Assembly (NCBI RefSeq): GCF_002874965.1
Contig: NZ_CP025624.1
Span: 2,852,001 to 2,916,000, forward strand
Source: Pseudomonas sp. NC02
Lineage (GTDB): Bacteria > Pseudomonadota > Gammaproteobacteria > Pseudomonadales > Pseudomonadaceae
Length of the DNA stretch: 64,000 bases
Direction of reading: 5' to 3'
A program made the translations under genes and the position numbers. Positions 1 to 64,000 of this stretch are shown here, in pieces (position 1 is the stretch's first letter; every line of letters begins with the position of its first letter). The notes below the pieces were generated by a model. That model was not told the origin of the DNA and did no database searches. It was given only the letters and a program-made list of their open reading frames with translations.

Positions 1-43
1 GTGCCAGTACGGTGAAGAAAAACAGATCCTGCCAGTCGAACAT
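1..43 (-). CDS. LysR-type regulator, N-terminal fragment (runs off left edge)
   Basis: Only 14 codons lie in the window, reading MFDWQDLFFFTVLA from an ATG at 43 on the minus strand. This opening resembles the start of many LysR-type regulators, just before the helix-turn-helix. It is divergent from the oxidoreductase that starts at 146, a common layout for a LysR gene and its target. The family call rests on few residues and is tentative. Confidence 0.5.
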   Translation of the reverse strand, partial: MFDWQDLFFFTVLA

Positions 44-145
44 CGGGTTATTTCCGCACGGAGGTTGGGAGGTATTGGGGAATTCTCGTACAGAGTAGCG
101 CCTTTTACCATGGCGCATTCCCACTGCAAACGGAGTTGTCTCGCG

Positions 146-1144
146 ATGAAAGCCCTCACCCTTGAAACCTACGGCGGCCCGGAAGTTGTTCAACTGCGCC
201 ACGATGTCCCTACACCTCAGGTGACACCCGGCCATGTGCTGGTCAAGGTGGCCTGCGCCGGGATCAATTTCATGGATGTGCACACCCGCCAGGGCAAATA
301 CGCCAGCTCGGTGACCTACCCGGTTAGGCTGCCGTGCACCTTGGGCATGGAAGGGGCCGGTGTGGTGGTGGCGGTGGGCGAGGGCGTGAGCCATCTGGCG
401 CCGGGTGATCGAGTGGCCTGGTGCATTTCATGGGGCGCGTTCGCCGAATACGCCAGCGTACCCGCCGCGCGAGTGGCGCAGATTCCCAATGCGATCGGCT
501 TCGATCAGGCGGCTGCGGCGATGTTCCAGGGCTGCACGGCTCACTACCTGATTGAAGATGTTGCGCGGTTGCAGGCGGGCAACAGCTGCCTGATCCATGC
601 CGCGTCCGGCAGCATCGGCCAGTTGCTGGTGCAAATGGCCCGGCGACTCGGTGCCACGGTATTCACCACCGGCAGCAGCGTCGAAAAGTGCGCGATTGCC
701 CTTGAGCGTGGCGCGGATCAGGCCTGGCAATACGACGGGTTTGCCGAGCGAGTCTTGCAGGTAACGCAGGGGCGGGGTGTGGACGTGGTGTTCGATTCGG
801 TGGGTAAGGCCACCTTGCGTGAAAGCTTCAAGGCCTGTCGTACGCGGGGGCTGATCGTCAATTACGGCAACGTCTCCGGTTCGATCACTGACCTCGATCC
901 GATGGAGTTGGGGGAGGCCGGTTCACTGTTCCTGACTCGCCCACGGCTCAACGACCACATGGCTGACGGGCCTACGGTGCAGAGGCGTGCCAATGCGGTG
1001 TTCGCGGCGATACTTGAAGGTTCGCTGACGGTGGATATCGAAGGGCATTACGCCCTGGAAGAGGTGCAGCAGGTGCACGCGAGGATTGAGGCACGGCAGC
1101 AGATTGGCAAGGCGGTGGTGTGGCTGGACCGTGAACTTCACTAA
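146..1144 (+). CDS. Quinone oxidoreductase-like MDR-family protein
   Basis: A 332-residue cytosolic NAD(P)H-dependent reductase of the zinc-free quinone oxidoreductase branch of the medium-chain dehydrogenase superfamily. Visible marks are NFMD near residue 41, GMEGAGVV near 68 and the nucleotide-binding HAASGSIGQ near 151. The structural zinc cysteines of alcohol dehydrogenases are absent. The start at 146 is chosen because GGAG lies about 10 bases upstream and the protein then opens MKALTLETYGGPE, normal for the family; an upstream TTG at 65 would add 27 unrelated residues. The substrate is unknown. A divergent LysR gene at the window edge may control it. Confidence 0.85.
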   Translation: MKALTLETYGGPEVVQLRHDVPTPQVTPGHVLVKVACAGINFMDVHTRQGKYASSVTYPVRLPCTLGMEGAGVVVAVGEGVSHLAPGDRVAWCISWGAFAEYASVPAARVAQIPNAIGFDQAAAAMFQGCTAHYLIEDVARLQAGNSCLIHAASGSIGQLLVQMARRLGATVFTTGSSVEKCAIALERGADQAWQYDGFAERVLQVTQGRGVDVVFDSVGKATLRESFKACRTRGLIVNYGNVSGSITDLDPMELGEAGSLFLTRPRLNDHMADGPTVQRRANAVFAAILEGSLTVDIEGHYALEEVQQVHARIEARQQIGKAVVWLDRELH

Positions 1145-1160
1145 TGGCCAGAGAGCTTGT

Positions 1161-1290
1161 GTGGCGAGGGAGCTTGCTCCCGCTGGGCTGCGAAGCGGCC
1201 CCAACACCTGCCAATGGGGTCTTCCTGGAGAAACGCGGTGAGTTCATTGGGGCTGCTGCGCAGCCCAGCGGGAGCAAGCTCCCTCGCCAC
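1161..1290. repeat. REP doublet (inverted pair, GGGAGCTTGCTCCC type)
   Basis: Two perfect 32-bp inverted arms (1161-1192 and 1259-1290), each holding GAGGGAGCTTGCTCCCGC, are separated by 66 bp. This is the architecture of a REPIN. The same arm type recurs at 9979-10108. It lies in the gap after the oxidoreductase gene. Confidence 0.85.
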
Positions 1291-1330
1291 AGGGGTCGTG
1301 GCGCTTGTGAGGATCAGTTAACAGCAGGCG

Positions 1331-1357
1331 AAAAAAAGCCGGCTGATCAGGCCGGCT
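1331..1357 (-). terminator. Rho-independent terminator of the repeat-protein gene
   Basis: On the minus strand an AGCCGGC stem, short loop and complementary arm are followed by seven T residues. It lies about 27 bp past the stop of the gene at 1384-1731. Confidence 0.8.
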
Positions 1358-1383
1358 GGGGGGTGAACCGCGAACCACAGTCG

Positions 1384-1731
1384 TTACGCGCGGTTTTCCA
1401 TCAGGCGGTCTGCACCACCTTCAGCCACACGGTTTTCTTGAAGACGGTCAGCACCACCTTCAGCTACACGGTTGCCCTGGAGACGTTCAGCGCCACCTTC
1501 AGCAACACGACGTTCCAGCAGGCGATCAGAACCACCTTCAGCAACACGACGTTCCAGCAGGCGATCAGACCCGCCTTCAGCAACACGACGTTCCAGCATA
1601 CGGTCAGACCCACCCTCAGCCACGCGGCTGTCCATCAGGCGATCCGCGCCGCCTTCAGCGAGGGCAGGTTGGGTAAAGGCGCTTACAGCAAGTACCGAGA
1701 AAGCGAGGCTAAGCAAGAGTTGGCGTTTCAT
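1384..1731 (-). CDS. Secreted protein of seven 13-residue tandem repeats
   Basis: A 115-residue protein with no enzyme motif. Residues 1-24/25 form a Sec signal peptide with a likely A-L-A cleavage site. The entire mature part is seven head-to-tail 13-residue units of the form AEGGSDRLLERRV (24 + 7 x 13 = 115), so no other domain exists. Units 2-4 are almost identical, units 1 and 5-7 are more diverged, and unit 7 ends NRA. The repeats are Gly/Glu/Arg rich and charge-alternating, and probably disordered or coiled. It is monocistronic with its own terminator. I recall similar small AEGG-repeat proteins in pseudomonads but cannot name a function. Confidence 0.8.
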   Translation of the reverse strand: MKRQLLLSLAFSVLAVSAFTQPALAEGGADRLMDSRVAEGGSDRMLERRVAEGGSDRLLERRVAEGGSDRLLERRVAEGGAERLQGNRVAEGGADRLQENRVAEGGADRLMENRA

Positions 1732-1868
1732 GAGGGTGTGCTCCGGGAAAGTCGTTGGTTGGTATGGATGCGATGTTACGCGGCAGATTTTTTAAGAGAA
1801 CTTCATTGGGCTGATGGTGACTATCGACGCCAGCGATGGCCCGTTTTCCCGGGCCATCGCGTCGCTCA

Positions 1869-2591
1869 TCACGGCATTTCTGGCAGTTCCCGAGGGCGCA
1901 GGTCGAACACCAGCACCTCGGCGTCCTCCCCATGGCTCAGGTGAATCTCCCGCTCATCGCGCACTCGGGCGCCGTCGCCTTCGTGCAAGCGCTGGCCATT
2001 GACTTCAACGCTGCCCCGCGCCACATGGATGTAGGCGTAGCGTTCCGGGGCCAGCGGCAGGCTGGCGGTTTCAAAGCCGTTGAACAGCCCGGCATACACC
2101 CGCGCGTCCTGGCGCACGCCGAGGGAGCCGTCGGTGCCTTCCGGCGAGATGATCAACTGCAACCGGCCGCGTTTCTGCGCCTCGGTGAAGTGCTCCTGCT
2201 GATAGCGCGGTTCGGCGCCCGCCACATCCGGCACGATCCAGATTTGCAGGAAGTGCACGCCCTGGGTGTGGCTGTGGTTGAACTCGCTGTGGGCCACGCC
2301 GCTGCCGGCGCTCATCAGTTGCACATCGCCGGGGCGAATCACCGAACCGGTGCCCAGGGTGTCCTTGTGTTCCAGGGCGCCTTCGAGCACATAGGAGAAA
2401 ATCTCCATGTCGCGGTGCGGGTGTTGGCCGAAGCCCTTGCCGGCGGCAACCCGGTCATCGTTGATCACCAGCAGGTCGGAAAAACCCTGTTCTTTGGGAT
2501 TCCAGTAGTTGGCGAACGAGAAGGTGTGGAACGACTTCAACCAACCGTGATTGGCGGCGCCGCGTTCCGAGGCTTTGCGAAGGGTCAGCAT
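1869..2591 (-). CDS. Pirin family protein (quercetinase-like cupin)
   Basis: A 240-residue bicupin of the pirin/YhhW family; some members cleave quercetin with a metal-bound oxygenase site. The likely metal ligands are visible in the N-terminal cupin: H57 and H59 in GQHPHRDME, then H101 and E103 in GVAHSEFNHS. The length fits YhhW-type pirins. An AraC-type gene follows upstream on the same strand but is separated by an 83-bp gap. The physiological substrate cannot be told from sequence. Confidence 0.88.
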   Translation of the reverse strand: MLTLRKASERGAANHGWLKSFHTFSFANYWNPKEQGFSDLLVINDDRVAAGKGFGQHPHRDMEIFSYVLEGALEHKDTLGTGSVIRPGDVQLMSAGSGVAHSEFNHSHTQGVHFLQIWIVPDVAGAEPRYQQEHFTEAQKRGRLQLIISPEGTDGSLGVRQDARVYAGLFNGFETASLPLAPERYAYIHVARGSVEVNGQRLHEGDGARVRDEREIHLSHGEDAEVLVFDLRPRELPEMP

Positions 2592-2674
2592 GGGGTGTTC
2601 TCCTCAAGGGAAGCCTGGCTGCGAGATGCAGGGCTTCGGTGTGAGGAGAAGATTACTGGTTAACGATAGGTTGA

Positions 2675-3106
2675 TTAAGAAGCTGAAATCGGAATGACTG
2701 TCTCTTTTAGATTGACGATCGCCAGCTGTGCCGTCCGCAGATGATGGCGGTAGCGCAGCTGAAGTTTGCGCCAGGCCATCGGGTTCACGCCTTCGCTGCG
2801 GCTGAACAGGTGACAGAAGTGCGCCTGGTCGCAGAACCCGCATTCCTGGCTGATCTGCGTCAGGCTCAGGGCGGATCCGGTGATCAGCACCTTGGCCTGC
2901 TTGATGCGTTGCTGGCGAATCCATTCCTGGGGCGATACACCGGTGGTGCGCTTGAAGGCCCTGGAGAAATGGCTGCGGGACAGCTCACAGGCGCGAGCCA
3001 GTTCCGTCACCTCCAGGGGGCCAGCAAGATTGGCGAGGATCAATTGCTTGACCCTCTGTTCCCGCTCTGAACACAGGGTCCCGGTTGCAGCTGCTGGTTG
3101 AGCCAT
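2675..3106 (-). CDS. Short AraC-type regulator (DNA-binding domain only)
   Basis: A 143-residue protein that is nearly all AraC/XylS DNA-binding domain. It has two helix-turn-helix units; the second is marked by LTQISQECGFCDQAHFCHLF and the PMAWRK segment. There is no room for a ligand-binding N-terminal domain. The ATG at 3106 gives the compact form, while an upstream in-frame ATG at 3292 would add 62 residues of non-domain sequence overlapping the divergent gene. It lies between pirin and the divergent monooxygenase operon at 3277 and could regulate either. Confidence 0.82.
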   Translation of the reverse strand: MAQPAAATGTLCSEREQRVKQLILANLAGPLEVTELARACELSRSHFSRAFKRTTGVSPQEWIRQQRIKQAKVLITGSALSLTQISQECGFCDQAHFCHLFSRSEGVNPMAWRKLQLRYRHHLRTAQLAIVNLKETVIPISAS

Positions 3107-3276
3107 GATCGCTATCCGTGGTCGATGGGCGCTTGTTTTCACACACCTTACCGGTGAATGAATCCCCAGTGTAGACCGCTGCAAGCATCTGTTGAACTGA
3201 GCACATGCATGCAATTTTTCTGGATCGGGCCGTCGCACACTAGCGCGAACGTTCAAGCATCCAGGGGAAGGGCACG

Positions 3277-3867
3277 ATGGACTCAACAGCACAAGGCGGG
3301 CCGGACGAGGTCGTGACCCTGGTGGTCAAGCACCGCATAAAACCCGGGCTTGAAGCCGACTACGAAGCCTGGCTGCGACGCATTGTGCGTATTGCCGGTG
3401 AGCGTCCCGGCCACCTCGGCGTTGACGTGGTGCGCAGCAAGCAGGGCGGCCTTGCGCTGTTCACCTGCGTGCTGCGTTATCGCTCCACCGAAGACCTGGA
3501 GCGCTGGCTCGATTCGCCGCAGCGCCTGGAGCTGATCAACCAAGCCGCACCGATGCTGGCCGACGGCGACCAGACCGAAGTCGGCGCGGTCAACGAGTTC
3601 TGGTTCTCGCCCCTGGCCGATGCTGCCGCCAAGCCGCCGCGCTGGAAACAGGCAGTGGTCACGCTGCTGGTGATCCTGCCGCTGACGTTGCTGGTGCCGA
3701 TCATCTGGGGCCCGGTACTGCGGCTGCACCCGTTCCTGTCCAACTACATCGTCGCCACCTTCCTGGTCACCCTGACCATCGTTGTACTGGTGGTTTACCT
3801 GCTGATGCCGGCGGCCACCCGCCTGTTCGCGCCCTGGCTTGAAGCCTCTGTAAAGGAAACCCTATGA
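3277..3867 (+). CDS. ABM-domain membrane protein (antibiotic biosynthesis monooxygenase-like)
   Basis: A 196-residue protein with an N-terminal ABM ferredoxin-like domain (about residues 10-105, opening VTLVVKHRIKPG) and two C-terminal membrane helices (about 125-144 and 157-176). ABM domains often act on polycyclic or quinone substrates or as small oxygenases, but membrane-anchored ABM proteins of this type are poorly characterised. Its stop overlaps the start of the amidohydrolase by 4 bp (ATGA), so the two are translationally coupled and probably act on related substrates. Confidence 0.8.
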   Translation: MDSTAQGGPDEVVTLVVKHRIKPGLEADYEAWLRRIVRIAGERPGHLGVDVVRSKQGGLALFTCVLRYRSTEDLERWLDSPQRLELINQAAPMLADGDQTEVGAVNEFWFSPLADAAAKPPRWKQAVVTLLVILPLTLLVPIIWGPVLRLHPFLSNYIVATFLVTLTIVVLVVYLLMPAATRLFAPWLEASVKETL

Positions 3868-5702
3868 ACGCCGACCTGATTCTGTTCAATGGCCAGTTCC
3901 ACACCGTGGACCGTGAAAATCCCCGCGCCACGGCAGTTGCGATCCACCAGGGACGCTTCGTCGCGGTGGGCACCGACGGTGAAGCCATGGCCCTGCGCGG
4001 CAGTGGTACCCAGGTCATCGACCTCAAGGGTCGCACCGTCATCCCTGGCCTCAACGACTCGCACCTGCACCTGATCCGTGGCGGCCTGAACTACAACCTC
4101 GAACTGCGCTGGGAAGGCGTGCCGTCACTGGCCGATGCCCTGCGCATGCTCAAGGATCAGGCTGACCGCACGCCCACGCCGCAGTGGGTGAGGGTGGTAG
4201 GCGGCTGGAACGAATTCCAGTTCGCTGAAAAGCGCATGCCCACCCTCGACGAACTCAACCAGGCCGCCCCCGACACGCCGGTGTTCGTGCTGCACCTGTA
4301 TGACCGCGCCTTGCTCAACCGTGCCGCCCTGCGGGTGGCCGGCTACACCAAGGACACGCCGAACCCGCCCGGCGGCGAGATCGTGCGCGACCATAACGGC
4401 AACCCCACCGGCATGCTGGTGGCGCGGCCCAACGCGATGATTCTCTACGCGACCCTGGCCAAGGGCCCGAAACTGCCCCTGGAATACCAGGTGAATTCCA
4501 CCCGCCAGTTCATGCGCGAACTCAACCGCCTGGGCCTGACCAGTGCCATCGACGCCGGCGGTGGTTTCCAGAACTATCCCGACGATTACGCCGTGATCGA
4601 ACAGTTGGCCAAGGACCAGCAACTGACCGTGCGCATCGCGTACAACCTGTTCACCCAGAAGCCCAAGGAAGAACTCAGCGACTTCAAGAACTGGACCGGC
4701 AGCGTGACCCTGCATCAGGGCGACGACTACCTGCGCCACAACGGCGCCGGCGAAATGCTGGTGTTCTCGGCGGCCGACTTCGAAGACTTCCTCGAACCAC
4801 GCCCAGACCTGCCGCTGACCATGGAGCAGGAACTGGAGCCGGTGGTGCGCCACCTGGTGGAACAGCGCTGGCCGTTCCGCCTGCACGCCACCTACAACGA
4901 GTCGATCTCGCGGATGCTCGACGTGTTCGAGAAGGTCAACCGCGACATCCCGTTCAACGGCTTGCCATGGTTCTTCGACCACGCCGAAACCATCACCCCG
5001 CAGAACATCGAGCGCGTGCGGGCGCTGGGCGGCGGCATCGCGATCCAGGACCGCATGGCGTTCCAGGGTGAGTACTTTGTGGAGCGCTACGGCGCCAAGG
5101 CCGCCGAGGCCACGCCGCCGATCAAACGCATGCTCGCCGAAGGCGTGCCGGTGGGCGCAGGCACCGACGCCACCCGGGTGTCGAGCTACAACCCCTGGAC
5201 CTCGCTGTACTGGATGGTCAGCGGCCGCACCGTCGGCGGGCTGGAACTGCACGCCGAGGGGCTGCCCCGGCTGACGGCCCTGGAACTGTTCACCCACGGC
5301 AGCGCCTGGTTCTCCTCCGAGCAGGGCAAGAAGGGCCAGATCAAGGTCGGCCAACTGGCGGACGTGGCGGCACTGTCGGCGGACTTCTTCAGTGTCGACG
5401 AGGAAGCCATCAAGTGGATCGAATCGGTACTCACCGTGGTCGGCGGCAAGGTGGTCTACGGCGCCGGCGACTTTGAAGATTTCGCACCACCCAGCGTGCC
5501 GGTGCTGCCGGACTGGTCGCCGGTGGTCAAGGTACCGGGCCACTGGCGCCCGGCGTCAGCGCTGCAAGCCCAGGTGCACCAATGCAGCGGCCCCTGTGGC
5601 GTGCATGCCCATAGCCATGAACGGGCGCGTCTCTCGAACGTGCCGGTCAGCGACTTCCAGGGTTTCTGGGGCGCGTTTGGCTGCTCGTGTTTTGCCTTCT
5701 GA
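3864..5702 (+). CDS. Amidohydrolase, YtcJ-like
   Basis: A 612-residue metal-dependent hydrolase of the amidohydrolase superfamily (YtcJ branch). The N-terminal beta-sandwich leads into the HxH metal motif NDSHLHL (H67, H69). A late GTDATR supplies the usual TIM-barrel aspartate. No signal peptide is seen, so it should be cytosolic. It sits in an operon with the ABM protein (4-bp overlap) and, 25 bp downstream, a YcaC-like hydrolase, suggesting a short catabolic pathway for an amide or cyclic compound. The extended C-terminus (after about residue 550) is rich in His/Cys and not typical of the core fold. Confidence 0.88.
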   Translation: MNADLILFNGQFHTVDRENPRATAVAIHQGRFVAVGTDGEAMALRGSGTQVIDLKGRTVIPGLNDSHLHLIRGGLNYNLELRWEGVPSLADALRMLKDQADRTPTPQWVRVVGGWNEFQFAEKRMPTLDELNQAAPDTPVFVLHLYDRALLNRAALRVAGYTKDTPNPPGGEIVRDHNGNPTGMLVARPNAMILYATLAKGPKLPLEYQVNSTRQFMRELNRLGLTSAIDAGGGFQNYPDDYAVIEQLAKDQQLTVRIAYNLFTQKPKEELSDFKNWTGSVTLHQGDDYLRHNGAGEMLVFSAADFEDFLEPRPDLPLTMEQELEPVVRHLVEQRWPFRLHATYNESISRMLDVFEKVNRDIPFNGLPWFFDHAETITPQNIERVRALGGGIAIQDRMAFQGEYFVERYGAKAAEATPPIKRMLAEGVPVGAGTDATRVSSYNPWTSLYWMVSGRTVGGLELHAEGLPRLTALELFTHGSAWFSSEQGKKGQIKVGQLADVAALSADFFSVDEEAIKWIESVLTVVGGKVVYGAGDFEDFAPPSVPVLPDWSPVVKVPGHWRPASALQAQVHQCSGPCGVHAHSHERARLSNVPVSDFQGFWGAFGCSCFAF

Positions 5703-5727
5703 ATCTAACCCCCAAAGGAGTGTTCCC

Positions 5728-6345
5728 ATGACTTACAAACGCCTGAACAAAGATGACGCCGTGGTGCTGCTGGTGGATCACCAGACCGGCCTGATTTCCC
5801 TGGTGCAGGACTTCTCGCCCAACGAGTTCAAGAACAACGTGCTGGCCCTGGCGGACCTGGCCAAGTTCTTCAAGCTGCCGACTATCCTCACCACCAGTTT
5901 CGAAAGCGGCCCCAACGGCCCGATGGTGCCGGAGCTGAAAGAACTGTTCCCGGACGCGCCGTACATCCCGCGCCCTGGCCAGATCAACGCGTGGGACAAC
6001 GAAGACTTCGTCAAGGCAGTGAAAGCCACCGGCCGCAAGCAACTGATCATTGCCGGGGTGGTGACCGACGTGTGCGTAACCTTCCCGACGCTGTCGGCCC
6101 TGGCTGAAGGGTTTGAAGTGTTTGTGGTGACCGATGCGTCGGGCACCTTCAATGAGACCGTGCAACAGGCGGCGTGGGCACGCATGACGGCGGCCGGTGC
6201 ACAGCTGGTGAACTGGTTCTCGGTGGCCTGCGAGCTGCAGGTGGACTGGCGCAACGACATGGAAGGCTTGGCGAATCTGCTGTCGCCGCGTATTCCCAAC
6301 TATCGCAATTTGATGAACAGCTACTCGGCGCTGACGGCCAAATAA
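5728..6345 (+). CDS. YcaC-like isochorismatase-fold hydrolase
   Basis: A 205-residue cysteine hydrolase. The catalytic Asp17 is in LLVDHQTG and the nucleophile Cys116 in GVVTDVCVTFP; the usual lysine position appears to be Arg (YIPRPGQ), which I recall as also true of YcaC. The ATG at 5728 is chosen because AAAGGAG precedes it by 7 bases; the open frame continues upstream inside the amidohydrolase gene and is not real there. It follows the amidohydrolase by 25 bp, so it is the third gene of that operon. YcaC proteins have no agreed physiological substrate. Confidence 0.9.
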   Translation: MTYKRLNKDDAVVLLVDHQTGLISLVQDFSPNEFKNNVLALADLAKFFKLPTILTTSFESGPNGPMVPELKELFPDAPYIPRPGQINAWDNEDFVKAVKATGRKQLIIAGVVTDVCVTFPTLSALAEGFEVFVVTDASGTFNETVQQAAWARMTAAGAQLVNWFSVACELQVDWRNDMEGLANLLSPRIPNYRNLMNSYSALTAK

Positions 6346-6371
6346 ACCGCTCTCTGATATGCAGGTAATCC

Positions 6372-6465
6372 AATGTGGGAGCGGGCTTGCTCGCGAAGGC
6401 GGTGTGCCAGTCAATACATGTACCGACTGACCCACCGCCTTCGCGAGCAAGCCCGCTCCCACATT
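6372..6465. repeat. REP doublet (GGGAGCGGGCTTGCTCGCGA type)
   Basis: Perfect 32-bp inverted arms (6372-6403 and 6434-6465) around a 30-bp centre. It lies in the gap between two co-directional genes and is the same family as the elements at 14614 and 16880. Confidence 0.88.
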
Positions 6466-6527
6466 TTGATTTGTGGTGTGGCGACTGACCGGTTATAAAA
6501 CAGCCCAGCGTCCACCGAGAAGCGACA

Positions 6528-7415
6528 ATGAACCCCTTCGAAGACATGCGCCTGTTTTGCCAGGTCATGGAATCCGGCAGTTTCACCGCTGCCGCCGAGC
6601 ATCTTGGCCTGTCCAAGCAATTTGTCAGCCGCCGCCTGATCCAGCTGGAAGAGCGCCTCGGCGTACGCCTGCTCAACCGCTCCACCCGCCGCCTGGACGT
6701 CACGCCGCTGGGCCAGAGTTACTACGAATCCGCCCTGCGCCTGCTCAGTGAAGTCGAGCAAGTGGAGCAGGGCATCGCCGGGCAAAACACCGAGCCCCGA
6801 GGCACCATTCGCCTGAGCGCGCCGTTGTCGTTTGCCATGGCGCACCTGGGTTGCCTGTTGCCGCTGTTCCTGCAACGCCACCCTCATGTCACCGTGGAAG
6901 TGGACCTCAGCGACCGCCCGGTAGACCTCATCAGCGAGGGCTACGACCTGGTGCTGCGCATCGGCACCCTCGAGGATTCGACCCTGATCGCCCGACGCAT
7001 CGCCAGTGTGCAGCGCGTCTACTGCGCCAGTCCCGACTACCTGGCCCGCCACGGCACGCCGCAGAGTCCCGATGACCTGGCCGATCACGCATGCCTGCCT
7101 TACGGCCATGGTCGCCAGGTCCAATGGCACTTCAAGGTCGATGGCAAACCCCATACCCGCAACGTCAGCGGGCGCATGCGGGTCAACAACGGTGAGCTGC
7201 TGCGGGATGCCGCCGTGGCCGGGTTGGGCATCACCTATCTACCCCATTTTATCGTTGCCCAAGCCTTGCAGGACGGCCGCCTGGTGACGCTGCTGGATGA
7301 CTGCGCGCCCGAACCCCTGACCCTTTCCGCCGTTTACCCCCAGCACCGCCAGAGCTCGCGCCCGGTGCAGGCGTTGATCGAGTTCCTACGTGAACGCCTG
7401 GCCGGCGGTTGTTGA
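6528..7415 (+). CDS. LysR-type transcriptional regulator
   Basis: A 295-residue LTTR. The helix-turn-helix occupies about residues 17-36 (GSFTAAAEHLGLSKQFVSRR) and the substrate-binding fold runs from about 90 to the end. It resembles the branch that opens MNPFEDMRLFCQVMESGSF. It follows the hydrolase operon across a REP doublet and converges with the TonB-receptor gene one base after its own stop. Targets could be the operon upstream or a divergent gene elsewhere. Confidence 0.9.
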   Translation: MNPFEDMRLFCQVMESGSFTAAAEHLGLSKQFVSRRLIQLEERLGVRLLNRSTRRLDVTPLGQSYYESALRLLSEVEQVEQGIAGQNTEPRGTIRLSAPLSFAMAHLGCLLPLFLQRHPHVTVEVDLSDRPVDLISEGYDLVLRIGTLEDSTLIARRIASVQRVYCASPDYLARHGTPQSPDDLADHACLPYGHGRQVQWHFKVDGKPHTRNVSGRMRVNNGELLRDAAVAGLGITYLPHFIVAQALQDGRLVTLLDDCAPEPLTLSAVYPQHRQSSRPVQALIEFLRERLAGGC

Positions 7416-7416
7416 A

Positions 7417-10140
7417 TCAGAACGCGTACTGCACCCGGCTGTAGTAATACCCGCCGGTAAACCCGAACGGCGAATAGCTGCCCCAGTTATCGCCGAACGA
7501 CGAGTTCTTCACGCCGATGTGATCCGGGTATTTGTCGAACAGGTTCTGCGCACCTACGGCCACCGTCAGCTGTTTGCTGATCGCGTAGGCCACGTCGAGG
7601 TCAGTGATCCACTTGGCCGAATACGTGCGGTCCAGGCTCGCGTCGCTGGAGCTGTTGACCTCGGTGTAGGTGCCGTAGCGAGTCAGGCGCAAGTTGACGT
7701 CGAAGTCGTGGATCGCCCAGTCGGCGGAGAAGATCATCTTGCTGCTGGGTGAGGTCTTGGTGATCAGTGCCCGTGACTGGCGACCCATCAACTGGAAGTT
7801 GCCCAGGGCGGCGAGCTGCGCCGGGGTGTCGTTGACGCTGAGGATCTGCGTGTGGTTGTAGTTCAGCGCCGCCGTCCATTTCACCGAGCCGTAGCGGTCG
7901 AGGTTCTGCCGGTAGTTGCCCACCACGTCCACCCCGGAGGTGCGGGTGTTGGCGCCGTTGGTGAAGTACTGCGCGCCCGCCGTGGCCGGTACGCCGATGC
8001 TGTCCAGCAGGGAGGCAATGCCCGGGCCCTGGAAGCGTTCGCTGAGCACCAGGCGGTCCCGCAGGTTGATCACGTAGCCGTCCACCGTGAGGCTCAAGTC
8101 ATCGCTTGGGGTCACGGCGAAACCGAGGCTGAAGTTGGTCGAGCGCTCCGGCTTCAGTGACTTGGCACCCAATGCCTGAGCGCCGGCGGAATCCACCGGC
8201 AGGATCACGTAGTTATACGACTGGTACACGCCATTGATGGTGTCGAACCCGGTGGAGCGTGCGGTGAAGATCTCGTTGGCCAGGGACGGTGCGCGAAAGC
8301 CGTTGCTCACGGTGCCGCGCAGGGCGAACACCGGGTTGAACGCATACCGCGTGCTGAGCTTGCCGCTGCGGGTACCGCCGACGCCTTCGTTGTAATGTTC
8401 GTAGCGTCCGGCCACGCCGATGTACCACTGCTCGGTGGGGTAGAACCCGAGGTCGACATAGCTGGCGACGCTGTTGCGGCTGACCTTCTGCGCGTCTTCC
8501 GGACGGATGCCGTTGGTGACCTGAGCCCCCGGATCGGGACGCTGCCCGGCACGCGGATGGCCTGCCGGGAACACGTAGCCGCCATCGATATAGGAAGCCT
8601 CGGAGCCGGCGCGGGTCTCGTAGCTCTCGCGCCGGTGCTCCAGGCCGAACGCCACGTCCAGCGGCTTGGCCAGGCCGATCTCGTAGGTGTTTTTCAGGTC
8701 GAGGTTGGTGGTGAGCTGGTCGGCGATGTAGATCCCGGAGGTGAACTTGTTCGGTGTGCTTTCGCCCAGGGACGGGTTCTGGTTGTCGTAGGTGCGCTGC
8801 TTGGCGTAGTTGCGCCCGTAGGTGCTGCTCAGGTCCCAACCCCAACCGCCGCCGAGGTCATTGCCCTTGGCACCGAAGGCCGATTGGAAGTCGGTCTCGT
8901 TGACCAGCCAGTACGGGCTGTAGCCATCGGGGTATCCATTGGGCCCGGTGGTGATGGTATTGCGGCCGTTGGGCAGGCGGAAGTTCTGGCCGTCGTTGTT
9001 CTCCCGGGTGGCCAGGGTGGAAAACGAGTACAGCGTCAGGTTGTCGTTCAGCGGCAGGTCGAGGTTGTACGCCACATCGCCCAACTGGCTGCGGGGCGAG
9101 CCGTAGCCTTTGTAGGTGTGGTGGCTGGAGGTGGCTTCGCGCGGGTCGGGGGAACCGTCCGCCAGCGGGTAGTAATGGCTGCTGTAGCCGTTGCTGCCGG
9201 CCTTGTTGTCGCGCTCCTGGTAGCGGGTGTCGAGGGACACGTTGAGCACCCCGGCTTCCCCCACCTGGAAGCCATAGTTCAGCGCCTCCTGGCCGGTGCC
9301 GCGCTTGCCGTCGTAGTTCTGGCCCAGGGTGGTGTCGGAACTGCCGCCGGTGGTCTGCTTGAGGATGATATTGATCACCCCGGAAATCGCATCCGAGCCG
9401 TATTGCGCCGCTGCACCGTCGCGCAGCACCTCCACATGGTCGATGGCAGCCACCGGGATCAGGTCGAGGTCGCTGGGGGCCGCGCCGCTGTTGATGCCGT
9501 TGATGTTCAGGGTGGCGCTGGTATGGCGGCGTTTGCCGTTGACCAGCACCAGTACGTGAGAGGCGGTGAGGCCGCGTAGGGTGGCCGAACGCACCACGCC
9601 GCTGGCATCCCAGCCGGCGCGGTCGGGCAGGTTGAACGAGGGGATGAGCTTGCCCAACGCTTCGAGCAAACTCGGCTTGCCCACGGCCCGCAGTTGTTCG
9701 CCGCTGATCACATCAATCGGCGTGGGGCTGGTGGTGACGGTGCGTTGTTCGGCGCCACGGTTGCCGGTGACCACCACGGTGTCGAGGGTGGGGGAGCGGT
9801 CTTCGGCAGATTCGACGCCGAAGGACGCCAGGCCGCACGCCAGCGAGAGCGGCAGGAGTTTCAGATGATTGTACCGATGTAGCCTTTTACGGTGAGCGAG
9901 CTTGCTGTGGCCAGGGAGCTTGCTGTGGTGAGGAAGCTTGCTGTGACGAGGGAGCTTGCTGTGGTGAGGGAGCTTGCTGTGGCGAGGGAGCTTGCTCCCG
10001 CTGGGCTGCGTAGCAGCCCCAATACCGTCGCCACAGTCTTCCGGGGAAATTGCGGAGTCAGGCTTCAGGGCCGCTGCGCGCCCCAGCGGGAGCAAGCTCC
10101 CTCGCCACAAAGGTGCCGTCAGCCAGTTGAATTTTCGCAT
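7417..10140 (-). CDS. TonB-dependent receptor with in-frame REP insertion at its N-terminus
   Basis: A 907-residue outer-membrane receptor: TonB-box-like DTVVVTG near residue 121, plug domain about 125-240, then a 22-strand-type barrel ending in Phe. Residues about 11-83 do not belong to the family. They are the translation of a REP doublet and of five 18-bp repeats (SKLPHH-type hexapeptides). The hydrophobic signal core (HLKLLPLSLACGL) therefore starts only near residue 92. AAGGAG lies 10 bases before the ATG at 10140, so translation through the insertion is plausible, but export may be impaired. It follows the amine oxidase and Rid genes on the same strand, 36 bp after Rid. Confidence 0.85.
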   Translation of the reverse strand: MRKFNWLTAPLWRGSLLPLGRAAALKPDSAISPEDCGDGIGAATQPSGSKLPRHSKLPHHSKLPRHSKLPHHSKLPGHSKLAHRKRLHRYNHLKLLPLSLACGLASFGVESAEDRSPTLDTVVVTGNRGAEQRTVTTSPTPIDVISGEQLRAVGKPSLLEALGKLIPSFNLPDRAGWDASGVVRSATLRGLTASHVLVLVNGKRRHTSATLNINGINSGAAPSDLDLIPVAAIDHVEVLRDGAAAQYGSDAISGVINIILKQTTGGSSDTTLGQNYDGKRGTGQEALNYGFQVGEAGVLNVSLDTRYQERDNKAGSNGYSSHYYPLADGSPDPREATSSHHTYKGYGSPRSQLGDVAYNLDLPLNDNLTLYSFSTLATRENNDGQNFRLPNGRNTITTGPNGYPDGYSPYWLVNETDFQSAFGAKGNDLGGGWGWDLSSTYGRNYAKQRTYDNQNPSLGESTPNKFTSGIYIADQLTTNLDLKNTYEIGLAKPLDVAFGLEHRRESYETRAGSEASYIDGGYVFPAGHPRAGQRPDPGAQVTNGIRPEDAQKVSRNSVASYVDLGFYPTEQWYIGVAGRYEHYNEGVGGTRSGKLSTRYAFNPVFALRGTVSNGFRAPSLANEIFTARSTGFDTINGVYQSYNYVILPVDSAGAQALGAKSLKPERSTNFSLGFAVTPSDDLSLTVDGYVINLRDRLVLSERFQGPGIASLLDSIGVPATAGAQYFTNGANTRTSGVDVVGNYRQNLDRYGSVKWTAALNYNHTQILSVNDTPAQLAALGNFQLMGRQSRALITKTSPSSKMIFSADWAIHDFDVNLRLTRYGTYTEVNSSSDASLDRTYSAKWITDLDVAYAISKQLTVAVGAQNLFDKYPDHIGVKNSSFGDNWGSYSPFGFTGGYYYSRVQYAF
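9891..9980. repeat. Five 18-bp tandem repeats derived from a REP half-site
   Basis: Five consecutive 18-bp units (9891, 9909, 9927, 9945, 9963), each ending in AGCTTGCTGT, lead directly into the intact REP arm. Because 18 is divisible by three, copy-number changes keep the reading frame of the receptor gene. The units encode SKLPHH, SKLPRH, SKLPGH and SKLAH variants. Confidence 0.9.
9979..10108. repeat. REP doublet inside the TonB-receptor coding start
   Basis: Inverted arms of the GAGGGAGCTTGCTCCCGCTGGG type (9979-10010 and about 10078-10108), the same family as 1161-1290. It lies within the reading frame of the receptor and is open in that frame. Confidence 0.88.
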
Positions 10141-10176
10141 GAGAGTGGAGCTCCTTGGTCTCGAGTGATGTCCCTG

Positions 10177-10668
10177 TCAGCGTTTGCGCGCGGCAACCGC
10201 TTCGATTTCTACCAGCCCGCCGGGCAATGGCAACGCGACGACTTGCACCGCGGTGCGCGCCGGTTTTTTCGGCTGCTCGGCACTGCCGAAAAACGGCGTG
10301 TAGCCTTCCTGCAACCCGGCAAAGTCGAGCTTGCCGCCCTTGGCTGGATCGCCCACCAGGAATATCCGCAGCTGCACCACATCTCCCAAATCCAGGCCCT
10401 GGCCTTGCAGCACACCCTTGAGCTTGTTGAGGATCGACGTGGTCTGGATGGCCGTGTCGCCATAGGCGGCAAACGAGTCTTTCGGCGCCTTGGGGTCATG
10501 CAGGTCGGCCAGCAACCCACTCACAAACAGCAGCTCGGTCTGTGGCGGCACCGACACCGCCAATGAGATCGGGAAATTCGAGTTCGGCAGCGGCACGCGC
10601 TTGATCTCATCGGCGTGGGCGGCAAGGGTGGTGGCGGTCATCAGCAGTCCTGCAAAAAGCGTCTTCAT
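10177..10668 (-). CDS. Exported Rid (YjgF/YER057c/UK114) family protein
   Basis: A 163-residue Rid-family protein with a Sec signal peptide (cleavage after A-H-A, residue 19). Rid enzymes hydrolyse reactive imine/enamine products of amine oxidation. The residues matching the RidA catalytic Arg (R138 in PARTAVQV) and Glu (E156 in VEIEAVA) are present, so activity is plausible. The ATG at 10668 has AAGGAA upstream and starts right at the signal peptide; a longer start at 10728 lies inside the previous gene. It starts 25 bp after the amine oxidase stop, so the pair is one operon. Confidence 0.88.
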   Translation of the reverse strand: MKTLFAGLLMTATTLAAHADEIKRVPLPNSNFPISLAVSVPPQTELLFVSGLLADLHDPKAPKDSFAAYGDTAIQTTSILNKLKGVLQGQGLDLGDVVQLRIFLVGDPAKGGKLDFAGLQEGYTPFFGSAEQPKKPARTAVQVVALPLPGGLVEIEAVAARKR

Positions 10669-10693
10669 CGGTTCATTCCTTGAGAGAGAAAAG

Positions 10694-12268
10694 TCAGGCG
10701 GCGACGCCCGGTTGCTGGCGTTCGGCATGCCGGCCGATCAGCGAGACGATGCGCCGCGCCGAATCGGCGGCGCTGTTCTGCCAGATGCCGACGCCGCCGT
10801 GGGCGAGGGCGTCGCTGGCCAGGTACGTGCGGCCCTGGGGCTCGTTGAGCAGGCGGTAGGCGCTTTCGCCGACCTCGTCGTTGACGATCCACGGGCCCTT
10901 GCTGTAGCTGACTTTCGACCAGTTGATCGCCACCGGTTTTTGCAGCTTGGCGCTGTGGCCGGGGTGCAACAGCTCCACCGCCTGGCGTGAGGAGGCGAAC
11001 TGTTCGGCCAGGGATTTCTGGCTGAAGGCCTGGGCCGATTCACTGGTGTTGTAGGCCGCCACCAGAATCCCCTGGGCGCTGTTGAGGCGGTCGCTGGGGT
11101 ACCACAGGCCTTTGACTTCATGGTCGAGGTACGACAGGCCGCCGTAGATGTTGAAGTCGGTTTCCCAGAAGCGCGGCGCCTGCCAGGCCACCTTGTTGGC
11201 CTGGTCGCTTTGCGCGGTCTGGATCGCCTGCTTGAAGGGTGCCGTGAAGTTGGTTGGCAGCTTGGCCAGCAGCGGCAAGGGCACGGTGACAATCGCATAG
11301 TCGGCACTCAGCACCTGGGTCTTGCCGCTGATGCGGTCGCGGTAGGTGATTCGGCTGCCTTGCTCCGAGGTCTGGATATCGCTGACTTCGGCGTTGAAGC
11401 GCACCGCATCTTTCAGATGTTCGTAGAAGGCATACGGAATGCGGTCCATGCCGCCCACCGGCTGGAACATGGTGGAGGAAAACTCCGGGATTTCATCGAA
11501 CACCAGCGCGCCCCACAGCTTGGGATTGAGCAGGGTCTGCAGCTCCAGCGGCGCGCGGGTCACGCCGGTCTGGTCGCCGGCGCCGGGCACGCGGGTGTAG
11601 CCGGAGCGCACCGAACCCTTGTATTGCAGGTCGCCGTTGAGGTCGCCGTACACTTTGAGGAAACTCAGCAGCGCCTTGCGGTCATCCACGCTCAGGTCCT
11701 GGTCCAACGCCTTGCGGCTGACCGTGCGGGCCAGCAGTTCCGAGAGCTGGCCGCGGGTGTCGTTGACCGCCTGGCGCAGCTGGAATGCCGGTTGCTGCGT
11801 ATCCGGCCGGGCCAGGGCGTTGCGGCTGCTGTTGACCAGTACTTGCAGCTCCACACCCAGCTCGCGGCAGTAGCCGAGGATCGTCTGGTGGTGGCTGGGA
11901 ATACGCGCGGGGCCGGCGTTGAAAAACTGCCCGTCATCAAAGTCGACGGTCTGGCTGACGCCGTCGTCGAAATCGACCTTGGTGCCTCGGCGCAGGGTCC
12001 AGTTGCGTCCACCCACCCGGTCGCGGGCTTCCAGGATCGTCACGTTGAACCCGGCCTTGCGCAGCTCATAGGCGCTGACCAGCCCGGAGATCCCGGCGCC
12101 GACCACCACCACCTGCTTGCCTTTGCCAGTGCTGCCCAATTGCAGTGGGGTAAAGCTCGATGCCACCGCCTGAGGCGTCAGCCCCAGCGCGCCCAATGCG
12201 CTGACAGCGGCGGAATAACCGCCCACGGCGGCAATACGGGAAATCAGTTCCCTGCGGGTAAAAGCCAT
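10694..12268 (-). CDS. Tat-exported flavin monoamine oxidase
   Basis: A 524-residue FAD-dependent amine oxidase of the flavin monoamine oxidase/L-amino-acid oxidase group. It begins with a Tat-like signal (TRRELI at residues 4-9 followed by a hydrophobic stretch). FAD motifs are VVVVGAGISG (about 53-62), E80, and VGGRNW (85-90). It should deaminate an amine or amino acid in the periplasm to an imine, which the co-transcribed exported Rid protein could hydrolyse. TonB receptors on both sides suggest that the substrate is taken up across the outer membrane. The exact substrate is unknown. Confidence 0.88.
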   Translation of the reverse strand: MAFTRRELISRIAAVGGYSAAVSALGALGLTPQAVASSFTPLQLGSTGKGKQVVVVGAGISGLVSAYELRKAGFNVTILEARDRVGGRNWTLRRGTKVDFDDGVSQTVDFDDGQFFNAGPARIPSHHQTILGYCRELGVELQVLVNSSRNALARPDTQQPAFQLRQAVNDTRGQLSELLARTVSRKALDQDLSVDDRKALLSFLKVYGDLNGDLQYKGSVRSGYTRVPGAGDQTGVTRAPLELQTLLNPKLWGALVFDEIPEFSSTMFQPVGGMDRIPYAFYEHLKDAVRFNAEVSDIQTSEQGSRITYRDRISGKTQVLSADYAIVTVPLPLLAKLPTNFTAPFKQAIQTAQSDQANKVAWQAPRFWETDFNIYGGLSYLDHEVKGLWYPSDRLNSAQGILVAAYNTSESAQAFSQKSLAEQFASSRQAVELLHPGHSAKLQKPVAINWSKVSYSKGPWIVNDEVGESAYRLLNEPQGRTYLASDALAHGGVGIWQNSAADSARRIVSLIGRHAERQQPGVAA

Positions 12269-12294
12269 GATTCGCTCCTTGAGATAGCGGTTTG

Positions 12295-14415
12295 TCAGAG
12301 GTCGTAGCGCACGGTCAGCAACAGGGTTCGCGGGTCGTTGACCGAGTAGTAGCGGGCGCCGCTGGAGGGCACGTAGCCCACCGACTGCGGGTAGGCGCGG
12401 TCCAGCAGGTTTTTCACCGCCAGGGTGGTGGTCCAGTGGCCGTCGCCACTGATGTAGCGGGTGTTGGCGTTCCAGAAGGTCTGTTGCGGGATTTCCTGGA
12501 TGTCGTCGTTCAATGCGTTGGCGTAGGACTTGGTCTGGAACTGCGCATCGGTGCCTGCCAGCCAGGTGCCCGGCAGCCCGGCCGGGATGGTGTAGTTCAG
12601 GCCAACGCTTGCATTCCAGCGTGGCGAGAACACCAGTTGCTTGCCGTTGGCATCCACCCCGGCACCGCTGGCGTTCTGGAAGTCGTCGTACTTGCTTTGC
12701 AGGTAGCCGACGTTGGCGGTCAGTTGCAGGTCGCGGCTCAGGGCCGTGAGGGTTTCCAGCTCCACGCCGTAGGTGTGGGCACGGCCGACGTTGGTGCGCA
12801 GGCTCACCCCCAGCGCCGGGTCATAGGCGTTGGTTTGCAGGTCTTTGTAGTCGTTGTAGAACAGCGCGACGTTGGCCCGCAGGCGCTGGTCGAAGAAGTC
12901 GCCCTTGACCCCGGTTTCCCAGGTGGTCACGTCTTCCGGGGAGAACGCCTGTTCGGCGGCGGCCTGGGTGGGGGCGCGGTTGTCGTAGCCACCGGCCTTG
13001 AAACCCTTGGCGACGTAGGCGTATTGGTTCAGGTGCGGGGTCCAGGCGTATTCGAAGCCGATCTTCGGGCTGGTGGACTGCCAGGATTTGCTCGACTCGG
13101 CGGTGAAGTTGGTGCCGGTGATTTGCCGGTCGGTGTTGATCGCGTAGTTGGTGAAGTCGAAATTCTTGTGCTCGCGGGTAAAGCGCAGGCCGGCGATCAG
13201 CGACAGTTGTTGCGTCAGCTTGTAGGTGCCCTGGCCATACAGCGCATAGCTTTCGGTGTTGGTGGTGCTGTATTGGCCCTGGCCGATCACCCGATTGCGG
13301 GCGATGGAATAGGTAAGGTTGTCGCGGTCGGCGTCGAACTTCTCGCGGTACAGGTACACCCCGGTGCTGAAGCTGAAATCGTCGTAGTCGCCGTTGAGCT
13401 GGAACTCCTGGGTCGCATAGTTCTGCTTGTACAGGATCAGGTTGTTCTGGATCAGCGCGGCTTGCCCTGAGTTGTCGTAGTCCACCGGTTGGTGGAACGC
13501 CGAGTAGGCCGTCACTGATTTGAAGTTCAGGTTGTCATTGATCGCGTAAATCGCCCGCAGTACCGAGCTGCCCTGGTCCAGGCGGTTTTTCGGGTCGAGG
13601 CTGCTGTAGCTCTTGAACTTGTCGAAATGCCCGTTGGCGTCGAAAGGCGTGTAGCTGGTGGTGTCGCCCCGGTCGAAGGTACCGGCCAGGGTCAGTTGCA
13701 CATCCCACGGCGAATCCACCGGCTTGTAGCGCAGCTTGCCGCGGTAGGACTGGATGTCGACGTTGTTTACATCCTTGCTCCGGGTGGGGTCGGAGACGGT
13801 GCCGTCGCGGCTCAGGCGGATCGCCGAGAAACTGCCGAACAGCGCGTTGTCCACCAGCGGGCCGCTGATCAGCAGGCGTGCGTTCTGCGCATCGTAGTTG
13901 CCGGCGCCCAGCTCTACAAAACCACGGGTTTCCTGGGTCGGGTCGCGGGTGATCACGCGGATCGCGCCGGCGCTGCTGTTGCGTCCGTACAGGGTGCCCT
14001 GGGGCCCGCGCAGCACTTCGACACGCTCCACATCGTTGAAGTCGAGCATCGACGAAATCGCACGCGGGATGTACAGGTCATCGGCATACACGGCGACGGC
14101 GGCTTCCTGGATCGGGTCGGTTTCACCGATACCGCGAATGCCGTAGGTCTGCGCGCTGTAGGAGATCGACTGGCGGCTGAGTGTCAGGTTCGGCACCTGG
14201 CCCGCGAGGTCGCGCACGCTGTTGATCTGCTTGTCTTCCAGGGCCTTTTCATCAAACGCGGAAATCGCCAGCGGGGTTTTTTGCAGGTCTTCGCTGCGGT
14301 GCTCGGCGGTGACGTTGACCACCGGCAGGGCGGTGTCGTCGGCGTGAACGGAAAGGCCGAACAGGGCGAGGGAGATGGCCAGTGCCAGGCGATTGGGTAC
14401 GGCGGTAGGACTCAT
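12295..14415 (-). CDS. TonB-dependent receptor
   Basis: A 706-residue outer-membrane receptor with signal peptide (MSPTAVPNRLALAISLAL, cleavage near HA-DD at about 25), a plug domain starting near residue 45 (KTPLAISAFDEKAL) with VEVLRGPQGTLYGRNS, and a beta-barrel to the C-terminus (LLTVRYDL). The start at 14415 has AGGGG upstream and places the signal peptide at the N-terminus; 14463 would add 16 residues. It precedes the amine oxidase on the same strand by 26 bp. The plug resembles receptors of the siderophore/vitamin type, but in this sulfur-gene context an organosulfur ligand is possible (inference). Confidence 0.92.
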   Translation of the reverse strand: MSPTAVPNRLALAISLALFGLSVHADDTALPVVNVTAEHRSEDLQKTPLAISAFDEKALEDKQINSVRDLAGQVPNLTLSRQSISYSAQTYGIRGIGETDPIQEAAVAVYADDLYIPRAISSMLDFNDVERVEVLRGPQGTLYGRNSSAGAIRVITRDPTQETRGFVELGAGNYDAQNARLLISGPLVDNALFGSFSAIRLSRDGTVSDPTRSKDVNNVDIQSYRGKLRYKPVDSPWDVQLTLAGTFDRGDTTSYTPFDANGHFDKFKSYSSLDPKNRLDQGSSVLRAIYAINDNLNFKSVTAYSAFHQPVDYDNSGQAALIQNNLILYKQNYATQEFQLNGDYDDFSFSTGVYLYREKFDADRDNLTYSIARNRVIGQGQYSTTNTESYALYGQGTYKLTQQLSLIAGLRFTREHKNFDFTNYAINTDRQITGTNFTAESSKSWQSTSPKIGFEYAWTPHLNQYAYVAKGFKAGGYDNRAPTQAAAEQAFSPEDVTTWETGVKGDFFDQRLRANVALFYNDYKDLQTNAYDPALGVSLRTNVGRAHTYGVELETLTALSRDLQLTANVGYLQSKYDDFQNASGAGVDANGKQLVFSPRWNASVGLNYTIPAGLPGTWLAGTDAQFQTKSYANALNDDIQEIPQQTFWNANTRYISGDGHWTTTLAVKNLLDRAYPQSVGYVPSSGARYYSVNDPRTLLLTVRYDL

Positions 14416-14724
14416 GATGGACCCCTGAGGTGGTTGACGGTTTAGGCAAAATTGGGCCTCCACCTGGTCAGGGGTCGGTACTGGATGTAACAGTATTTGT
14501 ATAAATGCCGGGCGTAAAAGTCCGATTAGTTATAAGTTAATTATAAAAAACAGGTATGTATTGGTTTGAATGTGATGCGTAAGGCTGATGATATTTTTCA
14601 GCCGACAAAAAACAAATGTGGGAGCGGGCTTGCTCGCGAATGCGGTCGCTCAGTCAACATTGACAGTGACTGAAACACCGCATTCGCGAGCAAGCCCGCT
14701 CCCACATTTTGATCTCTGTTGGGT
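14416..14724. other. Intergenic region with AT-rich promoter zone and REP doublet
   Basis: No gene is seen. The part next to the receptor gene (about 14480-14600) is markedly AT-rich, with several TATAA-like stretches, and probably holds the receptor promoter. The distal part is the REP element at 14614-14709. I could not assign a convincing -35/-10 pair. Confidence 0.5.
14614..14709. repeat. REP doublet (GGGAGCGGGCTTGCTCGCGA type)
   Basis: Perfect 33-bp inverted arms (14614-14646 and 14677-14709) around a 30-bp centre. It lies just after the end of the sulfur-gene run and could define the 3' end of its transcripts. Confidence 0.9.
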
Positions 14725-15684
14725 TTAGTAACCGCGTTGGGTATCAGCGAGGTTTTCCAGCGGCCGATCACTCAGATACCTTTCCAGATTGCCCAGGAAA
14801 CTGTCCGCAATATCATGCCGGCTATTGGTCGAAATCGCCGACGTATGCGGCGACACCCTGACCCTCGGATGCCCATACAACGCATGCCCGTCCGGCAATG
14901 GCTCGGGCTCGGTCACATCCAGCGAAGCCAGCCCGATATGGCCGCTGTCCAGCGCCTCCAGCAGCGCCTCATGATCCACCAATCCTCCCCGGGCAATATT
15001 GATCAGGTGCAACCCTGGCTTGGCATTCGCCAGCGCCTCCCGATCGACGATATGCCGTGTGGCCTGGGTCAGTGGCGCTGCCAGCACCAGGTGATCGGAA
15101 CGCGCAAACAGGTCATGGATATCCCGCGCCGCTTCCACACCCTCCACGTCAAACGGCGTGTTACTTTGGCGTAATGCCACCACCTTGATCCCCAACCCAT
15201 GAGCCTTCTGCGCCAGGCTGCGGCCAATCGCGCCAAACCCGAGAATCCCCAGGGTGGTGCCCTTGAGCGGGCGCAACGGGGTGAACTGCCACTGGGCATC
15301 CTTTACCCAGATATCCGGCAAATGCTTGGCCGCCGCGAAGATTGCCGCGAGGGCGAACTCGGCGAGGTTTTCGGCGGCGCTGCCCCGTGAGGTGCTCACC
15401 GGCGGCCCGTTGAACAGCCACCTGGGATAGAAGTCGATGCCCGACGACACCACCTGGATCCACTGCACGCCATACGGCCAACCCGGTGGCGGTGTGTCCG
15501 GCGCGGTGTAGCCGCGCACATTGATCGGCCGGGCCAGCAGGATATTGGCCTGGGCCGGCAAGTCGCTGGGCACACCGGCCGGCACGCTGATCACCTCTGC
15601 ACCGGGGTGCGTGAGGGCCAGGCGCTGGCGGATGACTTGATTGAAATCTTCGTCCAGCTGGCTGGCGATAATCACCTGGCTCAT
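14725..15684 (-). CDS. D-2-hydroxyacid dehydrogenase
   Basis: A 319-residue NAD(P)-dependent D-isomer 2-hydroxyacid dehydrogenase. The Rossmann motif GFGAIG is at 149-154. The catalytic triad residues are R232 (NIARGGLVD), E259 (DVTEPEP) and H280 (SPHTS). The ATG at 15684 overlaps the stop of the upstream acyl-CoA-dehydrogenase-like gene by 4 bp and has AAGGAA upstream; the longer open frame is an antisense artefact of that gene. As last gene of the sulfur run it may process a carbon skeleton released by desulfurisation (inference). Confidence 0.9.
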   Translation of the reverse strand: MSQVIIASQLDEDFNQVIRQRLALTHPGAEVISVPAGVPSDLPAQANILLARPINVRGYTAPDTPPPGWPYGVQWIQVVSSGIDFYPRWLFNGPPVSTSRGSAAENLAEFALAAIFAAAKHLPDIWVKDAQWQFTPLRPLKGTTLGILGFGAIGRSLAQKAHGLGIKVVALRQSNTPFDVEGVEAARDIHDLFARSDHLVLAAPLTQATRHIVDREALANAKPGLHLINIARGGLVDHEALLEALDSGHIGLASLDVTEPEPLPDGHALYGHPRVRVSPHTSAISTNSRHDIADSFLGNLERYLSDRPLENLADTQRGY

Positions 15685-16859
15685 GGGCGTTCCTTGTGTC
15701 GTTGAGCGAAGACGGCCTTGCCGACGCCTTGCAGCACCGCGTCGTTCTGCGGGGTATGCACGCGGCTGCACAGCACGTCGCGGTAATGCCGCTGCAGTGG
15801 GCTGTGTCGGGACAGGCCGGGATTGCCGGACGCCTCGATGGCCAACTCGACGGCACGGATCGCGTTGCCGGTCACCAGGTATTTGATCTGTGCGGCGTGG
15901 GCTGCCGGGGTGTGCCCGTCGGCGGCGGCGTCCAGCAGGCTGCGGTTGGCAAACAGCAGGGTGTCGATATGCCCGACGGTCTCCTGAAAGCGCGGCAAGG
16001 TCGACAGCGCGGCGCCGAGGTTGGACGGCTTGCGTTGTTCCAGCCAGTCCACCAGCCAGTCGCGCGCGGCCTGGGCCACGGCGTCGTACACCGATGAGAG
16101 CAGTACCGACATCCACAGGAACCCGTCACCGTCCAGTTCCGCCTGCGGTGCGCTCCAGGGGCTGACGCTGACCGCGTGGTCCAGCGGCACCAGCACGTTG
16201 TCGAACACCACTTCATGGCTGCAGGTGGCGCGCATGCCGAGGTGGTCCCAGGTGTCGATGATGCTGATGCCGGGGCTGTTCCTGGGCACCAGCCAGGCGC
16301 CTACCAACGGGTCTTCATCGCTGCTGCGGGCCCACACGCTGAACCAGCTCAGGCCATGGCTGCCGGTGGAGTAGATCTTGCGCCCGCTGATGCGCCAGCC
16401 GGCGGCGGTACGCCGGGCGATGGTCGCGGGCAGGCCGCCACGGGCCGGGGTGCCGAGGTCGGGTTCGACGCGCAGGGCATTGATCAACGCCCCATTGCGC
16501 ACAGCGTCTTCGGCGACCTGGGTGCGCAGGGCGGGCGACCAGGTTTTGCTGTCTTGCAGGCGCGTGTGTTGCAGGTACTGCATCACCAGGATCAACGCGG
16601 TGGACGGCTCGCCCTTGGCAATCGCGCTGATGGCCTTGCGCGCCTGGCTCAGGTTGGCACCGCCACCGCCGAGGGCCTTGGGCACGGTCAGGGCGACAAG
16701 GCCGTGTTCGTGCAGCAGCTTGAAGTTGTCGTGGGGGAAGGTGCCGCTTTCATCAACGATGTGTGCAGTGGCGGCGAGCTGGGCGCTGAGGCGTTCCAGC
16801 AAGGCTTCGAAATTGGCCACTTCCACGGAGCGCAGTGACGGTTGAGAAGAAAGGCTCAT
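15681..16859 (-). CDS. Acyl-CoA dehydrogenase-fold flavoenzyme (SfnB/DszC-like)
   Basis: A 392-residue protein with the acyl-CoA dehydrogenase fold: N-terminal helical domain with ALTVPKALGGGG near 57-68, middle beta domain with WRISGRKIYSTG, and C-terminal four-helix domain. The family in sulfur-starvation loci includes SfnB and DszC-like FMN-dependent monooxygenases, so C-S bond oxidation is more likely here than beta-oxidation. It overlaps the dehydrogenase gene by 4 bp and follows a binding-protein gene across a REP doublet. Which of the two chemistries applies cannot be decided from sequence. Confidence 0.85.
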   Translation of the reverse strand: MSLSSQPSLRSVEVANFEALLERLSAQLAATAHIVDESGTFPHDNFKLLHEHGLVALTVPKALGGGGANLSQARKAISAIAKGEPSTALILVMQYLQHTRLQDSKTWSPALRTQVAEDAVRNGALINALRVEPDLGTPARGGLPATIARRTAAGWRISGRKIYSTGSHGLSWFSVWARSSDEDPLVGAWLVPRNSPGISIIDTWDHLGMRATCSHEVVFDNVLVPLDHAVSVSPWSAPQAELDGDGFLWMSVLLSSVYDAVAQAARDWLVDWLEQRKPSNLGAALSTLPRFQETVGHIDTLLFANRSLLDAAADGHTPAAHAAQIKYLVTGNAIRAVELAIEASGNPGLSRHSPLQRHYRDVLCSRVHTPQNDAVLQGVGKAVFAQRHKERP

Positions 16860-16879
16860 GATGGGTGTACTCGTTCAAA

Positions 16880-16971
16880 ATGTGGGAGCGGGCTTGCTCG
16901 CGAAAGCGGTGTGTCAGGTTGCACATCCGTTGGCTGATCCACCGCTTTCGCGAGCAAGCCCGCTCCCACAT
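16880..16971. repeat. REP doublet (GGGAGCGGGCTTGCTCGCGA type)
   Basis: Perfect 31-bp inverted arms (16880-16910 and 16941-16971) within the 139-bp gap between the binding-protein gene and the downstream acyl-CoA-dehydrogenase-like gene. It could reduce downstream expression or stabilise the upstream mRNA. Confidence 0.9.
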
Positions 16972-16998
16972 GGGTTATTCGGCGTTTTCGAAGGCGGG

Positions 16999-18003
16999 TT
17001 ATATCGGCAGCAACTTGAACTGCCGGTCCCACAACGGGCTGACATCCAGCCGCTCGTTCAATACCCCGGCATTGAAGAACAGGTCCGCCACTTCCTGCTG
17101 CGAAGCGATGGCCTGGTCGTTCACCTCGATCACGCTGTAGGGCTGGCTGCGGTTGTTGTACACGTCGAGGAACACGGCCTTGTCCACACCGAGCAACTTC
17201 GCCGATTTTTCAGCCCACGGCTCAGGGTTGTTGTTCATCCATTCCAGCGTGCGCGCCTGGCGCTGCAAGTAATCCTGGATCGCCTGTTTGCGCAGCGGGT
17301 CTTCCAGGGCAGCGGGGCGGGCGCCGATCAGGTAGTTGCCGGAGAGGTAGCCGAGGGCGGTTTTCAATACCCGGGCGCCGCTGCGGAATTTCGCCAGCTG
17401 GATAAACACCCCGTAGATCACCCAGGCGTCCAGCTGGCCACTCTGGAACGCGCTGAAACCGTCCTGTGGCGTGAGTGCCACGGGGGTGATGTCGTTGAAG
17501 GTCAGCCCTTGCTCCTTCAAGGCCTTGATCAAGAAGTAGTGCGAGGTGGTGGAGCGCACATAGCCCACACGCTTGCCTTTCAACTGGGCGATGGATTCAA
17601 TTTTCGACTCCTTGGGAATCAGGATCACCTGGTTATTCACGTCACCTTGCAGCACCGCAATCAGCTTCGGCTCGCGGTGGCTCTGGATCGAGAAGATCGG
17701 CGGGATCTCGCTCATGCCGCCAATGTCCAGGCTGCCGGAGGCCAGCGCTTCGACGATCAGGTTGCCGCCGGCGAACTCGGCGTAGTCGACTTTATAGGGC
17801 GTGTTGGAAGTGCCGGCGTCGTCGGTGAAGTACGAGTCCTGGCCACGGTAGGTGGCGACGGCCAGGGTCAGGTCCGAGAGCTTCGCAGGTGCAGCGAAAG
17901 CCCGGGGCACCAGCGAGGCGAGGCCCAGCGCGCCAAGGGCAATCGAACTGGCACCCAGGAAGCCGCGACGATTGAACTGTCCGTGTTTGATCGTGTTCGT
18001 CAT
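16999..18003 (-). CDS. Sulfonate-type ABC substrate-binding protein (Tat signal)
   Basis: A 334-residue periplasmic binding protein of the SsuA/NrtA-like family with a twin-arginine signal (NRRGFLGASS near residues 10-19, cleavage after AFA). The mature part shows the expected two-lobe pattern with GNLIVEALASGSLDIG and KGKRVGYVRSTTSHYFL. The ATG at 18003 is selected because the Tat signal then starts normally. It lies 13 bp after the LLM monooxygenase gene. No permease or ATPase gene is adjacent; the nearest pair is at 26892-28524. Confidence 0.9.
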   Translation of the reverse strand: MTNTIKHGQFNRRGFLGASSIALGALGLASLVPRAFAAPAKLSDLTLAVATYRGQDSYFTDDAGTSNTPYKVDYAEFAGGNLIVEALASGSLDIGGMSEIPPIFSIQSHREPKLIAVLQGDVNNQVILIPKESKIESIAQLKGKRVGYVRSTTSHYFLIKALKEQGLTFNDITPVALTPQDGFSAFQSGQLDAWVIYGVFIQLAKFRSGARVLKTALGYLSGNYLIGARPAALEDPLRKQAIQDYLQRQARTLEWMNNNPEPWAEKSAKLLGVDKAVFLDVYNNRSQPYSVIEVNDQAIASQQEVADLFFNAGVLNERLDVSPLWDRQFKLLPI

Positions 18004-18016
18004 GGTCGTGCCCTGG

Positions 18017-19360
18017 TCAGATGGCGATCTGCGTTGGTTGAGTTTCGAACGGGGTGCTGTAGCGGTTCGCCGGCACGTCCAGGCCAAGGTTTTCCCGCAG
18101 GGTGGCGCCGCTGTATTCGCTGCGCAACAGCCCGCGTTGTTGCAGCACCGGCACTACCAGCTCGGTGAAGTACTGCAAGCCGTCCGGCAGCAGTGAATTG
18201 ATGATGAAGCCGTCGGCCGCGCCGGCTTCGAACCAGGTCTGGATCGCGTCGGCGACCTGCTCCGGGGTACCGACAAAATCGCGCTTGGGCCGGGAGAACC
18301 GCAGGGCCACTTCCCGCAGGGTCAGGCGTTCATCGCGGGCCAGTTGCTTGATGCGGTCGGAGCCGCCTTTCTGGCTGTTGGAGCCTAGGTCGCCGAGTTC
18401 CGGGAAGGGTTCGTCCAGCGGGTACTTGCTGAAATCGTGGTCGTTGAACGGGCGGCCCAGGGCGACGATTGCGTCCTCGACGGTCACCAGCTCAACAGCT
18501 TGCTGATAGCGGCTTTCCACCTCGGCTTCGTCGCGGCCAACAATCGGCCGGATGCCCGGCAGGATCGACAACTGATCAGCATCACGGCCAAAACTGCGGG
18601 CGCGTTTCTTCAAGTCCTGGGCGTAGGCTTTGGCTTCGTCGAAGGTCTCGGCATGGACAAAAATCGCGTCGCTGTTTTCGGCGGCAAAATTGCGCCCGTC
18701 CTCGGAAGTGCCCGCCTGGAAAATCACCGGCTGGCCCTGGCGCGAGCGGGCGATATTCAGCGGGCCCTTGACCGAGAAAAACTCGCCTTTGTGTTCCAGT
18801 GCATGCAGCTTGCCAGGGGTGAAAAATTCGCCGCTTTGCTTGTTGTAGGCGAAGGCATCGTCTTCCCAGGAATCCCACAGGCCCTTGACCACATTTACGT
18901 GCTCCCTGGCGATGCGGTAGCGCACGGCGTGGGGCGGGTGCTCGGCCTTGCCGAAGTTGTCGGCGGTGCCGCTGAGCCACGAAGTCACCACGTTCCAGCC
19001 GGCGCGGCCGCCGCTGATGTGGTCCAGGGAGGCGAACTGGCGCGCCACCTGGAACGGTTCGGTGTAGCTCACGGTGACGGTCGCCACCAGGCCGATGTTC
19101 GAGGTCAGGGCCGCCAGGGCCGAAAGAATGGTCAGCGGCTCAAAACGGTTGAGGTAGTGCGGGCTGGATTTTTCATGGATATGCAGGCTGTCGGCGATGA
19201 ACACGAAGTCGAACTTCGCGCCTTCGGCCAGTTGCGTCTGATGCTTGTAGAACCCGAAGTTGACGCTGGCATTGGGCTGCGCCTGCGGGTGGCGCCATTC
19301 GCCCCAGCCGTGACCGACGCCGTGCACCATGGCACCGAGTTTCAGTTGGCGTTTGCTCAT
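18017..19360 (-). CDS. FMN-dependent LLM-class monooxygenase (NtaA/DszA type)
   Basis: A 447-residue flavin monooxygenase of the NtaA/SnaA/DszA family, which uses FMNH2 from a separate reductase to oxidise sulfones, aminopolycarboxylates or related compounds. Characteristic segments are [15 protein letters not shown] at the N-terminus and [17 protein letters not shown] in the middle. AAAGGAG lies 6-7 bases before the ATG at 19360. It sits between two binding-protein genes in the same operon, which points to an imported organosulfur substrate. No flavin reductase gene is seen in the window. Confidence 0.9.
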
Positions 19361-19373
19361 GTTCTCTCTCCTT

Positions 19374-20330
19374 TTAGCGGGAAGCCTGGGTAAGCGGGGC
19401 ACGTTTGGCGTTGAAGCTTTTGTCGAAGCCTTGGGAGACGTCGATGTGTTTGGTCAGCAGGCCTTCGTCCTGATAGATGTCGGCGGTGGTTTGCAGGCCG
19501 CTGATCACCGAGTCGTCAATCGCCACCGGTTGCATATGGGTGGCGTTGGCCACGGCTACGTGCACCTCCAGCGGCAAGCCGGTGATTTTGGCCATGGCGG
19601 CGGCGAACGCCTGCGGGTGATCGTTGCTCCAGCGGTAGGCGCGGTCGACCCGGGCCACGAAGTCGTCCAGCTGCACGCGCTTGTCGGCAATCGCCTTGCT
19701 GGTGGCGGCGAGGTACAGGTGATTGCTCAGCAGGTTGTTGCCGCTGGCAAGGACTCTTGCCTGGCTCTGGCTGGTGACCACGGTGGTGTAGGGGTCCCAG
19801 GTCGACCAGGCATCGGCGGTGCCGTTATCCAGCACCAGCCGTGACTCGCTGGGCAGCAGGAAGATGAACTGCACGTCGTGGGTGGAAAGGCCGGCGCTGC
19901 GCAGCGCCTTGATCGCCAGGAAGTGCCCGATGGAGCCGCGGGTGGTGACGATGCGCTTGCCCTTGAGGTCGGCAAGATCGTGGATCGGGGAATCTTTCGG
20001 AACAATCAGCGCGGTGGTGTTGCGGCCTTCGGCGTGGATGATGCTCACCACCTTCAGCGGTGCTCCGGCACCGAGGGCGAACACGTAGGGCGCGTCCCCC
20101 AGCGCGCCGATGTCCACGGCCCCGGCGTTGAGGGCTTCGCCCAGCGGTGCGGCGGCGGGGAACTCGGACCACTGGATTTCGTAGGGCACATCCCGGGTTT
20201 CGCCGGCGACTTCCAGCAGCGCCTTGATGGTGGATTTCTGGTTGGCCACTCGCAGGGGCTGCAGGTCGGCGGCCTGGCAAGTCGCCCCCAGGGTGAGGGC
20301 GGCCAGTAAAAGGGCAAGGGTAAAGCGCAT
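19374..20330 (-). CDS. Sulfonate-type ABC substrate-binding protein (Sec signal)
   Basis: A 318-residue SsuA-like periplasmic protein with a Sec signal peptide (cleavage after CQA, residue 20). EWALSG-type lobe motifs are replaced by [16 protein letters not shown] and [16 protein letters not shown], as in aliphatic-sulfonate binders. It lies 13 bp upstream of the LLM monooxygenase and 102 bp after the rhodanese gene. It is the second binding protein here without its own permease. It resembles the third one (28517-29506) more than the Tat-exported one (impression from motifs only). Confidence 0.9.
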
Positions 20331-20402
20331 CAGGCGGGCTCCAGGCTAGGTCTTGCGTTCAGTCGCCTCCGCCTGGAGAAGGGGTCGGCTGGTAGTGGGA
20401 AG

Positions 20403-20424
20403 AGGAGCGAGCGGGCTCGCTCCT
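20403..20424. other. Perfect 10-bp hairpin between rhodanese and binding-protein genes
   Basis: AGGAGCGAGC and its complement are separated by two bases in the 102-bp gap. No T-run follows on the minus strand, so it is not a standard intrinsic terminator. It resembles a single REP half-site and might tune distal expression. Confidence 0.5.
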
Positions 20425-20432
20425 GGGGGTGT

Positions 20433-22013
20433 TCAGATCACATAAAACCCGTGGGTGCCGTCGCGGGCCAGCTGGTCCACCAGGCCGAACTCCCAGTCGA
20501 GGTAGGCCTGCATGGCTTCCTTCGGATTGTCGGTGCCTTCGTACGGGCGGCGGTAGCGGTCGATGCGCGGTGAAGCGAGGCGGGTCTCGCCTTCCTCCAG
20601 CGGCAGTTGCGCGGCGATCCAGCTGGCAGTGCCGTCCTGCAGCAGGAACACGGGCTTGCCGGTCAGCGCTTCGACTTGCGCCACCGCGAGGCGCGCCAGC
20701 TGGCTGCTGCCACAGGTCAACACGTAGCGTTCGGCAGCAGGCACCTTGCGCAAGGCTTCGGGCAACTGCCCGCGCAACGCCCACCAGGCACCGGGAATGT
20801 GGCGCTTGACGTAGTTGGCGCTGGCGGTGAAATCCAGTACCGCAGTGTCGCCATGAGCCTGCCATTCGGCGAGGGTGTGCGGGCTGATCAACTCGGCCTG
20901 TTGCGGCGCCGGGACGGGGGCAACCCAGGCCCCCGGTTCGCTGAAGTGCGCAGGTTGCAGGTCATCCAGCACATGCACTTCCCAACCCAGTTGTGCGAGC
21001 CAGGACGCAGACATATTGGCCCGCACGCCGTCGTCATCCACCAGTACCAGCCGGGCGCCGCGTACGCTGGCGACGTGATCGGTTTCCTGCACCAGTTGGC
21101 CGCCCGGTGTGGAGCGCGAGCCGGGCAGGTGGCCGGCTTCGAATTCTTCCGGGGTGCGTACGTCGAACAGGTAAGTGGTGCGCGCCGCTTCCTGCTGCCA
21201 GCGTTGCAGGTCGGCGAGGGTGGCGCGGCCTACGCGGGCCTTGTCGGCGACTTGGCGGGCGTCCCTGGCGGCGATCTGGCGGTGTTCTTCCGAGGTCGGG
21301 GCGAAGCGTCGAGCCTGGCCGTGTTGCAGCTTCTGCCCGGCCAGGGTCCAGCCGATGGTGCCGTTGCGCAGGGCAGACACCGGGTTGGCGATGCCGGCAT
21401 TGATCAGCGACTGGGTGCCGATGATGCTGCGGGTACGCCCGGCGCAGTTGACGATAATGCGCGTGGCCGGGTCCGGTGCCAGCTCACGGGCGCGCAGCAC
21501 CAGTTCGGCGCCGGGCACGCTGATGCCGGTGGGAATGCTCATGGTCTGGTATTCATCGAAGCGGCGGGCGTCGAGCACCACCACGTCGGCGTTGCTGTCG
21601 AGCAACGCCTGCACTTCTTCAGCCGCCAGCGACGGTGTGTGGCGCTGGCTTTCCACCAGCTCGCCAAAGGATTTGCTTGGCACGTTGACGTCGATAAACA
21701 GCTCGCCACCGGCGCTGCGCCAACCGTCCAGGCCGCCTTCCAGCAGGCTGACCTCGGTATAGCCGAGCGCCTGCAAGCGCTGGGCGGCGATCTGTGCCAG
21801 GCCTTCACCGTTGTCGTACACCGTCACCTGGGTATCCCGGCGTGGGATGCGTGAATACACTTCCAGTTCCAGTTTTGACAGCGGGATATTCGCGGCGAAC
21901 AGCGGGTGGGATTCGGCGAAAGGCGCTTCCTCGCGCACATCCACAAGGGCGACTTCTTCACGGTCCAGCAGGGCCTGGCGAATCTGGGCGAAGCTGCGGT
22001 TCGATACAGTCAT
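20433..22013 (-). CDS. Rhodanese-related sulfurtransferase with four domains
   Basis: A 526-residue cytosolic protein of four rhodanese-like domains. Domain 2 has a catalytic loop with cysteine (VNCAGRTRS) and domain 4 has LTCGSSQL. In domains 1 and 3 the loop is VYDNGEG and VLVDDDG, so the nucleophile is missing and they are likely structural. It would transfer sulfane sulfur, for example to thiol or cyanide acceptors. Its ATG overlaps the dioxygenase stop by 4 bp. I recall a LysR / thiol dioxygenase / large rhodanese arrangement in P. aeruginosa (PA2601-PA2603). Confidence 0.9.
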   Translation of the reverse strand: MTVSNRSFAQIRQALLDREEVALVDVREEAPFAESHPLFAANIPLSKLELEVYSRIPRRDTQVTVYDNGEGLAQIAAQRLQALGYTEVSLLEGGLDGWRSAGGELFIDVNVPSKSFGELVESQRHTPSLAAEEVQALLDSNADVVVLDARRFDEYQTMSIPTGISVPGAELVLRARELAPDPATRIIVNCAGRTRSIIGTQSLINAGIANPVSALRNGTIGWTLAGQKLQHGQARRFAPTSEEHRQIAARDARQVADKARVGRATLADLQRWQQEAARTTYLFDVRTPEEFEAGHLPGSRSTPGGQLVQETDHVASVRGARLVLVDDDGVRANMSASWLAQLGWEVHVLDDLQPAHFSEPGAWVAPVPAPQQAELISPHTLAEWQAHGDTAVLDFTASANYVKRHIPGAWWALRGQLPEALRKVPAAERYVLTCGSSQLARLAVAQVEALTGKPVFLLQDGTASWIAAQLPLEEGETRLASPRIDRYRRPYEGTDNPKEAMQAYLDWEFGLVDQLARDGTHGFYVI

Positions 22014-22633
22014 GGGGCAGGGCTCTCTTTGGACAGGGCGTCTTTGGACAAATCCCAGATGTTCGGGAGAAAAGCGTTGGAATAACCGGAGATAAACAGT
22101 TTCTCGCTGCCGTCCGGCTGGTACACGGCGCGGCGCACCGCACCGATGTTGGCGCCATACACATGAATGCTGATGGACACCTGGTCACGGAAGGCATTGC
22201 TGACTTGATGGATGTCACCGATCTTCGGCGACACGGCTTCCACCTGGCCGGGTTCCAGCTGGATGCGCTTGCCGTCGGCGACCAGTGCGCCCTCGGCGTT
22301 ACGCGCAAAGCCCTGGGAATACTCGGAACCGCGCAGCATGCCGATCAGCCCCCACACGCGATGGTCATGGATCGGCGTGGTCTGCCCCGGCCCCCACACA
22401 AAGCTGACGATGCTGAAGCGCTGGCGCGAATCGGCGTGCAGCAGGAATTGCTGATAACGCTCGGGGTCGGGTTGGGCAAACTCGTCCGGCAGCCAGTCAT
22501 CGTGGCTGACCAGTTGCGCCAGTAGCTTGCCGCCGCGGTGCAGCAGGTCGCCTTCGCGAGGGTTGCCGTCGATCAATTCCGCCAGGGCGCCAATGAATGC
22601 TCTGAGTCTCTCCGGGTGTCGGGCCTGGGTCAT
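22010..22633 (-). CDS. Thiol dioxygenase, 3-mercaptopropionate dioxygenase type
   Basis: A 207-residue cupin of the cysteine dioxygenase family. Iron ligands are H89, H91 (PIHDHRVW) and H142 (GDIHQVSN). The outer-sphere S155-H157-Y159 set is present. The residue matching the substrate-binding Arg of animal cysteine dioxygenase appears to be Gln (Q61/Q62 in YQQFLLHAD), the mark of the Gln-type enzymes that prefer 3-mercaptopropionate. It oxidises a thiol to a sulfinate. First gene of the minus-strand sulfur run, translationally coupled to the rhodanese and divergent from the LysR gene at 22854. Confidence 0.9.
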   Translation of the reverse strand: MTQARHPERLRAFIGALAELIDGNPREGDLLHRGGKLLAQLVSHDDWLPDEFAQPDPERYQQFLLHADSRQRFSIVSFVWGPGQTTPIHDHRVWGLIGMLRGSEYSQGFARNAEGALVADGKRIQLEPGQVEAVSPKIGDIHQVSNAFRDQVSISIHVYGANIGAVRRAVYQPDGSEKLFISGYSNAFLPNIWDLSKDALSKESPAP

Positions 22634-22853
22634 GACAATTCCATCGTGGGTGGTTCGTGGTGATGGGTTTATCTAAGCATAATGTTTATAGTTAATATGC
22701 TATTTTTTAATGATTAGGTTATAGCGGAAAGTAATTTAGAACCGGTTTGAATAGCGTTAGACGTTATCGATCCGGGGGTTGGGCTATCCAGCCACCGTTT
22801 ATGGAACTATGCTTTTCACACATCTTAATGACTGTTCTCTATGTGCGGCCCAA

Positions 22854-23759
22854 ATGAAAATTGACGATATCGATGCCTTTGTCGAAGTGATTCGTTGCCA
22901 GTCCATCAGCCATGCCGCCGAGTCGCTGCAACTGACCCAGCCGGCCATTACCCGTCGCGTGCAGAACTTCGAGCAGGCGCTGGGGGTGGAGTTGTTCGAC
23001 CGCAACACCAAGCCGCTCAAGCCTACTTTGATCGGAACGCGGGTGTATGAACAGTGCCGTTCGATCCTTCGGGAAATGGACGCCCTGCGTGAACTGGTGG
23101 CCACCGACGCGCCGCCCACCGGCCTGCTGCGCCTGGGGGTGCCGCAGACCATTGGCGACGTGGTGTTGCTGGACGCCCTCAAGCACCTGCGCAGTGAATT
23201 CCCCGAGCTGCGGGCCCAGGTGGCTACCGGCTGGGGCAGCCAACTGGTGGGCAAGATCGAGCGCGGCGAACTGGACGCGGCGGCGGCGCTGTTTCCGGCG
23301 GGCAAGATCTTCCCGGACAACATCGTCGGCGAGTCCATCGGCAAGATGGAACTGGTGGTGGTGTGTGCCAAGGCCCAACTGCCGAAGAAGCCCTGCAAGC
23401 TGGCGGACGTGTACCAGAATGGCTGGATCCTGAACCCGGATGGCTGCGGTTTCCGTGCCGGGTTGCAACGCACCCTGTCGGACCAGGGCCTGGCGTTGCG
23501 GGTCAACCTGGAGACCTTCGGCACCGAGCTGCAACTGGGCCTGGTGGCTGACGGCCTGGGCCTCGGCCTGGTGCCACGCCCGCTGCTGGAGCGCAGTGCC
23601 CATCGCGATCAACTGGCGGCCATGCCACTGAAGGACTTCAAGCCGGTGATGGACCTGTGGCTGATCTACCCGCATTTCCTGGGCAACCTGCAAGGGCCGG
23701 TGGACGCGTTTGGCAAGCTGGTGGCGGCGTCGTTGCACAAGGTGCGCAATGCAGCGTGA
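22854..23759 (+). CDS. LysR-type regulator of the sulfur cluster
   Basis: A 301-residue LTTR with helix-turn-helix at about residues 16-36 (SISHAAESLQLTQPAITRR) and a periplasmic-binding-protein-like effector domain. The ATG at 22854 gives the canonical MKIDDIDAFVEV start; an upstream frame would add 25 unrelated residues. It is divergent from the dioxygenase, with a 220-bp AT-rich gap between them, so control of the minus-strand sulfur genes is likely. The organisation matches that of CysB/Cbl-like control of sulfur-starvation genes, though it is not closely like CysB itself. Confidence 0.9.
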   Translation: MKIDDIDAFVEVIRCQSISHAAESLQLTQPAITRRVQNFEQALGVELFDRNTKPLKPTLIGTRVYEQCRSILREMDALRELVATDAPPTGLLRLGVPQTIGDVVLLDALKHLRSEFPELRAQVATGWGSQLVGKIERGELDAAAALFPAGKIFPDNIVGESIGKMELVVVCAKAQLPKKPCKLADVYQNGWILNPDGCGFRAGLQRTLSDQGLALRVNLETFGTELQLGLVADGLGLGLVPRPLLERSAHRDQLAAMPLKDFKPVMDLWLIYPHFLGNLQGPVDAFGKLVAASLHKVRNAA

Positions 23760-23866
23760 TATGAAAAAAAATAATAATTAGCTTAGATTAAAATGTGCTT
23801 TTTATTATTTTTGGTCATCCCCTAGGCTTGCCTGGAAGTCCTTAAGGCCATCCAGGAAGTTTTGCC

Positions 23867-24661
23867 ATGAGCAGCGTCACCTCGATCTCCAGTGTCTCGA
23901 ACAACGTCCGCCAGCGGGTTACCCCGGAAGAGTGGGAGGTGCGCGTTAAACTTGCGGCGGCCTATCGGCTGGCGGCCTTGTACAAGTGGACCGACCACAT
24001 CTACACGCACTTCTCCGCCCGGGTGCCGGGGCCTGAGGAGCATTTCCTGATCAATGCCTACGGGCTGTTGTTCGATGAGATCAGCGCTTCGAATCTGGTC
24101 AAGGTGGATATCGACGGCACGATTGTCGATGACCCTACGGGCCTGGGGATCAACTATGCGGGCTATGTGATCCACAGCGCTATCCATGCGGCTCGCCACG
24201 ATTTGCAGGCCGTGCTGCATACGCATACGCGCGACGGTATTGCGGTGTCGGCGCAGAAGGACGGGTTGTTGCCGATCTCCCAGCATTCCATCGGGTTTTC
24301 CGGGCGCGTTGCGTACCACGGGTATGAAGGTGTGGCCCTTGACCTGGATGAGCGTGAGCGGTTGGTGGCCGACCTGGGGGACAAGAGCGTGATGATCCTG
24401 CGCAATCATGGATTGCTGACGGCGGGGGTGAGTGTGGAGCATGCGTTCCAGCAGCTGCAGGGGCTGGAGCGGGCGTGCAATATCCAGATTGCGGCGCAGG
24501 CGGGGGGAAATGCCGAGTTGATCTTTCCGCCGGCGGAGGTGGTGGCCAAGGTGGAGAAGCAGGCAGAAGTGTTCAAGAGCGGGGATGGGCCGGGGGTGGC
24601 GCGGCACTGGAATGCGTTGATTCGGCAATTGGAGCGTACGGATACTGATTACAAACTTTGA
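23867..24661 (+). CDS. Class II aldolase/adducin family protein
   Basis: A 264-residue zinc-dependent class II aldolase/adducin-fold enzyme. The metal-binding histidines are visible in LHTHTRDG (about residues 116-123) and LRNHGLL. The N-terminal region KWTDHIYTHFSARVP is typical of the adducin-like subgroup. Its function in the sulfur region is uncertain; it might cleave a carbon skeleton after desulfurisation. It follows the LysR gene by 107 bp of very AT-rich sequence, so it probably has its own promoter. Confidence 0.88.
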   Translation: MSSVTSISSVSNNVRQRVTPEEWEVRVKLAAAYRLAALYKWTDHIYTHFSARVPGPEEHFLINAYGLLFDEISASNLVKVDIDGTIVDDPTGLGINYAGYVIHSAIHAARHDLQAVLHTHTRDGIAVSAQKDGLLPISQHSIGFSGRVAYHGYEGVALDLDERERLVADLGDKSVMILRNHGLLTAGVSVEHAFQQLQGLERACNIQIAAQAGGNAELIFPPAEVVAKVEKQAEVFKSGDGPGVARHWNALIRQLERTDTDYKL

Positions 24662-24696
24662 CGTTGTGGGTTTGGTATTTACGCTTGGTTGTGGGT

Positions 24697-25536
24697 GTAT
24701 ATCCGTTATTTGGGTGATGGCCGCCATTGGTTCCGCTCTTACAGCGGCTCACTTTTGAACAGCGCAAAAGTAAGCAAAACGCTCTTGCCCCACCACTCGG
24801 CACCTCGCCTAGGCTCGGTGTGCCCTCACTCCGGCATTACTCCGCGGGCCGCCGCGACGGGGCGTCCCTGCCCCGTCGCGGCTAAACCGGCGTCCTGCCG
24901 GTTTACCCGCTCCGTAATACCTGCGTTCGGCCAGCGTGGTTTAACGGGGCGCCTAAGATCAAAATCAAGATCAAAAGCAAGAGCACAGCGGCCTGAAAGC
25001 CGGCTTGAGTGTTAAAAGCTAAATCAAAAGCTGAAGCGGGCACGGTCCACTGTAGGAGCTGGCTTGCCTGCGATGGCATCGCTTCGGTGTGCCTGATGTA
25101 CCGAGGTGTCTGCATCGCCGGCAAGCCAGCTCCTACAGAAAAACAGAACCACCCCCCCCACAGAAAAGCAGAGCTGCATCAGCTTCAGATTTGGCTTTCG
25201 CTCTGGATCTTGCCTTTGCTTTTAACACTCAAGCCGGCCGGGAGGCCGCTGTGCTCTTGCTTTTGATCTTGATCTGCGGGCCCCGTCAACCACGATGGCC
25301 GCAAGTAGGCACGGTGGAGCGGGTAAATCGGCAAGGATGCCGATTTAGCCGCGCCGGGCCATGGATGGCCCGTCGCGGCGGCCCGCGGAACCGGGCCGGA
25401 GTGCGGGCATGCCGAGCCTAGGCGAGGCACCGAGTGGTGGGGCAAAGACCTTTTGGTTACTTTTGGGGCGTTTGCCAAAAGTGACCCGCTGTAAGAGCGG
25501 AACCATAAGTGGCCGTTACCGAAGAAACGGATATGT
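24697..25536. repeat. Large inverted-repeat element with nested REP doublet
   Basis: Two arms of about 290-320 bp (core 24731-25019 and 25218-25502) are inverted copies of each other, each containing CCCCACCACTCGG, a CCGCGGGCCGCCGCGACGGG segment and ATCAAAAGCAAGAGCACAGCGG. By eye they are roughly 80-85 percent alike, with several blocks identical. The 200-bp centre carries a REP doublet (25051-25137). There is no transposase frame. It looks like a long-armed, MITE-like or palindromic intergenic element. Confidence 0.8.
25051..25137. repeat. REP doublet (GTAGGAGCTGGCTTGCCTGCGATG type)
   Basis: Inverted arms TGTAGGAGCTGGCTTGCC and GGCAAGCCAGCTCCTACA flank a short centre. It is the second REP subtype of this genome, shared with 60165-60249, and lies at the centre of the large inverted repeat. 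Confidence 0.88.
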
Positions 25537-25552
25537 ACTCGGTCCCCCTCCC

Positions 25553-26641
25553 TCAGGCCACTTTTCCAGCCGCCTGGCGCTCCCGCTCAGCCACCAACTG
25601 CCGAGTCAGCGGAATCAGCCTCTTCCCGTAATCAATAGCATCATTCAGCGGATCAAACCCACGAATCAAAAACGTCGTGATACCCAGGTCGTAATAATCC
25701 AGCAACGCCTCGGCCACCTGATCAGCCGTACCCACCAGCGATGTAGAGTTACCCTGGGCCCCCAGCAACCCCGCAATCCCGGTCCACAACCGCTTATCCA
25801 ACCGCGACCCCTGGGCCGCCGCCGCCAACAGCCGCCGCGACCCCTCATTCGGCGGTTCACGCCTCACAAACCCATTCTTCTCAGCCAACGCCGTCGCCTG
25901 CTCCAGGATGCTGTCCGCACGCTCCCAAGCCAGCGCTTCAGTCTCTGCCAGAATCGGCCGCAACGACAAACTGAAGCGAACCGTACGCCCATGCCTGGCC
26001 GCCTCAGCCCGCACCTGTGTGACTACTTCCTTCACCTGCTCGTAGGTCTCACCCCACAGCGCATACACATCCGCATGCTTGCCCGCCACCGCAATGGCCG
26101 CCGCTGAAGACCCGCCAAAATACAACGGTATATGCGGCTGCTGCGGCGACTTCACCGTCGAAAACGCACCCTCGTACCGGTAGTAAGTGCCGTGATGGTC
26201 GAAGGGCTTTTCACTGGTCCATTCCTGCCGCACCACGCTCAAGTACTCGTCGGTGCGCGCATAACGCTCATCCTTGTCGATATGACTGCCATCGGCCCGC
26301 AGTTCACGGTCGTCGCCGCCGGTGATGATGTGCACCGCGGTGCGCCCGCCGTTGAACACATCCAGCGTGGCGAACTGCCGCGCAGCGAGGGTGGGTTGGA
26401 CGAAGCCGGGCCGGTGGGCAATCAGGAACTGCAGCTTTTTCGTCACGCTGGCCGCATGCGCAGCGATCAACGTACTGTCCGGGCTGTTGGAATGGAAGGC
26501 CACCAGCGCGCGGTCGAAGCCGGCCTCTTCGTGGGCGCGGGCCACGGTCTCCACGTAGTCGGGCTGCAAGGTCGGGCCGCTGCGAGGGTGGATCTCGGAG
26601 GCGTGGTGGCCGCCGATATAGCCGATAAATTCGATGCTCAT
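25553..26641 (-). CDS. Alkanesulfonate monooxygenase-like LLM flavoenzyme (SsuD-like)
   Basis: A 362-residue FMNH2-dependent monooxygenase of the SsuD group, which splits sulfonates to sulfite plus aldehyde. Typical segments are EFIGYIGGHH at the start, FDRALVAFHSNSPD, RPGFVQPTLAARQFATLD and GGRTAVHIITGGDDRE. It is divergent from the SsuC/SsuB-like transporter operon at 26892, with a 250-bp AT-rich gap that probably holds promoters for both. The substrate may differ from taurine or simple alkanesulfonates. Confidence 0.9.
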   Translation of the reverse strand: MSIEFIGYIGGHHASEIHPRSGPTLQPDYVETVARAHEEAGFDRALVAFHSNSPDSTLIAAHAASVTKKLQFLIAHRPGFVQPTLAARQFATLDVFNGGRTAVHIITGGDDRELRADGSHIDKDERYARTDEYLSVVRQEWTSEKPFDHHGTYYRYEGAFSTVKSPQQPHIPLYFGGSSAAAIAVAGKHADVYALWGETYEQVKEVVTQVRAEAARHGRTVRFSLSLRPILAETEALAWERADSILEQATALAEKNGFVRREPPNEGSRRLLAAAAQGSRLDKRLWTGIAGLLGAQGNSTSLVGTADQVAEALLDYYDLGITTFLIRGFDPLNDAIDYGKRLIPLTRQLVAERERQAAGKVA

Positions 26642-26891
26642 GGTCAGTCCTTGTTGAGGGCAGGAATAAAGCTGCTATCGAAAATAGAGGCCGTACCCGA
26701 GCCTGTAAAATGCCGATTGGTTCTATCCTAATTATAAAAATACAGAATCATAGTTTTAGATTGTTATCAGTAATGCGCATTTTAATCGTATTAGGTTATT
26801 CCCAAATAGAATTTCACTGAGGTTTTTTATGCGAATAGCATGAAACCGCAGCGGCGCTCCTGGCCGTGTTCTTGATGAGGAAGGAAGCCCG

Positions 26892-27755
26892 ATGACTGAA
26901 AAGTCCCTTAACGCCAGTTCGTTTTCCGTCGACAAGGCCGAGGGTCAAGCCGGCGTTGCATCCCGCTTGATTCCGCGCTGGCTGCGCAACTGGCGCACCC
27001 CCGATGTGTTGCTGCGGCTGGTCAGCCCGATTGTGTTGCTGTTGCTGTGGGAACTGGCCTCCGAGCTGGGCTTGATCCCGGCACGGATCATCGCCGCTCC
27101 GTCTCAGATTGGCGGCACCCTGTGGGCAATGATCGTCTCCGGAGAGCTGGGCAAGCACCTGCTGGTGTCCCTGCAACGGGCGCTGCTGGGCTTGAGCATC
27201 GGCGTGAGTATCGGGGTGGTGGCCGCGTTGATCACCGGCCTGTCGAAGCGCGGCGAGGTAATCCTCGACTCACCGATGCAGATGCTGCGCACCATTCCTT
27301 CCCTGGCACTGGTGCCGTTGTTCATCCTCTGGTTCGGCATCGGCGAGTTCACCAAGATCGCACTGATCGTTACCGGTACCACCTTTCCGGTGTACCTCAA
27401 CCTGTTCGCCGGCATCCGCAACATCGACCCCAAACTGATCGAGGCCGCCAACACCCTCGGCCTCAACCGTCGCGAGCTGATCTGGCACGTGATCCTGCCG
27501 GGCTCGTTGCCTTCGTTTTTTGTCGGCCTGCGCTATTCCCTGGGCATCTCCTGGCTGGCCCTGGTGTTTGTCGAGCAAATCAACACCACCGCCGGTATCG
27601 GCTACCTGGCCAGTGATGCGCGGGACTTCATGCGCACCGACGTGATCGTGATCTGCCTGTTGATCTATAGCGTGCTGGGCCTGCTGATCGACGGCTTGAT
27701 CCGCACCCTGGAACGTTTTGCCCTGGCCTGGCGCCCATCGTTTGTGAGGAACTGA
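26892..27755 (+). CDS. ssuC: ABC transporter permease, SsuC-like
   Basis: A 287-residue inner-membrane permease of the sulfonate/nitrate/taurine family, about six membrane helices. The EAA loop that contacts the ATPase is EAANTLGLNRRELIWHVILP. A cytosolic N-terminal tail of about 45 residues is somewhat long. AAGGAAG precedes the ATG at 26892. It is the first gene of the permease-ATPase-binding protein operon and probably serves all three binding proteins in this region (inference from the lack of another permease). Confidence 0.9.
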   Translation: MTEKSLNASSFSVDKAEGQAGVASRLIPRWLRNWRTPDVLLRLVSPIVLLLLWELASELGLIPARIIAAPSQIGGTLWAMIVSGELGKHLLVSLQRALLGLSIGVSIGVVAALITGLSKRGEVILDSPMQMLRTIPSLALVPLFILWFGIGEFTKIALIVTGTTFPVYLNLFAGIRNIDPKLIEAANTLGLNRRELIWHVILPGSLPSFFVGLRYSLGISWLALVFVEQINTTAGIGYLASDARDFMRTDVIVICLLIYSVLGLLIDGLIRTLERFALAWRPSFVRN

Positions 27756-27756
27756 C

Positions 27757-28524
27757 ATGTCGATTCTCGAAGCTTCAACAGCACCGGTGCAGTTGCGCAA
27801 TGTGGTGCGCCAGTTCGGCCAGCAGCGGGTCATCGACGGCCTGGACCTGGATATCGCCCCGGGGGAGTTCGTTGCGTTGCTGGGCGCCAGCGGGTCCGGC
27901 AAGACCACTTTGCTGCGCAGCCTCGCGGGCCTGGACAGCATCGACAGCGGCCAGTTGCGCGTGCCCAAGGCCCGGGCGGCGGTGTTCCAGGAGCCGCGCC
28001 TGATGCCGTGGAAGCGCGCCTGGAAAAACGTGATTCTCGGCCTGCGGGTTCCCGACGCCAAGGCCCGTGCGGTGCAGGCGTTGACGGAAGTCGGGCTGGC
28101 CCATCGGCTGGAGGCGTACCCGGCGACCCTCTCCGGCGGCGAGGCCCAGCGCGTGGCATTGGCCCGCGGCCTGGTGCGCGAGCCCAAGCTGCTGTTGCTC
28201 GACGAACCGTTCGCCGCGCTGGATGCGCTGACCCGCATCAAGATGCATCGCCTGATCATCGAGCTCTGGCGCAAACACACGCCGGCCGTGTTGCTGGTGA
28301 CCCACGACGTCGACGAAGCGATCCTGCTGGCCGACCGCGTGATCGTGCTGGCGGAGGGCAAGATTGCCGAGCAACTGCGCATCGACCTGCCCCGTGCACG
28401 GGATACCGGCCAGGACGGTTTCCAGGCGATTCGCGCGCGCTTGCTGAGCCTGTTGGGGGTTGAAGTGGACGCCCCGGCCGCCCAGCCTGCGAACGCCAGC
28501 GTCAGGCGGTTTGCCCATGGTTGA
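27757..28524 (+). CDS. ssuB: ABC transporter ATPase, SsuB-like
   Basis: A 255-residue nucleotide-binding subunit. Walker A GASGSGKTTL, signature LSGGEAQRVALA, Walker B LLLLDEPFAALD and the H-loop LVTHDVDEA are all intact. It starts one base after the permease stop and its 3' end overlaps the next gene by 8 bp, so the three genes are tightly coupled. Confidence 0.93.
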   Translation: MSILEASTAPVQLRNVVRQFGQQRVIDGLDLDIAPGEFVALLGASGSGKTTLLRSLAGLDSIDSGQLRVPKARAAVFQEPRLMPWKRAWKNVILGLRVPDAKARAVQALTEVGLAHRLEAYPATLSGGEAQRVALARGLVREPKLLLLDEPFAALDALTRIKMHRLIIELWRKHTPAVLLVTHDVDEAILLADRVIVLAEGKIAEQLRIDLPRARDTGQDGFQAIRARLLSLLGVEVDAPAAQPANASVRRFAHG

Positions 28525-29506
28525 ATTCAGAACCCTTTGCCTGTTGGCGGCTGCACTGCTGATGGGCGGCTGCGACAAAGCCGCTGAAGCGCCGAAGTCT
28601 GCATCGGATCTGTCGGGTGTGACCCTGATCCTCGGTGACCAGGCCAAGGGCTTGCGTACGGTGGTGGAGGCCGCCCACGCCCTGGATGGCATCGACTACA
28701 AGGTCCAGTGGGCCAACTTCCAGGGCGCCGCGCCGCTGTTCGAAGCCTTGCGCGCCGGCGCCGTGGACCTCGGCCCGGCCGGGGATACGCCGGTGCTGGC
28801 GGCTGCCACCGGAGGCACGCCGCTGCGTATCGTTGCGGTGCGCCGCAGTCAGGCGCGCAGCATTGCGATCCTGGTGCCGCCCGATTCACCGATCCACAGC
28901 GTGGCCGATCTGAAAGGACGCAATGTGGTGGTGTCGTCGGCCCGTGGGAGCATTTCCCAGTACCTGCTGATCCGCGCCCTGGCGAATGCCGGCGTGGATG
29001 AAAAGGACGTCAACGTCGGCTTCGTGCTGCCCACCGATGCATTACCTGCGTTCAACGCCGGCAAGATCGAAGCCTGGGCGACCTTCGGGGTGTACCAGGC
29101 GTTCGCCGAACAGCAGGGCGCGCGGGTGCTGATCAGCGGGGAGGGCATCAATACCGGCCTGACGTTTATTACCGCGTCCGATGAAGTGCTCACCGACCCG
29201 CTCAAGCGCCAGGCGTTGCGTGACGTTTTGCAGCGGTTCGCCAAGGCTTTTGAATGGGCGCAGCAGAACCCCGAGGAATACGCACGGGTGTTTGCCACGG
29301 TCAACGATATCCCGCTCAAGGTTTCACAGTTGCTGCGCACATGGGGTGATGAGTCGCTGCTGCCGGTAGAGGAGCGGGATGTGCAGGCGTTGCAGCAGGT
29401 GGATGATTTGTTTGTGGAAAAGAAGATTTTCCCGCACCGGGTAGAGGTACGGAAACTGACGGATACCGAGGTGTTTTCGCCGCAATCGCTGGCTGGCGCG
29501 CCCTGA
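28517..29506 (+). CDS. Sulfonate-type ABC substrate-binding lipoprotein
   Basis: A 329-residue SsuA-like binding protein. Unlike the two others in the window it has a lipoprotein-like signal (LLMGGC, Cys19), so it may be anchored to a membrane. Lobes contain FEALRAGAVDLGPAGDTP and KGRNVVVSSARGSISQYLL. The ATG at 28517 lies inside the end of the ATPase gene (8-bp overlap); an earlier in-frame start at 28460 would add 19 residues before the signal peptide. It completes the transporter operon. Confidence 0.88.
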   Translation: MVEFRTLCLLAAALLMGGCDKAAEAPKSASDLSGVTLILGDQAKGLRTVVEAAHALDGIDYKVQWANFQGAAPLFEALRAGAVDLGPAGDTPVLAAATGGTPLRIVAVRRSQARSIAILVPPDSPIHSVADLKGRNVVVSSARGSISQYLLIRALANAGVDEKDVNVGFVLPTDALPAFNAGKIEAWATFGVYQAFAEQQGARVLISGEGINTGLTFITASDEVLTDPLKRQALRDVLQRFAKAFEWAQQNPEEYARVFATVNDIPLKVSQLLRTWGDESLLPVEERDVQALQQVDDLFVEKKIFPHRVEVRKLTDTEVFSPQSLAGAP

Positions 29507-29575
29507 AGTCGTTGTGTTTTGCCCGGACCTGAGGTCTCATGGGGCCGGGAAAAACTTGCGGGTAGGGAACAGCAC

Positions 29576-30199
29576 TTGATACGGGAAGAACTGGCGCAAT
29601 ATGGCGGTATCACCGTCATGATTCCGGCCGCAGTGGTGATCGCCGTCTGGCTCTGGTATTCCCGGCCCCAGGCGGTCAAGTGGTGGCTGATGACCATCGC
29701 CTGCACCTATTCCATCGTGGCGTTCAGCAAGTTGCTGTTCAAGGGCTGGGGCGTGGCGCTCCAGCAGCTGGATATTGCGGTGCTCAGCGGTCACGCCATG
29801 AATACGTCGTTGATGGTGCCCGTGGCGATGAGCCTGGTGGCGCGCCGGGTCAACCCCGAGTGGCGCTGGCCCGCAGCTATCGCCGGGATGTTGATCGCCG
29901 GCTGGTTCAGTGCCTATTGCGTGGCACCCTATATTCACCCACTCAACGAAGCACTGGCCGGTGGCTTTTTGGGCGGCATGGCGGCACTGGCGTTTCTATG
30001 GCGCCTTGAGGTGGTTGAAGTGCGGGTTTCCCCATCGTTGATCGGGGGGGGAATGGTGATCCTGTTGTTAAGTGCGATGGCACCCAAGTACAACGCCGAG
30101 AAGCTGCTCAACCATGTGGCAGTGGCCGTATCAGGTGCCGACCAGGCCCATCAGGAGCCTTCCTGGCGGACCTCTTCCATGCAGTTGAACGCCGAGTAA
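29576..30199 (+). CDS. PAP2-like multi-pass membrane protein
   Basis: A protein of about 207 residues with five or six membrane helices. It carries a PAP2-phosphatase-like motif SGHAMNTSL and, later, IHPLNEALAGGFLGG, which resembles the third PAP2 motif but lacks the canonical SRxxxxxH...D pattern. Such enzymes can dephosphorylate undecaprenyl diphosphate or phospholipids. The start is uncertain: TTG 29576 has AGGG eight bases upstream, ATG 29618 begins at the first helix, and an earlier in-frame ATG-less extension to 29519 is less likely. Its last 49 bp overlap the convergent gene at 30151. Confidence 0.6.
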   Translation: MIREELAQYGGITVMIPAAVVIAVWLWYSRPQAVKWWLMTIACTYSIVAFSKLLFKGWGVALQQLDIAVLSGHAMNTSLMVPVAMSLVARRVNPEWRWPAAIAGMLIAGWFSAYCVAPYIHPLNEALAGGFLGGMAALAFLWRLEVVEVRVSPSLIGGGMVILLLSAMAPKYNAEKLLNHVAVAVSGADQAHQEPSWRTSSMQLNAE

Positions 30200-30498
30200 G
30201 TGGCCAGGTCCAGGGCCAGGTTACTTTCCACCAGCAGCTCCAGCAGGACCGTCTGGCAATTGAAGCGTCGGGCATCGCCACGGCGCTGCGAACGCTTCAT
30301 CTGCTTGAACAGCGTGTCGGTTATGTCCTGCGGTGAGTTGCCGCGCAACTGATCCAGCCAGTGGGACATGATCCGGGTGTTGCGCGCATATTGCTCCGCC
30401 GGCAGTTGTTCGTGCGGTGCCAGGCCCACGAAACCTTCAAACGTGTTCGTCAGCCTTTTCAAGGCGTAGGCCCGTTTCAGATCCTCATAAATGCTCAT
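30151..30498 (-). CDS. Hypothetical 115-residue helical protein
   Basis: Not recognised. A soluble, mostly helical, Arg/Leu-rich protein without signal peptide or membrane segment. The middle has KQMKRSQRRGDARRFN, and the end is acidic. GAGGAG lies upstream of the ATG at 30498, which overlaps the stop of the phosphomannomutase-domain gene by 4 bp, so the two are made together. It is the distal gene of a minus-strand set headed by the RfaH-like antiterminator. A regulatory or adaptor role in capsule synthesis is possible but not shown. Confidence 0.7.
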   Translation of the reverse strand: MSIYEDLKRAYALKRLTNTFEGFVGLAPHEQLPAEQYARNTRIMSHWLDQLRGNSPQDITDTLFKQMKRSQRRGDARRFNCQTVLLELLVESNLALDLATYSAFNCMEEVRQEGS

Positions 30499-30803
30499 GG
30501 CCGCTCCTCGGTGCAGGAAATATTCGCCAATAGTTCGGCCGTCTTCATTTGCATCAGGTGGCTGTCGCCGCGGCTCTCCACGCACAGGCAGATGGACAGG
30601 GGATTGCTCACCTGCAACTTGAAGCGCCAGTCGGCGAACACCATTGAGAGCCCGGTACAGGATTCGTCACTGTCCAGGGAATGGCCGGCGTATAACACCT
30701 GCATGCGTTCTACAACGGTGGTTGAACTATTAACCTTGACGTGAATGTTTCCCGAAGAAGGAAACAGGCCGATACGCTCTACCAATAGCTTTGAACTTTT
30801 CAT
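30495..30803 (-). CDS. Stand-alone phosphomannomutase C-terminal domain (ManB/CpsG domain IV)
   Basis: A 102-residue protein that lines up with the last ~95 residues of CpsG/ManB phosphomannomutase: FPSSGNIHVKV against the family's (Y/F)PASGEINxK, GLSMVFADWRF against GISMTFADWRF, and VESRGDSHLM against VESRGDVPLM. The preceding three catalytic domains are absent. The phosphate-binding loop, RxSNTEPxxR in enzymes, is QVSNPLSICL here, so the key Arg, Thr and Glu are lost. It cannot be an active mutase alone; a sugar-phosphate-sensing or scaffold role is conceivable. It is coupled by 4 bp to the next gene and lies 120 bp after the RfaH-like gene. Confidence 0.78.
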   Translation of the reverse strand: MKSSKLLVERIGLFPSSGNIHVKVNSSTTVVERMQVLYAGHSLDSDESCTGLSMVFADWRFKLQVSNPLSICLCVESRGDSHLMQMKTAELLANISCTEERP

Positions 30804-30923
30804 GGCCGTCCCTCGCTGTTAATTCACGTATTACTTTATTCTCAAGAGGTGAAAAAGTAAGCGGATGTTATTTTTAGTCTGTTATTAAGTTGAATGTTAT
30901 TTCTTGTCTGTTCAGCGCCGCTA

Positions 30924-31433
30924 TCAGTCACTTCTTTGCACTCGGCTGATTTCTGCCAATGGCAAGTTGATGCGTTGTTCCCGTTGCAGGAAGTTCATCA
31001 GCAACACCACACGTTCCTCACCGTCCATGGCCAGGAAGACCGCTTCAAGTTCGGCAAACGGCCCTTCATTGATGCGCACGCTTTCGCCGGGCTGCAACAG
31101 GGCGCTCACCACGGCCTGGTGGTCGCGCTCCTGGAGTTCGTCCACCAGCGTGTCGCTGATGGGCAACGGGTGCGCGCCGAATGCCACCACCCGCGACACA
31201 CCGCGGGTCGAGCGCAGTGAGCTCCAGCTGTCCTGCTGGCTCATTTGAATAAACAGATAACCGGGAAACAACGATTCACGGGTGGTCCTGCGCTGGCCCT
31301 TCAACAGCCGTTCGCGTTTATAGGTAGACCGGAAGCAGGTATAGCCCTGGCGCTGGAGGTGCTCCTCGGCGCGCTCGTCCTGCCGGGATTTGCACTGGAC
31401 CAGGTACCAGGCTTTGTTGGCACTTGCGCTCAT
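30924..31433 (-). CDS. rfaH: RfaH-like NusG-family antiterminator
   Basis: A 169-residue NusG paralogue. The NGN domain (about 7-105) opens AWYLVQCKSRQDERAEEHL and includes RESLFPGYLFIQM; the KOW-type C-terminal domain (about 115-165) has GPFAELEAVFLAMDGEERVVLLM. The fused 'operon-specific' character is shown by its place beside a capsule locus and by a perfect ops element at 34441-34452 in that locus. RfaH proteins bind the ops DNA in the paused transcription complex, suppress Rho termination and can recruit ribosomes. It is divergent from the capsule operon that starts at 31666. Confidence 0.88.
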   Translation of the reverse strand: MSASANKAWYLVQCKSRQDERAEEHLQRQGYTCFRSTYKRERLLKGQRRTTRESLFPGYLFIQMSQQDSWSSLRSTRGVSRVVAFGAHPLPISDTLVDELQERDHQAVVSALLQPGESVRINEGPFAELEAVFLAMDGEERVVLLMNFLQREQRINLPLAEISRVQRSD

Positions 31434-31665
31434 GGGAGTTCCTCTTCCTATATAAGGCGATACGTGACAAGGCTGTAATTTAAAGCCGATGGGGGTGGCG
31501 AAGTAATGAATGTTATAAATTGTCGGGTTGAAGGCGGTGGTTGTTATTTTTCGTCCGGAGATAATTTTGGGGGAAGTAAGGGTTACGTGTTAATAAATAC
31601 TGCCGTGAAGTAATGAAGTTGAAGAGGTTGCTTCATGGAGTAATGGATGGCCCGGGGATAGTGCC

Positions 31666-32106
31666 TTGTTTAAAAGAGTGTTGATTGTCTGTATTGGCAA
31701 TATTTGCCGTAGTCCCACCGCGGAAAGTCTTTTGCGTGGCGCACTCCCGTGCTCCGATATCAAGATCAGTTCTGCAGGTATTGCCGCGTTGGTCGGCAAG
31801 CCGATTGAAACCACCGCGCGTGCGGTACTCGAAGCCCACGGTCATCCGGCCGACAAGCACCAGGCCACCCAGTTGGCGCCACAGGCGATCAGTGAAGCCG
31901 ACCTGATCCTGGTCATGGAACGACAGCACATCAATGCCGTACTCAGCATGGCGCCCGAGGCACGAGGCAAGGTCTTGCTGCTGGGCAAATGGCAAAACGA
32001 GCGAGAGATCAGCGACCCGTACCGTCAAGGCAAGGCCGCGTTTGTGCACGCTTATGCGTTGATCGAAGAGGCTGTAAACGCATGGGCGCAGCGTCTTGCA
32101 CGCTGA
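31666..32106 (+). CDS. wzb: Low-molecular-weight protein-tyrosine phosphatase (Wzb/Etp-like)
   Basis: A 146-residue phosphatase with the P-loop VCIGNICRS (nucleophile C9, R15) and the acid-loop SDPYRQG. It should dephosphorylate the tyrosine cluster of the BY-kinase encoded 45 bp downstream, so cycling capsule polymerisation. The only reasonable start is TTG at 31666, with GGGGAT upstream; weak initiation may keep the level low. It is the first gene of the long plus-strand capsule operon. Confidence 0.92.
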   Translation: MFKRVLIVCIGNICRSPTAESLLRGALPCSDIKISSAGIAALVGKPIETTARAVLEAHGHPADKHQATQLAPQAISEADLILVMERQHINAVLSMAPEARGKVLLLGKWQNEREISDPYRQGKAAFVHAYALIEEAVNAWAQRLAR

Positions 32107-32151
32107 TCGCCACTACTTTTTGAATCGAAATAAAGGCTAAGAATCCGACTT

Positions 32152-34380
32152 ATGCAGCAAACGCCAGCAGTCACCGTACAGGAAGACGATAACGGGGAGA
32201 TTGATCTCCTCGGTCTGTTTGGAACACTGATCGACCATAAATGGCTGATCGCTGCGGTGACCGGTGCCTTTATGGTCACTGGCGCCGCCTATGCGGTGCT
32301 GGCAACCCCGGTCTACCAGGCGAATGCCCTGCTGCAGGTCGAAGCGAAAAAGAACGACTTGCTGGGCTTCTCGGACATCGGCGGGATGCTGGGCAAGGAG
32401 TCGCCGTCGGCCACCGAGATCGAGCTGATCCAGTCCCGCTACGTGATTGGCAAAACCGTCGACAACCTGAAACTCGATATCGTCGTACAGCCGATGTACT
32501 TCCCGGTAGTGGGTGAGTTCCTGGCGCGCCGCTTCCAGAAGGCCAACCCCGGTGCAATCGCCGAGCCGCTGCTGGGCCTGGACAGCTTCGCCTGGGGCGG
32601 CGAGTCGCTGAAGATCTTCAAGCTGGACCTGCCCGACGGGCAATTGGGCAAGAAGCTGACCCTGACCGTGGGTGAAAACGCGCACTACACCCTGGTGGAT
32701 GAAGATGACCAGGTGCTGGCGGTCGGCGAGGCCGGGCAGCCGTTCGAGCAAAATGGCGTGGCATTCCAGATTGAAGAACTGCGCGCCAAGCCCGGCACGC
32801 GTTTCCGGGTGATCCGCAATGCGCGACTGACCAGCATCCTCGACTATCAGGAGAACCTGGATGTGGTCGAGCGAGGGAAGGAGTCGGGCATGATCGGCCT
32901 GGCGCTGGAAAGCACCGAGCCGGACCAGGCGATCAAAATCCTCAATCAGATCGCGGCGATCTACGTGCGGCAGAACGTGGAGCGCACCTCGGCTGAGGCG
33001 GCGCAAAGCCTGGCGTTTCTCAAGGAGCAACTGCCGGAGGTCAAGAAGGACCTGGAAAAAGCCGGGAAGGCCTTGAATGAATACCAGACCCGCAGCAAGT
33101 CGGTGGACATCACCCTGGAAACCAAGGCGATTCTCGACCAGATCGTGGGCCTCGATACCAGCATCTCCGAGCTGAAGCTGCAACAGGCCGAGATGGACCG
33201 CAAGTTCACCCGCCAGCATCCCGCGTATCGCGCATTGCTGACTCAGATCGGCGAGCTGACCAGCAAGCAGCAGAGCCTGGCGAGCCGGGTCGAGAGCCTG
33301 CCTTCCACCCAGCAGGAGCTGCTGAGCCTCACCCGGGATGTCGAGGTCGGCACGGCCATTTACACCCAGTTGCTCAACAAGTCCCAGGAACTCGATGTGA
33401 TGCGCGCGGGCACCGTGGGCAACGTGCGCCTGATCGACACCGCAGACGTCAATTTCTTCAAGCCGATCAAGCCGAAAAAGATCCTCATCGTGCTGATCGC
33501 GACGCTGCTGGGCGGCTTCCTGGCGGTGACGCTGGTGCTGCTGCGCAAGGCGCTGAACCGTGGCCTGGAAAGCCCCGAGGCCATCGAGCAACTGGGCTTG
33601 CCGGTGTACGCGTCGATTCCGTACAGCACGCTGCAAAAGGTCGAAGAAGACAAAATCAGCCGCGGGCGTGGGCGTGCCGATGCCGGCTCTTCATTGCTGG
33701 CCATCAGTCACCCCACGGACCTGGCAGTGGAGGCCTTGCGCAGTTTGCGCACCAGTTTGCACTTCGCGATGCTCGAGGCGCCGAATAACCGGATCATGAT
33801 TTCCGGCCCCAGCCCCGAGGTGGGTAAAACCTTTGTCTCGGTGAACCTGGCGGCGGTCATCGCGCAAACCGGGCAGCGCGTGTTGTTGATTGACGTGGAT
33901 ATGCGACGGGGCTACCTGCACAAAGTGCTGGGTGTGCCGGCCAAGGATGGGCTTTCCGACATCCTCTCCAATCAATGCACCCTTGAATCCGCCATCCACA
34001 AAACCGGCGTTGAAAACCTCGACATCATCAGCCGCGGGCAAATACCGCCGAATCCTTCCGAGCTGCTGATGCACCGCAACCTGACCGAGCTGTTGGCGCA
34101 GGTCAGCGAACGGTATGACCTGGTGATTCTGGATACGCCACCGCTCTTGGCCGTGACCGACGCAGCCATCGTGGGACGGCAATCGGGGACCAACCTGATC
34201 GTCACCCGCTATGGCTTGAACCCGGCAAAAGAGATCGAGCACACCATGCGCCGATTTGCCCAGAACGGCATCGTGCTCAGGGGCGCGATCTTCAACGGCG
34301 TTGAAAAGAAAGCGTCGGCCAAATATGGCTACGGCAACTACGGGTATTACCAGTACGAATACCAGGCTGATCGGAGCTGA
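32152..34380 (+). CDS. wzc: BY-kinase/co-polymerase Wzc
   Basis: A 742-residue inner-membrane tyrosine autokinase that sets polymer length and works with Wza. Order: cytosolic tail, membrane helix at 31-51, periplasmic Wzz/GNVR region with coiled coils, second helix at about 443-463, kinase domain with Walker A GPSPEVGKT (K559) and Walker A' LLIDVDMRR, then a C-terminal tyrosine cluster (seven Tyr between about 725 and 738). Length and architecture match E. coli Wzc/Etk. It is followed by a 105-bp leader holding the ops element. Confidence 0.95.
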   Translation: MQQTPAVTVQEDDNGEIDLLGLFGTLIDHKWLIAAVTGAFMVTGAAYAVLATPVYQANALLQVEAKKNDLLGFSDIGGMLGKESPSATEIELIQSRYVIGKTVDNLKLDIVVQPMYFPVVGEFLARRFQKANPGAIAEPLLGLDSFAWGGESLKIFKLDLPDGQLGKKLTLTVGENAHYTLVDEDDQVLAVGEAGQPFEQNGVAFQIEELRAKPGTRFRVIRNARLTSILDYQENLDVVERGKESGMIGLALESTEPDQAIKILNQIAAIYVRQNVERTSAEAAQSLAFLKEQLPEVKKDLEKAGKALNEYQTRSKSVDITLETKAILDQIVGLDTSISELKLQQAEMDRKFTRQHPAYRALLTQIGELTSKQQSLASRVESLPSTQQELLSLTRDVEVGTAIYTQLLNKSQELDVMRAGTVGNVRLIDTADVNFFKPIKPKKILIVLIATLLGGFLAVTLVLLRKALNRGLESPEAIEQLGLPVYASIPYSTLQKVEEDKISRGRGRADAGSSLLAISHPTDLAVEALRSLRTSLHFAMLEAPNNRIMISGPSPEVGKTFVSVNLAAVIAQTGQRVLLIDVDMRRGYLHKVLGVPAKDGLSDILSNQCTLESAIHKTGVENLDIISRGQIPPNPSELLMHRNLTELLAQVSERYDLVILDTPPLLAVTDAAIVGRQSGTNLIVTRYGLNPAKEIEHTMRRFAQNGIVLRGAIFNGVEKKASAKYGYGNYGYYQYEYQADRS

Positions 34381-34440
34381 TTCACCACTGTAATTGCAGG
34401 ATAGAGGTCACGTTTTCAGGAAATGAACGAAAAATCCTGG

Positions 34441-34452
34441 GGCGGTAGCGTG
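34441..34452 (+). promoter_or_regulatory. ops element (RfaH recruitment site)
   Basis: The 12 bases GGCGGTAGCGTG match the E. coli ops consensus at all positions. They lie 60 bp after the wzc stop and 34 bp before the preferred wzy start. By chance a perfect match is expected less than 0.01 times in both strands of a window this size. RfaH-type antiterminators bind this site in the non-template strand; an RfaH-like gene is 3 kb upstream. Confidence 0.85.
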
Positions 34453-34485
34453 CCAAATTCAAATCAGCATAAAGAATACCCAGCC

Positions 34486-35757
34486 ATGTTTTACCTGTTA
34501 TCCCTTATCGCGCTGTCAGCGGGTTTGCTCGCGGCGAAAAATCCAAAATACTCAATCGTAGTGTTCGGGATAATGCTGGCTGTTATTCCCACGGGTAACT
34601 CCTACAGCGAAATAATCTCGCTCAAGGGTATCTACTTCTTTGACTTTTATATCGTGGGCGGGCTGGGCGCACTGCTGATCCGGCAGGTGGCTACACAGAA
34701 GAAACAATTGACGGTGCCGGGCGGCCTGCTTTTTGGGTGCGGGCTGTATGTGGTGTTACTCGCCTGCGGCCTGCTGGAGTCCTCGAACAAGTACCTGTTG
34801 AAGGATGTTCGGCCGTTTATAATGATCCTGTCATTTATCGTGCTCTCGAACATCGCGACCCTTGCCGCAAAAACGCTGAAGTTGCAGACAGTGCTCCTGC
34901 TATTGATCGCGATGACCGCCTTCAATGTGCTGGACATTGCCTGGTTACGCTTGGGCTTGTACAAGTTTCAAGACGTCTACTATGAAGAAAACGCCTACCG
35001 CTACCTGGACGGCGGTACGTACGCCGCCGTGGCCTATCTGATTTATTACTTCATAGACCCACGGCTGTTCGAACACAGGAAAAAGCTCGCAAGCATTTGC
35101 CTGGCCACTTCATTCATCTGTTTGTTCATTGCCAACTCTCGCTTCATCTTTGTCTCGGTGTTTGCGGCGATCATCATCCACCAATACACCCGGCCGGCCC
35201 GCATGATAGGCGTTGCCCTGGCCGGGGCGGTGGTGCTGATGGCGTTCATTGGCATCAGCAATATGATCGGGGCTGATCGAATCAATGATGGTTTGTCGTC
35301 CGAAGGCATGGCCGCCCAATTGGCCACGCGCTTCAGCCCGGCGCTGGAGTTGATCCGCGGCATGAACCCGCTGCATTACTTTGTGGGACTGGGCGCGGGC
35401 ACGCCGTTCGAGATTCCCTGGTTCGAGTACCGTGGCCTCGATGACAAGAACTCGAATATCGACAGTGCCTACCTAACCTACTTCGTTAAGTACGGGCTGA
35501 TCGGCGTGTACTTGCTGTACGTGTTCATTACCTCGATTACCCAGCACATGAACAGCCGGGTGGCGGTTTCGATCGCCATCTTTCTGGGGGTGATGTTCGT
35601 TGTCTCGGCCACGCCTTATCAGCCGTACGCCATCGGTATCGCGTATGGCGCGATTGTGCTGCGGGTCTGTTCCGAACACACCGCCAGGCAACGCAAAAAG
35701 ATCCTCAAGCCTGACCAGCCGCTGATAACCACACCCTTGCAGGTGAATGCCGGATGA
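34486..35757 (+). CDS. wzy: Wzy-type polysaccharide polymerase/ligase-like membrane protein
   Basis: A 423-residue protein with about ten to twelve membrane helices and a larger periplasmic loop (about 275-345, containing ATRFSPALELIRG and FEYRGLDDKNSN), as in O-antigen polymerases. Two starts are possible. ATG 34423 has its AGGA only two bases away and would place the ops site inside the coding part; ATG 34486 has AAAGAA nine bases upstream and begins directly with the first helix. The second is preferred. It overlaps the flippase gene by 4 bp. Confidence 0.8.
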   Translation: MFYLLSLIALSAGLLAAKNPKYSIVVFGIMLAVIPTGNSYSEIISLKGIYFFDFYIVGGLGALLIRQVATQKKQLTVPGGLLFGCGLYVVLLACGLLESSNKYLLKDVRPFIMILSFIVLSNIATLAAKTLKLQTVLLLLIAMTAFNVLDIAWLRLGLYKFQDVYYEENAYRYLDGGTYAAVAYLIYYFIDPRLFEHRKKLASICLATSFICLFIANSRFIFVSVFAAIIIHQYTRPARMIGVALAGAVVLMAFIGISNMIGADRINDGLSSEGMAAQLATRFSPALELIRGMNPLHYFVGLGAGTPFEIPWFEYRGLDDKNSNIDSAYLTYFVKYGLIGVYLLYVFITSITQHMNSRVAVSIAIFLGVMFVVSATPYQPYAIGIAYGAIVLRVCSEHTARQRKKILKPDQPLITTPLQVNAG

Positions 35758-37214
35758 ACAGCACACTGTTGAAAAAGTTCGTATCCAGTACGGCATGGAG
35801 TTTCGTTTCTGCCGTGGCCACCAAAGTGTCGGTGGTCATCACCGGCATCCTGGTTGCCCGGGTATTGGGTGCGCAATCGTTTGGCGAGTATGGCTTGATC
35901 CAGAGCGCGATTGTGATGCTTGCCAACGTCGCCGCCCAAGCCACCACCACGGCGACGGCCAAGCATATCGGGCAGTTCAAGGAGACCTGTCCCGAGAAGA
36001 CCGGCAGGGGCATCGCGCTGACGCTGCTGTTCTCGGTTGTGTTCAGCGGGATGATCATCGGGACAGCGCTGTTTTTCCCGCACTTTTTCTCCAGCGTTAT
36101 CCTGGGGGCAGACAGCCTCAGCGCTGCATCGCTGATCGTATTGAGCACCATCACGTTGATTATCCTGTCGGGATGGACCCAGGGCTGCCTGACCGGTTGG
36201 GGCCAATACCGGACAATCGCGACCATCAACGGAATCATTGCGATTGTCGCGATTCCGGCGACGTACTTCCTGACCCTGCAGTTGCGACTCAATGGTGCGC
36301 TGCTGGGCTTGGCCGGTTCTCAATTGCTGATCGTGTTCTTCAGCGCACTGGCCTGCTGGAAGACTTTGAAGGCCCGAAATACCACGCTGAGTTTCAAAGG
36401 TGCAATGACTGAAAAGCACGCAGTGCTGTCGGTTGGCCTGCCGGTATTGCTGACGGGGTTGATGGTCGCCCCGATGAACTGGTTCGCCAACAAGTTGCTG
36501 GCGGAAACAACTAACGGCCTTGCCGCATTGGGCATGTACGCCGCCGCGATGCAATGGAACGCGATCTTTTCCCATGTTTCCGTGGTGTTGGGCTCTGTGC
36601 TGGTGCCGATGCTGGCCGCCGCGCTGGGCGGTAAAAGCCGCAAGTTGGACGCCTTGAACTTTCTGTCGGGCTGGCTGGTGGTGTTGGTGATCATACAGCC
36701 GGTGATCATGTTCCCCGAGTTGCTGGCCAAACTGTATGGCAGCAGTTTCCTGGGGCGGGATTTTGAAGTGACGTTGGTTCTGGTAATCCTGGGTTCGCTG
36801 CTCAGTGCATTCAAGTCCGGTATTTCAAGAAAGATGATCGTGATGAACCTGGCCTGGTTCAGTGTGATGAGTAACATTCTATGGGGAGTGTTATTCATTA
36901 CCGGAGCACTGTGGCTTCGGGAAGAAGGTGCAATCGGGATTGCCAAGGCATTTATCGGTTCGCAGTTTATTCACTTCCTGCTGGGACTGCCGTATTTCGT
37001 CTACAAGAAGATATTACCTCTGGAGTTGCTCGTATCTCCCAGGATCCTGATCTTGTGGACATTGCCTTTCATCAGTTTCATATCAAGCGCCTATGTCGAA
37101 AGTGTGCTGTATCGATTAATGATCATGGCGCTGATATTTATCTACATTCTCGCAACGACGTTTGCCTTGAATGCCGTGTTTAATGACCCCGTGGAAAATG
37201 GAAGCCCAGCATGA
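35754..37214 (+). CDS. wzx: Wzx-type lipid-linked oligosaccharide flippase
   Basis: A 486-residue MOP-superfamily transporter with 12-14 membrane helices (for example FVSSTAWSFVSAVATKVS at the start). It moves undecaprenyl-linked repeat units to the periplasm for polymerisation by the adjacent Wzy. It overlaps wzy and the pyruvyltransferase gene by 4 bp each, so the three are co-translated. Confidence 0.88.
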   Translation: MNSTLLKKFVSSTAWSFVSAVATKVSVVITGILVARVLGAQSFGEYGLIQSAIVMLANVAAQATTTATAKHIGQFKETCPEKTGRGIALTLLFSVVFSGMIIGTALFFPHFFSSVILGADSLSAASLIVLSTITLIILSGWTQGCLTGWGQYRTIATINGIIAIVAIPATYFLTLQLRLNGALLGLAGSQLLIVFFSALACWKTLKARNTTLSFKGAMTEKHAVLSVGLPVLLTGLMVAPMNWFANKLLAETTNGLAALGMYAAAMQWNAIFSHVSVVLGSVLVPMLAAALGGKSRKLDALNFLSGWLVVLVIIQPVIMFPELLAKLYGSSFLGRDFEVTLVLVILGSLLSAFKSGISRKMIVMNLAWFSVMSNILWGVLFITGALWLREEGAIGIAKAFIGSQFIHFLLGLPYFVYKKILPLELLVSPRILILWTLPFISFISSAYVESVLYRLMIMALIFIYILATTFALNAVFNDPVENGSPA

Positions 37215-38362
37215 ATGTCAGCAAAGTATATATCCGGGGGGCATACGGTCCTGGTAATTTGGGTGATGACGTATTAATGCTATGCGTGATCAATATTCTG
37301 AAAAAACGCTTTAAGGAATCGGATATAGCGGTGGGTGTCGATCATCCGCAGATCGCCAGGAACTTCAACCCGCGTATCAAGTGGCTGCACATCAAGGAGC
37401 CGGTCAAGGCTGACCTGGTGGTGTTGGGCGGTGGGGGCCAGTTCTTCTCGTTCATCCCACCGGCCAAAAAGGCGGCTGCCAACAAAGGCATCGTGGCGAA
37501 GCTGTGCAAGAGCATCAAGGCGCAGACCGACCTGAAGTCCACGCTTCTGCGTTTGTATGTCGGGTTGCTCGGTGGTGTCGACAGGATCTATTTCCACCGG
37601 CGCCTGGCAGCGTTCTGTATTGGCCTGGGCCCCTTCGATGGCGGCGGCAAGCTGCTGACCCGCGCCGTCAGCGTGATCAATCGCTGTGACTACATTTCCG
37701 TGCGGGACGGTACCAGCCAGCAGCATTGCAAGGCTTTCGGAAAGTCCGACGTCGAGGTGTACACCGACCCCAGCCTGCTTTCCGACCTGTGGATCTCCAG
37801 CAAAGACCTGGAGGTCGGCAGCCTCAAGAAGGGCAAGTACCTGTCCTTCATCCTGCGCGACTGGCCCCATGACGCGAACGGGCAACAGTTCATCAAGGCG
37901 ATGGTCCAGGCCGCGGATGAGCTCGCCAAGCGTGGCGAGCAGGTACGCCTGGTCTCGCTGTACAAGGAACGTGACCAGCACCTGATCGACAAGTACCACA
38001 CGTTCGAATGGTTGTGCTGGGACGCGGCGGGCGATACGCCCGAAACCTTCATGGCGAAACTGATCGTCGAGTCCGACGTGATCATCAGCGCCCGTGCACA
38101 CGGTGTACTGCTGCCGGCTTCCCTGGGCTTTCCCACCATCGCGGTTGAAATCGAAAACAAGCTGAAAAAAGTCCATGAAATGCTGCCGCAGGGCACCCGG
38201 CTGGTCAGCACCCCAGACCCTGAGGTGATCAAGGCCACCATCAGCGAATTCAGGCAATCCAAGGCGCAAATGGCCGAGCACCTCAAGCAGGAGATCGCCC
38301 AGCGTTCTTCCCTTGCGCAAAAAGCGGTCGACGACTTTTTGAAATGGGTCGATGAAAAATAA
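37211..38362 (+). CDS. Polysaccharide pyruvyl transferase family protein
   Basis: A 383-residue protein of the WcaK/CsaB pyruvyl transferase family, opening VYIRGAYGPGNLGDDVLM. ADLVVLGGGGQFF, DYISVRDGTS and the C-terminal SARAHGVLLPASLGFP are typical. It adds a pyruvate ketal to a sugar, giving negative charge to the polymer. It is translationally coupled to wzx. Confidence 0.9.
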   Translation: MNVSKVYIRGAYGPGNLGDDVLMLCVINILKKRFKESDIAVGVDHPQIARNFNPRIKWLHIKEPVKADLVVLGGGGQFFSFIPPAKKAAANKGIVAKLCKSIKAQTDLKSTLLRLYVGLLGGVDRIYFHRRLAAFCIGLGPFDGGGKLLTRAVSVINRCDYISVRDGTSQQHCKAFGKSDVEVYTDPSLLSDLWISSKDLEVGSLKKGKYLSFILRDWPHDANGQQFIKAMVQAADELAKRGEQVRLVSLYKERDQHLIDKYHTFEWLCWDAAGDTPETFMAKLIVESDVIISARAHGVLLPASLGFPTIAVEIENKLKKVHEMLPQGTRLVSTPDPEVIKATISEFRQSKAQMAEHLKQEIAQRSSLAQKAVDDFLKWVDEK

Positions 38363-38380
38363 AGTGGAGGGGCAACCGAC

Positions 38381-39226
38381 GTGAAAAAGACAGCCTCGAC
38401 GCTACTCATTGTGGCGTTCGCCCTGCAGGTGGCTGCCAGCGGCGCATCTGAGTTGAACGACCGTTGCGAGCCAGGCATCAAGAACATCTACCCGTCACTG
38501 CCGGACATTTCGCAGATGGCCGACGGGCCCCAGGCGCAAAGCAGCATAAAGGGCAGGGCCAATCTGACGAACAAGGCCTACAGCCAAAAGATCAAGGACA
38601 TTGCCGTGCATTTTCCGGCCGGCTCCTATGACCCGGGTTCGATGGTGCGCCTTGGGTTGCCCTACGGCGGCATTGAATTCAAATCCCCACTGCCGCAACC
38701 GGGCAGGGAATGCCTGGTACTGACCTATGAGTTGAAGTTCGACAGGAATTTCGACTTTGTAAAAGGCGGCAAGCTCCCGGGCCTCTACGGTGGCACCGGC
38801 AATACGGGCGGCAAGATACCGAACGGCCATGACGGCTTTTCCACGCGCTACATCTGGAAAGAAAAGGGCGTCGGCGCCATTTACGCGTATTTGCCCACCA
38901 GTAAAACCTGGGGCACGGCAGTCGGGTTGGGTTCCTGGATCTTTACGGTGGGGCAATGGCACAGGTTGGAGCAACTGGTGAAGTTGAATACGCCGGGGCA
39001 GGCCGACGGTGTGATTTCCATTTGGTACGACAACCAGCTGGTGCACTCGGAAACCGGGCTGACGTTTAGAGACACGCCGGAGATCACCATCGACGGCTTG
39101 CTGTTTTCGACGTTCTTCGGTGGCAATAACCCGTCTTTCGCCACGCCGGTGAGTACCAATATCCGCTTCAGGAATTTTGTGATGAGTTCACAGCGCGTAA
39201 CGGATACTTCAGGGCAGGGCGAGTAG
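38381..39226 (+). CDS. Secreted polysaccharide lyase-like protein (PL14-like fold)
   Basis: A 281-residue periplasmic protein with signal peptide (cleavage near ASG-AS, residue 21). The segment FVKGGKLPGLYGGTGNTGG followed by FSTRYIWKEKGVGAIYAY is characteristic of alginate-lyase-like jelly-roll proteins related to PL14. It would trim or edit uronic-acid-containing polymer in the periplasm, comparable to lyases inside alginate loci. GTG start with GGAGGGG upstream. It lies 18 bp after the pyruvyltransferase gene. Confidence 0.82.
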   Translation: MKKTASTLLIVAFALQVAASGASELNDRCEPGIKNIYPSLPDISQMADGPQAQSSIKGRANLTNKAYSQKIKDIAVHFPAGSYDPGSMVRLGLPYGGIEFKSPLPQPGRECLVLTYELKFDRNFDFVKGGKLPGLYGGTGNTGGKIPNGHDGFSTRYIWKEKGVGAIYAYLPTSKTWGTAVGLGSWIFTVGQWHRLEQLVKLNTPGQADGVISIWYDNQLVHSETGLTFRDTPEITIDGLLFSTFFGGNNPSFATPVSTNIRFRNFVMSSQRVTDTSGQGE

Positions 39227-39769
39227 ATGAAGAACCTGAAACTGAACATCAAGAAGGCCGCTGTTGCGCTGTTCAATACGCTGCTAAGCCTGGCGTTGTT
39301 TTTCAATCTGCGACGCGCGTTGCTCCGGGCAACCGGATGCCGGGTGGGCGCCCGGACTACGATCCACCGCAACGTGGTGTTTTTCTCCTTCGGCAACTTC
39401 TCGGTCGGGAAAAACTGCACGGTCAATTACGACTGCTACCTGGATAACCGGGCGGGCATCCGCATCGGCGACAACGTCAATATTTCCCATAACACCCGGA
39501 TTTATACGCTGGGCCACGATATTGATGACCCCATGAGTTGCCTGGTGGGGAAGCCGGTGTTGATTGAAGACAATGCCTGGATCTTTCCCAATGTGATGGT
39601 GATGCCAGGCGTCACCATCGGAACAGGCGCGGTTGTTTATCCGGGCAGTGTGGTCACGCGCAACGTTGCAGCGTATTCGATCGTGGGAGGCAATCCGGCC
39701 AAACATATCCGCTTCAGAAACAACACTATTCGATACAACGCCGACTTTCCGATCTGGTTTGCAGTGTAA
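39227..39769 (+). CDS. Left-handed beta-helix O-acetyltransferase
   Basis: A 180-residue hexapeptide-repeat acyltransferase of the WcaF/NodL/CysE type. Repeats run from about residue 60 (FSVGKNCTVNYDCYL, IRIGDNVNISHNTRI) to VTIGTGAVVYPGSVV; catalytic His is likely in TLGHDIDD. A hydrophobic N-terminal segment (about 10-25) may attach it to the membrane. It starts directly at the previous stop codon. It would O-acetylate the repeat unit. Confidence 0.9.
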   Translation: MKNLKLNIKKAAVALFNTLLSLALFFNLRRALLRATGCRVGARTTIHRNVVFFSFGNFSVGKNCTVNYDCYLDNRAGIRIGDNVNISHNTRIYTLGHDIDDPMSCLVGKPVLIEDNAWIFPNVMVMPGVTIGTGAVVYPGSVVTRNVAAYSIVGGNPAKHIRFRNNTIRYNADFPIWFAV

Positions 39770-39796
39770 GCAATCTCACTGGCCCCACCTTTATTT

Positions 39797-40786
39797 ATGC
39801 AGGACTCTGACGTGAAATCATTAATGATTGCATGGATTGGCTATCAACGACGCGCCGATACCATGAAGCAATACTGGGCGTATGACATTCTGCATCTGCC
39901 CAACCAGTTCAAGAAGAAATCCGCGCGGCCGCTGGATTACTTGATCAAGTCGTTTAAAACCCTGAAGACCCTGTTGGCCGGTTCGCCTGACGTGCTGTGG
40001 GTGCAGTTGCCGCCGAGCCCGGTATTGCATATAGCACTGGCCTACAAGTTTATATTCAACCGGCGGCTGAAGATTATCGCCGATGCCCACAACAGCCTGT
40101 TGCGCAAACAATGGATAGGCTTTCCGGGCACGGTAGCGCTGTTGAATAGAATCGATGCCGTCGTCGTTCATAATTTTAAAGTCAAAGAAGAGTTGGCCGG
40201 CCTGGGCGTCAAGGACACCAATATCTTTATCCTGGAAGACTTGCCGTGTGACTTTCACGCGGCGCCCGCCAGTGAGCGCGAGACACCCTATGTACTGTTT
40301 CCGTGCTCGTTTGATATCGATGAACCGATCGAGATCGTGATCAACGCCGCCCGCGAAATGCCCGGTGTCGACTTCCTGATCACCGGCAAGCATCAGGGCA
40401 AGCTCTCCGAGGAGCTCGTGGCGTCACTCCCCGAGAACATCAAGCTGACCGGCTTCCTCAGCAAGGCGACCTTTGAACAGCTGCTGTGCCACGCGAATGT
40501 GGTGCTCGGCCTGACCACCCGCGACAACGTCCAACTGAGCGTGGCCAACGAAGCGGTCAGCGCCGGCAGGCCGATGGCGCTTTCGAATACCACGGTACTG
40601 CGCTCGTTGTTTTCCGAGGCGGCGGTGTTTGTCGACACCCTGGACCCGCTGTCCATCAAGGCCGGCGTCGCGCAGCTCATCGCCAATCAAGAAACCTATA
40701 AAGAGAAATCGGCCTTGCTCAAAGCCAAGCGAATAACCCGCTGGAAAGGCCAGGCCCAACTGTTAAGAACTGCCGCCACTATTTAA
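39797..40786 (+). CDS. Glycosyltransferase (GT-B, GT4-like)
   Basis: A 329-residue GT-B glycosyltransferase resembling the GT4 group: LKIIADAHNSLLRKQW in the N-terminal domain, VDFLITGKHQGKL and ANVVLGLTTRDNVQLSVANEAVSAGRP in the nucleotide-sugar domain. The donor cannot be fixed; GDP-mannose is an attractive guess given manC nearby. Start may be ATG 39797 or, with a better-placed AGGA, GTG 39812. Confidence 0.85.
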   Translation: MQDSDVKSLMIAWIGYQRRADTMKQYWAYDILHLPNQFKKKSARPLDYLIKSFKTLKTLLAGSPDVLWVQLPPSPVLHIALAYKFIFNRRLKIIADAHNSLLRKQWIGFPGTVALLNRIDAVVVHNFKVKEELAGLGVKDTNIFILEDLPCDFHAAPASERETPYVLFPCSFDIDEPIEIVINAAREMPGVDFLITGKHQGKLSEELVASLPENIKLTGFLSKATFEQLLCHANVVLGLTTRDNVQLSVANEAVSAGRPMALSNTTVLRSLFSEAAVFVDTLDPLSIKAGVAQLIANQETYKEKSALLKAKRITRWKGQAQLLRTAATI

Positions 40787-40821
40787 TGATGTCTATTACA
40801 CCTGACAGGAAGGGAACCGTC

Positions 40822-41277
40822 ATGAGTCAATCAAGTGATGTTTTATTGATTTGTTCTGGAGGTGGGCACTGGGTACAAATGAGCAAGTTGCTGCCTGCCT
40901 TCGACGGTCAAAAAGTTACCATCGCCACCGTTGATATCAGCATTGGCTCGCAGTATCCAACCCATGCCTTCGCGCAAGTCCCGGACTTTAATCGCAGTGA
41001 ACCGTTGAAGATCATCAAGGGCTTTTGCCAGATCTTTGCGATCGTTTACCGCAGCAAGGCCAGGTACGTGATCTCCACCGGGGCGGCACCGGGGTTGCTG
41101 GGGCTGGTCGCGGGAAAACTGATGGGCAAAAAGACCCTGTGGATCGACAGCATTGCCAATCCCAAGAAGCTCTCGTTGTCCGGCAGGATCGCTGTGTATT
41201 TTGTCGATGAGTTGCTGACCCAGTGGCCCACGCTGTCGCAAAACAGCCGGGCCCAATATAAAGGGAGGATTGTATAA
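40822..41277 (+). CDS. Alg14-like glycosyltransferase subunit (PssD-like)
   Basis: A 151-residue protein resembling the membrane-anchoring Alg14/PssD half of a two-part glycosyltransferase: VLLICSGGGHWVQM at the start, ARYVISTGAAPGLLGLVAGK in the middle and KTLWIDSIANPKKLS. AGGAAGGGA lies five bases before ATG 40822, preferred over ATG 40786. It is followed immediately by the Alg13-like subunit. In Rhizobium the PssD/PssE pair transfers GlcA to lipid-linked glucose; a similar step fits the local ugd gene. Confidence 0.85.
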   Translation: MSQSSDVLLICSGGGHWVQMSKLLPAFDGQKVTIATVDISIGSQYPTHAFAQVPDFNRSEPLKIIKGFCQIFAIVYRSKARYVISTGAAPGLLGLVAGKLMGKKTLWIDSIANPKKLSLSGRIAVYFVDELLTQWPTLSQNSRAQYKGRIV

Positions 41278-41754
41278 ATGATATTTTGCAGCGTTGGCAC
41301 TCAAGCACCCTTTGAAAGAATGCTCGGCTACTTGCATGAGTGGAGTCATGCAAACCCGCAGGTCCCGATTGTTGCCCAGGTGGGCAATAACGAAAATGAC
41401 CTGGGGCGCATTACGGCTTACAAGACCATCGCCGAGCCGCTGTTTTCCAAGAACTTCAATGCGTCAAAGGTGATTGTTTCCCATGCGGGCATGGGCAATA
41501 TCATTCGCTCCCTTGAACTGGGCAAACCGATTGTTATTGTCCCGCGCGACAGTCGACGCGGTGAACACATCAATAATCACCAGTACGACACCGCCGAAAA
41601 CTTTTCAGACCTTCCCTCTGTGTTTATCGCCCATGATAAAGATGCGTTCTTTTCGGCGATTGATTCGGCGCTTAACTACAGCAATGTCGAAAGTTCACTG
41701 GACTTTACCGAAAGGGACCGCTTGATCAGTTATGTGAAGTCATTCACTTCTTAA
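41278..41754 (+). CDS. Alg13-like glycosyltransferase subunit (PssE-like)
   Basis: A 158-residue catalytic-type partner with the GT28 C-terminal fold: FCSVGTQAPFERM at the start, VIVSHAGMGN at about 65-74 and KPIVIVPRDSRRGEHINNHQ. It starts right after the stop of the Alg14-like gene, so a 1:1 complex is likely. Together they probably add the second sugar of the repeat. Confidence 0.88.
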   Translation: MIFCSVGTQAPFERMLGYLHEWSHANPQVPIVAQVGNNENDLGRITAYKTIAEPLFSKNFNASKVIVSHAGMGNIIRSLELGKPIVIVPRDSRRGEHINNHQYDTAENFSDLPSVFIAHDKDAFFSAIDSALNYSNVESSLDFTERDRLISYVKSFTS

Positions 41755-41808
41755 GTTTCGGCTGTTTGTCAATCCGCTCTTATTGCCTTTAATCATCGAG
41801 TAATCGTT

Positions 41809-43236
41809 ATGATCCCAGTTATATTGTCTGGCGGTTCAGGCACGCGCCTGTGGCCGCTTTCAAGAGCGCTTAAACCAAAGCAGTTTATTGCGCTGCACGG
41901 TGACTTGAGTTTGTTTCAAGCCACCTTGGATCGCATCAAGAACCTGTCGATAGAGGGCGAGACCGTCAGCCCGCCGATCATTGTGTGCAACGAAGAACAC
42001 CGTTTCATCGTGGCCGAGCAAAGTCGATCACTGGACGTGATCCCGCAGAAAATCCTCCTTGAGCCGACCGCCCGCAACACCGCCCCGGCGATTGCGGCGG
42101 CAACCCTGTCGGCGCTGGTGGATGGGGACGATCCGATCCTGCTGGTGCTGGCGGCGGACCATGTGATCGGCGATACCCAAGCGTTTAATGCGGCCTTGAC
42201 ACTGGCCAAGGTGGAAGTCAACAAAGGCAAGATCGTCACCTTCGGGGTTGTGCCCACCAAGCCGGAGACCGGCTACGGCTATATCCGTACTCAAGCGGCT
42301 GCGGTGGACGGCGCCGCGCATGTCGATGCCTTCGTGGAAAAGCCCGACCTGGCGACCGCGCAAGGCTACCTGGAACAAGGCAACTACTTCTGGAACAGTG
42401 GCATGTTCATGTTCCGCGCCTCGGTGATGAAGGCCGAGCTGGAGCGCCTGAGCCCGGAGATCATGGTGGCCGCGGAACTGTCCCTCTCCAACGCGGCCCA
42501 TGACCAGGATTTCACCCGGCTCAGCCAGGTGGATTTTGTGAACGCACCCAACGTGTCGATCGATTACGCGGTGATGGAAAAGACCCACATCGCGTCGGTG
42601 GTCATCCTCGATTCGCCGTGGAGCGACCTGGGTGCCTGGGACTCAGTGTGGGAAGCGGGCTTCAAGGATCAGAACCAGAACTGCACCCAGGGCGACGTGC
42701 TGCTGCAGGACGTCACCAACAGCTATGTGCATGCCAGCCACCGCCTGGTCACGGTTGCAGGGATCAATGATGTGGTGGTCGTCGAGACCGCCGACGCGAT
42801 TTTGGTGACCACCAAGGACCACGCGCAAGACGTCAAGAAAATAGTCGCGCAGCTGACTGAAAAGCACCGGATCGAGAGCACCAGCCACCGCGAAGTCTAT
42901 CGGCCGTGGGGCAAATATGACTCGGTGGACCAGGGCTATCGGTACCAGGTGAAGCGGATCACGGTGAAGCCGGGGCACAAGCTGTCGGTGCAACTGCACC
43001 ACCACCGGGCCGAGCACTGGATCGTGGTGTCCGGCACCGCGAATGTGCAAATCGCCGACAAGCAAGTGCTGCTGACCGAGAACCAGTCCACCTACATCCC
43101 CATTGGCGTTGTGCACTCCCTCGAAAACCCGGGGCGAATCCCGCTGGAGCTGATTGAAGTCCAATCGGGCTCGTACCTGGGCGAGGACGACATCATCCGC
43201 TTTGAAGACCGCTATGGCCGCCTCGAGCTTGTTTAA
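41809..43236 (+). CDS. manC: Mannose-1-phosphate guanylyltransferase/mannose-6-phosphate isomerase
   Basis: A 475-residue bifunctional type II enzyme making GDP-mannose. The nucleotidyltransferase domain begins VILSGGSGTRLWPLSR and has EKPDLATAQGY; the C-terminal cupin isomerase domain shows YRPWGKYDSVDQGYRYQVK and LSVQLHHHRAEHW. No full phosphomannomutase gene is nearby, so AlgC elsewhere in the genome must supply Man-1-P. Confidence 0.95.
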   Translation: MIPVILSGGSGTRLWPLSRALKPKQFIALHGDLSLFQATLDRIKNLSIEGETVSPPIIVCNEEHRFIVAEQSRSLDVIPQKILLEPTARNTAPAIAAATLSALVDGDDPILLVLAADHVIGDTQAFNAALTLAKVEVNKGKIVTFGVVPTKPETGYGYIRTQAAAVDGAAHVDAFVEKPDLATAQGYLEQGNYFWNSGMFMFRASVMKAELERLSPEIMVAAELSLSNAAHDQDFTRLSQVDFVNAPNVSIDYAVMEKTHIASVVILDSPWSDLGAWDSVWEAGFKDQNQNCTQGDVLLQDVTNSYVHASHRLVTVAGINDVVVVETADAILVTTKDHAQDVKKIVAQLTEKHRIESTSHREVYRPWGKYDSVDQGYRYQVKRITVKPGHKLSVQLHHHRAEHWIVVSGTANVQIADKQVLLTENQSTYIPIGVVHSLENPGRIPLELIEVQSGSYLGEDDIIRFEDRYGRLELV

Positions 43237-43248
43237 AGGAAGATTGAA

Positions 43249-44592
43249 ATGAATGTAACTGTATTTGGAATCGGCTATGTGGGCCTGGTGCAGGCAGCGG
43301 TGCTGGCCGACGCGGGGCATGAGGTGTGTTGTGTCGACGTGGACGCGACTAAAGTCGAGAACCTCAAGGCCGGCATTATTCCGATCTTTGAGCCCGGGCT
43401 GAGTGCGCTCGTCCAGAAGAACCATGATGCCGGACGCTTGCACTTCACCACCGATGCCGCGCAAGGCGTGCGGCACGGAGAGGTGCAGTTCATCGCCGTG
43501 GGCACCCCGCCTGATGACGATGGCAGCGCCGACATCAAGTACGTGCTCTCCGTTGCCGCGACTATTGCGCTCAACATGACCGAGCCGAAGATTATCGTTA
43601 ACAAGTCCACGGTGCCGGTGGGGACGGCGGACAAGGTCCGGGCGAAGGTGTCCGAGGTGTTGACGTCGCGGGGGCTCGAGGTGGAGTTCCACGTGATCTC
43701 GAACCCCGAGTTCCTCAAGGAAGGTTCGGCGGTCGCCGACTGCACCCGGCCCGACCGGATCATCATCGGCAGCGACAGCAGTTACGCCGTGGACCGCATG
43801 CGGGAGCTGTATGAACCCTTCAACCGCAACCACGAAAAGATCATCACGATGGACATCAGGAGTGCCGAGCTGACCAAGTACGCGGCCAACTGCCTGCTGG
43901 CCACCAAGATTTCCTTCATGAATGAAATGGCCAATTTCGCCGAACGCTTGGGCGCCGACATTGAGGCGGTTCGTAAAGGCATTGGCTCCGATCCACGGAT
44001 CGGCTACGACTTTATCTACCCAGGCTGCGGTTATGGCGGCTCGTGCTTCCCGAAAGATGTGCAGGCGCTGGAGCGCACCGCGTCGTCGATCGGCTATCAG
44101 GCAACGCTGTTGTCTGCCGTCGAGGAAGTCAACAAGCGCCAGAAGCAGCACCTGTTCGGGCATATTCACCACCACTTCGGCGGCCAGCTGGAGGGCAAGA
44201 CCTTCGCCATCTGGGGCCTGGCCTTCAAGCCCAATACGGATGACATGCGCGAAGCCTCGAGCCGCGTGTTGATCGAACAACTGCGCAGCGTGGGTGCCCG
44301 GGTCCAGGCATTCGACCCCGAAGCGATGGCCGAGACCCAGCGCATTTACGGGATGAACGAAGACCTGTTGCTGATGGGCACCAAGGAAGCGGCGTTGCAA
44401 GGTGCCGATGCGCTGGTGATCGTGACCGAATGGCGGGAGTTCAAGGCCCCGGACCTGGACTTGATAAAAGAAAAACTGAGCACGCCGGTGATCTTTGACG
44501 GCCGCAATATATTTGATCCGCAGCGTATGAAAGCCAATGGTTTCGAGTATTACGGTATTGGTCGCGGGTTATCGGTACGCCCCGTTGTTTAA
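43249..44592 (+). CDS. ugd: UDP-glucose 6-dehydrogenase
   Basis: A 447-residue NAD-dependent dehydrogenase giving UDP-glucuronate. VFGIGYVGLVQ is the Rossmann motif and YGGSCFPKD holds the catalytic Cys266; ISNPEFLKEGSAV and the C-terminal FDGRNIFDPQRMK favour UDP-glucose over GDP-mannose as substrate. It lies 12 bp after manC. It implies that the polymer contains a uronic acid. Confidence 0.93.
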   Translation: MNVTVFGIGYVGLVQAAVLADAGHEVCCVDVDATKVENLKAGIIPIFEPGLSALVQKNHDAGRLHFTTDAAQGVRHGEVQFIAVGTPPDDDGSADIKYVLSVAATIALNMTEPKIIVNKSTVPVGTADKVRAKVSEVLTSRGLEVEFHVISNPEFLKEGSAVADCTRPDRIIIGSDSSYAVDRMRELYEPFNRNHEKIITMDIRSAELTKYAANCLLATKISFMNEMANFAERLGADIEAVRKGIGSDPRIGYDFIYPGCGYGGSCFPKDVQALERTASSIGYQATLLSAVEEVNKRQKQHLFGHIHHHFGGQLEGKTFAIWGLAFKPNTDDMREASSRVLIEQLRSVGARVQAFDPEAMAETQRIYGMNEDLLLMGTKEAALQGADALVIVTEWREFKAPDLDLIKEKLSTPVIFDGRNIFDPQRMKANGFEYYGIGRGLSVRPVV

Positions 44593-44771
44593 TCCTGACG
44601 ATTATTAACATTGGTGGTTTGAGCTATCCACAAGTGAGATGATTTCGAGGAGGTTAAGTGCGTGATCCAACAGGATCTTTGCGCAGTTTGCATAGCCTGT
44701 TTATCTCCGTTCCATCACTACGCCCTTATTGCATTATTTGATAAGGGGTAAATATCGAGAAGGAGTCTGAT

Positions 44772-45056
44772 ATGAGGAAAATACTGTTGGCCGGCGTGCT
44801 GGCCTTTAGCAGTACTGCGGCATTGGCGGCAGGTGAAGTCGCGAGCGAGGCCTTGAGCGATGCGGCCGGCGCGAGCGAGCCCCTGTCGTTGAGCACCCCG
44901 CTCGTGGGCGGCGTGACGCTCGGTGAAACCGTCGGGGTCGGTACCGCGGTAGTCGGCGCTGCGGCGGCGGCTTCCAACTCGGGCGGCAGTTCCAATGGCG
45001 GTACTTCCGGCACCGGCGGCACCACCGGTACAGGCGGTACCACCGGTACCAACTAA
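44772..45056 (+). CDS. gfcA: Small secreted Gly/Thr-rich protein, GfcA/YjbE-like
   Basis: A 94-residue protein: signal peptide (cleavage after A-L-A, about residue 19), a short Ala/Val-rich middle, and a Gly-Thr-Ser tail of low complexity ending GGTTGTN. E. coli GfcA (YmcD) and YjbE have the same build and occupy the same place in front of the GfcB-E/YjbFGH genes. The function of these proteins is unknown. A terminator follows it directly, so this gene may be expressed at a higher level than those downstream. Confidence 0.75.
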   Translation: MRKILLAGVLAFSSTAALAAGEVASEALSDAAGASEPLSLSTPLVGGVTLGETVGVGTAVVGAAAAASNSGGSSNGGTSGTGGTTGTGGTTGTN

Positions 45057-45078
45057 TAACCCGCAATGTGTGTTGTTC

Positions 45079-45111
45079 AAGATCACCCGGAACTTCTGGG
45101 TGATCTTTTTT
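45079..45111 (+). terminator. Rho-independent terminator after the GfcA-like gene
   Basis: GATCACCC and GGGTGATC form an 8-bp stem with a 9-base loop, followed by six T residues. Its place inside the operon suggests partial termination, or processive antitermination needed to reach wza. Confidence 0.88.
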
Positions 45112-45141
45112 AGACTCGCCCTCGACTAGCGTAGTGCCATT

Positions 45142-46254
45142 ATGATTCGTAGGTTACCTGTTCTTTTGCTGGCAAGTTTCAGCTTGCACGGCTGCATGTT
45201 TTCGCCTGGTCAACATATGGACACCAGTCAAATGTCCAGTGAGGGTTCTTCCGAAAGTACTCGGGTAGAGTTGATTCCCATCACCCCCAAATTGATTGCC
45301 ATGGATGCCGCCACGCATGTTCGTGAATCGGTGCCGGCGGAACTGTTGTCTTATGTGCCCGGTGGCTATCGCGTCGGTGCCAATGACCTGTTGTTCATCA
45401 CGGTTTGGGACCATCCCGAGTTGACGGCACCGTCCGGGCCGCAACAGCAGATCGACGCCAACGGGCGCCTGGTTCGCCCCGATGGCACGTTGTTTTATCC
45501 GTATATCGGCAACGTCCCGGTGGCCGGCAAGACCATCGAAGAGCTGCGGGCCTTTATCGCCGGGCGCTTGTCGCAATTTATTGAAAGCCCACAGGTCGAC
45601 GTCAGCGTCCTGCGGTTTGCCAGCCAGACAGTGGTGGTGACCGGGGCGGTGATCAAGGCCGGGCAACAGCCGATCACCACCACGCCATTGAGCGCCGTCG
45701 AGGCCATTGGCGCCGCCGGTGTCGATCCCACGAATGCCGACCTCTCGAGCCTGACCCTCACGCGTGACGGCCGTGAGTACACGCTTGACCTGGACAGCCT
45801 CAATCGCCAGGGCTCGCAACTGCAGGGCATCTACCTCAAGGGCGGCGACCGGTTGTACCTGCCCTATAACGACCAGAAACGTGTCTACCTGATGGGCGAA
45901 GTCAATCAGCCCCGGGCCCTGAGCTTCAAGGGCAAGTCGATCAACCTGACCGATGCCCTGGGTACCGTAGGCGGCTTGAACCAGACCACTTCCAATGGCA
46001 ATGCGGTCTATGTGATTCGCGGCGTGGACAACCTGGAAGCCGAACCGGCCAAGGTGTTCCAGCTCGATGCCCAGTCACCGTCCGCGCTGGTGCTGGCCAC
46101 CCGGTTCGACTTGCAACCCCAGGACATCGTGTACGTCGGGCCTGCCGGCGTGACGCGCTGGAACCGCCTGATCAGCCAGTTGCTGCCGACCGCCAGTGCC
46201 ATTGGGATTGGTGCCCGATCGGCCAATGACCTCAGTGAAGTCAACAGCAGATAA
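45142..46254 (+). CDS. wza: Outer-membrane polysaccharide export lipoprotein (Wza/GfcE)
   Basis: A 370-residue lipoprotein with lipobox LHGC (Cys18). The Poly_export domain has GYRVGANDLLFITVWDHPEL (about 75-94) followed by SLBB domains (VVVTGAVIKAGQQP, VYLMGEVNQPRALS) and a C-terminal amphipathic segment. It forms the octameric outer-membrane export channel working with Wzc. It starts 31 bp after the terminator at 45079. Confidence 0.94.
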   Translation: MIRRLPVLLLASFSLHGCMFSPGQHMDTSQMSSEGSSESTRVELIPITPKLIAMDAATHVRESVPAELLSYVPGGYRVGANDLLFITVWDHPELTAPSGPQQQIDANGRLVRPDGTLFYPYIGNVPVAGKTIEELRAFIAGRLSQFIESPQVDVSVLRFASQTVVVTGAVIKAGQQPITTTPLSAVEAIGAAGVDPTNADLSSLTLTRDGREYTLDLDSLNRQGSQLQGIYLKGGDRLYLPYNDQKRVYLMGEVNQPRALSFKGKSINLTDALGTVGGLNQTTSNGNAVYVIRGVDNLEAEPAKVFQLDAQSPSALVLATRFDLQPQDIVYVGPAGVTRWNRLISQLLPTASAIGIGARSANDLSEVNSR

Positions 46255-46265
46255 GGCGTTATCCC

Positions 46266-46928
46266 GTGGTGAAAATGTTGCCTACCAGCGCCTGCCTGTC
46301 GATGGCGCTCTTGTTGTGCGGGTGTAACCCGTTGATGAGGGCGTCGTGGTACACCCTCGAAACTTCTGTGACGGGCCCGGCCCCGATCAACGTGACCCGC
46401 GCCCAGGTCGACGCGGTGCCATACCCGCAGATCCTGGTGACCACCGCCGTCAGCGAGGGCGTGATGGCCATGGCCCGGCGCCGGGGCGACCTGCAGTTCT
46501 GGGTCGCTTCCGGCAAGCAAGTGGTGATGATGCGTGACGGCCTGGTGGTACGCACTGTCGGGCTGGGTGTTTCCCTGGATGGCACGCGTTTCAGTGGCGA
46601 ATCGCCGTTCAAGCGCGGCCTCCAGCATCTGCCCGACGGCTACACCGGCACACGCTGGATCGACCTCTACGACGGCAACCGAATCGGTATCGCGGTCAAC
46701 AGCCGTTTCAGCAGCCACGGTATCGAGACCCTCCGCATTCTGGACAAGGATTACGCCTTGCTGCGCATCGACGAGCAGGTGGACGTTCCCACCTTGAATT
46801 TCCGCGCCACCAACCATTATTGGGTCGACCCGCAGGATGGTTTCATCTGGCGCAGCGAGCAGCATTTGACGCCCCGGTTGGCCCTGAAAATCGTGCAGTT
46901 GCGTCCCGACCGGGAGGCAGCCCGATGA
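46266..46928 (+). CDS. gfcB: YjbF/GfcB family lipoprotein
   Basis: A 220-residue lipoprotein (lipobox LLCGC, Cys20) of the YjbF family: SWYTLETSVTGP, VDAVPYPQILV, VWVASGKQVVMMRDGLVVRT-like segment and a final EQHLTPRL. Part of the group 4 capsule/Yjb export module. GTG start with AAGG upstream, at 46266; alternative GTG 46269 or ATG 46275. It overlaps the next gene by 4 bp. Confidence 0.88.
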   Translation: MVKMLPTSACLSMALLLCGCNPLMRASWYTLETSVTGPAPINVTRAQVDAVPYPQILVTTAVSEGVMAMARRRGDLQFWVASGKQVVMMRDGLVVRTVGLGVSLDGTRFSGESPFKRGLQHLPDGYTGTRWIDLYDGNRIGIAVNSRFSSHGIETLRILDKDYALLRIDEQVDVPTLNFRATNHYWVDPQDGFIWRSEQHLTPRLALKIVQLRPDREAAR

Positions 46929-47692
46929 AGTGTTCGAAGCTTTTATGGCTGGGCCTGTTGCTGATCGGCCCCGGCACTGGCCAGGCGGCCGTTACAGTCA
47001 GTGGCGATGTGCGCAGTCCTGACGCCTTCGAGGTCAAGCCGGGGGCGCGTTTGCTGGACGTTATTCGTGTGGCCCAACCCAATGCAGAAAGCTACTGGTT
47101 GGGCGCTGCGTGGCTGCACCAGTCGTTGGTGAGCACGCAGGAACGCTTGAAGGCAGGGGTTTTGTTCGATCTGAAACTGCTGCAACGAGGGGCCTTGCTG
47201 GATGACCGTGGCTCCCGGGCGGACTTGAGTGCGCGTCTGTATCGACAGGTCGAACAGTTGCCGGTCACCGGCCGCCAGGTGCAAGTGCTGGACCCGATCG
47301 CCGTGGAGACGGGGTTCGCGCGCAACGCATTGCTGGATGACGGGGACCGGCTGGTCTACCCCGTGAGGCCGTCCACCGTGCAGGTGCTCGGGGCGGTCGC
47401 GCAGTCCTGTGATGTGCCGTACCGGGCCATGCGCGAGGTGCGGGATTATGTTGGCGACTGCACGGTCCTCGATGACGCCGAGCGCGATGACCTGTGGCTG
47501 ATCCAGCCCGACGGCCAGGTACGGCGCGTGGGCGTGGCGGCGTGGAATCGCGAGGACGGCGTGGTGGCGGCCCCCGGCAGCAGGATCCTGGTGCCGATCC
47601 GCAGCGACGACCTTGAGACGCCGACCCCTGATCTCAACCAACAACTGGCCGAGTTTTTCGCCACTCAACCGTTGGCTGAGGTGAACCCTTGA
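46925..47692 (+). CDS. gfcC: GfcC/YjbG family periplasmic capsule protein
   Basis: A 255-residue protein with a Sec signal peptide (cleavage after GQA) and the GfcC pattern of two beta-grasp domains with RLLDVIRVAQP and RLYRQVEQLPVTGRQV, followed by WLIQPDGQVRRVG and PGSRILVPI. GfcC is thought to bind to polymer or Wza. The ATG at 46925 overlaps the stop of gfcB (ATGA), and its own end overlaps gfcD. Confidence 0.88.
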   Translation: MKCSKLLWLGLLLIGPGTGQAAVTVSGDVRSPDAFEVKPGARLLDVIRVAQPNAESYWLGAAWLHQSLVSTQERLKAGVLFDLKLLQRGALLDDRGSRADLSARLYRQVEQLPVTGRQVQVLDPIAVETGFARNALLDDGDRLVYPVRPSTVQVLGAVAQSCDVPYRAMREVRDYVGDCTVLDDAERDDLWLIQPDGQVRRVGVAAWNREDGVVAAPGSRILVPIRSDDLETPTPDLNQQLAEFFATQPLAEVNP

Positions 47693-49779
47693 ATTTACGT
47701 TTTGCGGCTGTACTGCTGTTGCCTTGCGGGTTGGCTCACGGTGACCCCCGTTACACCCAAAATGATTTCGGCGGCGTGGGCCTGCTACAGACCCCCACCG
47801 CACGCATGGCCCCGGCGGGAGAGTTGAGCGCCAACGCCAACCGCACCGATCCCTACTCGCGCTACAGTTTTTCCCTGCAACCGTTTGATTGGCTGGAGGG
47901 TTCGTTTCGTTATACCGCCATCAGCAACCGCAGGTACGGCGCCGAGGCGTTGAGCGGAAGCCAGAGCTTCAAGGACAAGGCCATCGACTTCAAGGCGCGG
48001 CTCTGGGAGGAAAGCCGGTGGGCACCGCAGGTGGCTTTCGGTGCCCGGGACATCGGCGGTACCGGGCTGTTTTCCAGCGAATACTTTGTCGCCAACAAGC
48101 GCCACGGCAACCTGGATTTCAGCCTCGGCATCGCCTGGGGCTACCTGGGAAACCGAGGCGACTTCGGCAACCCGCTGTCGGTGTTCGGCAGCAAGTTCAA
48201 CGACCGGCCCAAGAGCACTGCGGTCGTCGCCAGGGCAGGGGATGTGAACTCCAACGCCTATTTCAGGGGCCGCCCTTCGTTGTTCGGCGGGATCGCCTAT
48301 CAAACGCCCTGGGAACCCCTGAGCCTGAAGCTCGAATACGAGGGCAATGACTACAAGCACGAGCCGTTGGACAACCCGATCAAGCAGGACTCGCCGGTAA
48401 ACATTGGCGTGGTCTATAAGCTGGCTGACAGCGTCGACCTGAGTGCGGCCTGGGAACGCGGGAATACCGCGATGTTCGGCATCACCCTGCACACCAACTT
48501 TGTCAGCCGCAAGGCACCGGTCAAGACCTATGACCCGCCCGCCGAACCGTTGCCGGCGCGCATGCCCACCACCCCGGCCGACCAGGTCAACTGGGCCAAC
48601 GTCGCCGACAGGCTGCAGCAGAATGCCGGCTACAAGGTGGAGCGCATTGCCCGGCGCGGCTCGGAATTGATGGTGTATGGCGAGCAGCAACGCTACTTCT
48701 ATTCAGCCAAGGCCGTGGGACGCGCCAGCCGGGTTCTCGACAACAGCGCCAATCAGGATATCGACTGGTTCACCCTGGTGAACAAGCGCTATGACATGCC
48801 CATCGAAGAAACCAGCGTGCCCCGTGACACCTTCCGCGCAGTGGTGAACAACCAGCAGCCGTTGACGGACCTGCACCGTAATACCGAGGTCAACCCGGCG
48901 GTTGCCCATCGGGAAACCACGCTCTACAGCAGAAAATCCGAGCCGTTCAACTATGGCCTTGGCCTGGGTTACAAACAGAACATCGGTGGCCCCGACGGCT
49001 TGCTTTATCAGTTCACTGCCGACGCCGACGCGGAGTACCGTTTTACCCGCAATACCTGGTGGAGCGGCTTGCTCAGCGCCAACCTGCTGAACAACTACGA
49101 CAAGTTCACCTACGACGCACCCAGCGGGTTGCCGCGAGTACGCACCGACCTGCGCCAATACATGACCACGTCCGATGTGACGATGCCGAACTTCCAGGTC
49201 AACCATGCGCAGCGCCTGGACCGCGACCTGTATGGCATGGTCTACGGCGGCTACCTGGAGTCCATGTACGCCGGGGTGGGCGGCGAGGTGTTGTTCCGGC
49301 CGGCGGGCAAGCACTGGTCAGTGGGCGCAGACCTGAACTTCGTGCGCCAGCGTGATTTCAACCAGGGCTTCGGCCTGCGGGATTACCAGACCATCACCGG
49401 CCATGTCACCAGCTATACCGAGCTGCCCTATGACACCCTGGCCGCCGTCAGTGTGGGGCGTTACCTGGCGCGGGACTGGGGCACCACCGTCGACATCTCG
49501 CGCCAGTTCAAGAACGGCGTGAAGTTTGGTGGCTGGGTGACGCTGACCACCGCCTCGAAGGAAGAATATGGCGAAGGCAGCTTCGACAAGGGTATCTATA
49601 TTTCCGTCCCCTTCGACGAATTGATGAGCACCTCGACGATGCGTCGGGCCAACGTCGTATGGGCGCCACTGACCCGTGACGGCGGCGCACGCCTGAACCG
49701 CGGCTATTCGCTGCAGACCATGACCGACGGGCGTGACAGCGAGTTGTTCTACAACAACTTCGAGAAGATCACTGAGTGA
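47689..49779 (+). CDS. gfcD: YjbH/GfcD family outer-membrane protein
   Basis: A 696-residue outer-membrane protein with signal peptide (cleavage near AHG-DP, residue 18) and YjbH pattern: GGVGLLQTPTARMAPAGEL, then GFGLRDYQTITGH and ending in an aromatic-rich beta-strand region. YjbH-family proteins form double barrels and serve as polysaccharide ports. TTG start overlapping the gfcC stop (TTGA). It is the last gene of the plus-strand capsule run. Confidence 0.92.
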   Translation: MNLRFAAVLLLPCGLAHGDPRYTQNDFGGVGLLQTPTARMAPAGELSANANRTDPYSRYSFSLQPFDWLEGSFRYTAISNRRYGAEALSGSQSFKDKAIDFKARLWEESRWAPQVAFGARDIGGTGLFSSEYFVANKRHGNLDFSLGIAWGYLGNRGDFGNPLSVFGSKFNDRPKSTAVVARAGDVNSNAYFRGRPSLFGGIAYQTPWEPLSLKLEYEGNDYKHEPLDNPIKQDSPVNIGVVYKLADSVDLSAAWERGNTAMFGITLHTNFVSRKAPVKTYDPPAEPLPARMPTTPADQVNWANVADRLQQNAGYKVERIARRGSELMVYGEQQRYFYSAKAVGRASRVLDNSANQDIDWFTLVNKRYDMPIEETSVPRDTFRAVVNNQQPLTDLHRNTEVNPAVAHRETTLYSRKSEPFNYGLGLGYKQNIGGPDGLLYQFTADADAEYRFTRNTWWSGLLSANLLNNYDKFTYDAPSGLPRVRTDLRQYMTTSDVTMPNFQVNHAQRLDRDLYGMVYGGYLESMYAGVGGEVLFRPAGKHWSVGADLNFVRQRDFNQGFGLRDYQTITGHVTSYTELPYDTLAAVSVGRYLARDWGTTVDISRQFKNGVKFGGWVTLTTASKEEYGEGSFDKGIYISVPFDELMSTSTMRRANVVWAPLTRDGGARLNRGYSLQTMTDGRDSELFYNNFEKITE

Positions 49780-49807
49780 CGGTGCGGCATCTGCCGACCA
49801 GGTTGTC

Positions 49808-49838
49808 GACTGCCCGGCGTTGAATGCGCCGGGCAGTC
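49808..49838. other. Strong 12-bp hairpin after the capsule operon
   Basis: GACTGCCCGGCG and its complement around a 7-base loop, 29 bp after the gfcD stop and before the convergent wcaJ gene. There is no T-run; it may act as an mRNA 3' barrier. The rest of the 49780-50042 gap shows nothing clear. Confidence 0.6.
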
Positions 49839-50042
49839 GCCACGCCGAACGCTACAGCGCCAGGTGCAATGCCGGCGCGCAACACTTGCCTGACTTTCCT
49901 CTTTGATGACTATGCGAATGGCCCGGGCCCGGGCGTCGCTGTGGGCGCTATCGTTGCGCCTTGCGGGGAGTGGTGGCGGGGAGGGCGCAAAGCGCGCCTG
50001 GTGCCCCGCGCCGCCGATGCAGCGGCACGGGGAAGGGCGGGG

Positions 50043-51437
50043 TCAGTAGATGTCTTTGGACAGCAGGGTAAACGGCGTCTTGAACAGGATCTTGATGTCC
50101 AGCCACAGCGACCAGTTGTTGATATAGCGCAGGTCGATATCGACGCGTTGCTGCATCTTCTCCAGGGTCTCGGTTTCACCCCGGCAGCCATTGACCTGCG
50201 CCAGGCCGGTGATGCCGGGCTTGATGCGATGCCGCGCCATGTACGCGCGAATCTTGCCTGAGTAGTAGTCATTGTGGGCGACGGCATGCGGGCGTGGGCC
50301 GACCAGTGCCATATGCCCTTGCAGCACGTTGAACAGCTGGGGCAGCTCGTCGATGGAGGTGCGGCGGATAAATCGCCCTACGGGGGTAATGCGTGAGTCG
50401 TTGCGGCTCGCCTGGCGCACTTCGTGGTCGTCATGCACGCGCATCGAGCGGAACTTCCAGACCTTGATCACCTCGCCGTTCCAGCCGTGACGATCCTGCT
50501 TGAAAATTACCGGGCCGGGAGAGGTAAGTTTGATCAGCAGGGCGAACAGCAGCAGCAACGGGCTGAGCAGGAGGATCGCCAACAGGGCCAGGCTCTTGTC
50601 CAGCAGCGACTTGCTCAGTGCTGCGGTCGGCCGGCTGGTCAGCGGGCTTTCATTGAGGAAGATCGCGGGCAATCCATCCACCTCGGCCACGCTGTGGTTG
50701 AGCAGCAGCATGTTGTTGAGGTCGGGCACCCAGATCACGTCCACGCTGATCTCCAGCAGGTTGAGGTACAGCGCCTCGATGTGGGTCGCTTCCTGGAGAG
50801 AGTGAGTGATGTACAGGCGGCGGATACCGTGCTGGCGGATCAGCGCGGGAAGATCGGGCAAGTCACCGAGGATCTGAGGCTGGGTGCCGGCCTGGGGGGA
50901 GGTGGTGCGGGGACCTACGAGACCGACCAGAGGGGAGCGTTTTTGCCTGGCGAGAGTATTGGCCAAGTCGGTTGCAAGTTTTCCCGTACCAATAATCAGC
51001 GATTTCTGGCGCTCATGTAGTTGCCGGTGGTAGTACCTGGATAGACTGTGAATGGGAATGTAGCAAAGGGCTAGTATTGGATAGCTGACAGCAGCCCAGA
51101 GTAGCAGGATCTCGAAGGGAAACAGCGAACTGGCATTACAGGCTATGCCGACCGCGAACAATATGCCCAGGGTCAATAACCAGCCGGTGAATAATCGTCC
51201 CAGCCCAACAAAAAAGTCATCTTTTTTGCTATAGACGTCACATAACATGTAGGCCGGTATAGAGGCCAGTATTGTAATGGCTGCCAATATCCGGTAGTGG
51301 GATTCCAATTGCCCGGTCTTGAAAAGTACCAGTGAAAACAAAAGTACAACGACCACACTCAGGGCAATTGCCCACTGTCCCCAAAAGGTCAGGCCTTTGG
51401 GTGTAAGGTTACGATGCATTCTTCTGTTGTTAAGCAT
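50043..51437 (-). CDS. wcaJ: Undecaprenyl-phosphate glucose phosphotransferase (WcaJ-type)
   Basis: A 464-residue polyisoprenyl-phosphate hexose-1-phosphate transferase that starts repeat-unit synthesis. Four N-terminal membrane helices, a CoA-binding-like domain (IIGTGKLATDLANTLARQ), a fifth hydrophobic segment near 290-315, and the C-terminal sugar transferase domain with KVWKFRSMRV, RRTSIDELPQL, LVGPRPHAVAHN and GITGLAQVNGCRGET. ATG 51437 has AGGGAG eight bases upstream. It is transcribed toward the capsule operon end, so it can be controlled separately. Confidence 0.93.
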   Translation of the reverse strand: MLNNRRMHRNLTPKGLTFWGQWAIALSVVVVLLFSLVLFKTGQLESHYRILAAITILASIPAYMLCDVYSKKDDFFVGLGRLFTGWLLTLGILFAVGIACNASSLFPFEILLLWAAVSYPILALCYIPIHSLSRYYHRQLHERQKSLIIGTGKLATDLANTLARQKRSPLVGLVGPRTTSPQAGTQPQILGDLPDLPALIRQHGIRRLYITHSLQEATHIEALYLNLLEISVDVIWVPDLNNMLLLNHSVAEVDGLPAIFLNESPLTSRPTAALSKSLLDKSLALLAILLLSPLLLLFALLIKLTSPGPVIFKQDRHGWNGEVIKVWKFRSMRVHDDHEVRQASRNDSRITPVGRFIRRTSIDELPQLFNVLQGHMALVGPRPHAVAHNDYYSGKIRAYMARHRIKPGITGLAQVNGCRGETETLEKMQQRVDIDLRYINNWSLWLDIKILFKTPFTLLSKDIY

Positions 51438-51500
51438 ACTTCTGCTCCCTGTGGTATCCACTCACGTGCTGGCAGGTTAAAGCGAGGCGTGGTTTTAATG

Positions 51501-51544
51501 ACTATCAAATGGCAGGCGCACGCGTAGGCGTGCGTATTGATAGT
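51501..51544. other. Two-tier inverted repeat upstream of wcaJ
   Basis: Outer arms ACTATCAA/TTGATAGT and an inner 7-bp stem CGCACGC/GCGTGCG with a 4-base loop. It lies in the 220-bp gap between the regulator set and wcaJ. It could be a terminator-like structure for the regulator transcript or an operator. Confidence 0.5.
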
Positions 51545-51657
51545 AATAAATGGCAGGGAGCAATGGCTGACGACTTATAACGCGGTCATGTTGTTATAAA
51601 ATGGCAGATAGAAAGGCGTTCTAATAGGCAGGGTGAATTGTAATTTTTATGAAATAA

Positions 51658-52383
51658 TTATTGTTCTGTGACGTTTGCGCGACTGCTCAGCGGGCTTTTT
51701 ATTTTTTGTGTCAGGCAGTAGCCACGGTTACGCACCGCGCGGAACAGGCGTTCGCCATCATTCACGCGCTTGAACTTGTCCTGCAATCGGCTAAGGCACA
51801 TTTCAAGCCCGCGATAGAGGTCGGGCTCACGTCCGATGTTGCGGATAAGTTCTTCCTTGCTGACCACACGTTCTTCATGGTTCAACATTTTCTTGATCAA
51901 TGCCGACTCAATAGTGGTCAAGGAAATGCGTAGCCCACCTTTCACCAGCGCACGATCTTGCTGGGTAAGTAGCCAGACATCGGGGCCGCGTAATGCAGAG
52001 GATGAGTTAACTGTTTCCGTGGTGGTGTTATTCAGGGTCGGGTGTGTGACGTCTGATTTTAGAGCCGTGATGTTAGGTTTTTCTGACGCGTCGTAAAGTT
52101 GTCGGGTCAGTCGATTACTGGCTTCGTAAAGTCTTTTGGCGGCGACATAGTTACTGAGCCACAGATTGAAATTCTGCTCTTTGGTAACGGCGTAGGAACT
52201 GGTCGAAGCGTCCGATGTTTTTTCCACGGTTTCGATCAGCGGCCCGCTGTCGACGTCGTAATGTAAAAATGCCACATTTGGCGTGAAATCGTGCAGTGCG
52301 ATTGACGGGTACGTCGATGTAAATGTGTGTTTCTTGAGAGAACTCATGGCATTCACCGATTCCAGGAAAGTACGGGGGTTCAT
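51658..52383 (-). CDS. OmpR-type winged-helix protein without receiver domain
   Basis: A 241-residue protein with a C-terminal winged helix (about 140-235: RISLTTIESALIKKML, VVSKEELIRNIG, ALEMCLSRLQDKFKRV, LFRAVRNRGYCL). The first 130 residues do not resemble a receiver domain and have no membrane helix; this part is Ser/Thr/Asn rich. The ATG overlaps the stop of the degenerate-EAL gene (ATGA), so translation is coupled. It is the third gene of a regulator set beside the capsule locus. Confidence 0.82.
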   Translation of the reverse strand: MNPRTFLESVNAMSSLKKHTFTSTYPSIALHDFTPNVAFLHYDVDSGPLIETVEKTSDASTSSYAVTKEQNFNLWLSNYVAAKRLYEASNRLTRQLYDASEKPNITALKSDVTHPTLNNTTTETVNSSSALRGPDVWLLTQQDRALVKGGLRISLTTIESALIKKMLNHEERVVSKEELIRNIGREPDLYRGLEMCLSRLQDKFKRVNDGERLFRAVRNRGYCLTQKIKSPLSSRANVTEQ

Positions 52384-53135
52384 AAACTATCAGCAGGGGA
52401 GAAGTAGGGGCCCTGAAAATAGTCAAAAGGCAAGCGTCTGGCGAGAAGTGCGCTGTCGGCGTGCTCGACGTTGTCGGCGATGAAGGAGACCCGGGTGGTG
52501 CTCATCAGCCCCAGCATCTGGTCGTAAAGCCGGTCGAACAGGCCCGAGCGGGTGTTCAGACTGAGCCTGAGGGCCGAGTCTGGAAAAGGCATTTTTATAT
52601 AGTCATAAAGACTCAAGTCGATCAGCAGGTCGGTGTTTTTTGTATTTAATGTGTAATTGTTATAGGCAAGCTTCAGGTTGCTCTGGTCTTTCAGACTATA
52701 CAGTTGACGGATCATGCTCCGGCGTTCCAGCGGGCCCGGAAGGGTGTCCAGTGTGTTTTCAACGCTGACAATGAGTTGTTGTCTGTTTTTTTCCAGCGTG
52801 TGTGAAGTATCGATAATTTCCTTGAGCAGGTCCTCATTCATCAACAGCGATTGCTCAACTCGGAAAAACTTGTGGAGGCCCGGGCTTTTATCCGCGCGCA
52901 AACGTTTACTTGTGCGGGCAAATGAACTCGGCCTGGCATGTTGCAGGGCTTCGCTGTAGGCGTCTTTAAGTTGTTCGGAATAAAACGGGCAGGCGTCATC
53001 ACGCGGGCTGTCGAGCGCAGGCTCGGCGTGGACGCGGATCTCACTGCCCCACAGCGTGCAACTTCGTTCAAGTATCGCTTGCCGCGAAAAGGTGAAGCAG
53101 GCTGACGCCTCACGTAATAAGGTTCCGCTATTCAC
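52380..53135 (-). CDS. Degenerate EAL-domain protein
   Basis: A 251-residue soluble protein. Residues about 115-250 follow the late part of EAL domains: LIVSVENTLDTLP matches the helix with the usual catalytic Glu, LLIDLSLYDYIKM matches the 'VDYLKID' strand, and VSFIADNVEHADSALLARRL followed by FDYFQGPYFS matches the typical C-terminal 'VIAEGVE...DYxQGYxF'. The EAL and DDFGTG metal residues are missing, so c-di-GMP hydrolysis is unlikely; it may bind ligand or partner. Overlaps of 8 and 4 bp tie it to both neighbours. Confidence 0.72.
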   Translation of the reverse strand: MNSGTLLREASACFTFSRQAILERSCTLWGSEIRVHAEPALDSPRDDACPFYSEQLKDAYSEALQHARPSSFARTSKRLRADKSPGLHKFFRVEQSLLMNEDLLKEIIDTSHTLEKNRQQLIVSVENTLDTLPGPLERRSMIRQLYSLKDQSNLKLAYNNYTLNTKNTDLLIDLSLYDYIKMPFPDSALRLSLNTRSGLFDRLYDQMLGLMSTTRVSFIADNVEHADSALLARRLPFDYFQGPYFSPADSL

Positions 53136-53856
53136 GGTTCGACCGCTCCCTGACGGGGTGGATATGATTAACCGAAGCCAGCCCTCTGCTTAGTTTGTAG
53201 CCGTAACCGCGAATGCTCTGAATTATATTGCTTCCGTAATGTGATTTTATTTTGCCACGTAACCGGCTAATCGATTTTTCGAGGGCCCTTGAATCATAAA
53301 ATCGGGGATTCAGCCCCATTACCACGGCGATTTCATCATGGCTGAGCAATCGATTATGAATGAGCGCTTCCAGTACTTTCATTTCGACAAAGGACACTTC
53401 GAGCTTTTTGCCACCCCCGTAGATGCACATGCGGTCCTGATCGAGTAGCAAATCAGTATTACTTAGCCAGTATGTCTCGCTGAGGAACGCGGCAAACAGG
53501 GCAAGTTTTTTCTCGGGCGAGCTCTCGACGACCTTTATGCAGTAATCGGCGCCTGCGAGATAATATTTGGTTTTGCTTAGTGTAGTGGCGAAGGTGACAA
53601 CCAGGAAAATGGTGCTGCCAGGATTTTCCGATCTGGTTTTTTTAATGATGTCCAGCGTTTGGGTGCTGGCAGAGGGGGTGTCGATCTCTATGATGATGGC
53701 ACGGTAATGTCCATGGCTTGCATAGGGACCGATTAGTTGGCCGTAGGAGCGTGTATCGACTTTTAGATTTTTCGGTACAGTACGAACTATAAGCTCGCTG
53801 AAGTCCTCGGATTTCGATGGGGTCCGTGCAATAGCGAGGACGTTGGAAAAATGCAT
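53128..53856 (-). CDS. Atypical response-regulator-like winged-helix protein
   Basis: A 242-residue protein. The N-terminal half has a receiver-like pattern with a possible phospho-acceptor D59 (IIIEIDTP) and K108 (GADYCIKV), but strand 1 is VLAIART in place of the acidic pocket, so normal Mg-dependent phosphorylation is doubtful. The C-terminal winged helix is clear (LEVSFVEMKVLEAL, SRALEKSISRLRGKI, SIRGYGYKL). ATG 53856 has AGGGAG upstream; 53892 would add 12 residues. First gene of the three-gene regulator set. Confidence 0.82.
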   Translation of the reverse strand: MHFSNVLAIARTPSKSEDFSELIVRTVPKNLKVDTRSYGQLIGPYASHGHYRAIIIEIDTPSASTQTLDIIKKTRSENPGSTIFLVVTFATTLSKTKYYLAGADYCIKVVESSPEKKLALFAAFLSETYWLSNTDLLLDQDRMCIYGGGKKLEVSFVEMKVLEALIHNRLLSHDEIAVVMGLNPRFYDSRALEKSISRLRGKIKSHYGSNIIQSIRGYGYKLSRGLASVNHIHPVRERSNRE

Positions 53857-54147
53857 CACGTTGCTCCCTTTTCCGGCATGCGAGGCCGTCAATTCAATCG
53901 CTGCAGGCGTTTAGATGTTAATCGAATTGAATACGCCAAAACGTGACAAATTTTAACATTCGGCACTTTATTTGCGGGGGGTAAGGCGGATTTCAGGCGG
54001 GTGTTGAGAGCGGGTTTGTGGACCGGAGTACTCATATGCTAGTGCAAATTTTTTAGTGTGCGATAAGTATTTTAGGCGGGTTGATTTTTTTTGGCTGGAA
54101 TGATTTAAGCCTTCTAGTCCCTTAGCTCTAAAAATGCTTATACGTGA

Positions 54148-54999
54148 CTATTTATAATAATCCAGCAAGGCGATAGCGGGCGTCGTGTGCTGGGGGATGC
54201 TCGCGCGGTCGGCCAGGTAGCGCGCCGGCGGTTGGCCGATGGCCTTGCGGAACATGGTGATAAAGCCGCTGGCGTTTTCATAGCCGAGGTCCAGCGCCAC
54301 CGTCTGCACACTTTCGCCTTTCGCCAGGCGCTGCAGTGACAGGATCACATGCAGTTGCCTGCGCCAGCGGCCGAAACTCAGGCCGATCTCCTCCAGCAAC
54401 AACCGCGTCATGCTGCGTTCGCTCATGCCGATGCGTACGGCCCATTCGCCCAGGGTGGCCTTGTCGCTGGGGTTGGCCAGCAAACTGTCGGCCAGGCGCC
54501 GCAGCCGAGTGTCCCGGGGCATGGGCAGGTGCAGGGCCTCCACCGGTGCCAGTGCCAGTTCGTCCAGCAGCGTGGCCACCAACCGGCCCTGGGCGCCCTT
54601 GGTGTCGTACAGCGGCGGGAAGCTGACGGCCTTGCTGATCAATTCGTGTAACAACGGCGATACCGCCAGGGTGCAGCATTGCCGGGGCAGGGCGCCGGCG
54701 GCGTCGGGGTCGACCAACAGACAGTAGACATCCGCTGCCCCCGACCCGCGCGCGGCATGGGAAAGGCCGCCCGGAATCCACAACGCGCACTGGGGGGGCA
54801 CGATCCAGATACCTTCTTCGATGACGCAATGAATCACCCCGCGCAATGTGTACATCAACTGGCCCTTGCGGTGCTGGTGCGGTGCGTGCTCCCAACTCGC
54901 AGAGGTGCTTGAAGCGCTCACTGCAACCACCGCACGGGGAATTGCATCGGCGAGGGCCGGGCGCAAGGGGTCACGGGTTTCGAGGCGGTGGTTGTACAT
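54148..54999 (-). CDS. AraC-type regulator with cupin N-terminus
   Basis: A 283-residue regulator: N-terminal cupin-like sensing domain (EHAPHQHRKGQLMYTLRG, then PPQCALWIPGG) and a C-terminal AraC domain with ATLGEWAVRIGMSERSMTRLL and VQTVALDLGYENASGF. The ATG at 54999 gives the usual length; the open frame upstream is antisense to the next gene. Divergent from the gene at 55109. Related proteins often control efflux pumps or oxidative catabolism. Confidence 0.88.
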   Translation of the reverse strand: MYNHRLETRDPLRPALADAIPRAVVAVSASSTSASWEHAPHQHRKGQLMYTLRGVIHCVIEEGIWIVPPQCALWIPGGLSHAARGSGAADVYCLLVDPDAAGALPRQCCTLAVSPLLHELISKAVSFPPLYDTKGAQGRLVATLLDELALAPVEALHLPMPRDTRLRRLADSLLANPSDKATLGEWAVRIGMSERSMTRLLLEEIGLSFGRWRRQLHVILSLQRLAKGESVQTVALDLGYENASGFITMFRKAIGQPPARYLADRASIPQHTTPAIALLDYYK

Positions 55000-55108
55000 G
55001 GCGGCGCGGCGTCTTGGCTGGAATGCGAAACATTCTGGCCATTCTGTGCAATGGCGTCCAGTGATGGCATGGCTATCATGAGAAACATTCTCGTTAAAGG
55101 AGCTTCCC

Positions 55109-55519
55109 ATGCAACTCGACAGTTCAACATTCCCCGTGGTGAAAATCGTGTTTGACGCCCCCAGCGACACCCCCCCGCAAGATACCTTTGGCGCATTCGA
55201 GGCCTTGTTGCAGCGCGAGGAACCCTTCGTCCTGCTGCACGAGAAAGCCGTGGATGAAAGCACTCACGAGCACTCCCACGAAGAGCGCAAACAGGCCTCG
55301 ATCTGGATGAAGAAGCACAAGGTGGCCCTGCGTACTTTCGTCAAAGGCATGATCCAGGTGGAGCCCAGCGCAGCCAAGCGCCTGGCGCTCAAGCCGTTTG
55401 CCGTGATGTTCGGCAAGGCGTGGGGCTACCCGTTGCTGGTGGTGGAATCCACGGATCAGGCCTGGGCATTGGCGCGGGATGTGCTGGATACCCAGGTGTC
55501 GGATGTGGCGCACTATTGA
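55109..55519 (+). CDS. Hypothetical 136-residue protein
   Basis: Not assigned to a named family. Soluble, no signal peptide; the centre is His/Glu rich (STHEHSHEERKQASIWMKKH), which could bind metal, followed by RTFVKGMIQVEPS and a C-terminal GYPLLVVEST segment. AAAGGAG lies upstream of ATG 55109. Divergent from the AraC gene and thus a plausible target of it. Its 3' end overlaps the convergent LacI gene by 7 bp. Confidence 0.75.
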   Translation: MQLDSSTFPVVKIVFDAPSDTPPQDTFGAFEALLQREEPFVLLHEKAVDESTHEHSHEERKQASIWMKKHKVALRTFVKGMIQVEPSAAKRLALKPFAVMFGKAWGYPLLVVESTDQAWALARDVLDTQVSDVAHY

Positions 55520-56508
55520 GTGTGGGGCGCTGCCGTGCTGCCGCGTACTGTGAGTTCGAACGGCACTACAACCTGACGCTCCGACAGCGGCGTTTTCTCG
55601 ATCAGTGCGATGAGCATCTCGACGGCCTTGCGGCCGAAGATTTCGGCAGGCTGGGCAATGGTGGTCAGCGGCGGGTCGCAGTAGGCCGCGAAGGGGATGT
55701 CATCAAAGCCCACCAGGGAAATATCCTGGGGCACGCGCAGGCCCTGTTGCTTGATGCGCTTCAAGGCGCCGATGGCCATTTCGTCGTTCTCGCAGAACAG
55801 CGCAGTGGGCCGCTCGGGCAGGGCGAGCATGTTGCCTGCGCCCTCGAAACCGGCGTGCAGGGTGAAGTCGCCGTGGCAGATAAGCGCCGGGTCGCGGGGG
55901 ATGCCCGCCGCGAGCAAGGCATCTTCATAACCGGCCACGCGGTCACGGGTCAGTGGGCTGCTTTTCGGGCCTTTGATCAAGCCGATGCGGCGGTGGCCGA
56001 GGTCGATCAAGTGCTGGGTCATGGCCCGGGCGGCGCCACGGTTGTCGAGGCTGATGGTGGGGTGGCGACCGTCCTGGATCACCTCGCAGGCGTTCACCAG
56101 TGGCGGTGAGTCGCTGCAGTCGCTGAATGGGTCTGAGGCCCGCAACTGAATCACACCGTCGGCCTGATGGGCGTGGACCAGTTCGGCGAACTGTTTTTCG
56201 ATTTCTGCCTGGCCCCGGGTGTCGCACAACAGCAACCGATAACCCGATGCCTGCGCCGCTTGCTGTGCACCGCTGATGACCCGGGCGAAAAACGTGTTGG
56301 CAATCGCCGGCACCAGGATCACCAGGTTGCCGGTGCGCCGCGAACGGAATTGCACCGCCATGCGGTTCGGCCGGTAGCCGGTCTGTTCCACGGCGGCGTT
56401 GACCTTGTCGCGGGTCTCGGGCAACACGCGTTCAGGGCTGGCCAGGGTCCTGGACACGGTGGCCACCGAGACCCCGGCCAGCCGGGCGACTTCACGAATA
56501 TTGGACAA
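55513..56508 (-). CDS. LacI-family repressor
   Basis: A 331-residue regulator: helix-turn-helix NIREVARLAGVSVATVSRTL at the N-terminus and hinge, then a sugar-binding domain (IRGDFT-like HGDFTLHAGF, LFCENDEMAIGAL, LVGFDDIPFAAY). TTG start at 56508 with GAGG five bases upstream gives the canonical N-terminus; a longer frame to 56574 would add residues before the HTH and run over the promoter. Divergent from the Gfo/Idh operon and bound, by inference, to the palindrome at 56596-56613. Confidence 0.92.
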   Translation of the reverse strand: MSNIREVARLAGVSVATVSRTLASPERVLPETRDKVNAAVEQTGYRPNRMAVQFRSRRTGNLVILVPAIANTFFARVISGAQQAAQASGYRLLLCDTRGQAEIEKQFAELVHAHQADGVIQLRASDPFSDCSDSPPLVNACEVIQDGRHPTISLDNRGAARAMTQHLIDLGHRRIGLIKGPKSSPLTRDRVAGYEDALLAAGIPRDPALICHGDFTLHAGFEGAGNMLALPERPTALFCENDEMAIGALKRIKQQGLRVPQDISLVGFDDIPFAAYCDPPLTTIAQPAEIFGRKAVEMLIALIEKTPLSERQVVVPFELTVRGSTAAPHTQ

Positions 56509-56558
56509 GACCACCTCGTTATCAGAACAGCAGCCTGCAAGTTTACCGCAGTCGGGGT

Positions 56559-56587
56559 TTGACACCGCGAGCAACCAGGCCTAAATT
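56559..56587 (+). promoter_or_regulatory. Sigma-70 promoter of the Gfo/Idh operon
   Basis: A perfect -35 TTGACA (56559-56564), 17-bp spacer and -10 TAAATT (56582-56587). The start site would be near 56594-56595, right at the edge of the LacI-type operator. Confidence 0.75.
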
Positions 56588-56595
56588 TCCGGCAC

Positions 56596-56613
56596 GATGT
56601 AACCGGTTACATC
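56596..56613. promoter_or_regulatory. LacI-family operator palindrome
   Basis: GATGTAACCGGTTACATC is a perfect 18-bp palindrome with the central CG pair typical of LacI-family operators. It covers the predicted transcription start of the plus-strand operon, so binding would repress it. Confidence 0.85.
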
Positions 56614-56648
56614 ATGATCGGTAATTGCCCATAAAGAGAAGACTTGCG

Positions 56649-57806
56649 ATGACGGTTGCTGTGCAAAAAATAAGAATGGGCTTTGTTGGCGGCGGCGAAG
56701 GCGCCTTCATCGGCCAGGCTCACCGCCAGGCGGCGGGGCTGGATGGGTGTTATGAACTGGTGTGCGGTGCCTTCAGCCGTGAGCCCGAGAACAACCGGAG
56801 CACCGGCAATGCGCTGGGCCTGCCCGCGTCCCGCTGTTACAGCGAATGGCAGCAGATGCTCGCCGCCGAACAGGCACTCCCGGCCGAGCAGCGCATGCAG
56901 CTGCTGGTGATCGTCACCCCCAATCATCTGCATGCACCGATTGCGACCCAGGCGCTGCAGGCGGGCTTCCACGTGTTCAGCGAGAAGCCAGCCGCGCTCA
57001 ATCTTGCTGAAGTGCAGGCGCTGGCAGACGTTGTCAAAAACAGTTCCGGGCTTTATGGGCTGGCACACACCTACCTGGGTTACCCGATGGTGTGGCAGGC
57101 TCGCGACATGGTGCGCAATGGCCTGATCGGCGCGTTGCGCAAAGTGATCGTCGAGTACCCACAAGGCTGGCTCAGCCAGGACGTGGCCGGGCAGGGCAAC
57201 AAACAGGCGGACTGGCGCAGCCGGCCCGAGCTGTCGGGACTGGGCGGCTGCATCGGCGACATCGGCACCCACGCCTTTTCCCTGGCCGAGTTCATCGCCG
57301 ACCAACCGATCGAACAGCTTTGCGCGAACCTGGGCATCCATGTACCCGGCCGGCAACTGGATGACGATGCCGCCATGCTGTTCAAGATGGCCTCCGGCGC
57401 CAGCGGCGTGCTGATCGCCAGCCAAGTGTGTGCCGGTGAAGAGAACCCGCTGAAGATCCGCCTCTATGGCGACAAGGGCGGCCTGGAATGGCGCCAGGAA
57501 GAACCCGCCAGTCTGATCCATCGTTCCCTCGACCAACCGCTGCGCATCCTGCGTTCCGGCGTCGGCCAGCCCTGGCTGTGCGACGCGGCATTGCAGCGCA
57601 TGCGCCTGCCCGCCGGGCATCCCGAGGGTTACCTGGAAGCCATGGCCAACCTCTACCGCGACTTCGCCAAGGCCATTCGCCAGGGCACCGAGGCCGAAGG
57701 TGTACCCGGCATCGAAGTCGGCGTGCGCGGCATGGCCTTTATCGAAGCGGTGATCGCCAACCATCGCGGCGAGGCGAAGTGGACCACCCTGGCGAACCAC
57801 CCATGA
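56649..57806 (+). CDS. Gfo/Idh/MocA family oxidoreductase
   Basis: A 385-residue NAD(P)-dependent sugar or inositol dehydrogenase. The N-terminal Rossmann motif is GFVGGGEGAFIG and the catalytic-region motif FSEKPAALN is present, followed by GGCIGDIGTHAFSLAEF in the C-terminal domain. ATG 56649 has a purine-rich AGAGAAGA upstream; the frame from 56625 adds 8 residues. First gene of an operon with a sugar phosphate isomerase/epimerase-like protein and a nucleoside/sugar permease. Confidence 0.9.
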   Translation: MTVAVQKIRMGFVGGGEGAFIGQAHRQAAGLDGCYELVCGAFSREPENNRSTGNALGLPASRCYSEWQQMLAAEQALPAEQRMQLLVIVTPNHLHAPIATQALQAGFHVFSEKPAALNLAEVQALADVVKNSSGLYGLAHTYLGYPMVWQARDMVRNGLIGALRKVIVEYPQGWLSQDVAGQGNKQADWRSRPELSGLGGCIGDIGTHAFSLAEFIADQPIEQLCANLGIHVPGRQLDDDAAMLFKMASGASGVLIASQVCAGEENPLKIRLYGDKGGLEWRQEEPASLIHRSLDQPLRILRSGVGQPWLCDAALQRMRLPAGHPEGYLEAMANLYRDFAKAIRQGTEAEGVPGIEVGVRGMAFIEAVIANHRGEAKWTTLANHP

Positions 57807-57820
57807 AGGAGACTACAGAC

Positions 57821-58873
57821 ATGCGCGGCCCAGGCATTTTTCTCGCCCAGTTCATCTCGGACGAAGCGCCTTTCGACACCCTGGCCAACATCGCCCAATG
57901 GGCGGCGTACCAGGGCTACAAGGCGATCCAGTTGCCCACACTCGGCACCCGCTACATTGACCTGGCCCGCGCTGCAGAAAGCCAGGCCTACTGCGATGAA
58001 CTCAAGGCGACCTGCGCCCATGCCGGCGTCGAAATCAGCGAGCTATCGACCCACCTGCAGGGCCAACTTGTGGCCGTGCACCCGGCATTCGACACGCTGT
58101 TCGACGACTTCGCCCCGGCCCATCTGCGCGGCCAGCCCCAGGCACGTACCGAGTGGGCGATCGACCAATTGAAACTCGCCGCCCGCGCCAGCCAGCGCCT
58201 TGGCTTGACGGCCCACGCGACCTTCTCCGGCGCGCTGCTCTGGCCGTACATCTACCCCTGGCCACAACGCCCCAGCGGCCTGGTGGAGCAAGGCTTTGCC
58301 GAGTTGGCCAAGCGCTGGCTGCCGATTCTCGATTGCTTCGAGGCGGCCGGCGTCGACCTGTGCTACGAAATCCACCCCGGCGAAGACCTTCACGACGGCG
58401 CCTCTTTCGAGCGCTTCCTCGAAGCCGTCGACCACCATCCCCGGGCCAACATTCTCTACGACCCCAGCCACCTGCTGCTGCAGCAAATGGATTACCTGGG
58501 CTTCATCGACCGCTACCACGCGCGCATCCGCATGTTCCACGTCAAGGACGCCGAGTTTCGCCCCGACGCGCGCTCCGGCGTGTATGGCGGCTACCAAGGA
58601 TGGGTCGACCGCCCTGGCCGTTTTCGCTCATTGGGCGATGGTCAGATCGACTTCAAATCGATCTTCAGCAAGCTCACCCAATACGACTTCAACGGTTGGG
58701 CCGTGCTGGAGTGGGAGTGCTGCCTGAAGGACGCGCAACAAGGCGCGGCAGAAGGGGCGGAGTTCATCCGCCAGCACATGATCCGCAAGACCAGCAAGGC
58801 ATTCGATGACTTCGCCGGCGTGACATCCGACGAGCAATCCAACCGACGGCTGCTGGGCCTGCCCGACGCCTGA
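57821..58873 (+). CDS. Sugar phosphate isomerase/epimerase (xylose isomerase-like TIM barrel)
   Basis: A 350-residue AP-endonuclease-2-type TIM-barrel protein. Likely metal ligands lie in CYEIHPGED, YDPSHLLLQQ, MFHVKDAEF and VLEWECC. AAGGAG lies nine bases before ATG 57821; an in-frame ATG at 57803 overlaps the previous stop and is the alternative. Such proteins paired with Gfo/Idh dehydrogenases typically act on inositol-like or 3-keto sugar derivatives. Confidence 0.9.
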   Translation: MRGPGIFLAQFISDEAPFDTLANIAQWAAYQGYKAIQLPTLGTRYIDLARAAESQAYCDELKATCAHAGVEISELSTHLQGQLVAVHPAFDTLFDDFAPAHLRGQPQARTEWAIDQLKLAARASQRLGLTAHATFSGALLWPYIYPWPQRPSGLVEQGFAELAKRWLPILDCFEAAGVDLCYEIHPGEDLHDGASFERFLEAVDHHPRANILYDPSHLLLQQMDYLGFIDRYHARIRMFHVKDAEFRPDARSGVYGGYQGWVDRPGRFRSLGDGQIDFKSIFSKLTQYDFNGWAVLEWECCLKDAQQGAAEGAEFIRQHMIRKTSKAFDDFAGVTSDEQSNRRLLGLPDA

Positions 58874-58915
58874 ACAGCGCTTCTGCCCCAAAATAACAAT
58901 AAAACGGTGACCACA

Positions 58916-60130
58916 ATGAAAGCGCGACTGAGCGTCATGATGTTCCTGCAATTCTTCATCTGGGGCGGCTGGTTCGTCACCCTCGGCACCTTCCTCGCCA
59001 GCAACCTGGGGGCCAGCGGCGGGCAGATCGGCATGGCGTTTTCCACCCAGTCGTGGGGGGCGATCATCGCCCCGTTTATCATCGGCCTGATCGCCGACCG
59101 CTACTTCAACGCCGAGCGCATCCTGGCGGTGCTGCACCTGATCGGCGCGGTGCTGCTGTACCAGCTGTACCGCGCGCCGGACTTCGTCGGCTTTTATCCC
59201 TACGTGCTGGCATACATGGTCATCTACATGCCGACCCTGGCACTGGTGAACTCGGTGGCCTTCCGGCAAATGAGCGACCCGGCCCAGGAGTTTTCGCGCA
59301 TCCGTGTGTGGGGCACCTTGGGCTGGATTGTTGCGGGGCTGGTGATCAGCTTTGTGTTCGCCTGGGATTCGCAGCAGTCGATCACCACGGGCGCGTTGCG
59401 CAACACCTTCCTGATGTCTGCCATCGCGTCAGTGGTGCTGGGTTTCTACAGCTTCACCTTGCCGCGTACCGCGCCCTTGAAAGCCGAGGCGGGCAGGGGT
59501 GATATCAAGCAACTGCTCGGGCTGGATGCGCTGGGGTTGCTCAAGGATCGCAGCTACCTGGTGTTCTTCATCGCCTCGATCCTGATCTGCATTCCCCTGG
59601 CGTTCTACTACCAGAACGCCAACCCGTTTCTCGCGGAAATCGGCGTGACCAACCCCACGGCAAAAATGGCCATTGGGCAAGTGTCCGAGGTGCTGTTCAT
59701 GCTGCTATTGCCGCTGTTCATCCAGCGTTTTGGCATCAAGGTCGCGCTGTTGGTGGGCATGCTGGCGTGGGCGCTGCGCTATGCACTGTTCGCCTACGGC
59801 AATAATGGCGAGCTGGCCTTCATGCTGTTTACCGGGATTGCGCTGCATGGCATCTGCTATGACTTCTTCTTTGTCTCGGGGCAGATCTACACCGACGCCA
59901 AGGCCCCGGAGCGCTTCAGGAGTTCGGCGCAGGGGCTGATTACCCTGGCTACGTACGGTGTGGGCATGTTGATTGGGTTCTGGGTGGCAGGGCAGGTGAC
60001 CGACCACTATGTGGCGGCGGGTGGCAGCCATGACTGGCGCAGCATCTGGTTGTTTCCGGCGGGGTTTGCGCTGGTGATCTTTTTTTGTTTTTCGCTGGCG
60101 TTCAAGGGGCGGGAGCGGGTGGCGGGCTGA
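58916..60130 (+). CDS. Nucleoside:H+ symporter family MFS permease (NupG-like)
   Basis: A 404-residue MFS protein with twelve membrane helices. LQFFIWGGWFVTLGTFL at the N-terminus, GLIADRYFNAERIL in loop 2-3, IRVWGTLGWI and HGICYDFFFVSGQIYTD are characteristic of the NHS/NupG family. In this operon it may import a glycoside or nucleoside-like compound processed by the two upstream enzymes. ATG 58916 is preferred to GTG 58907. Confidence 0.88.
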   Translation: MKARLSVMMFLQFFIWGGWFVTLGTFLASNLGASGGQIGMAFSTQSWGAIIAPFIIGLIADRYFNAERILAVLHLIGAVLLYQLYRAPDFVGFYPYVLAYMVIYMPTLALVNSVAFRQMSDPAQEFSRIRVWGTLGWIVAGLVISFVFAWDSQQSITTGALRNTFLMSAIASVVLGFYSFTLPRTAPLKAEAGRGDIKQLLGLDALGLLKDRSYLVFFIASILICIPLAFYYQNANPFLAEIGVTNPTAKMAIGQVSEVLFMLLLPLFIQRFGIKVALLVGMLAWALRYALFAYGNNGELAFMLFTGIALHGICYDFFFVSGQIYTDAKAPERFRSSAQGLITLATYGVGMLIGFWVAGQVTDHYVAAGGSHDWRSIWLFPAGFALVIFFCFSLAFKGRERVAG

Positions 60131-60164
60131 CTGAGTACGATGTCAAGGCCAGCCAAAATCAAAG

Positions 60165-60249
60165 GTGGGAGCTGGCTTGCCTGCGATAGCATCGCCTCGG
60201 TGCAACTGATACATCGAGGTGTCTGCATCGCAGGCAAGCCAGCGCCCAC
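60165..60249. repeat. REP doublet (GGGAGCTGGCTTGCCTGCGAT type)
   Basis: Inverted arms of about 30 bp, slightly imperfect (GTGGGAGCTGGC against GCCAGCGCCCAC). Same subtype as 25051-25137. It lies between the convergent permease and lspA genes. Confidence 0.87.
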
Positions 60250-60296
60250 ACTGATTCTCTTTGCCTGTTTGAGCGTGTTGTTGGCTGGTGTGGAAC

Positions 60297-60800
60297 TCAG
60301 GCTTTACCGGGGCTCTTGAACAGATCAAGCATCAGCAACAACGCACCCAGAGTGATCGCGATATCGGCGAGATTGAACACACCCGTATGCAGCGGGCCGA
60401 CATTCACCACCAGATAATCGACGACATGGCCGTCGCGAAAGACCCGGTCAATCAGGTTCCCGGCGCCGCCCAGGGCAATCAGGAAAAGTGCTGCGGCCTT
60501 GCGCAGGGAGTGGTTCCAGTTCGTCCAGGCCCAATAACCCGCCCAGCACACCACCGCGGCCACGCCGACGATAAAGATCAGTTGCTTGACCTGGGTTGGC
60601 AGGCTAGCGCCCAAGCTGAGGAACGCACCCGGGTTCAAGCTCAGCTCCAAGGCCATGTTGACCGGGCTTGAACCGAACCGGAACGTTGTGGCTTGAAGCG
60701 AAAACAGCGCCAGCAGTTTGATCAACTGGTCCACGGCGATAAACGCAATGCCCATCAGCACCGCAAAGCTTCGTCCTCTCAAGGCGTCCTGCTTCTTCAA
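60297..60800 (-). CDS. lspA: Signal peptidase II (second copy type)
   Basis: A 167-residue four-helix inner-membrane aspartic protease that removes lipoprotein signal peptides. Family motifs are NPGAFLSLG (56-64), GGAGNLIDR (111-119), catalytic D128 (HVVDYL) and D146 (VFNLADIAI). The housekeeping copy normally lies next to ileS; here there is no ileS, so this is probably an accessory paralogue. Neighbouring genes give no clue to a dedicated lipoprotein substrate. Confidence 0.92.
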   Translation of the reverse strand: MKKQDALRGRSFAVLMGIAFIAVDQLIKLLALFSLQATTFRFGSSPVNMALELSLNPGAFLSLGASLPTQVKQLIFIVGVAAVVCWAGYWAWTNWNHSLRKAAALFLIALGGAGNLIDRVFRDGHVVDYLVVNVGPLHTGVFNLADIAITLGALLLMLDLFKSPGKA

Positions 60801-60949
60801 CGTTTCACTCCTTCATGTTTTTCGCCTGAGCCGGCGGCGCCCCGAAGATATAGCACGGCCTGCACAGCGTCCATCTTTGCACCGGCAGCCTGCCTGGCTC
60901 CGGCGTTTCAGGTATCCTCCGCGCCCCGCTCAACAACTATTCCCAAACC

Positions 60950-61873
60950 ATGCCAGAACACAACATGCAGGCCCTGTTGGAGTCGATCCTCGACGAAGTC
61001 CGTCCACTGATCGGCCTCGGCAAGGTCGCCGACTACATCCCCGCGCTCGCCGACGTGCCGGCCCAGCAACTGGGCATTGCCGTGTATGGCAATGACGGCT
61101 CGTCCTACTGCGCGGGCGATGCCCACACCTTGTTCTCCGTACAGAGCATCTCCAAGGTATTCAGCCTGGTGCAGGCCATCGACCATGGCGGCGAGAGCAT
61201 CTGGGAACGCCTGGGCCACGAACCGTCGGGGCAGCCGTTCAACTCCATGGTGCAGCTGGAGTTCGAGCGTGGGCGGCCACGTAACCCGTTTATCAACGCC
61301 GGTGCGCTGGTGATCTGCGACATCAACCAATCGCGCTTTGCCGTGCCTATTTTGTCCATGCGTGATTTTGTGCGGCGGCTGTCGGGCAACCCGCAGATCC
61401 TGGTCAACAGCGTGGTGGCCGAATCCGAAGCCCAGCACGGTGCGCGCAATGCGGCCATGGCGTACCTGATGAAGTCCTTCGGCAACTTCCACAATGACGT
61501 GGATGCAGTGCTGCACAGCTACTTCAACTACTGCGCGTTGCAGATGAGCTGCCTGGACCTGGCCAAGGCATTTTGCTTCCTGGCGAATGAGGGGGTGTGC
61601 ACCCACAGCGGCGAGCAGATTCTGACGGCGCGCCAGACCAAGCAAGTGAACTCGATCATGGCCACCAGCGGGCTGTATGACGAGGCGGGGAATTTTGCGT
61701 ATCGCGTTGGCTTGCCGGGCAAGAGCGGGGTAGGCGGCGGGATTCTCGCGGTGGTGCCGGGGCAGTTTACGGTGTGCGTGTGGTCGCCGGAGTTGAATGC
61801 GGCGGGCAACTCCCTGGCGGGGATGAAGGCGTTGGAGTTGTTGAGCGAGCGTATCGGATGGTCGGTTTTTTGA
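60950..61873 (+). CDS. Glutaminase
   Basis: A 307-residue serine-dependent glutaminase (GlsA/GlsB family) converting glutamine to glutamate and ammonia. The SxxK motif is FSVQSISKV (S66, K69); [30 protein letters not shown] and [14 protein letters not shown] [15 protein letters not shown] are present. Full length; ATG 60950, with 60965 an alternative. Monocistronic. Confidence 0.95.
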
Positions 61874-61883
61874 AGAGACTTGA

Positions 61884-61986
61884 TCGCTCCCACGCTCTGC
61901 GTGGGAGCGCTGCCCTGGACGCTTTGCGTCTGCCTTTGTGACGCGGAGCGTCACGGTCTGCATTCCCACGCGGAGCGTGGGAACGA
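61884..61986. repeat. 103-bp repeat of four consecutive palindromes, copy 1
   Basis: Four hairpins in a row: GCTCCCACGCTCTGCGTGGGAGC, GACGCTTTGCGTC, GTGACGCGGAGCGTCAC and TTCCCACGCGGAGCGTGGGAA (each perfect or near-perfect). A nearly identical copy is at 62719-62821. It ends at the DUF6124-type gene. Confidence 0.88.
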
Positions 61987-61988
61987 GC

Positions 61989-62336
61989 TCAGCGCGGGCT
62001 GGTTTGCGCGCATCGATCCAGCGCTTTGTCGACCAGCATCTGCACACCTTCCAGCATCCGGCAAATGCCCAGCGCCACGTTGCGCTGGGTACCATCGACT
62101 TCGAAGGCCAGGTGAGCGGCGATGACATTGATCGACGCCAGGTCTTGCGAGGCATTGGCCAGCAAGGTTTCCGTGTCCAGGTCCGTACGCACGGTAAATA
62201 ATCCATCGAACGGTAGCTCGGTGGGTTCAGGCGGTTGGGGTTGGGCGTCAGGTTTCAGATAGTGGTGAATGGCGCGGTAAGCGGCTTCTTGAAGCCGGTC
62301 GGTATGCGGTGGGGGATTTGGGCTGTCTTTAATCAT
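61989..62336 (-). CDS. DUF6124-type protein
   Basis: A 115-residue Pseudomonas protein resembling the DUF6124/DUF3077 group: a proline-rich N-terminus (KPDAQPQPPEPTELPF), then FTVRTDLDTETLLANASQDLAS and VALGICRMLEGVQMLVDKAL, a helical pattern. Function unknown. AAAGGAG precedes ATG 62336 by 7 bases. Its 5' leader can form two competing hairpins (62392-62468 and 62359-62398), so expression may be RNA-controlled. Confidence 0.75.
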   Translation of the reverse strand: MIKDSPNPPPHTDRLQEAAYRAIHHYLKPDAQPQPPEPTELPFDGLFTVRTDLDTETLLANASQDLASINVIAAHLAFEVDGTQRNVALGICRMLEGVQMLVDKALDRCAQTSPR

Positions 62337-62358
62337 GGTGAAGCTCCTTTGTGAATGG

Positions 62359-62468
62359 AGCTGCCACGATTCGCGGTCAAACGATTAGGGTGGCAGCTAT
62401 ACGCGGGTTGACCGACCGGCCCAAAGAACAAAACCGGCATACCCGAAGGTATCCCGCGTACAGCTGCC
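62359..62468 (-). ncRNA. Candidate switch-like cis-regulatory leader RNA
   Basis: In the minus-strand transcript a 16-bp stem joins 62468-62453 with 62407-62392 (one G-U pair), closing a junction with a UUCG-capped hairpin (AUACC-UUCG-GGUAU) and a GCCGG/CCGGU hairpin. The 3' strand of this stem (AGCUGCC) can instead pair with GUGGCAGCU at 62367-62359 in a 9-bp hairpin that ends 8 bases before the ribosome binding site of the DUF6124 gene. The two folds exclude each other. Confidence 0.6.
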
Positions 62469-62489
62469 GCGACACAATACATCAGGCGT

Positions 62490-62519
62490 AAAAAAAACGC
62501 CCAAGATCGGTTTTGGCGC
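62490..62519 (-). terminator. Possible intrinsic terminator/attenuator upstream of the leader
   Basis: On the minus strand CGCCAA...TTGGGCG (one bulged G) is followed by eight T residues. If the DUF6124 promoter lies upstream, this would be an attenuator within the leader; otherwise it ends unrelated minus-strand transcription. Confidence 0.45.
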
Positions 62520-62643
62520 AGTTGTTCTATGGTTGCGGACGGTCAAATCCGGTCGCTGAATTGGCAGCGACTGCGGGAGGTTAGTCAGCCCGGGTCCGAC
62601 CGACAACCTGAAACAGTTGTCGGAAAAATCCGAGCATGTCTCC

Positions 62644-62718
62644 CTCAGTCAGAGACGGTCCATGTCGCACAATCGTGTGGTCCTGGCCACCGCCAAGTCG
62701 GTGCTCCGGCTATTGATC
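62644..62718 (+). pseudogene. Truncated duplicate of the 5' end of the M24 peptidase gene
   Basis: CAGTCAGAGACGGTCCATG and about 55 following bases match the region around the start of the gene at 62900 (by eye around 80 percent), with the peptide NRVVLATAKSVL against NRVVQAAAKSVL. The match stops exactly where the palindrome repeat at 62719 begins. The fragment cannot encode a functional enzyme. Confidence 0.7.
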
Positions 62719-62821
62719 GCTCCCACGCTCTGCGTGGGAGCGCTGCCCTGGACGCTCTGCGTCTGCCTTTGTGACGCGGAGCGTCACCGTAGGCATTCCC
62801 ACGCGGAGCGTGGGAACGAGC
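62719..62821. repeat. 103-bp repeat of four consecutive palindromes, copy 2
   Basis: Nearly identical to 61884-61986 and in the same orientation; the two copies flank the DUF6124 gene and its leader as direct repeats about 0.83 kb apart. Confidence 0.88.
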
Positions 62822-62899
62822 TTAAAATCCGAGTGCGTCTCCCTGTCGAGGAGAGTGCTGCTACCATCGACGCAATCCCTCATCAGTCAGAGACAATCC

Positions 62900-63586
62900 A
62901 TGTTGCCTAATCGCGTGGTCCAGGCCGCCGCCAAGTCGGTGCTGCAGCAGCTCGTTACGCGGATCACGCCACAGTCCACCGAAGCCTCCATCGCCGAAAT
63001 GGCGACGCAGATGCTCGCGGATTCCGGCTATCCGCAGACCTGGTATTACGACTGCCCGGCCTTCGTATTGCTGGGTTCGCGCAGTGCGCTTTCGGTGTCG
63101 GGACGCGACTATCGGCCCAGTGATGAAGCCGTTGGTTTACACAATCTGATCACGGTGGATTTGAGCCCGAGAACAGGCAATGTGTGGGGCGACTGTGCCC
63201 GCTCTTTCTATGTGGAGGAGGGCGTGTGCCGGGCGGTGCCGGTGGGGGCCGAGTTCAGCAGGGGTTATGAAGTCGAGCACCTGCTACACGCGATGATGCG
63301 CACATTCGCCCGGCCTGAAACCACGTTCAACGATCTCCACGCGTTCGCCAATGACCTGATCGCATCCGAGGGTTTCGAGAACCTCGATTTCGCCGGCAAC
63401 GTCGGCCACAGCATCTGCGAGCAGCGTGACCAAAGGCTCTACATCGAGGCGGGCAATCATCGGCGCCTGGAGGAGGTGACGTGCTTTACCTTCGAGCCGC
63501 ATGCTCGCGAGCGAGGCGGTCGCTGGGGCTACAAGCATGAAAATATCTATTTCTTCAGTGATGAGGGAAAGGTCTGCGAGCTTTGA
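62900..63586 (+). CDS. Short M24-family metallopeptidase-like protein
   Basis: A 228-residue pita-bread-fold protein. The five metal ligands of the methionine aminopeptidase/prolidase family are all seen: D87 (LITVDLSPR), D98 (WGDCARS), H170 (NVGHSI), E199 (TFEPH) and E214 (KHENIYFF). It lacks the N-terminal domain of prolidases and is shorter than typical methionine aminopeptidases, and the SGRDYRPSDE stretch replaces the usual first His loop. Substrate unknown; followed by its own terminator. Confidence 0.85.
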   Translation: MLPNRVVQAAAKSVLQQLVTRITPQSTEASIAEMATQMLADSGYPQTWYYDCPAFVLLGSRSALSVSGRDYRPSDEAVGLHNLITVDLSPRTGNVWGDCARSFYVEEGVCRAVPVGAEFSRGYEVEHLLHAMMRTFARPETTFNDLHAFANDLIASEGFENLDFAGNVGHSICEQRDQRLYIEAGNHRRLEEVTCFTFEPHARERGGRWGYKHENIYFFSDEGKVCEL

Positions 63587-63631
63587 CGAAGGCGCCGGTC
63601 TCCTGAGGACACGCGGCGCCTTCGGTTTTTT
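63587..63631 (+). terminator. Rho-independent terminator of the M24 gene
   Basis: An 11-bp stem CGAAGGCGCCG/CGGCGCCTTCG with a 16-base loop is followed by GTTTTTTC, starting at the stop codon. A REP half-site (GCGAGCAAGCTCGC) follows at once. Confidence 0.88.
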
Positions 63632-63655
63632 CGCGAGCAAGCTCGCTCCTACAGG
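63632..63655. repeat. Single REP half-site
   Basis: GCGAGCAAGCTCGCTCCTACAG, a lone arm of the type found in the doublets. Located between the convergent M24 and FAD-oxidoreductase genes. Confidence 0.6.
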
Positions 63656-64000
63656 GAGAGGCGATCCAGCAGGCTGTACCACGCCACGCCCGCGCCGATG
63701 TAGAAGCGTTGCAAGCCATGCAGTGGCAACCGCTGCAAAGGCGTTACCGGGTAAGCGAAGTCGGAGCGGCTGTCACACAGGCGCCCGGCCAATTGATGGC
63801 CGAGGCTGGTGCACAAGGCAATCCCGCGTCCGTTACAGCCCAATGCCAGGGTCAGGCCGGGTGCGGGCTCGTGGACGTGGGGCATAAAGTCCCGGGTGAT
63901 CGCGATCCGGCCCGCCCAGCGGTACTCGAAGTCCAGCTTGCCCAACTGGGGAAACAACAGTGCCAGCGAGCGCTCCAGGTGCGCAAAATCTGCGGGCCCG
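63649..64000 (-). CDS. FAD-dependent oxidoreductase, C-terminal fragment (runs off right edge)
   Basis: The last ~117 codons of a DadA/GlyOx-type flavin oxidoreductase. The segments FEYRWAGRIAITRDFMPHV and LALGCNGRGIALCTSLG are the family's substrate-domain and C-terminal FAD-binding motifs. The gene is open to the end of the window, so its start is not visible. It probably oxidises an amino acid or amine. Confidence 0.85.
   Translation of the reverse strand, partial: GPADFAHLERSLALLFPQLGKLDFEYRWAGRIAITRDFMPHVHEPAPGLTLALGCNGRGIALCTSLGHQLAGRLCDSRSDFAYPVTPLQRLPLHGLQRFYIGAGVAWYSLLDRLSL

Follow-up and report, generated by a model that had tools for sequence, protein, structure and literature searches.

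An exact ops element between wzc and a wzy-like gene, with a neighbouring rfaH, in a Pseudomonas polysaccharide cluster

We found that a polysaccharide gene cluster of Pseudomonas sp. NC02 carries an exact copy of the ops element in the gap between wzc and a wzy-like gene, with an rfaH gene divergent from the cluster, and that the pairing of ops with a neighbouring rfaH recurs in many pseudomonads. (In E. coli, ops is the DNA signal that loads the antitermination protein RfaH.) In the reading that we consider likely, wzb and wzc would be transcribed without the help of RfaH, which would load at the internal ops and allow read-through of the genes from wzy to ugd. Throughout, the window is the whole stretch of 64,000 nucleotides (64 kb) that was analysed, and the coordinates of its features are given in Table 1.

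The ops element of the window and its RfaH

A preliminary description of this DNA had reported a complete ops match, and the match indeed holds at 12 of 12 positions, including C3, G5, T6 and G8, whose base roles are described in passages of PMC5995543. The sequence, GGCGGTAGCGTG, occurs exactly once in the window and in 0 of 100 dinucleotide-preserving shuffles. The genome as a whole (6.9 Mb) has three exact 12-mers, versus two for the reversed control, and each of the other two genomic copies either lies within an unrelated ORF or overlaps the start of one. An alignment of related loci indicates a longer element that ends 3' in ops, with ~38 nt conserved and variable flanks on both sides. 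Within it, a 6-pair stem (UCAGGA/UCCUGG) with a loop of 12–13 nt across relatives is followed directly by GGCGGTAGCGTG, and the E. coli JUMPstart has the same arrangement of stem and then ops. A covariance model of the extended element, with the window sequence as part of its training set, gave 66.1 bits for the window site and 14.8 and 19.8 bits for the other two 12-mers; the next-best site in the genome, among the 150 of 3599 first-look candidates that were scored, is that of 19.8 bits. Thus, the genome of Pseudomonas sp. NC02 appears to have one full ops target.

The stem is a consistent property of elements that are linked to rfaH. There are 61 such elements, corresponding to 48 distinct 34-mers, and at least five of the six pairs form in all 48 of these and all six pairs in 42. 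By comparison, the stem is found in 2 of 20 unlinked ops 12-mers (4 of 22 if the two genuine unlinked elements, L070 and L071, each with 6/6 pairs, are included) and in ~5% of shuffled sequences. Moreover, compensatory changes are seen in the stems of L103, L107 and L108 (CAAGG/CCUUG) and of L131 (CAGGG/CCCUG). The single-sequence fold of the window element is not of unusual stability (z −0.66). Note that the structure underlying model R1, from RNAalifold, is not the 6-pair stem, and the stem was therefore counted directly; because of this structure, and because a few rows of the MAFFT alignment A1 are one column out of register, R1 scores are rough. The hairpin and GGGGCGGUAGCGUG are shared with the Rfam JUMPstart RNA (RF01707), to which the window element aligns in structure and at the 3' end; since its 19.1 bits lie under the gathering score of 35, we refer to it as JUMPstart-like by structure rather than as a member of that family. 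(A conserved stem-loop in JUMPstart elements had already been noted, according to part of PMC2864571.)

The divergent gene that had been called RfaH-like encodes RfaH by its family model (Table 1), and the NusG, UpxY and LoaP models score its product below their own cut-offs. No other gene of the genome exceeds the RfaH cut-off; the model has a single further match, which at 53 bits falls below it and is probably NusG. The four side chains K10, H20, R23 and R73, which contact ops in the structure of E. coli RfaH (passages of PMC5995543), are all present, as K15, H25, R28 and R77 of the window protein. R16, E48 and F130 are also kept, I93 is replaced by V, and HTTT at 65–68 is replaced by SWSS; E48, I93 and F130 are given as residues of interdomain autoinhibition in the sections of PMC7593976 on this subject. 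Among 85 RfaH rows from Pseudomonas and Azotobacter, K10 is present in 85, R73 in 84 and R23 in 76, whereas position 20 is divided between H (36 rows) and N (49 rows).

(Note that window positions 30117–30169 gave a sub-threshold match to the Rfam L17 ribosomal-protein leader, at 30.7 versus 34.9 bits and an E value of 0.69, probably by chance.)

Table 1 Features of the window, and paired ops-like sites in four loci of another RfaH clade
Feature	Position	Strand	Basis
rfaH, NusG-paralogue antiterminator, divergent from cluster	30924-31433	-	TIGR01955 170.2 bits (cut-off 144.5); E. coli RfaH chains 1e-28
wzb, low-molecular-weight tyrosine phosphatase, upstream of ops	31666-32106	+	PF01451; Wzb model below cut-off
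wzc, tyrosine autokinase/co-polymerase, last gene before ops	32152-34380	+	TIGR01007 165 bits (cut-off 108); Wzz, GNVR and AAA domains
Stem-loop of JUMPstart-like element	34416-34440	+	5' arm UCAGGA 34416-34421, 13-nt loop, 3' arm UCCUGG 34435-34440
ops element GGCGGTAGCGTG	34441-34452	+	Exact match; conserved in relatives
wzy-like polymerase, first gene after ops	34486-35757	+	PF19896 96 bits; sub-threshold Wzy_C; start from relatives
Assembly genes wzx, pyruvyltransferase, polysaccharide lyase 14, acetyltransferase, glycosyltransferase, alg14/alg13-like, manC, ugd	35754-44592	+	
94-aa ORF between ugd and terminator	44772-45056	+	No Pfam match
Intrinsic terminator	45079-45111	+	13-pair stem 45079-45107, then T tract
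wza, yjbF, gfcC-like, yjbH export block, after terminator	45142-49779	+	
Paired ops-like sites	L115:17738, 17848; L119:950, 1052; L121:1367, 1465; L149:5398, 5497		

Recurrence of ops beside rfaH

The preliminary description had made its reading depend on conservation of the 12-mer in related loci, and such conservation is found: ops is exact in 20 of 24 rfaH loci of named genomes, and the flanks vary. In 18 of these 20 loci ops stands directly after wzc, and in the remaining two, both from Azotobacter, just after rfaH. Across the genus, 105 of 298 genomes have an RfaH homologue (E ≤ 1e-25), at 114 places, and 46 of these places have the 14-mer GGGGCGGTAGCGTG within 12 kb. The association follows the kind of RfaH: the 14-mer lies within 12 kb at 42 of the 49 places with at least 50% identity to the window RfaH and at 4 of the 65 with less. 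Six of the seven close rfaH places that lack the exact 14-mer have near-matches with 5–6 of 6 stem pairs and 27–63 bits, and at the seventh, L136, no ops near-match was found. These findings establish that ops and a neighbouring rfaH recur as a pair, and they suggest a re-equipping of RNA polymerase immediately ahead of the sugar-specific genes.

Copies that lie apart from rfaH bear on whether the ops 12-mer is a chance match. There are 74 matches to GGGGCGGTAGCGTG in 64 of the 298 genomes, versus 29 in the reversed control (the control being summed by eye), and the 25 of the 74 that are unlinked to rfaH approximate the control number, as would be expected of chance copies. Thirteen of the 25, those with a locus, were scored, and two of them are genuine; by eye, these follow a wzz-like (L070) or a wzc-like (L071) gene and precede an assembly gene. 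We attach next to no probability to chance as the origin of the window element, a reading that is refuted by the conservation of the 12-mer in related loci and is opposed also by the lack of the hairpin in most unlinked copies. (Note that, among 369 genomes drawn across the class, eight have the 14-mer, that of the window included, versus 12 control matches by eye; the draw is thus uninformative on spread beyond the genus.)

The 46 linked places fall into three layouts and one exception. At 16 of them ops is on the opposite strand, 3.0–4.9 kb from a divergent rfaH, with wzb and wzc between the two in the window and in seven examined loci of this layout. At 22 ops is on the same strand, 67–130 nt past the end of the rfaH match; a wzz-like match (25–57% identity) lies upstream of rfaH in 13 of the 22, and in L090 a wzz-like ORF follows ops. 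At seven ops lies 336–650 nt after rfaH, six of these having the order wzb-wzc-rfaH-ops-wcaJ, and in G050 ops lies 8 kb upstream. When nine loci (eight of the 22) were read by eye, many were O-antigen-like and two, L103 and L107, exopolysaccharide-like. Thus, the pairing of ops with rfaH is not confined to capsule loci and extends to O-antigen-like clusters.

Several full elements of hairpin plus ops are present in L139 (at 2166, 8554 and 10315) and in L097 (at 13473 and 12046), which suggests duplication or repeated loading.

Other RfaH clades differ in their ops-like sequences. In six loci of a distant clade (L117, L122, L123, L124, L125 and L129) position 23 is Q in 6/6, and GTGCGGTAGCTTTG is found ~190–270 nt upstream of the rfaH match, also in 6/6. 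This sequence is possibly an altered ops in an operon leader, which would fit the changed contact residue Q23. In four of nine loci of another clade there are two ops-like sites ~100 nt apart, 4–5 kb upstream of wzb (Table 1). In L112 and L113 the rfaH frame is shortened or interrupted and ops is also altered; this has the look of joint decay, in two cases only.

Position of ops within the cluster

Domain matches bear out the order phosphatase, kinase, ops and polymerase that had been described. The same-strand gaps are 45 nt between wzb and wzc and 105 nt between wzc and wzy, and ops lies in the latter. Ops would be coding if the ORF with a called start at 34423 were real; this candidate was rejected given that relatives lack the extended ORF. 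In four relatives (L036, L037, L039 and L130) the next ORF begins 33–34 nt past ops; judged by this spacing, 34486 is very probably the start of wzy, and ops would be non-coding.

The placement was examined in 25 loci with the layout of the window: the window itself, 18 loci of named genomes and six more (L141, which is the same locus as L040, was excluded). In 25/25 ops lies 60–177 nt past the wzc stop; note that the set was defined by the presence of wzb and wzc between rfaH and ops, such that the position is partly definitional; the definition does not cover the short spacing or the change of neighbour. Ops is followed by wzy in seven loci, by ugd in five, by a wzx-type flippase in five, by an acyltransferase in five and by an epimerase in two, and the gene after it in L134 is without assignment. 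(wzy and ugd were assigned by tblastn, the genes of L040, L041, L049, L131 and L132 by Pfam, and the rest by like N-termini.) The GC content of the 4 kb after ops (3.3 kb in L044) is below that of wzc in 25/25, by 0.7–14.2 points. Thus, from its distance to wzc, the fall in GC and the varying next gene, the internal placement of ops is conserved, and in a tree of 84 RfaH rows the window layout occupies two clades, of 23 and three rows. The placement after wzc is not universal: L135 has a variant ops upstream of manC-wzb-wzc, which resembles a classical leader.

Ops is followed by at least five kinds of gene, and GC drops after it in every locus. Both would also be expected if the element were retained chiefly for homologous recombination, as a border at which sugar-gene cassettes are swapped, or as an RNA leader, with RfaH binding incidental. 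We regard this as highly improbable, given that presence of the element follows rfaH (close versus distant places, as above), that ops bases and RfaH contact residues are both kept, and that a border would have no need of compensatory stem changes.

A different question is whether RfaH acts on a unit that begins after wzc. By layout, ops does not lie here in the leader of a first gene, since two genes of the same strand, wzb and wzc, come before it. Scans for sigma-70, AlgU and sigma-54 promoters gave no match reached by fewer than 5% of shuffles in 24 of the 25 gaps, which in Pseudomonas is weak evidence of absence, and a scan that also missed the real terminator at 45079 listed no + strand terminator-like site in the wzc–wzy gap. 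The lack of an outstanding promoter or terminator in the gap favours read-through from wzc. Wzy and the genes after it could instead have a promoter of their own, either in the 3' part of wzc or in the gap that follows, making ops the ordinary leader of a second unit; we think this rather unlikely. The E. coli JUMPstart lies ~260 nt after galF in two annotated genomes, many relatives have gaps of 136–177 nt, with room enough for a promoter, and the exception to the scans, L134, has an AlgU-like match of 9/11 that is reached by 3% of shuffles (one such match is expected in 75 tests). In the window, however, the distance from the wzc stop to the conserved element is ~30 nt, and 48% of shuffles reach the score of the best sigma-70 match (8/12), whose −10 sequence, TGTAAT, is not retained by the closest relatives. 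From the gene layout and the lack of an outstanding promoter we infer that ops is mid-operon, which supports the earlier proposal that antitermination starts between the regulatory and the assembly genes.

Under loading of RfaH at an internal ops, RNA polymerase would transcribe wzb and wzc unaided, the nascent RNA would fold into the UCAGGA/UCCUGG hairpin, and the polymerase is predicted to pause at ops. There, non-template ops DNA would recruit the RfaH encoded 3 kb away, and RfaH would displace NusG and Rho and help to recruit ribosomes, with the result that the sugar-specific genes from wzy to ugd would be read through. Pausing, RfaH binding, co-transcription of wzc with wzy and an effect on expression are thus predictions from the arrangement of the DNA, and the assembly genes from wzx to ugd are expected to be under RfaH control.

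The intrinsic terminator that had been placed at 45079 is borne out by its stem and T tract and by the fold of 45040–45110 (−24.2 kcal/mol, z −3.64), which makes it a strong terminator between the 94-aa ORF and wza; the site is absent from the list of a consensus terminator scan. According to passages of PMC7593976, antitermination makes a minor contribution to RfaH action and exclusion of NusG and Rho a larger one. Because antitermination would contribute little and the terminator is strong, the block from wza to yjbH may be outside the reach of RfaH. (The 94-aa ORF is rich in glycine and threonine, and its start looks signal-peptide-like by eye.)

It is quite possible, and we propose it tentatively, that pseudomonads use ops as an internal switch, in which the length-controlling kinase/phosphatase pair is transcribed without RfaH and loading occurs only at the border of an exchangeable cassette; distant clades may have an altered ops (GCGGTAGCTTTG). 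If so, the entry site for antitermination could stay fixed while the sugar cassettes behind it are exchanged, and one local RfaH would therefore serve whichever cassette arrives. The 48 distinct elements paired with RfaH, which include clades with apparently altered ops, are found in a tractable non-enteric genus, and the loci make testable both antitermination that starts part-way and the separation of an RfaH-independent control module from an RfaH-dependent cassette.

Comparison with known systems

Ops/RfaH control of capsule had been called little described in this genus, which in the literature covered applies to the sites but not to the protein. PMC7593976 reports RfaH in Pseudomonadaceae, along with its loss and duplication; its passages on ops do not mention Pseudomonas. 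In the portions available, PMC7969949 reports P. aeruginosa to be without an RfaH orthologue, and PMC5532660 proposes that an RfaH-domain protein activates the P. stutzeri EPS273 locus. Among the open-literature matches listed (titles and abstract starts, with subscription papers mostly outside), none describes ops sites in Pseudomonas; excerpts of PMC3197603, PMC2375017, PMC12282091 and PMC12953531 name RfaH and Pseudomonas and describe no Pseudomonas ops sites, and in PMC4357382, on the capsule of P. fluorescens SBW25, the terms RfaH, JUMPstart, NusG and antiterminat- are all absent. Thus, within the literature covered, much of it in abstract or excerpt, RfaH in Pseudomonadaceae is known and we found no description of its ops sites there.

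Adjacency of the regulator to its presumed target operon is shared with UpxY and TaA, NusG paralogues encoded inside their target operons. The recruitment signals of these proteins are called unknown in PMC7593976, whereas the signal here is a canonical ops. In the cps cluster of Klebsiella pneumoniae Kp13, a JUMPstart lies at promoter P2 and an attenuator is predicted between wzc and wbaP (sections of PMC3438125). The junction of wzc with the variable genes is thus a proposed point of transcriptional control there as in the window; however, the Kp13 junction holds a predicted terminator, with ops upstream, whereas that of the window holds ops itself.

The closest parallel is E. coli RfaH/ops, from which the Pseudomonas system differs in that rfaH lies beside its target, ops follows wzb-wzc rather than preceding the first gene, only one full element was found in the Pseudomonas sp. 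NC02 genome, and the hairpin is UCAGGA/UCCUGG rather than CUGG/CCAG. The two systems have in common the same 12-nt ops with a hairpin just upstream, an RfaH of the same equivalog family with its contact residues, and a polysaccharide target. Moreover, in E. coli, where two annotated genomes have the JUMPstart between galF and the first O-antigen gene, the site likewise lies at the left edge of a variable gene block.
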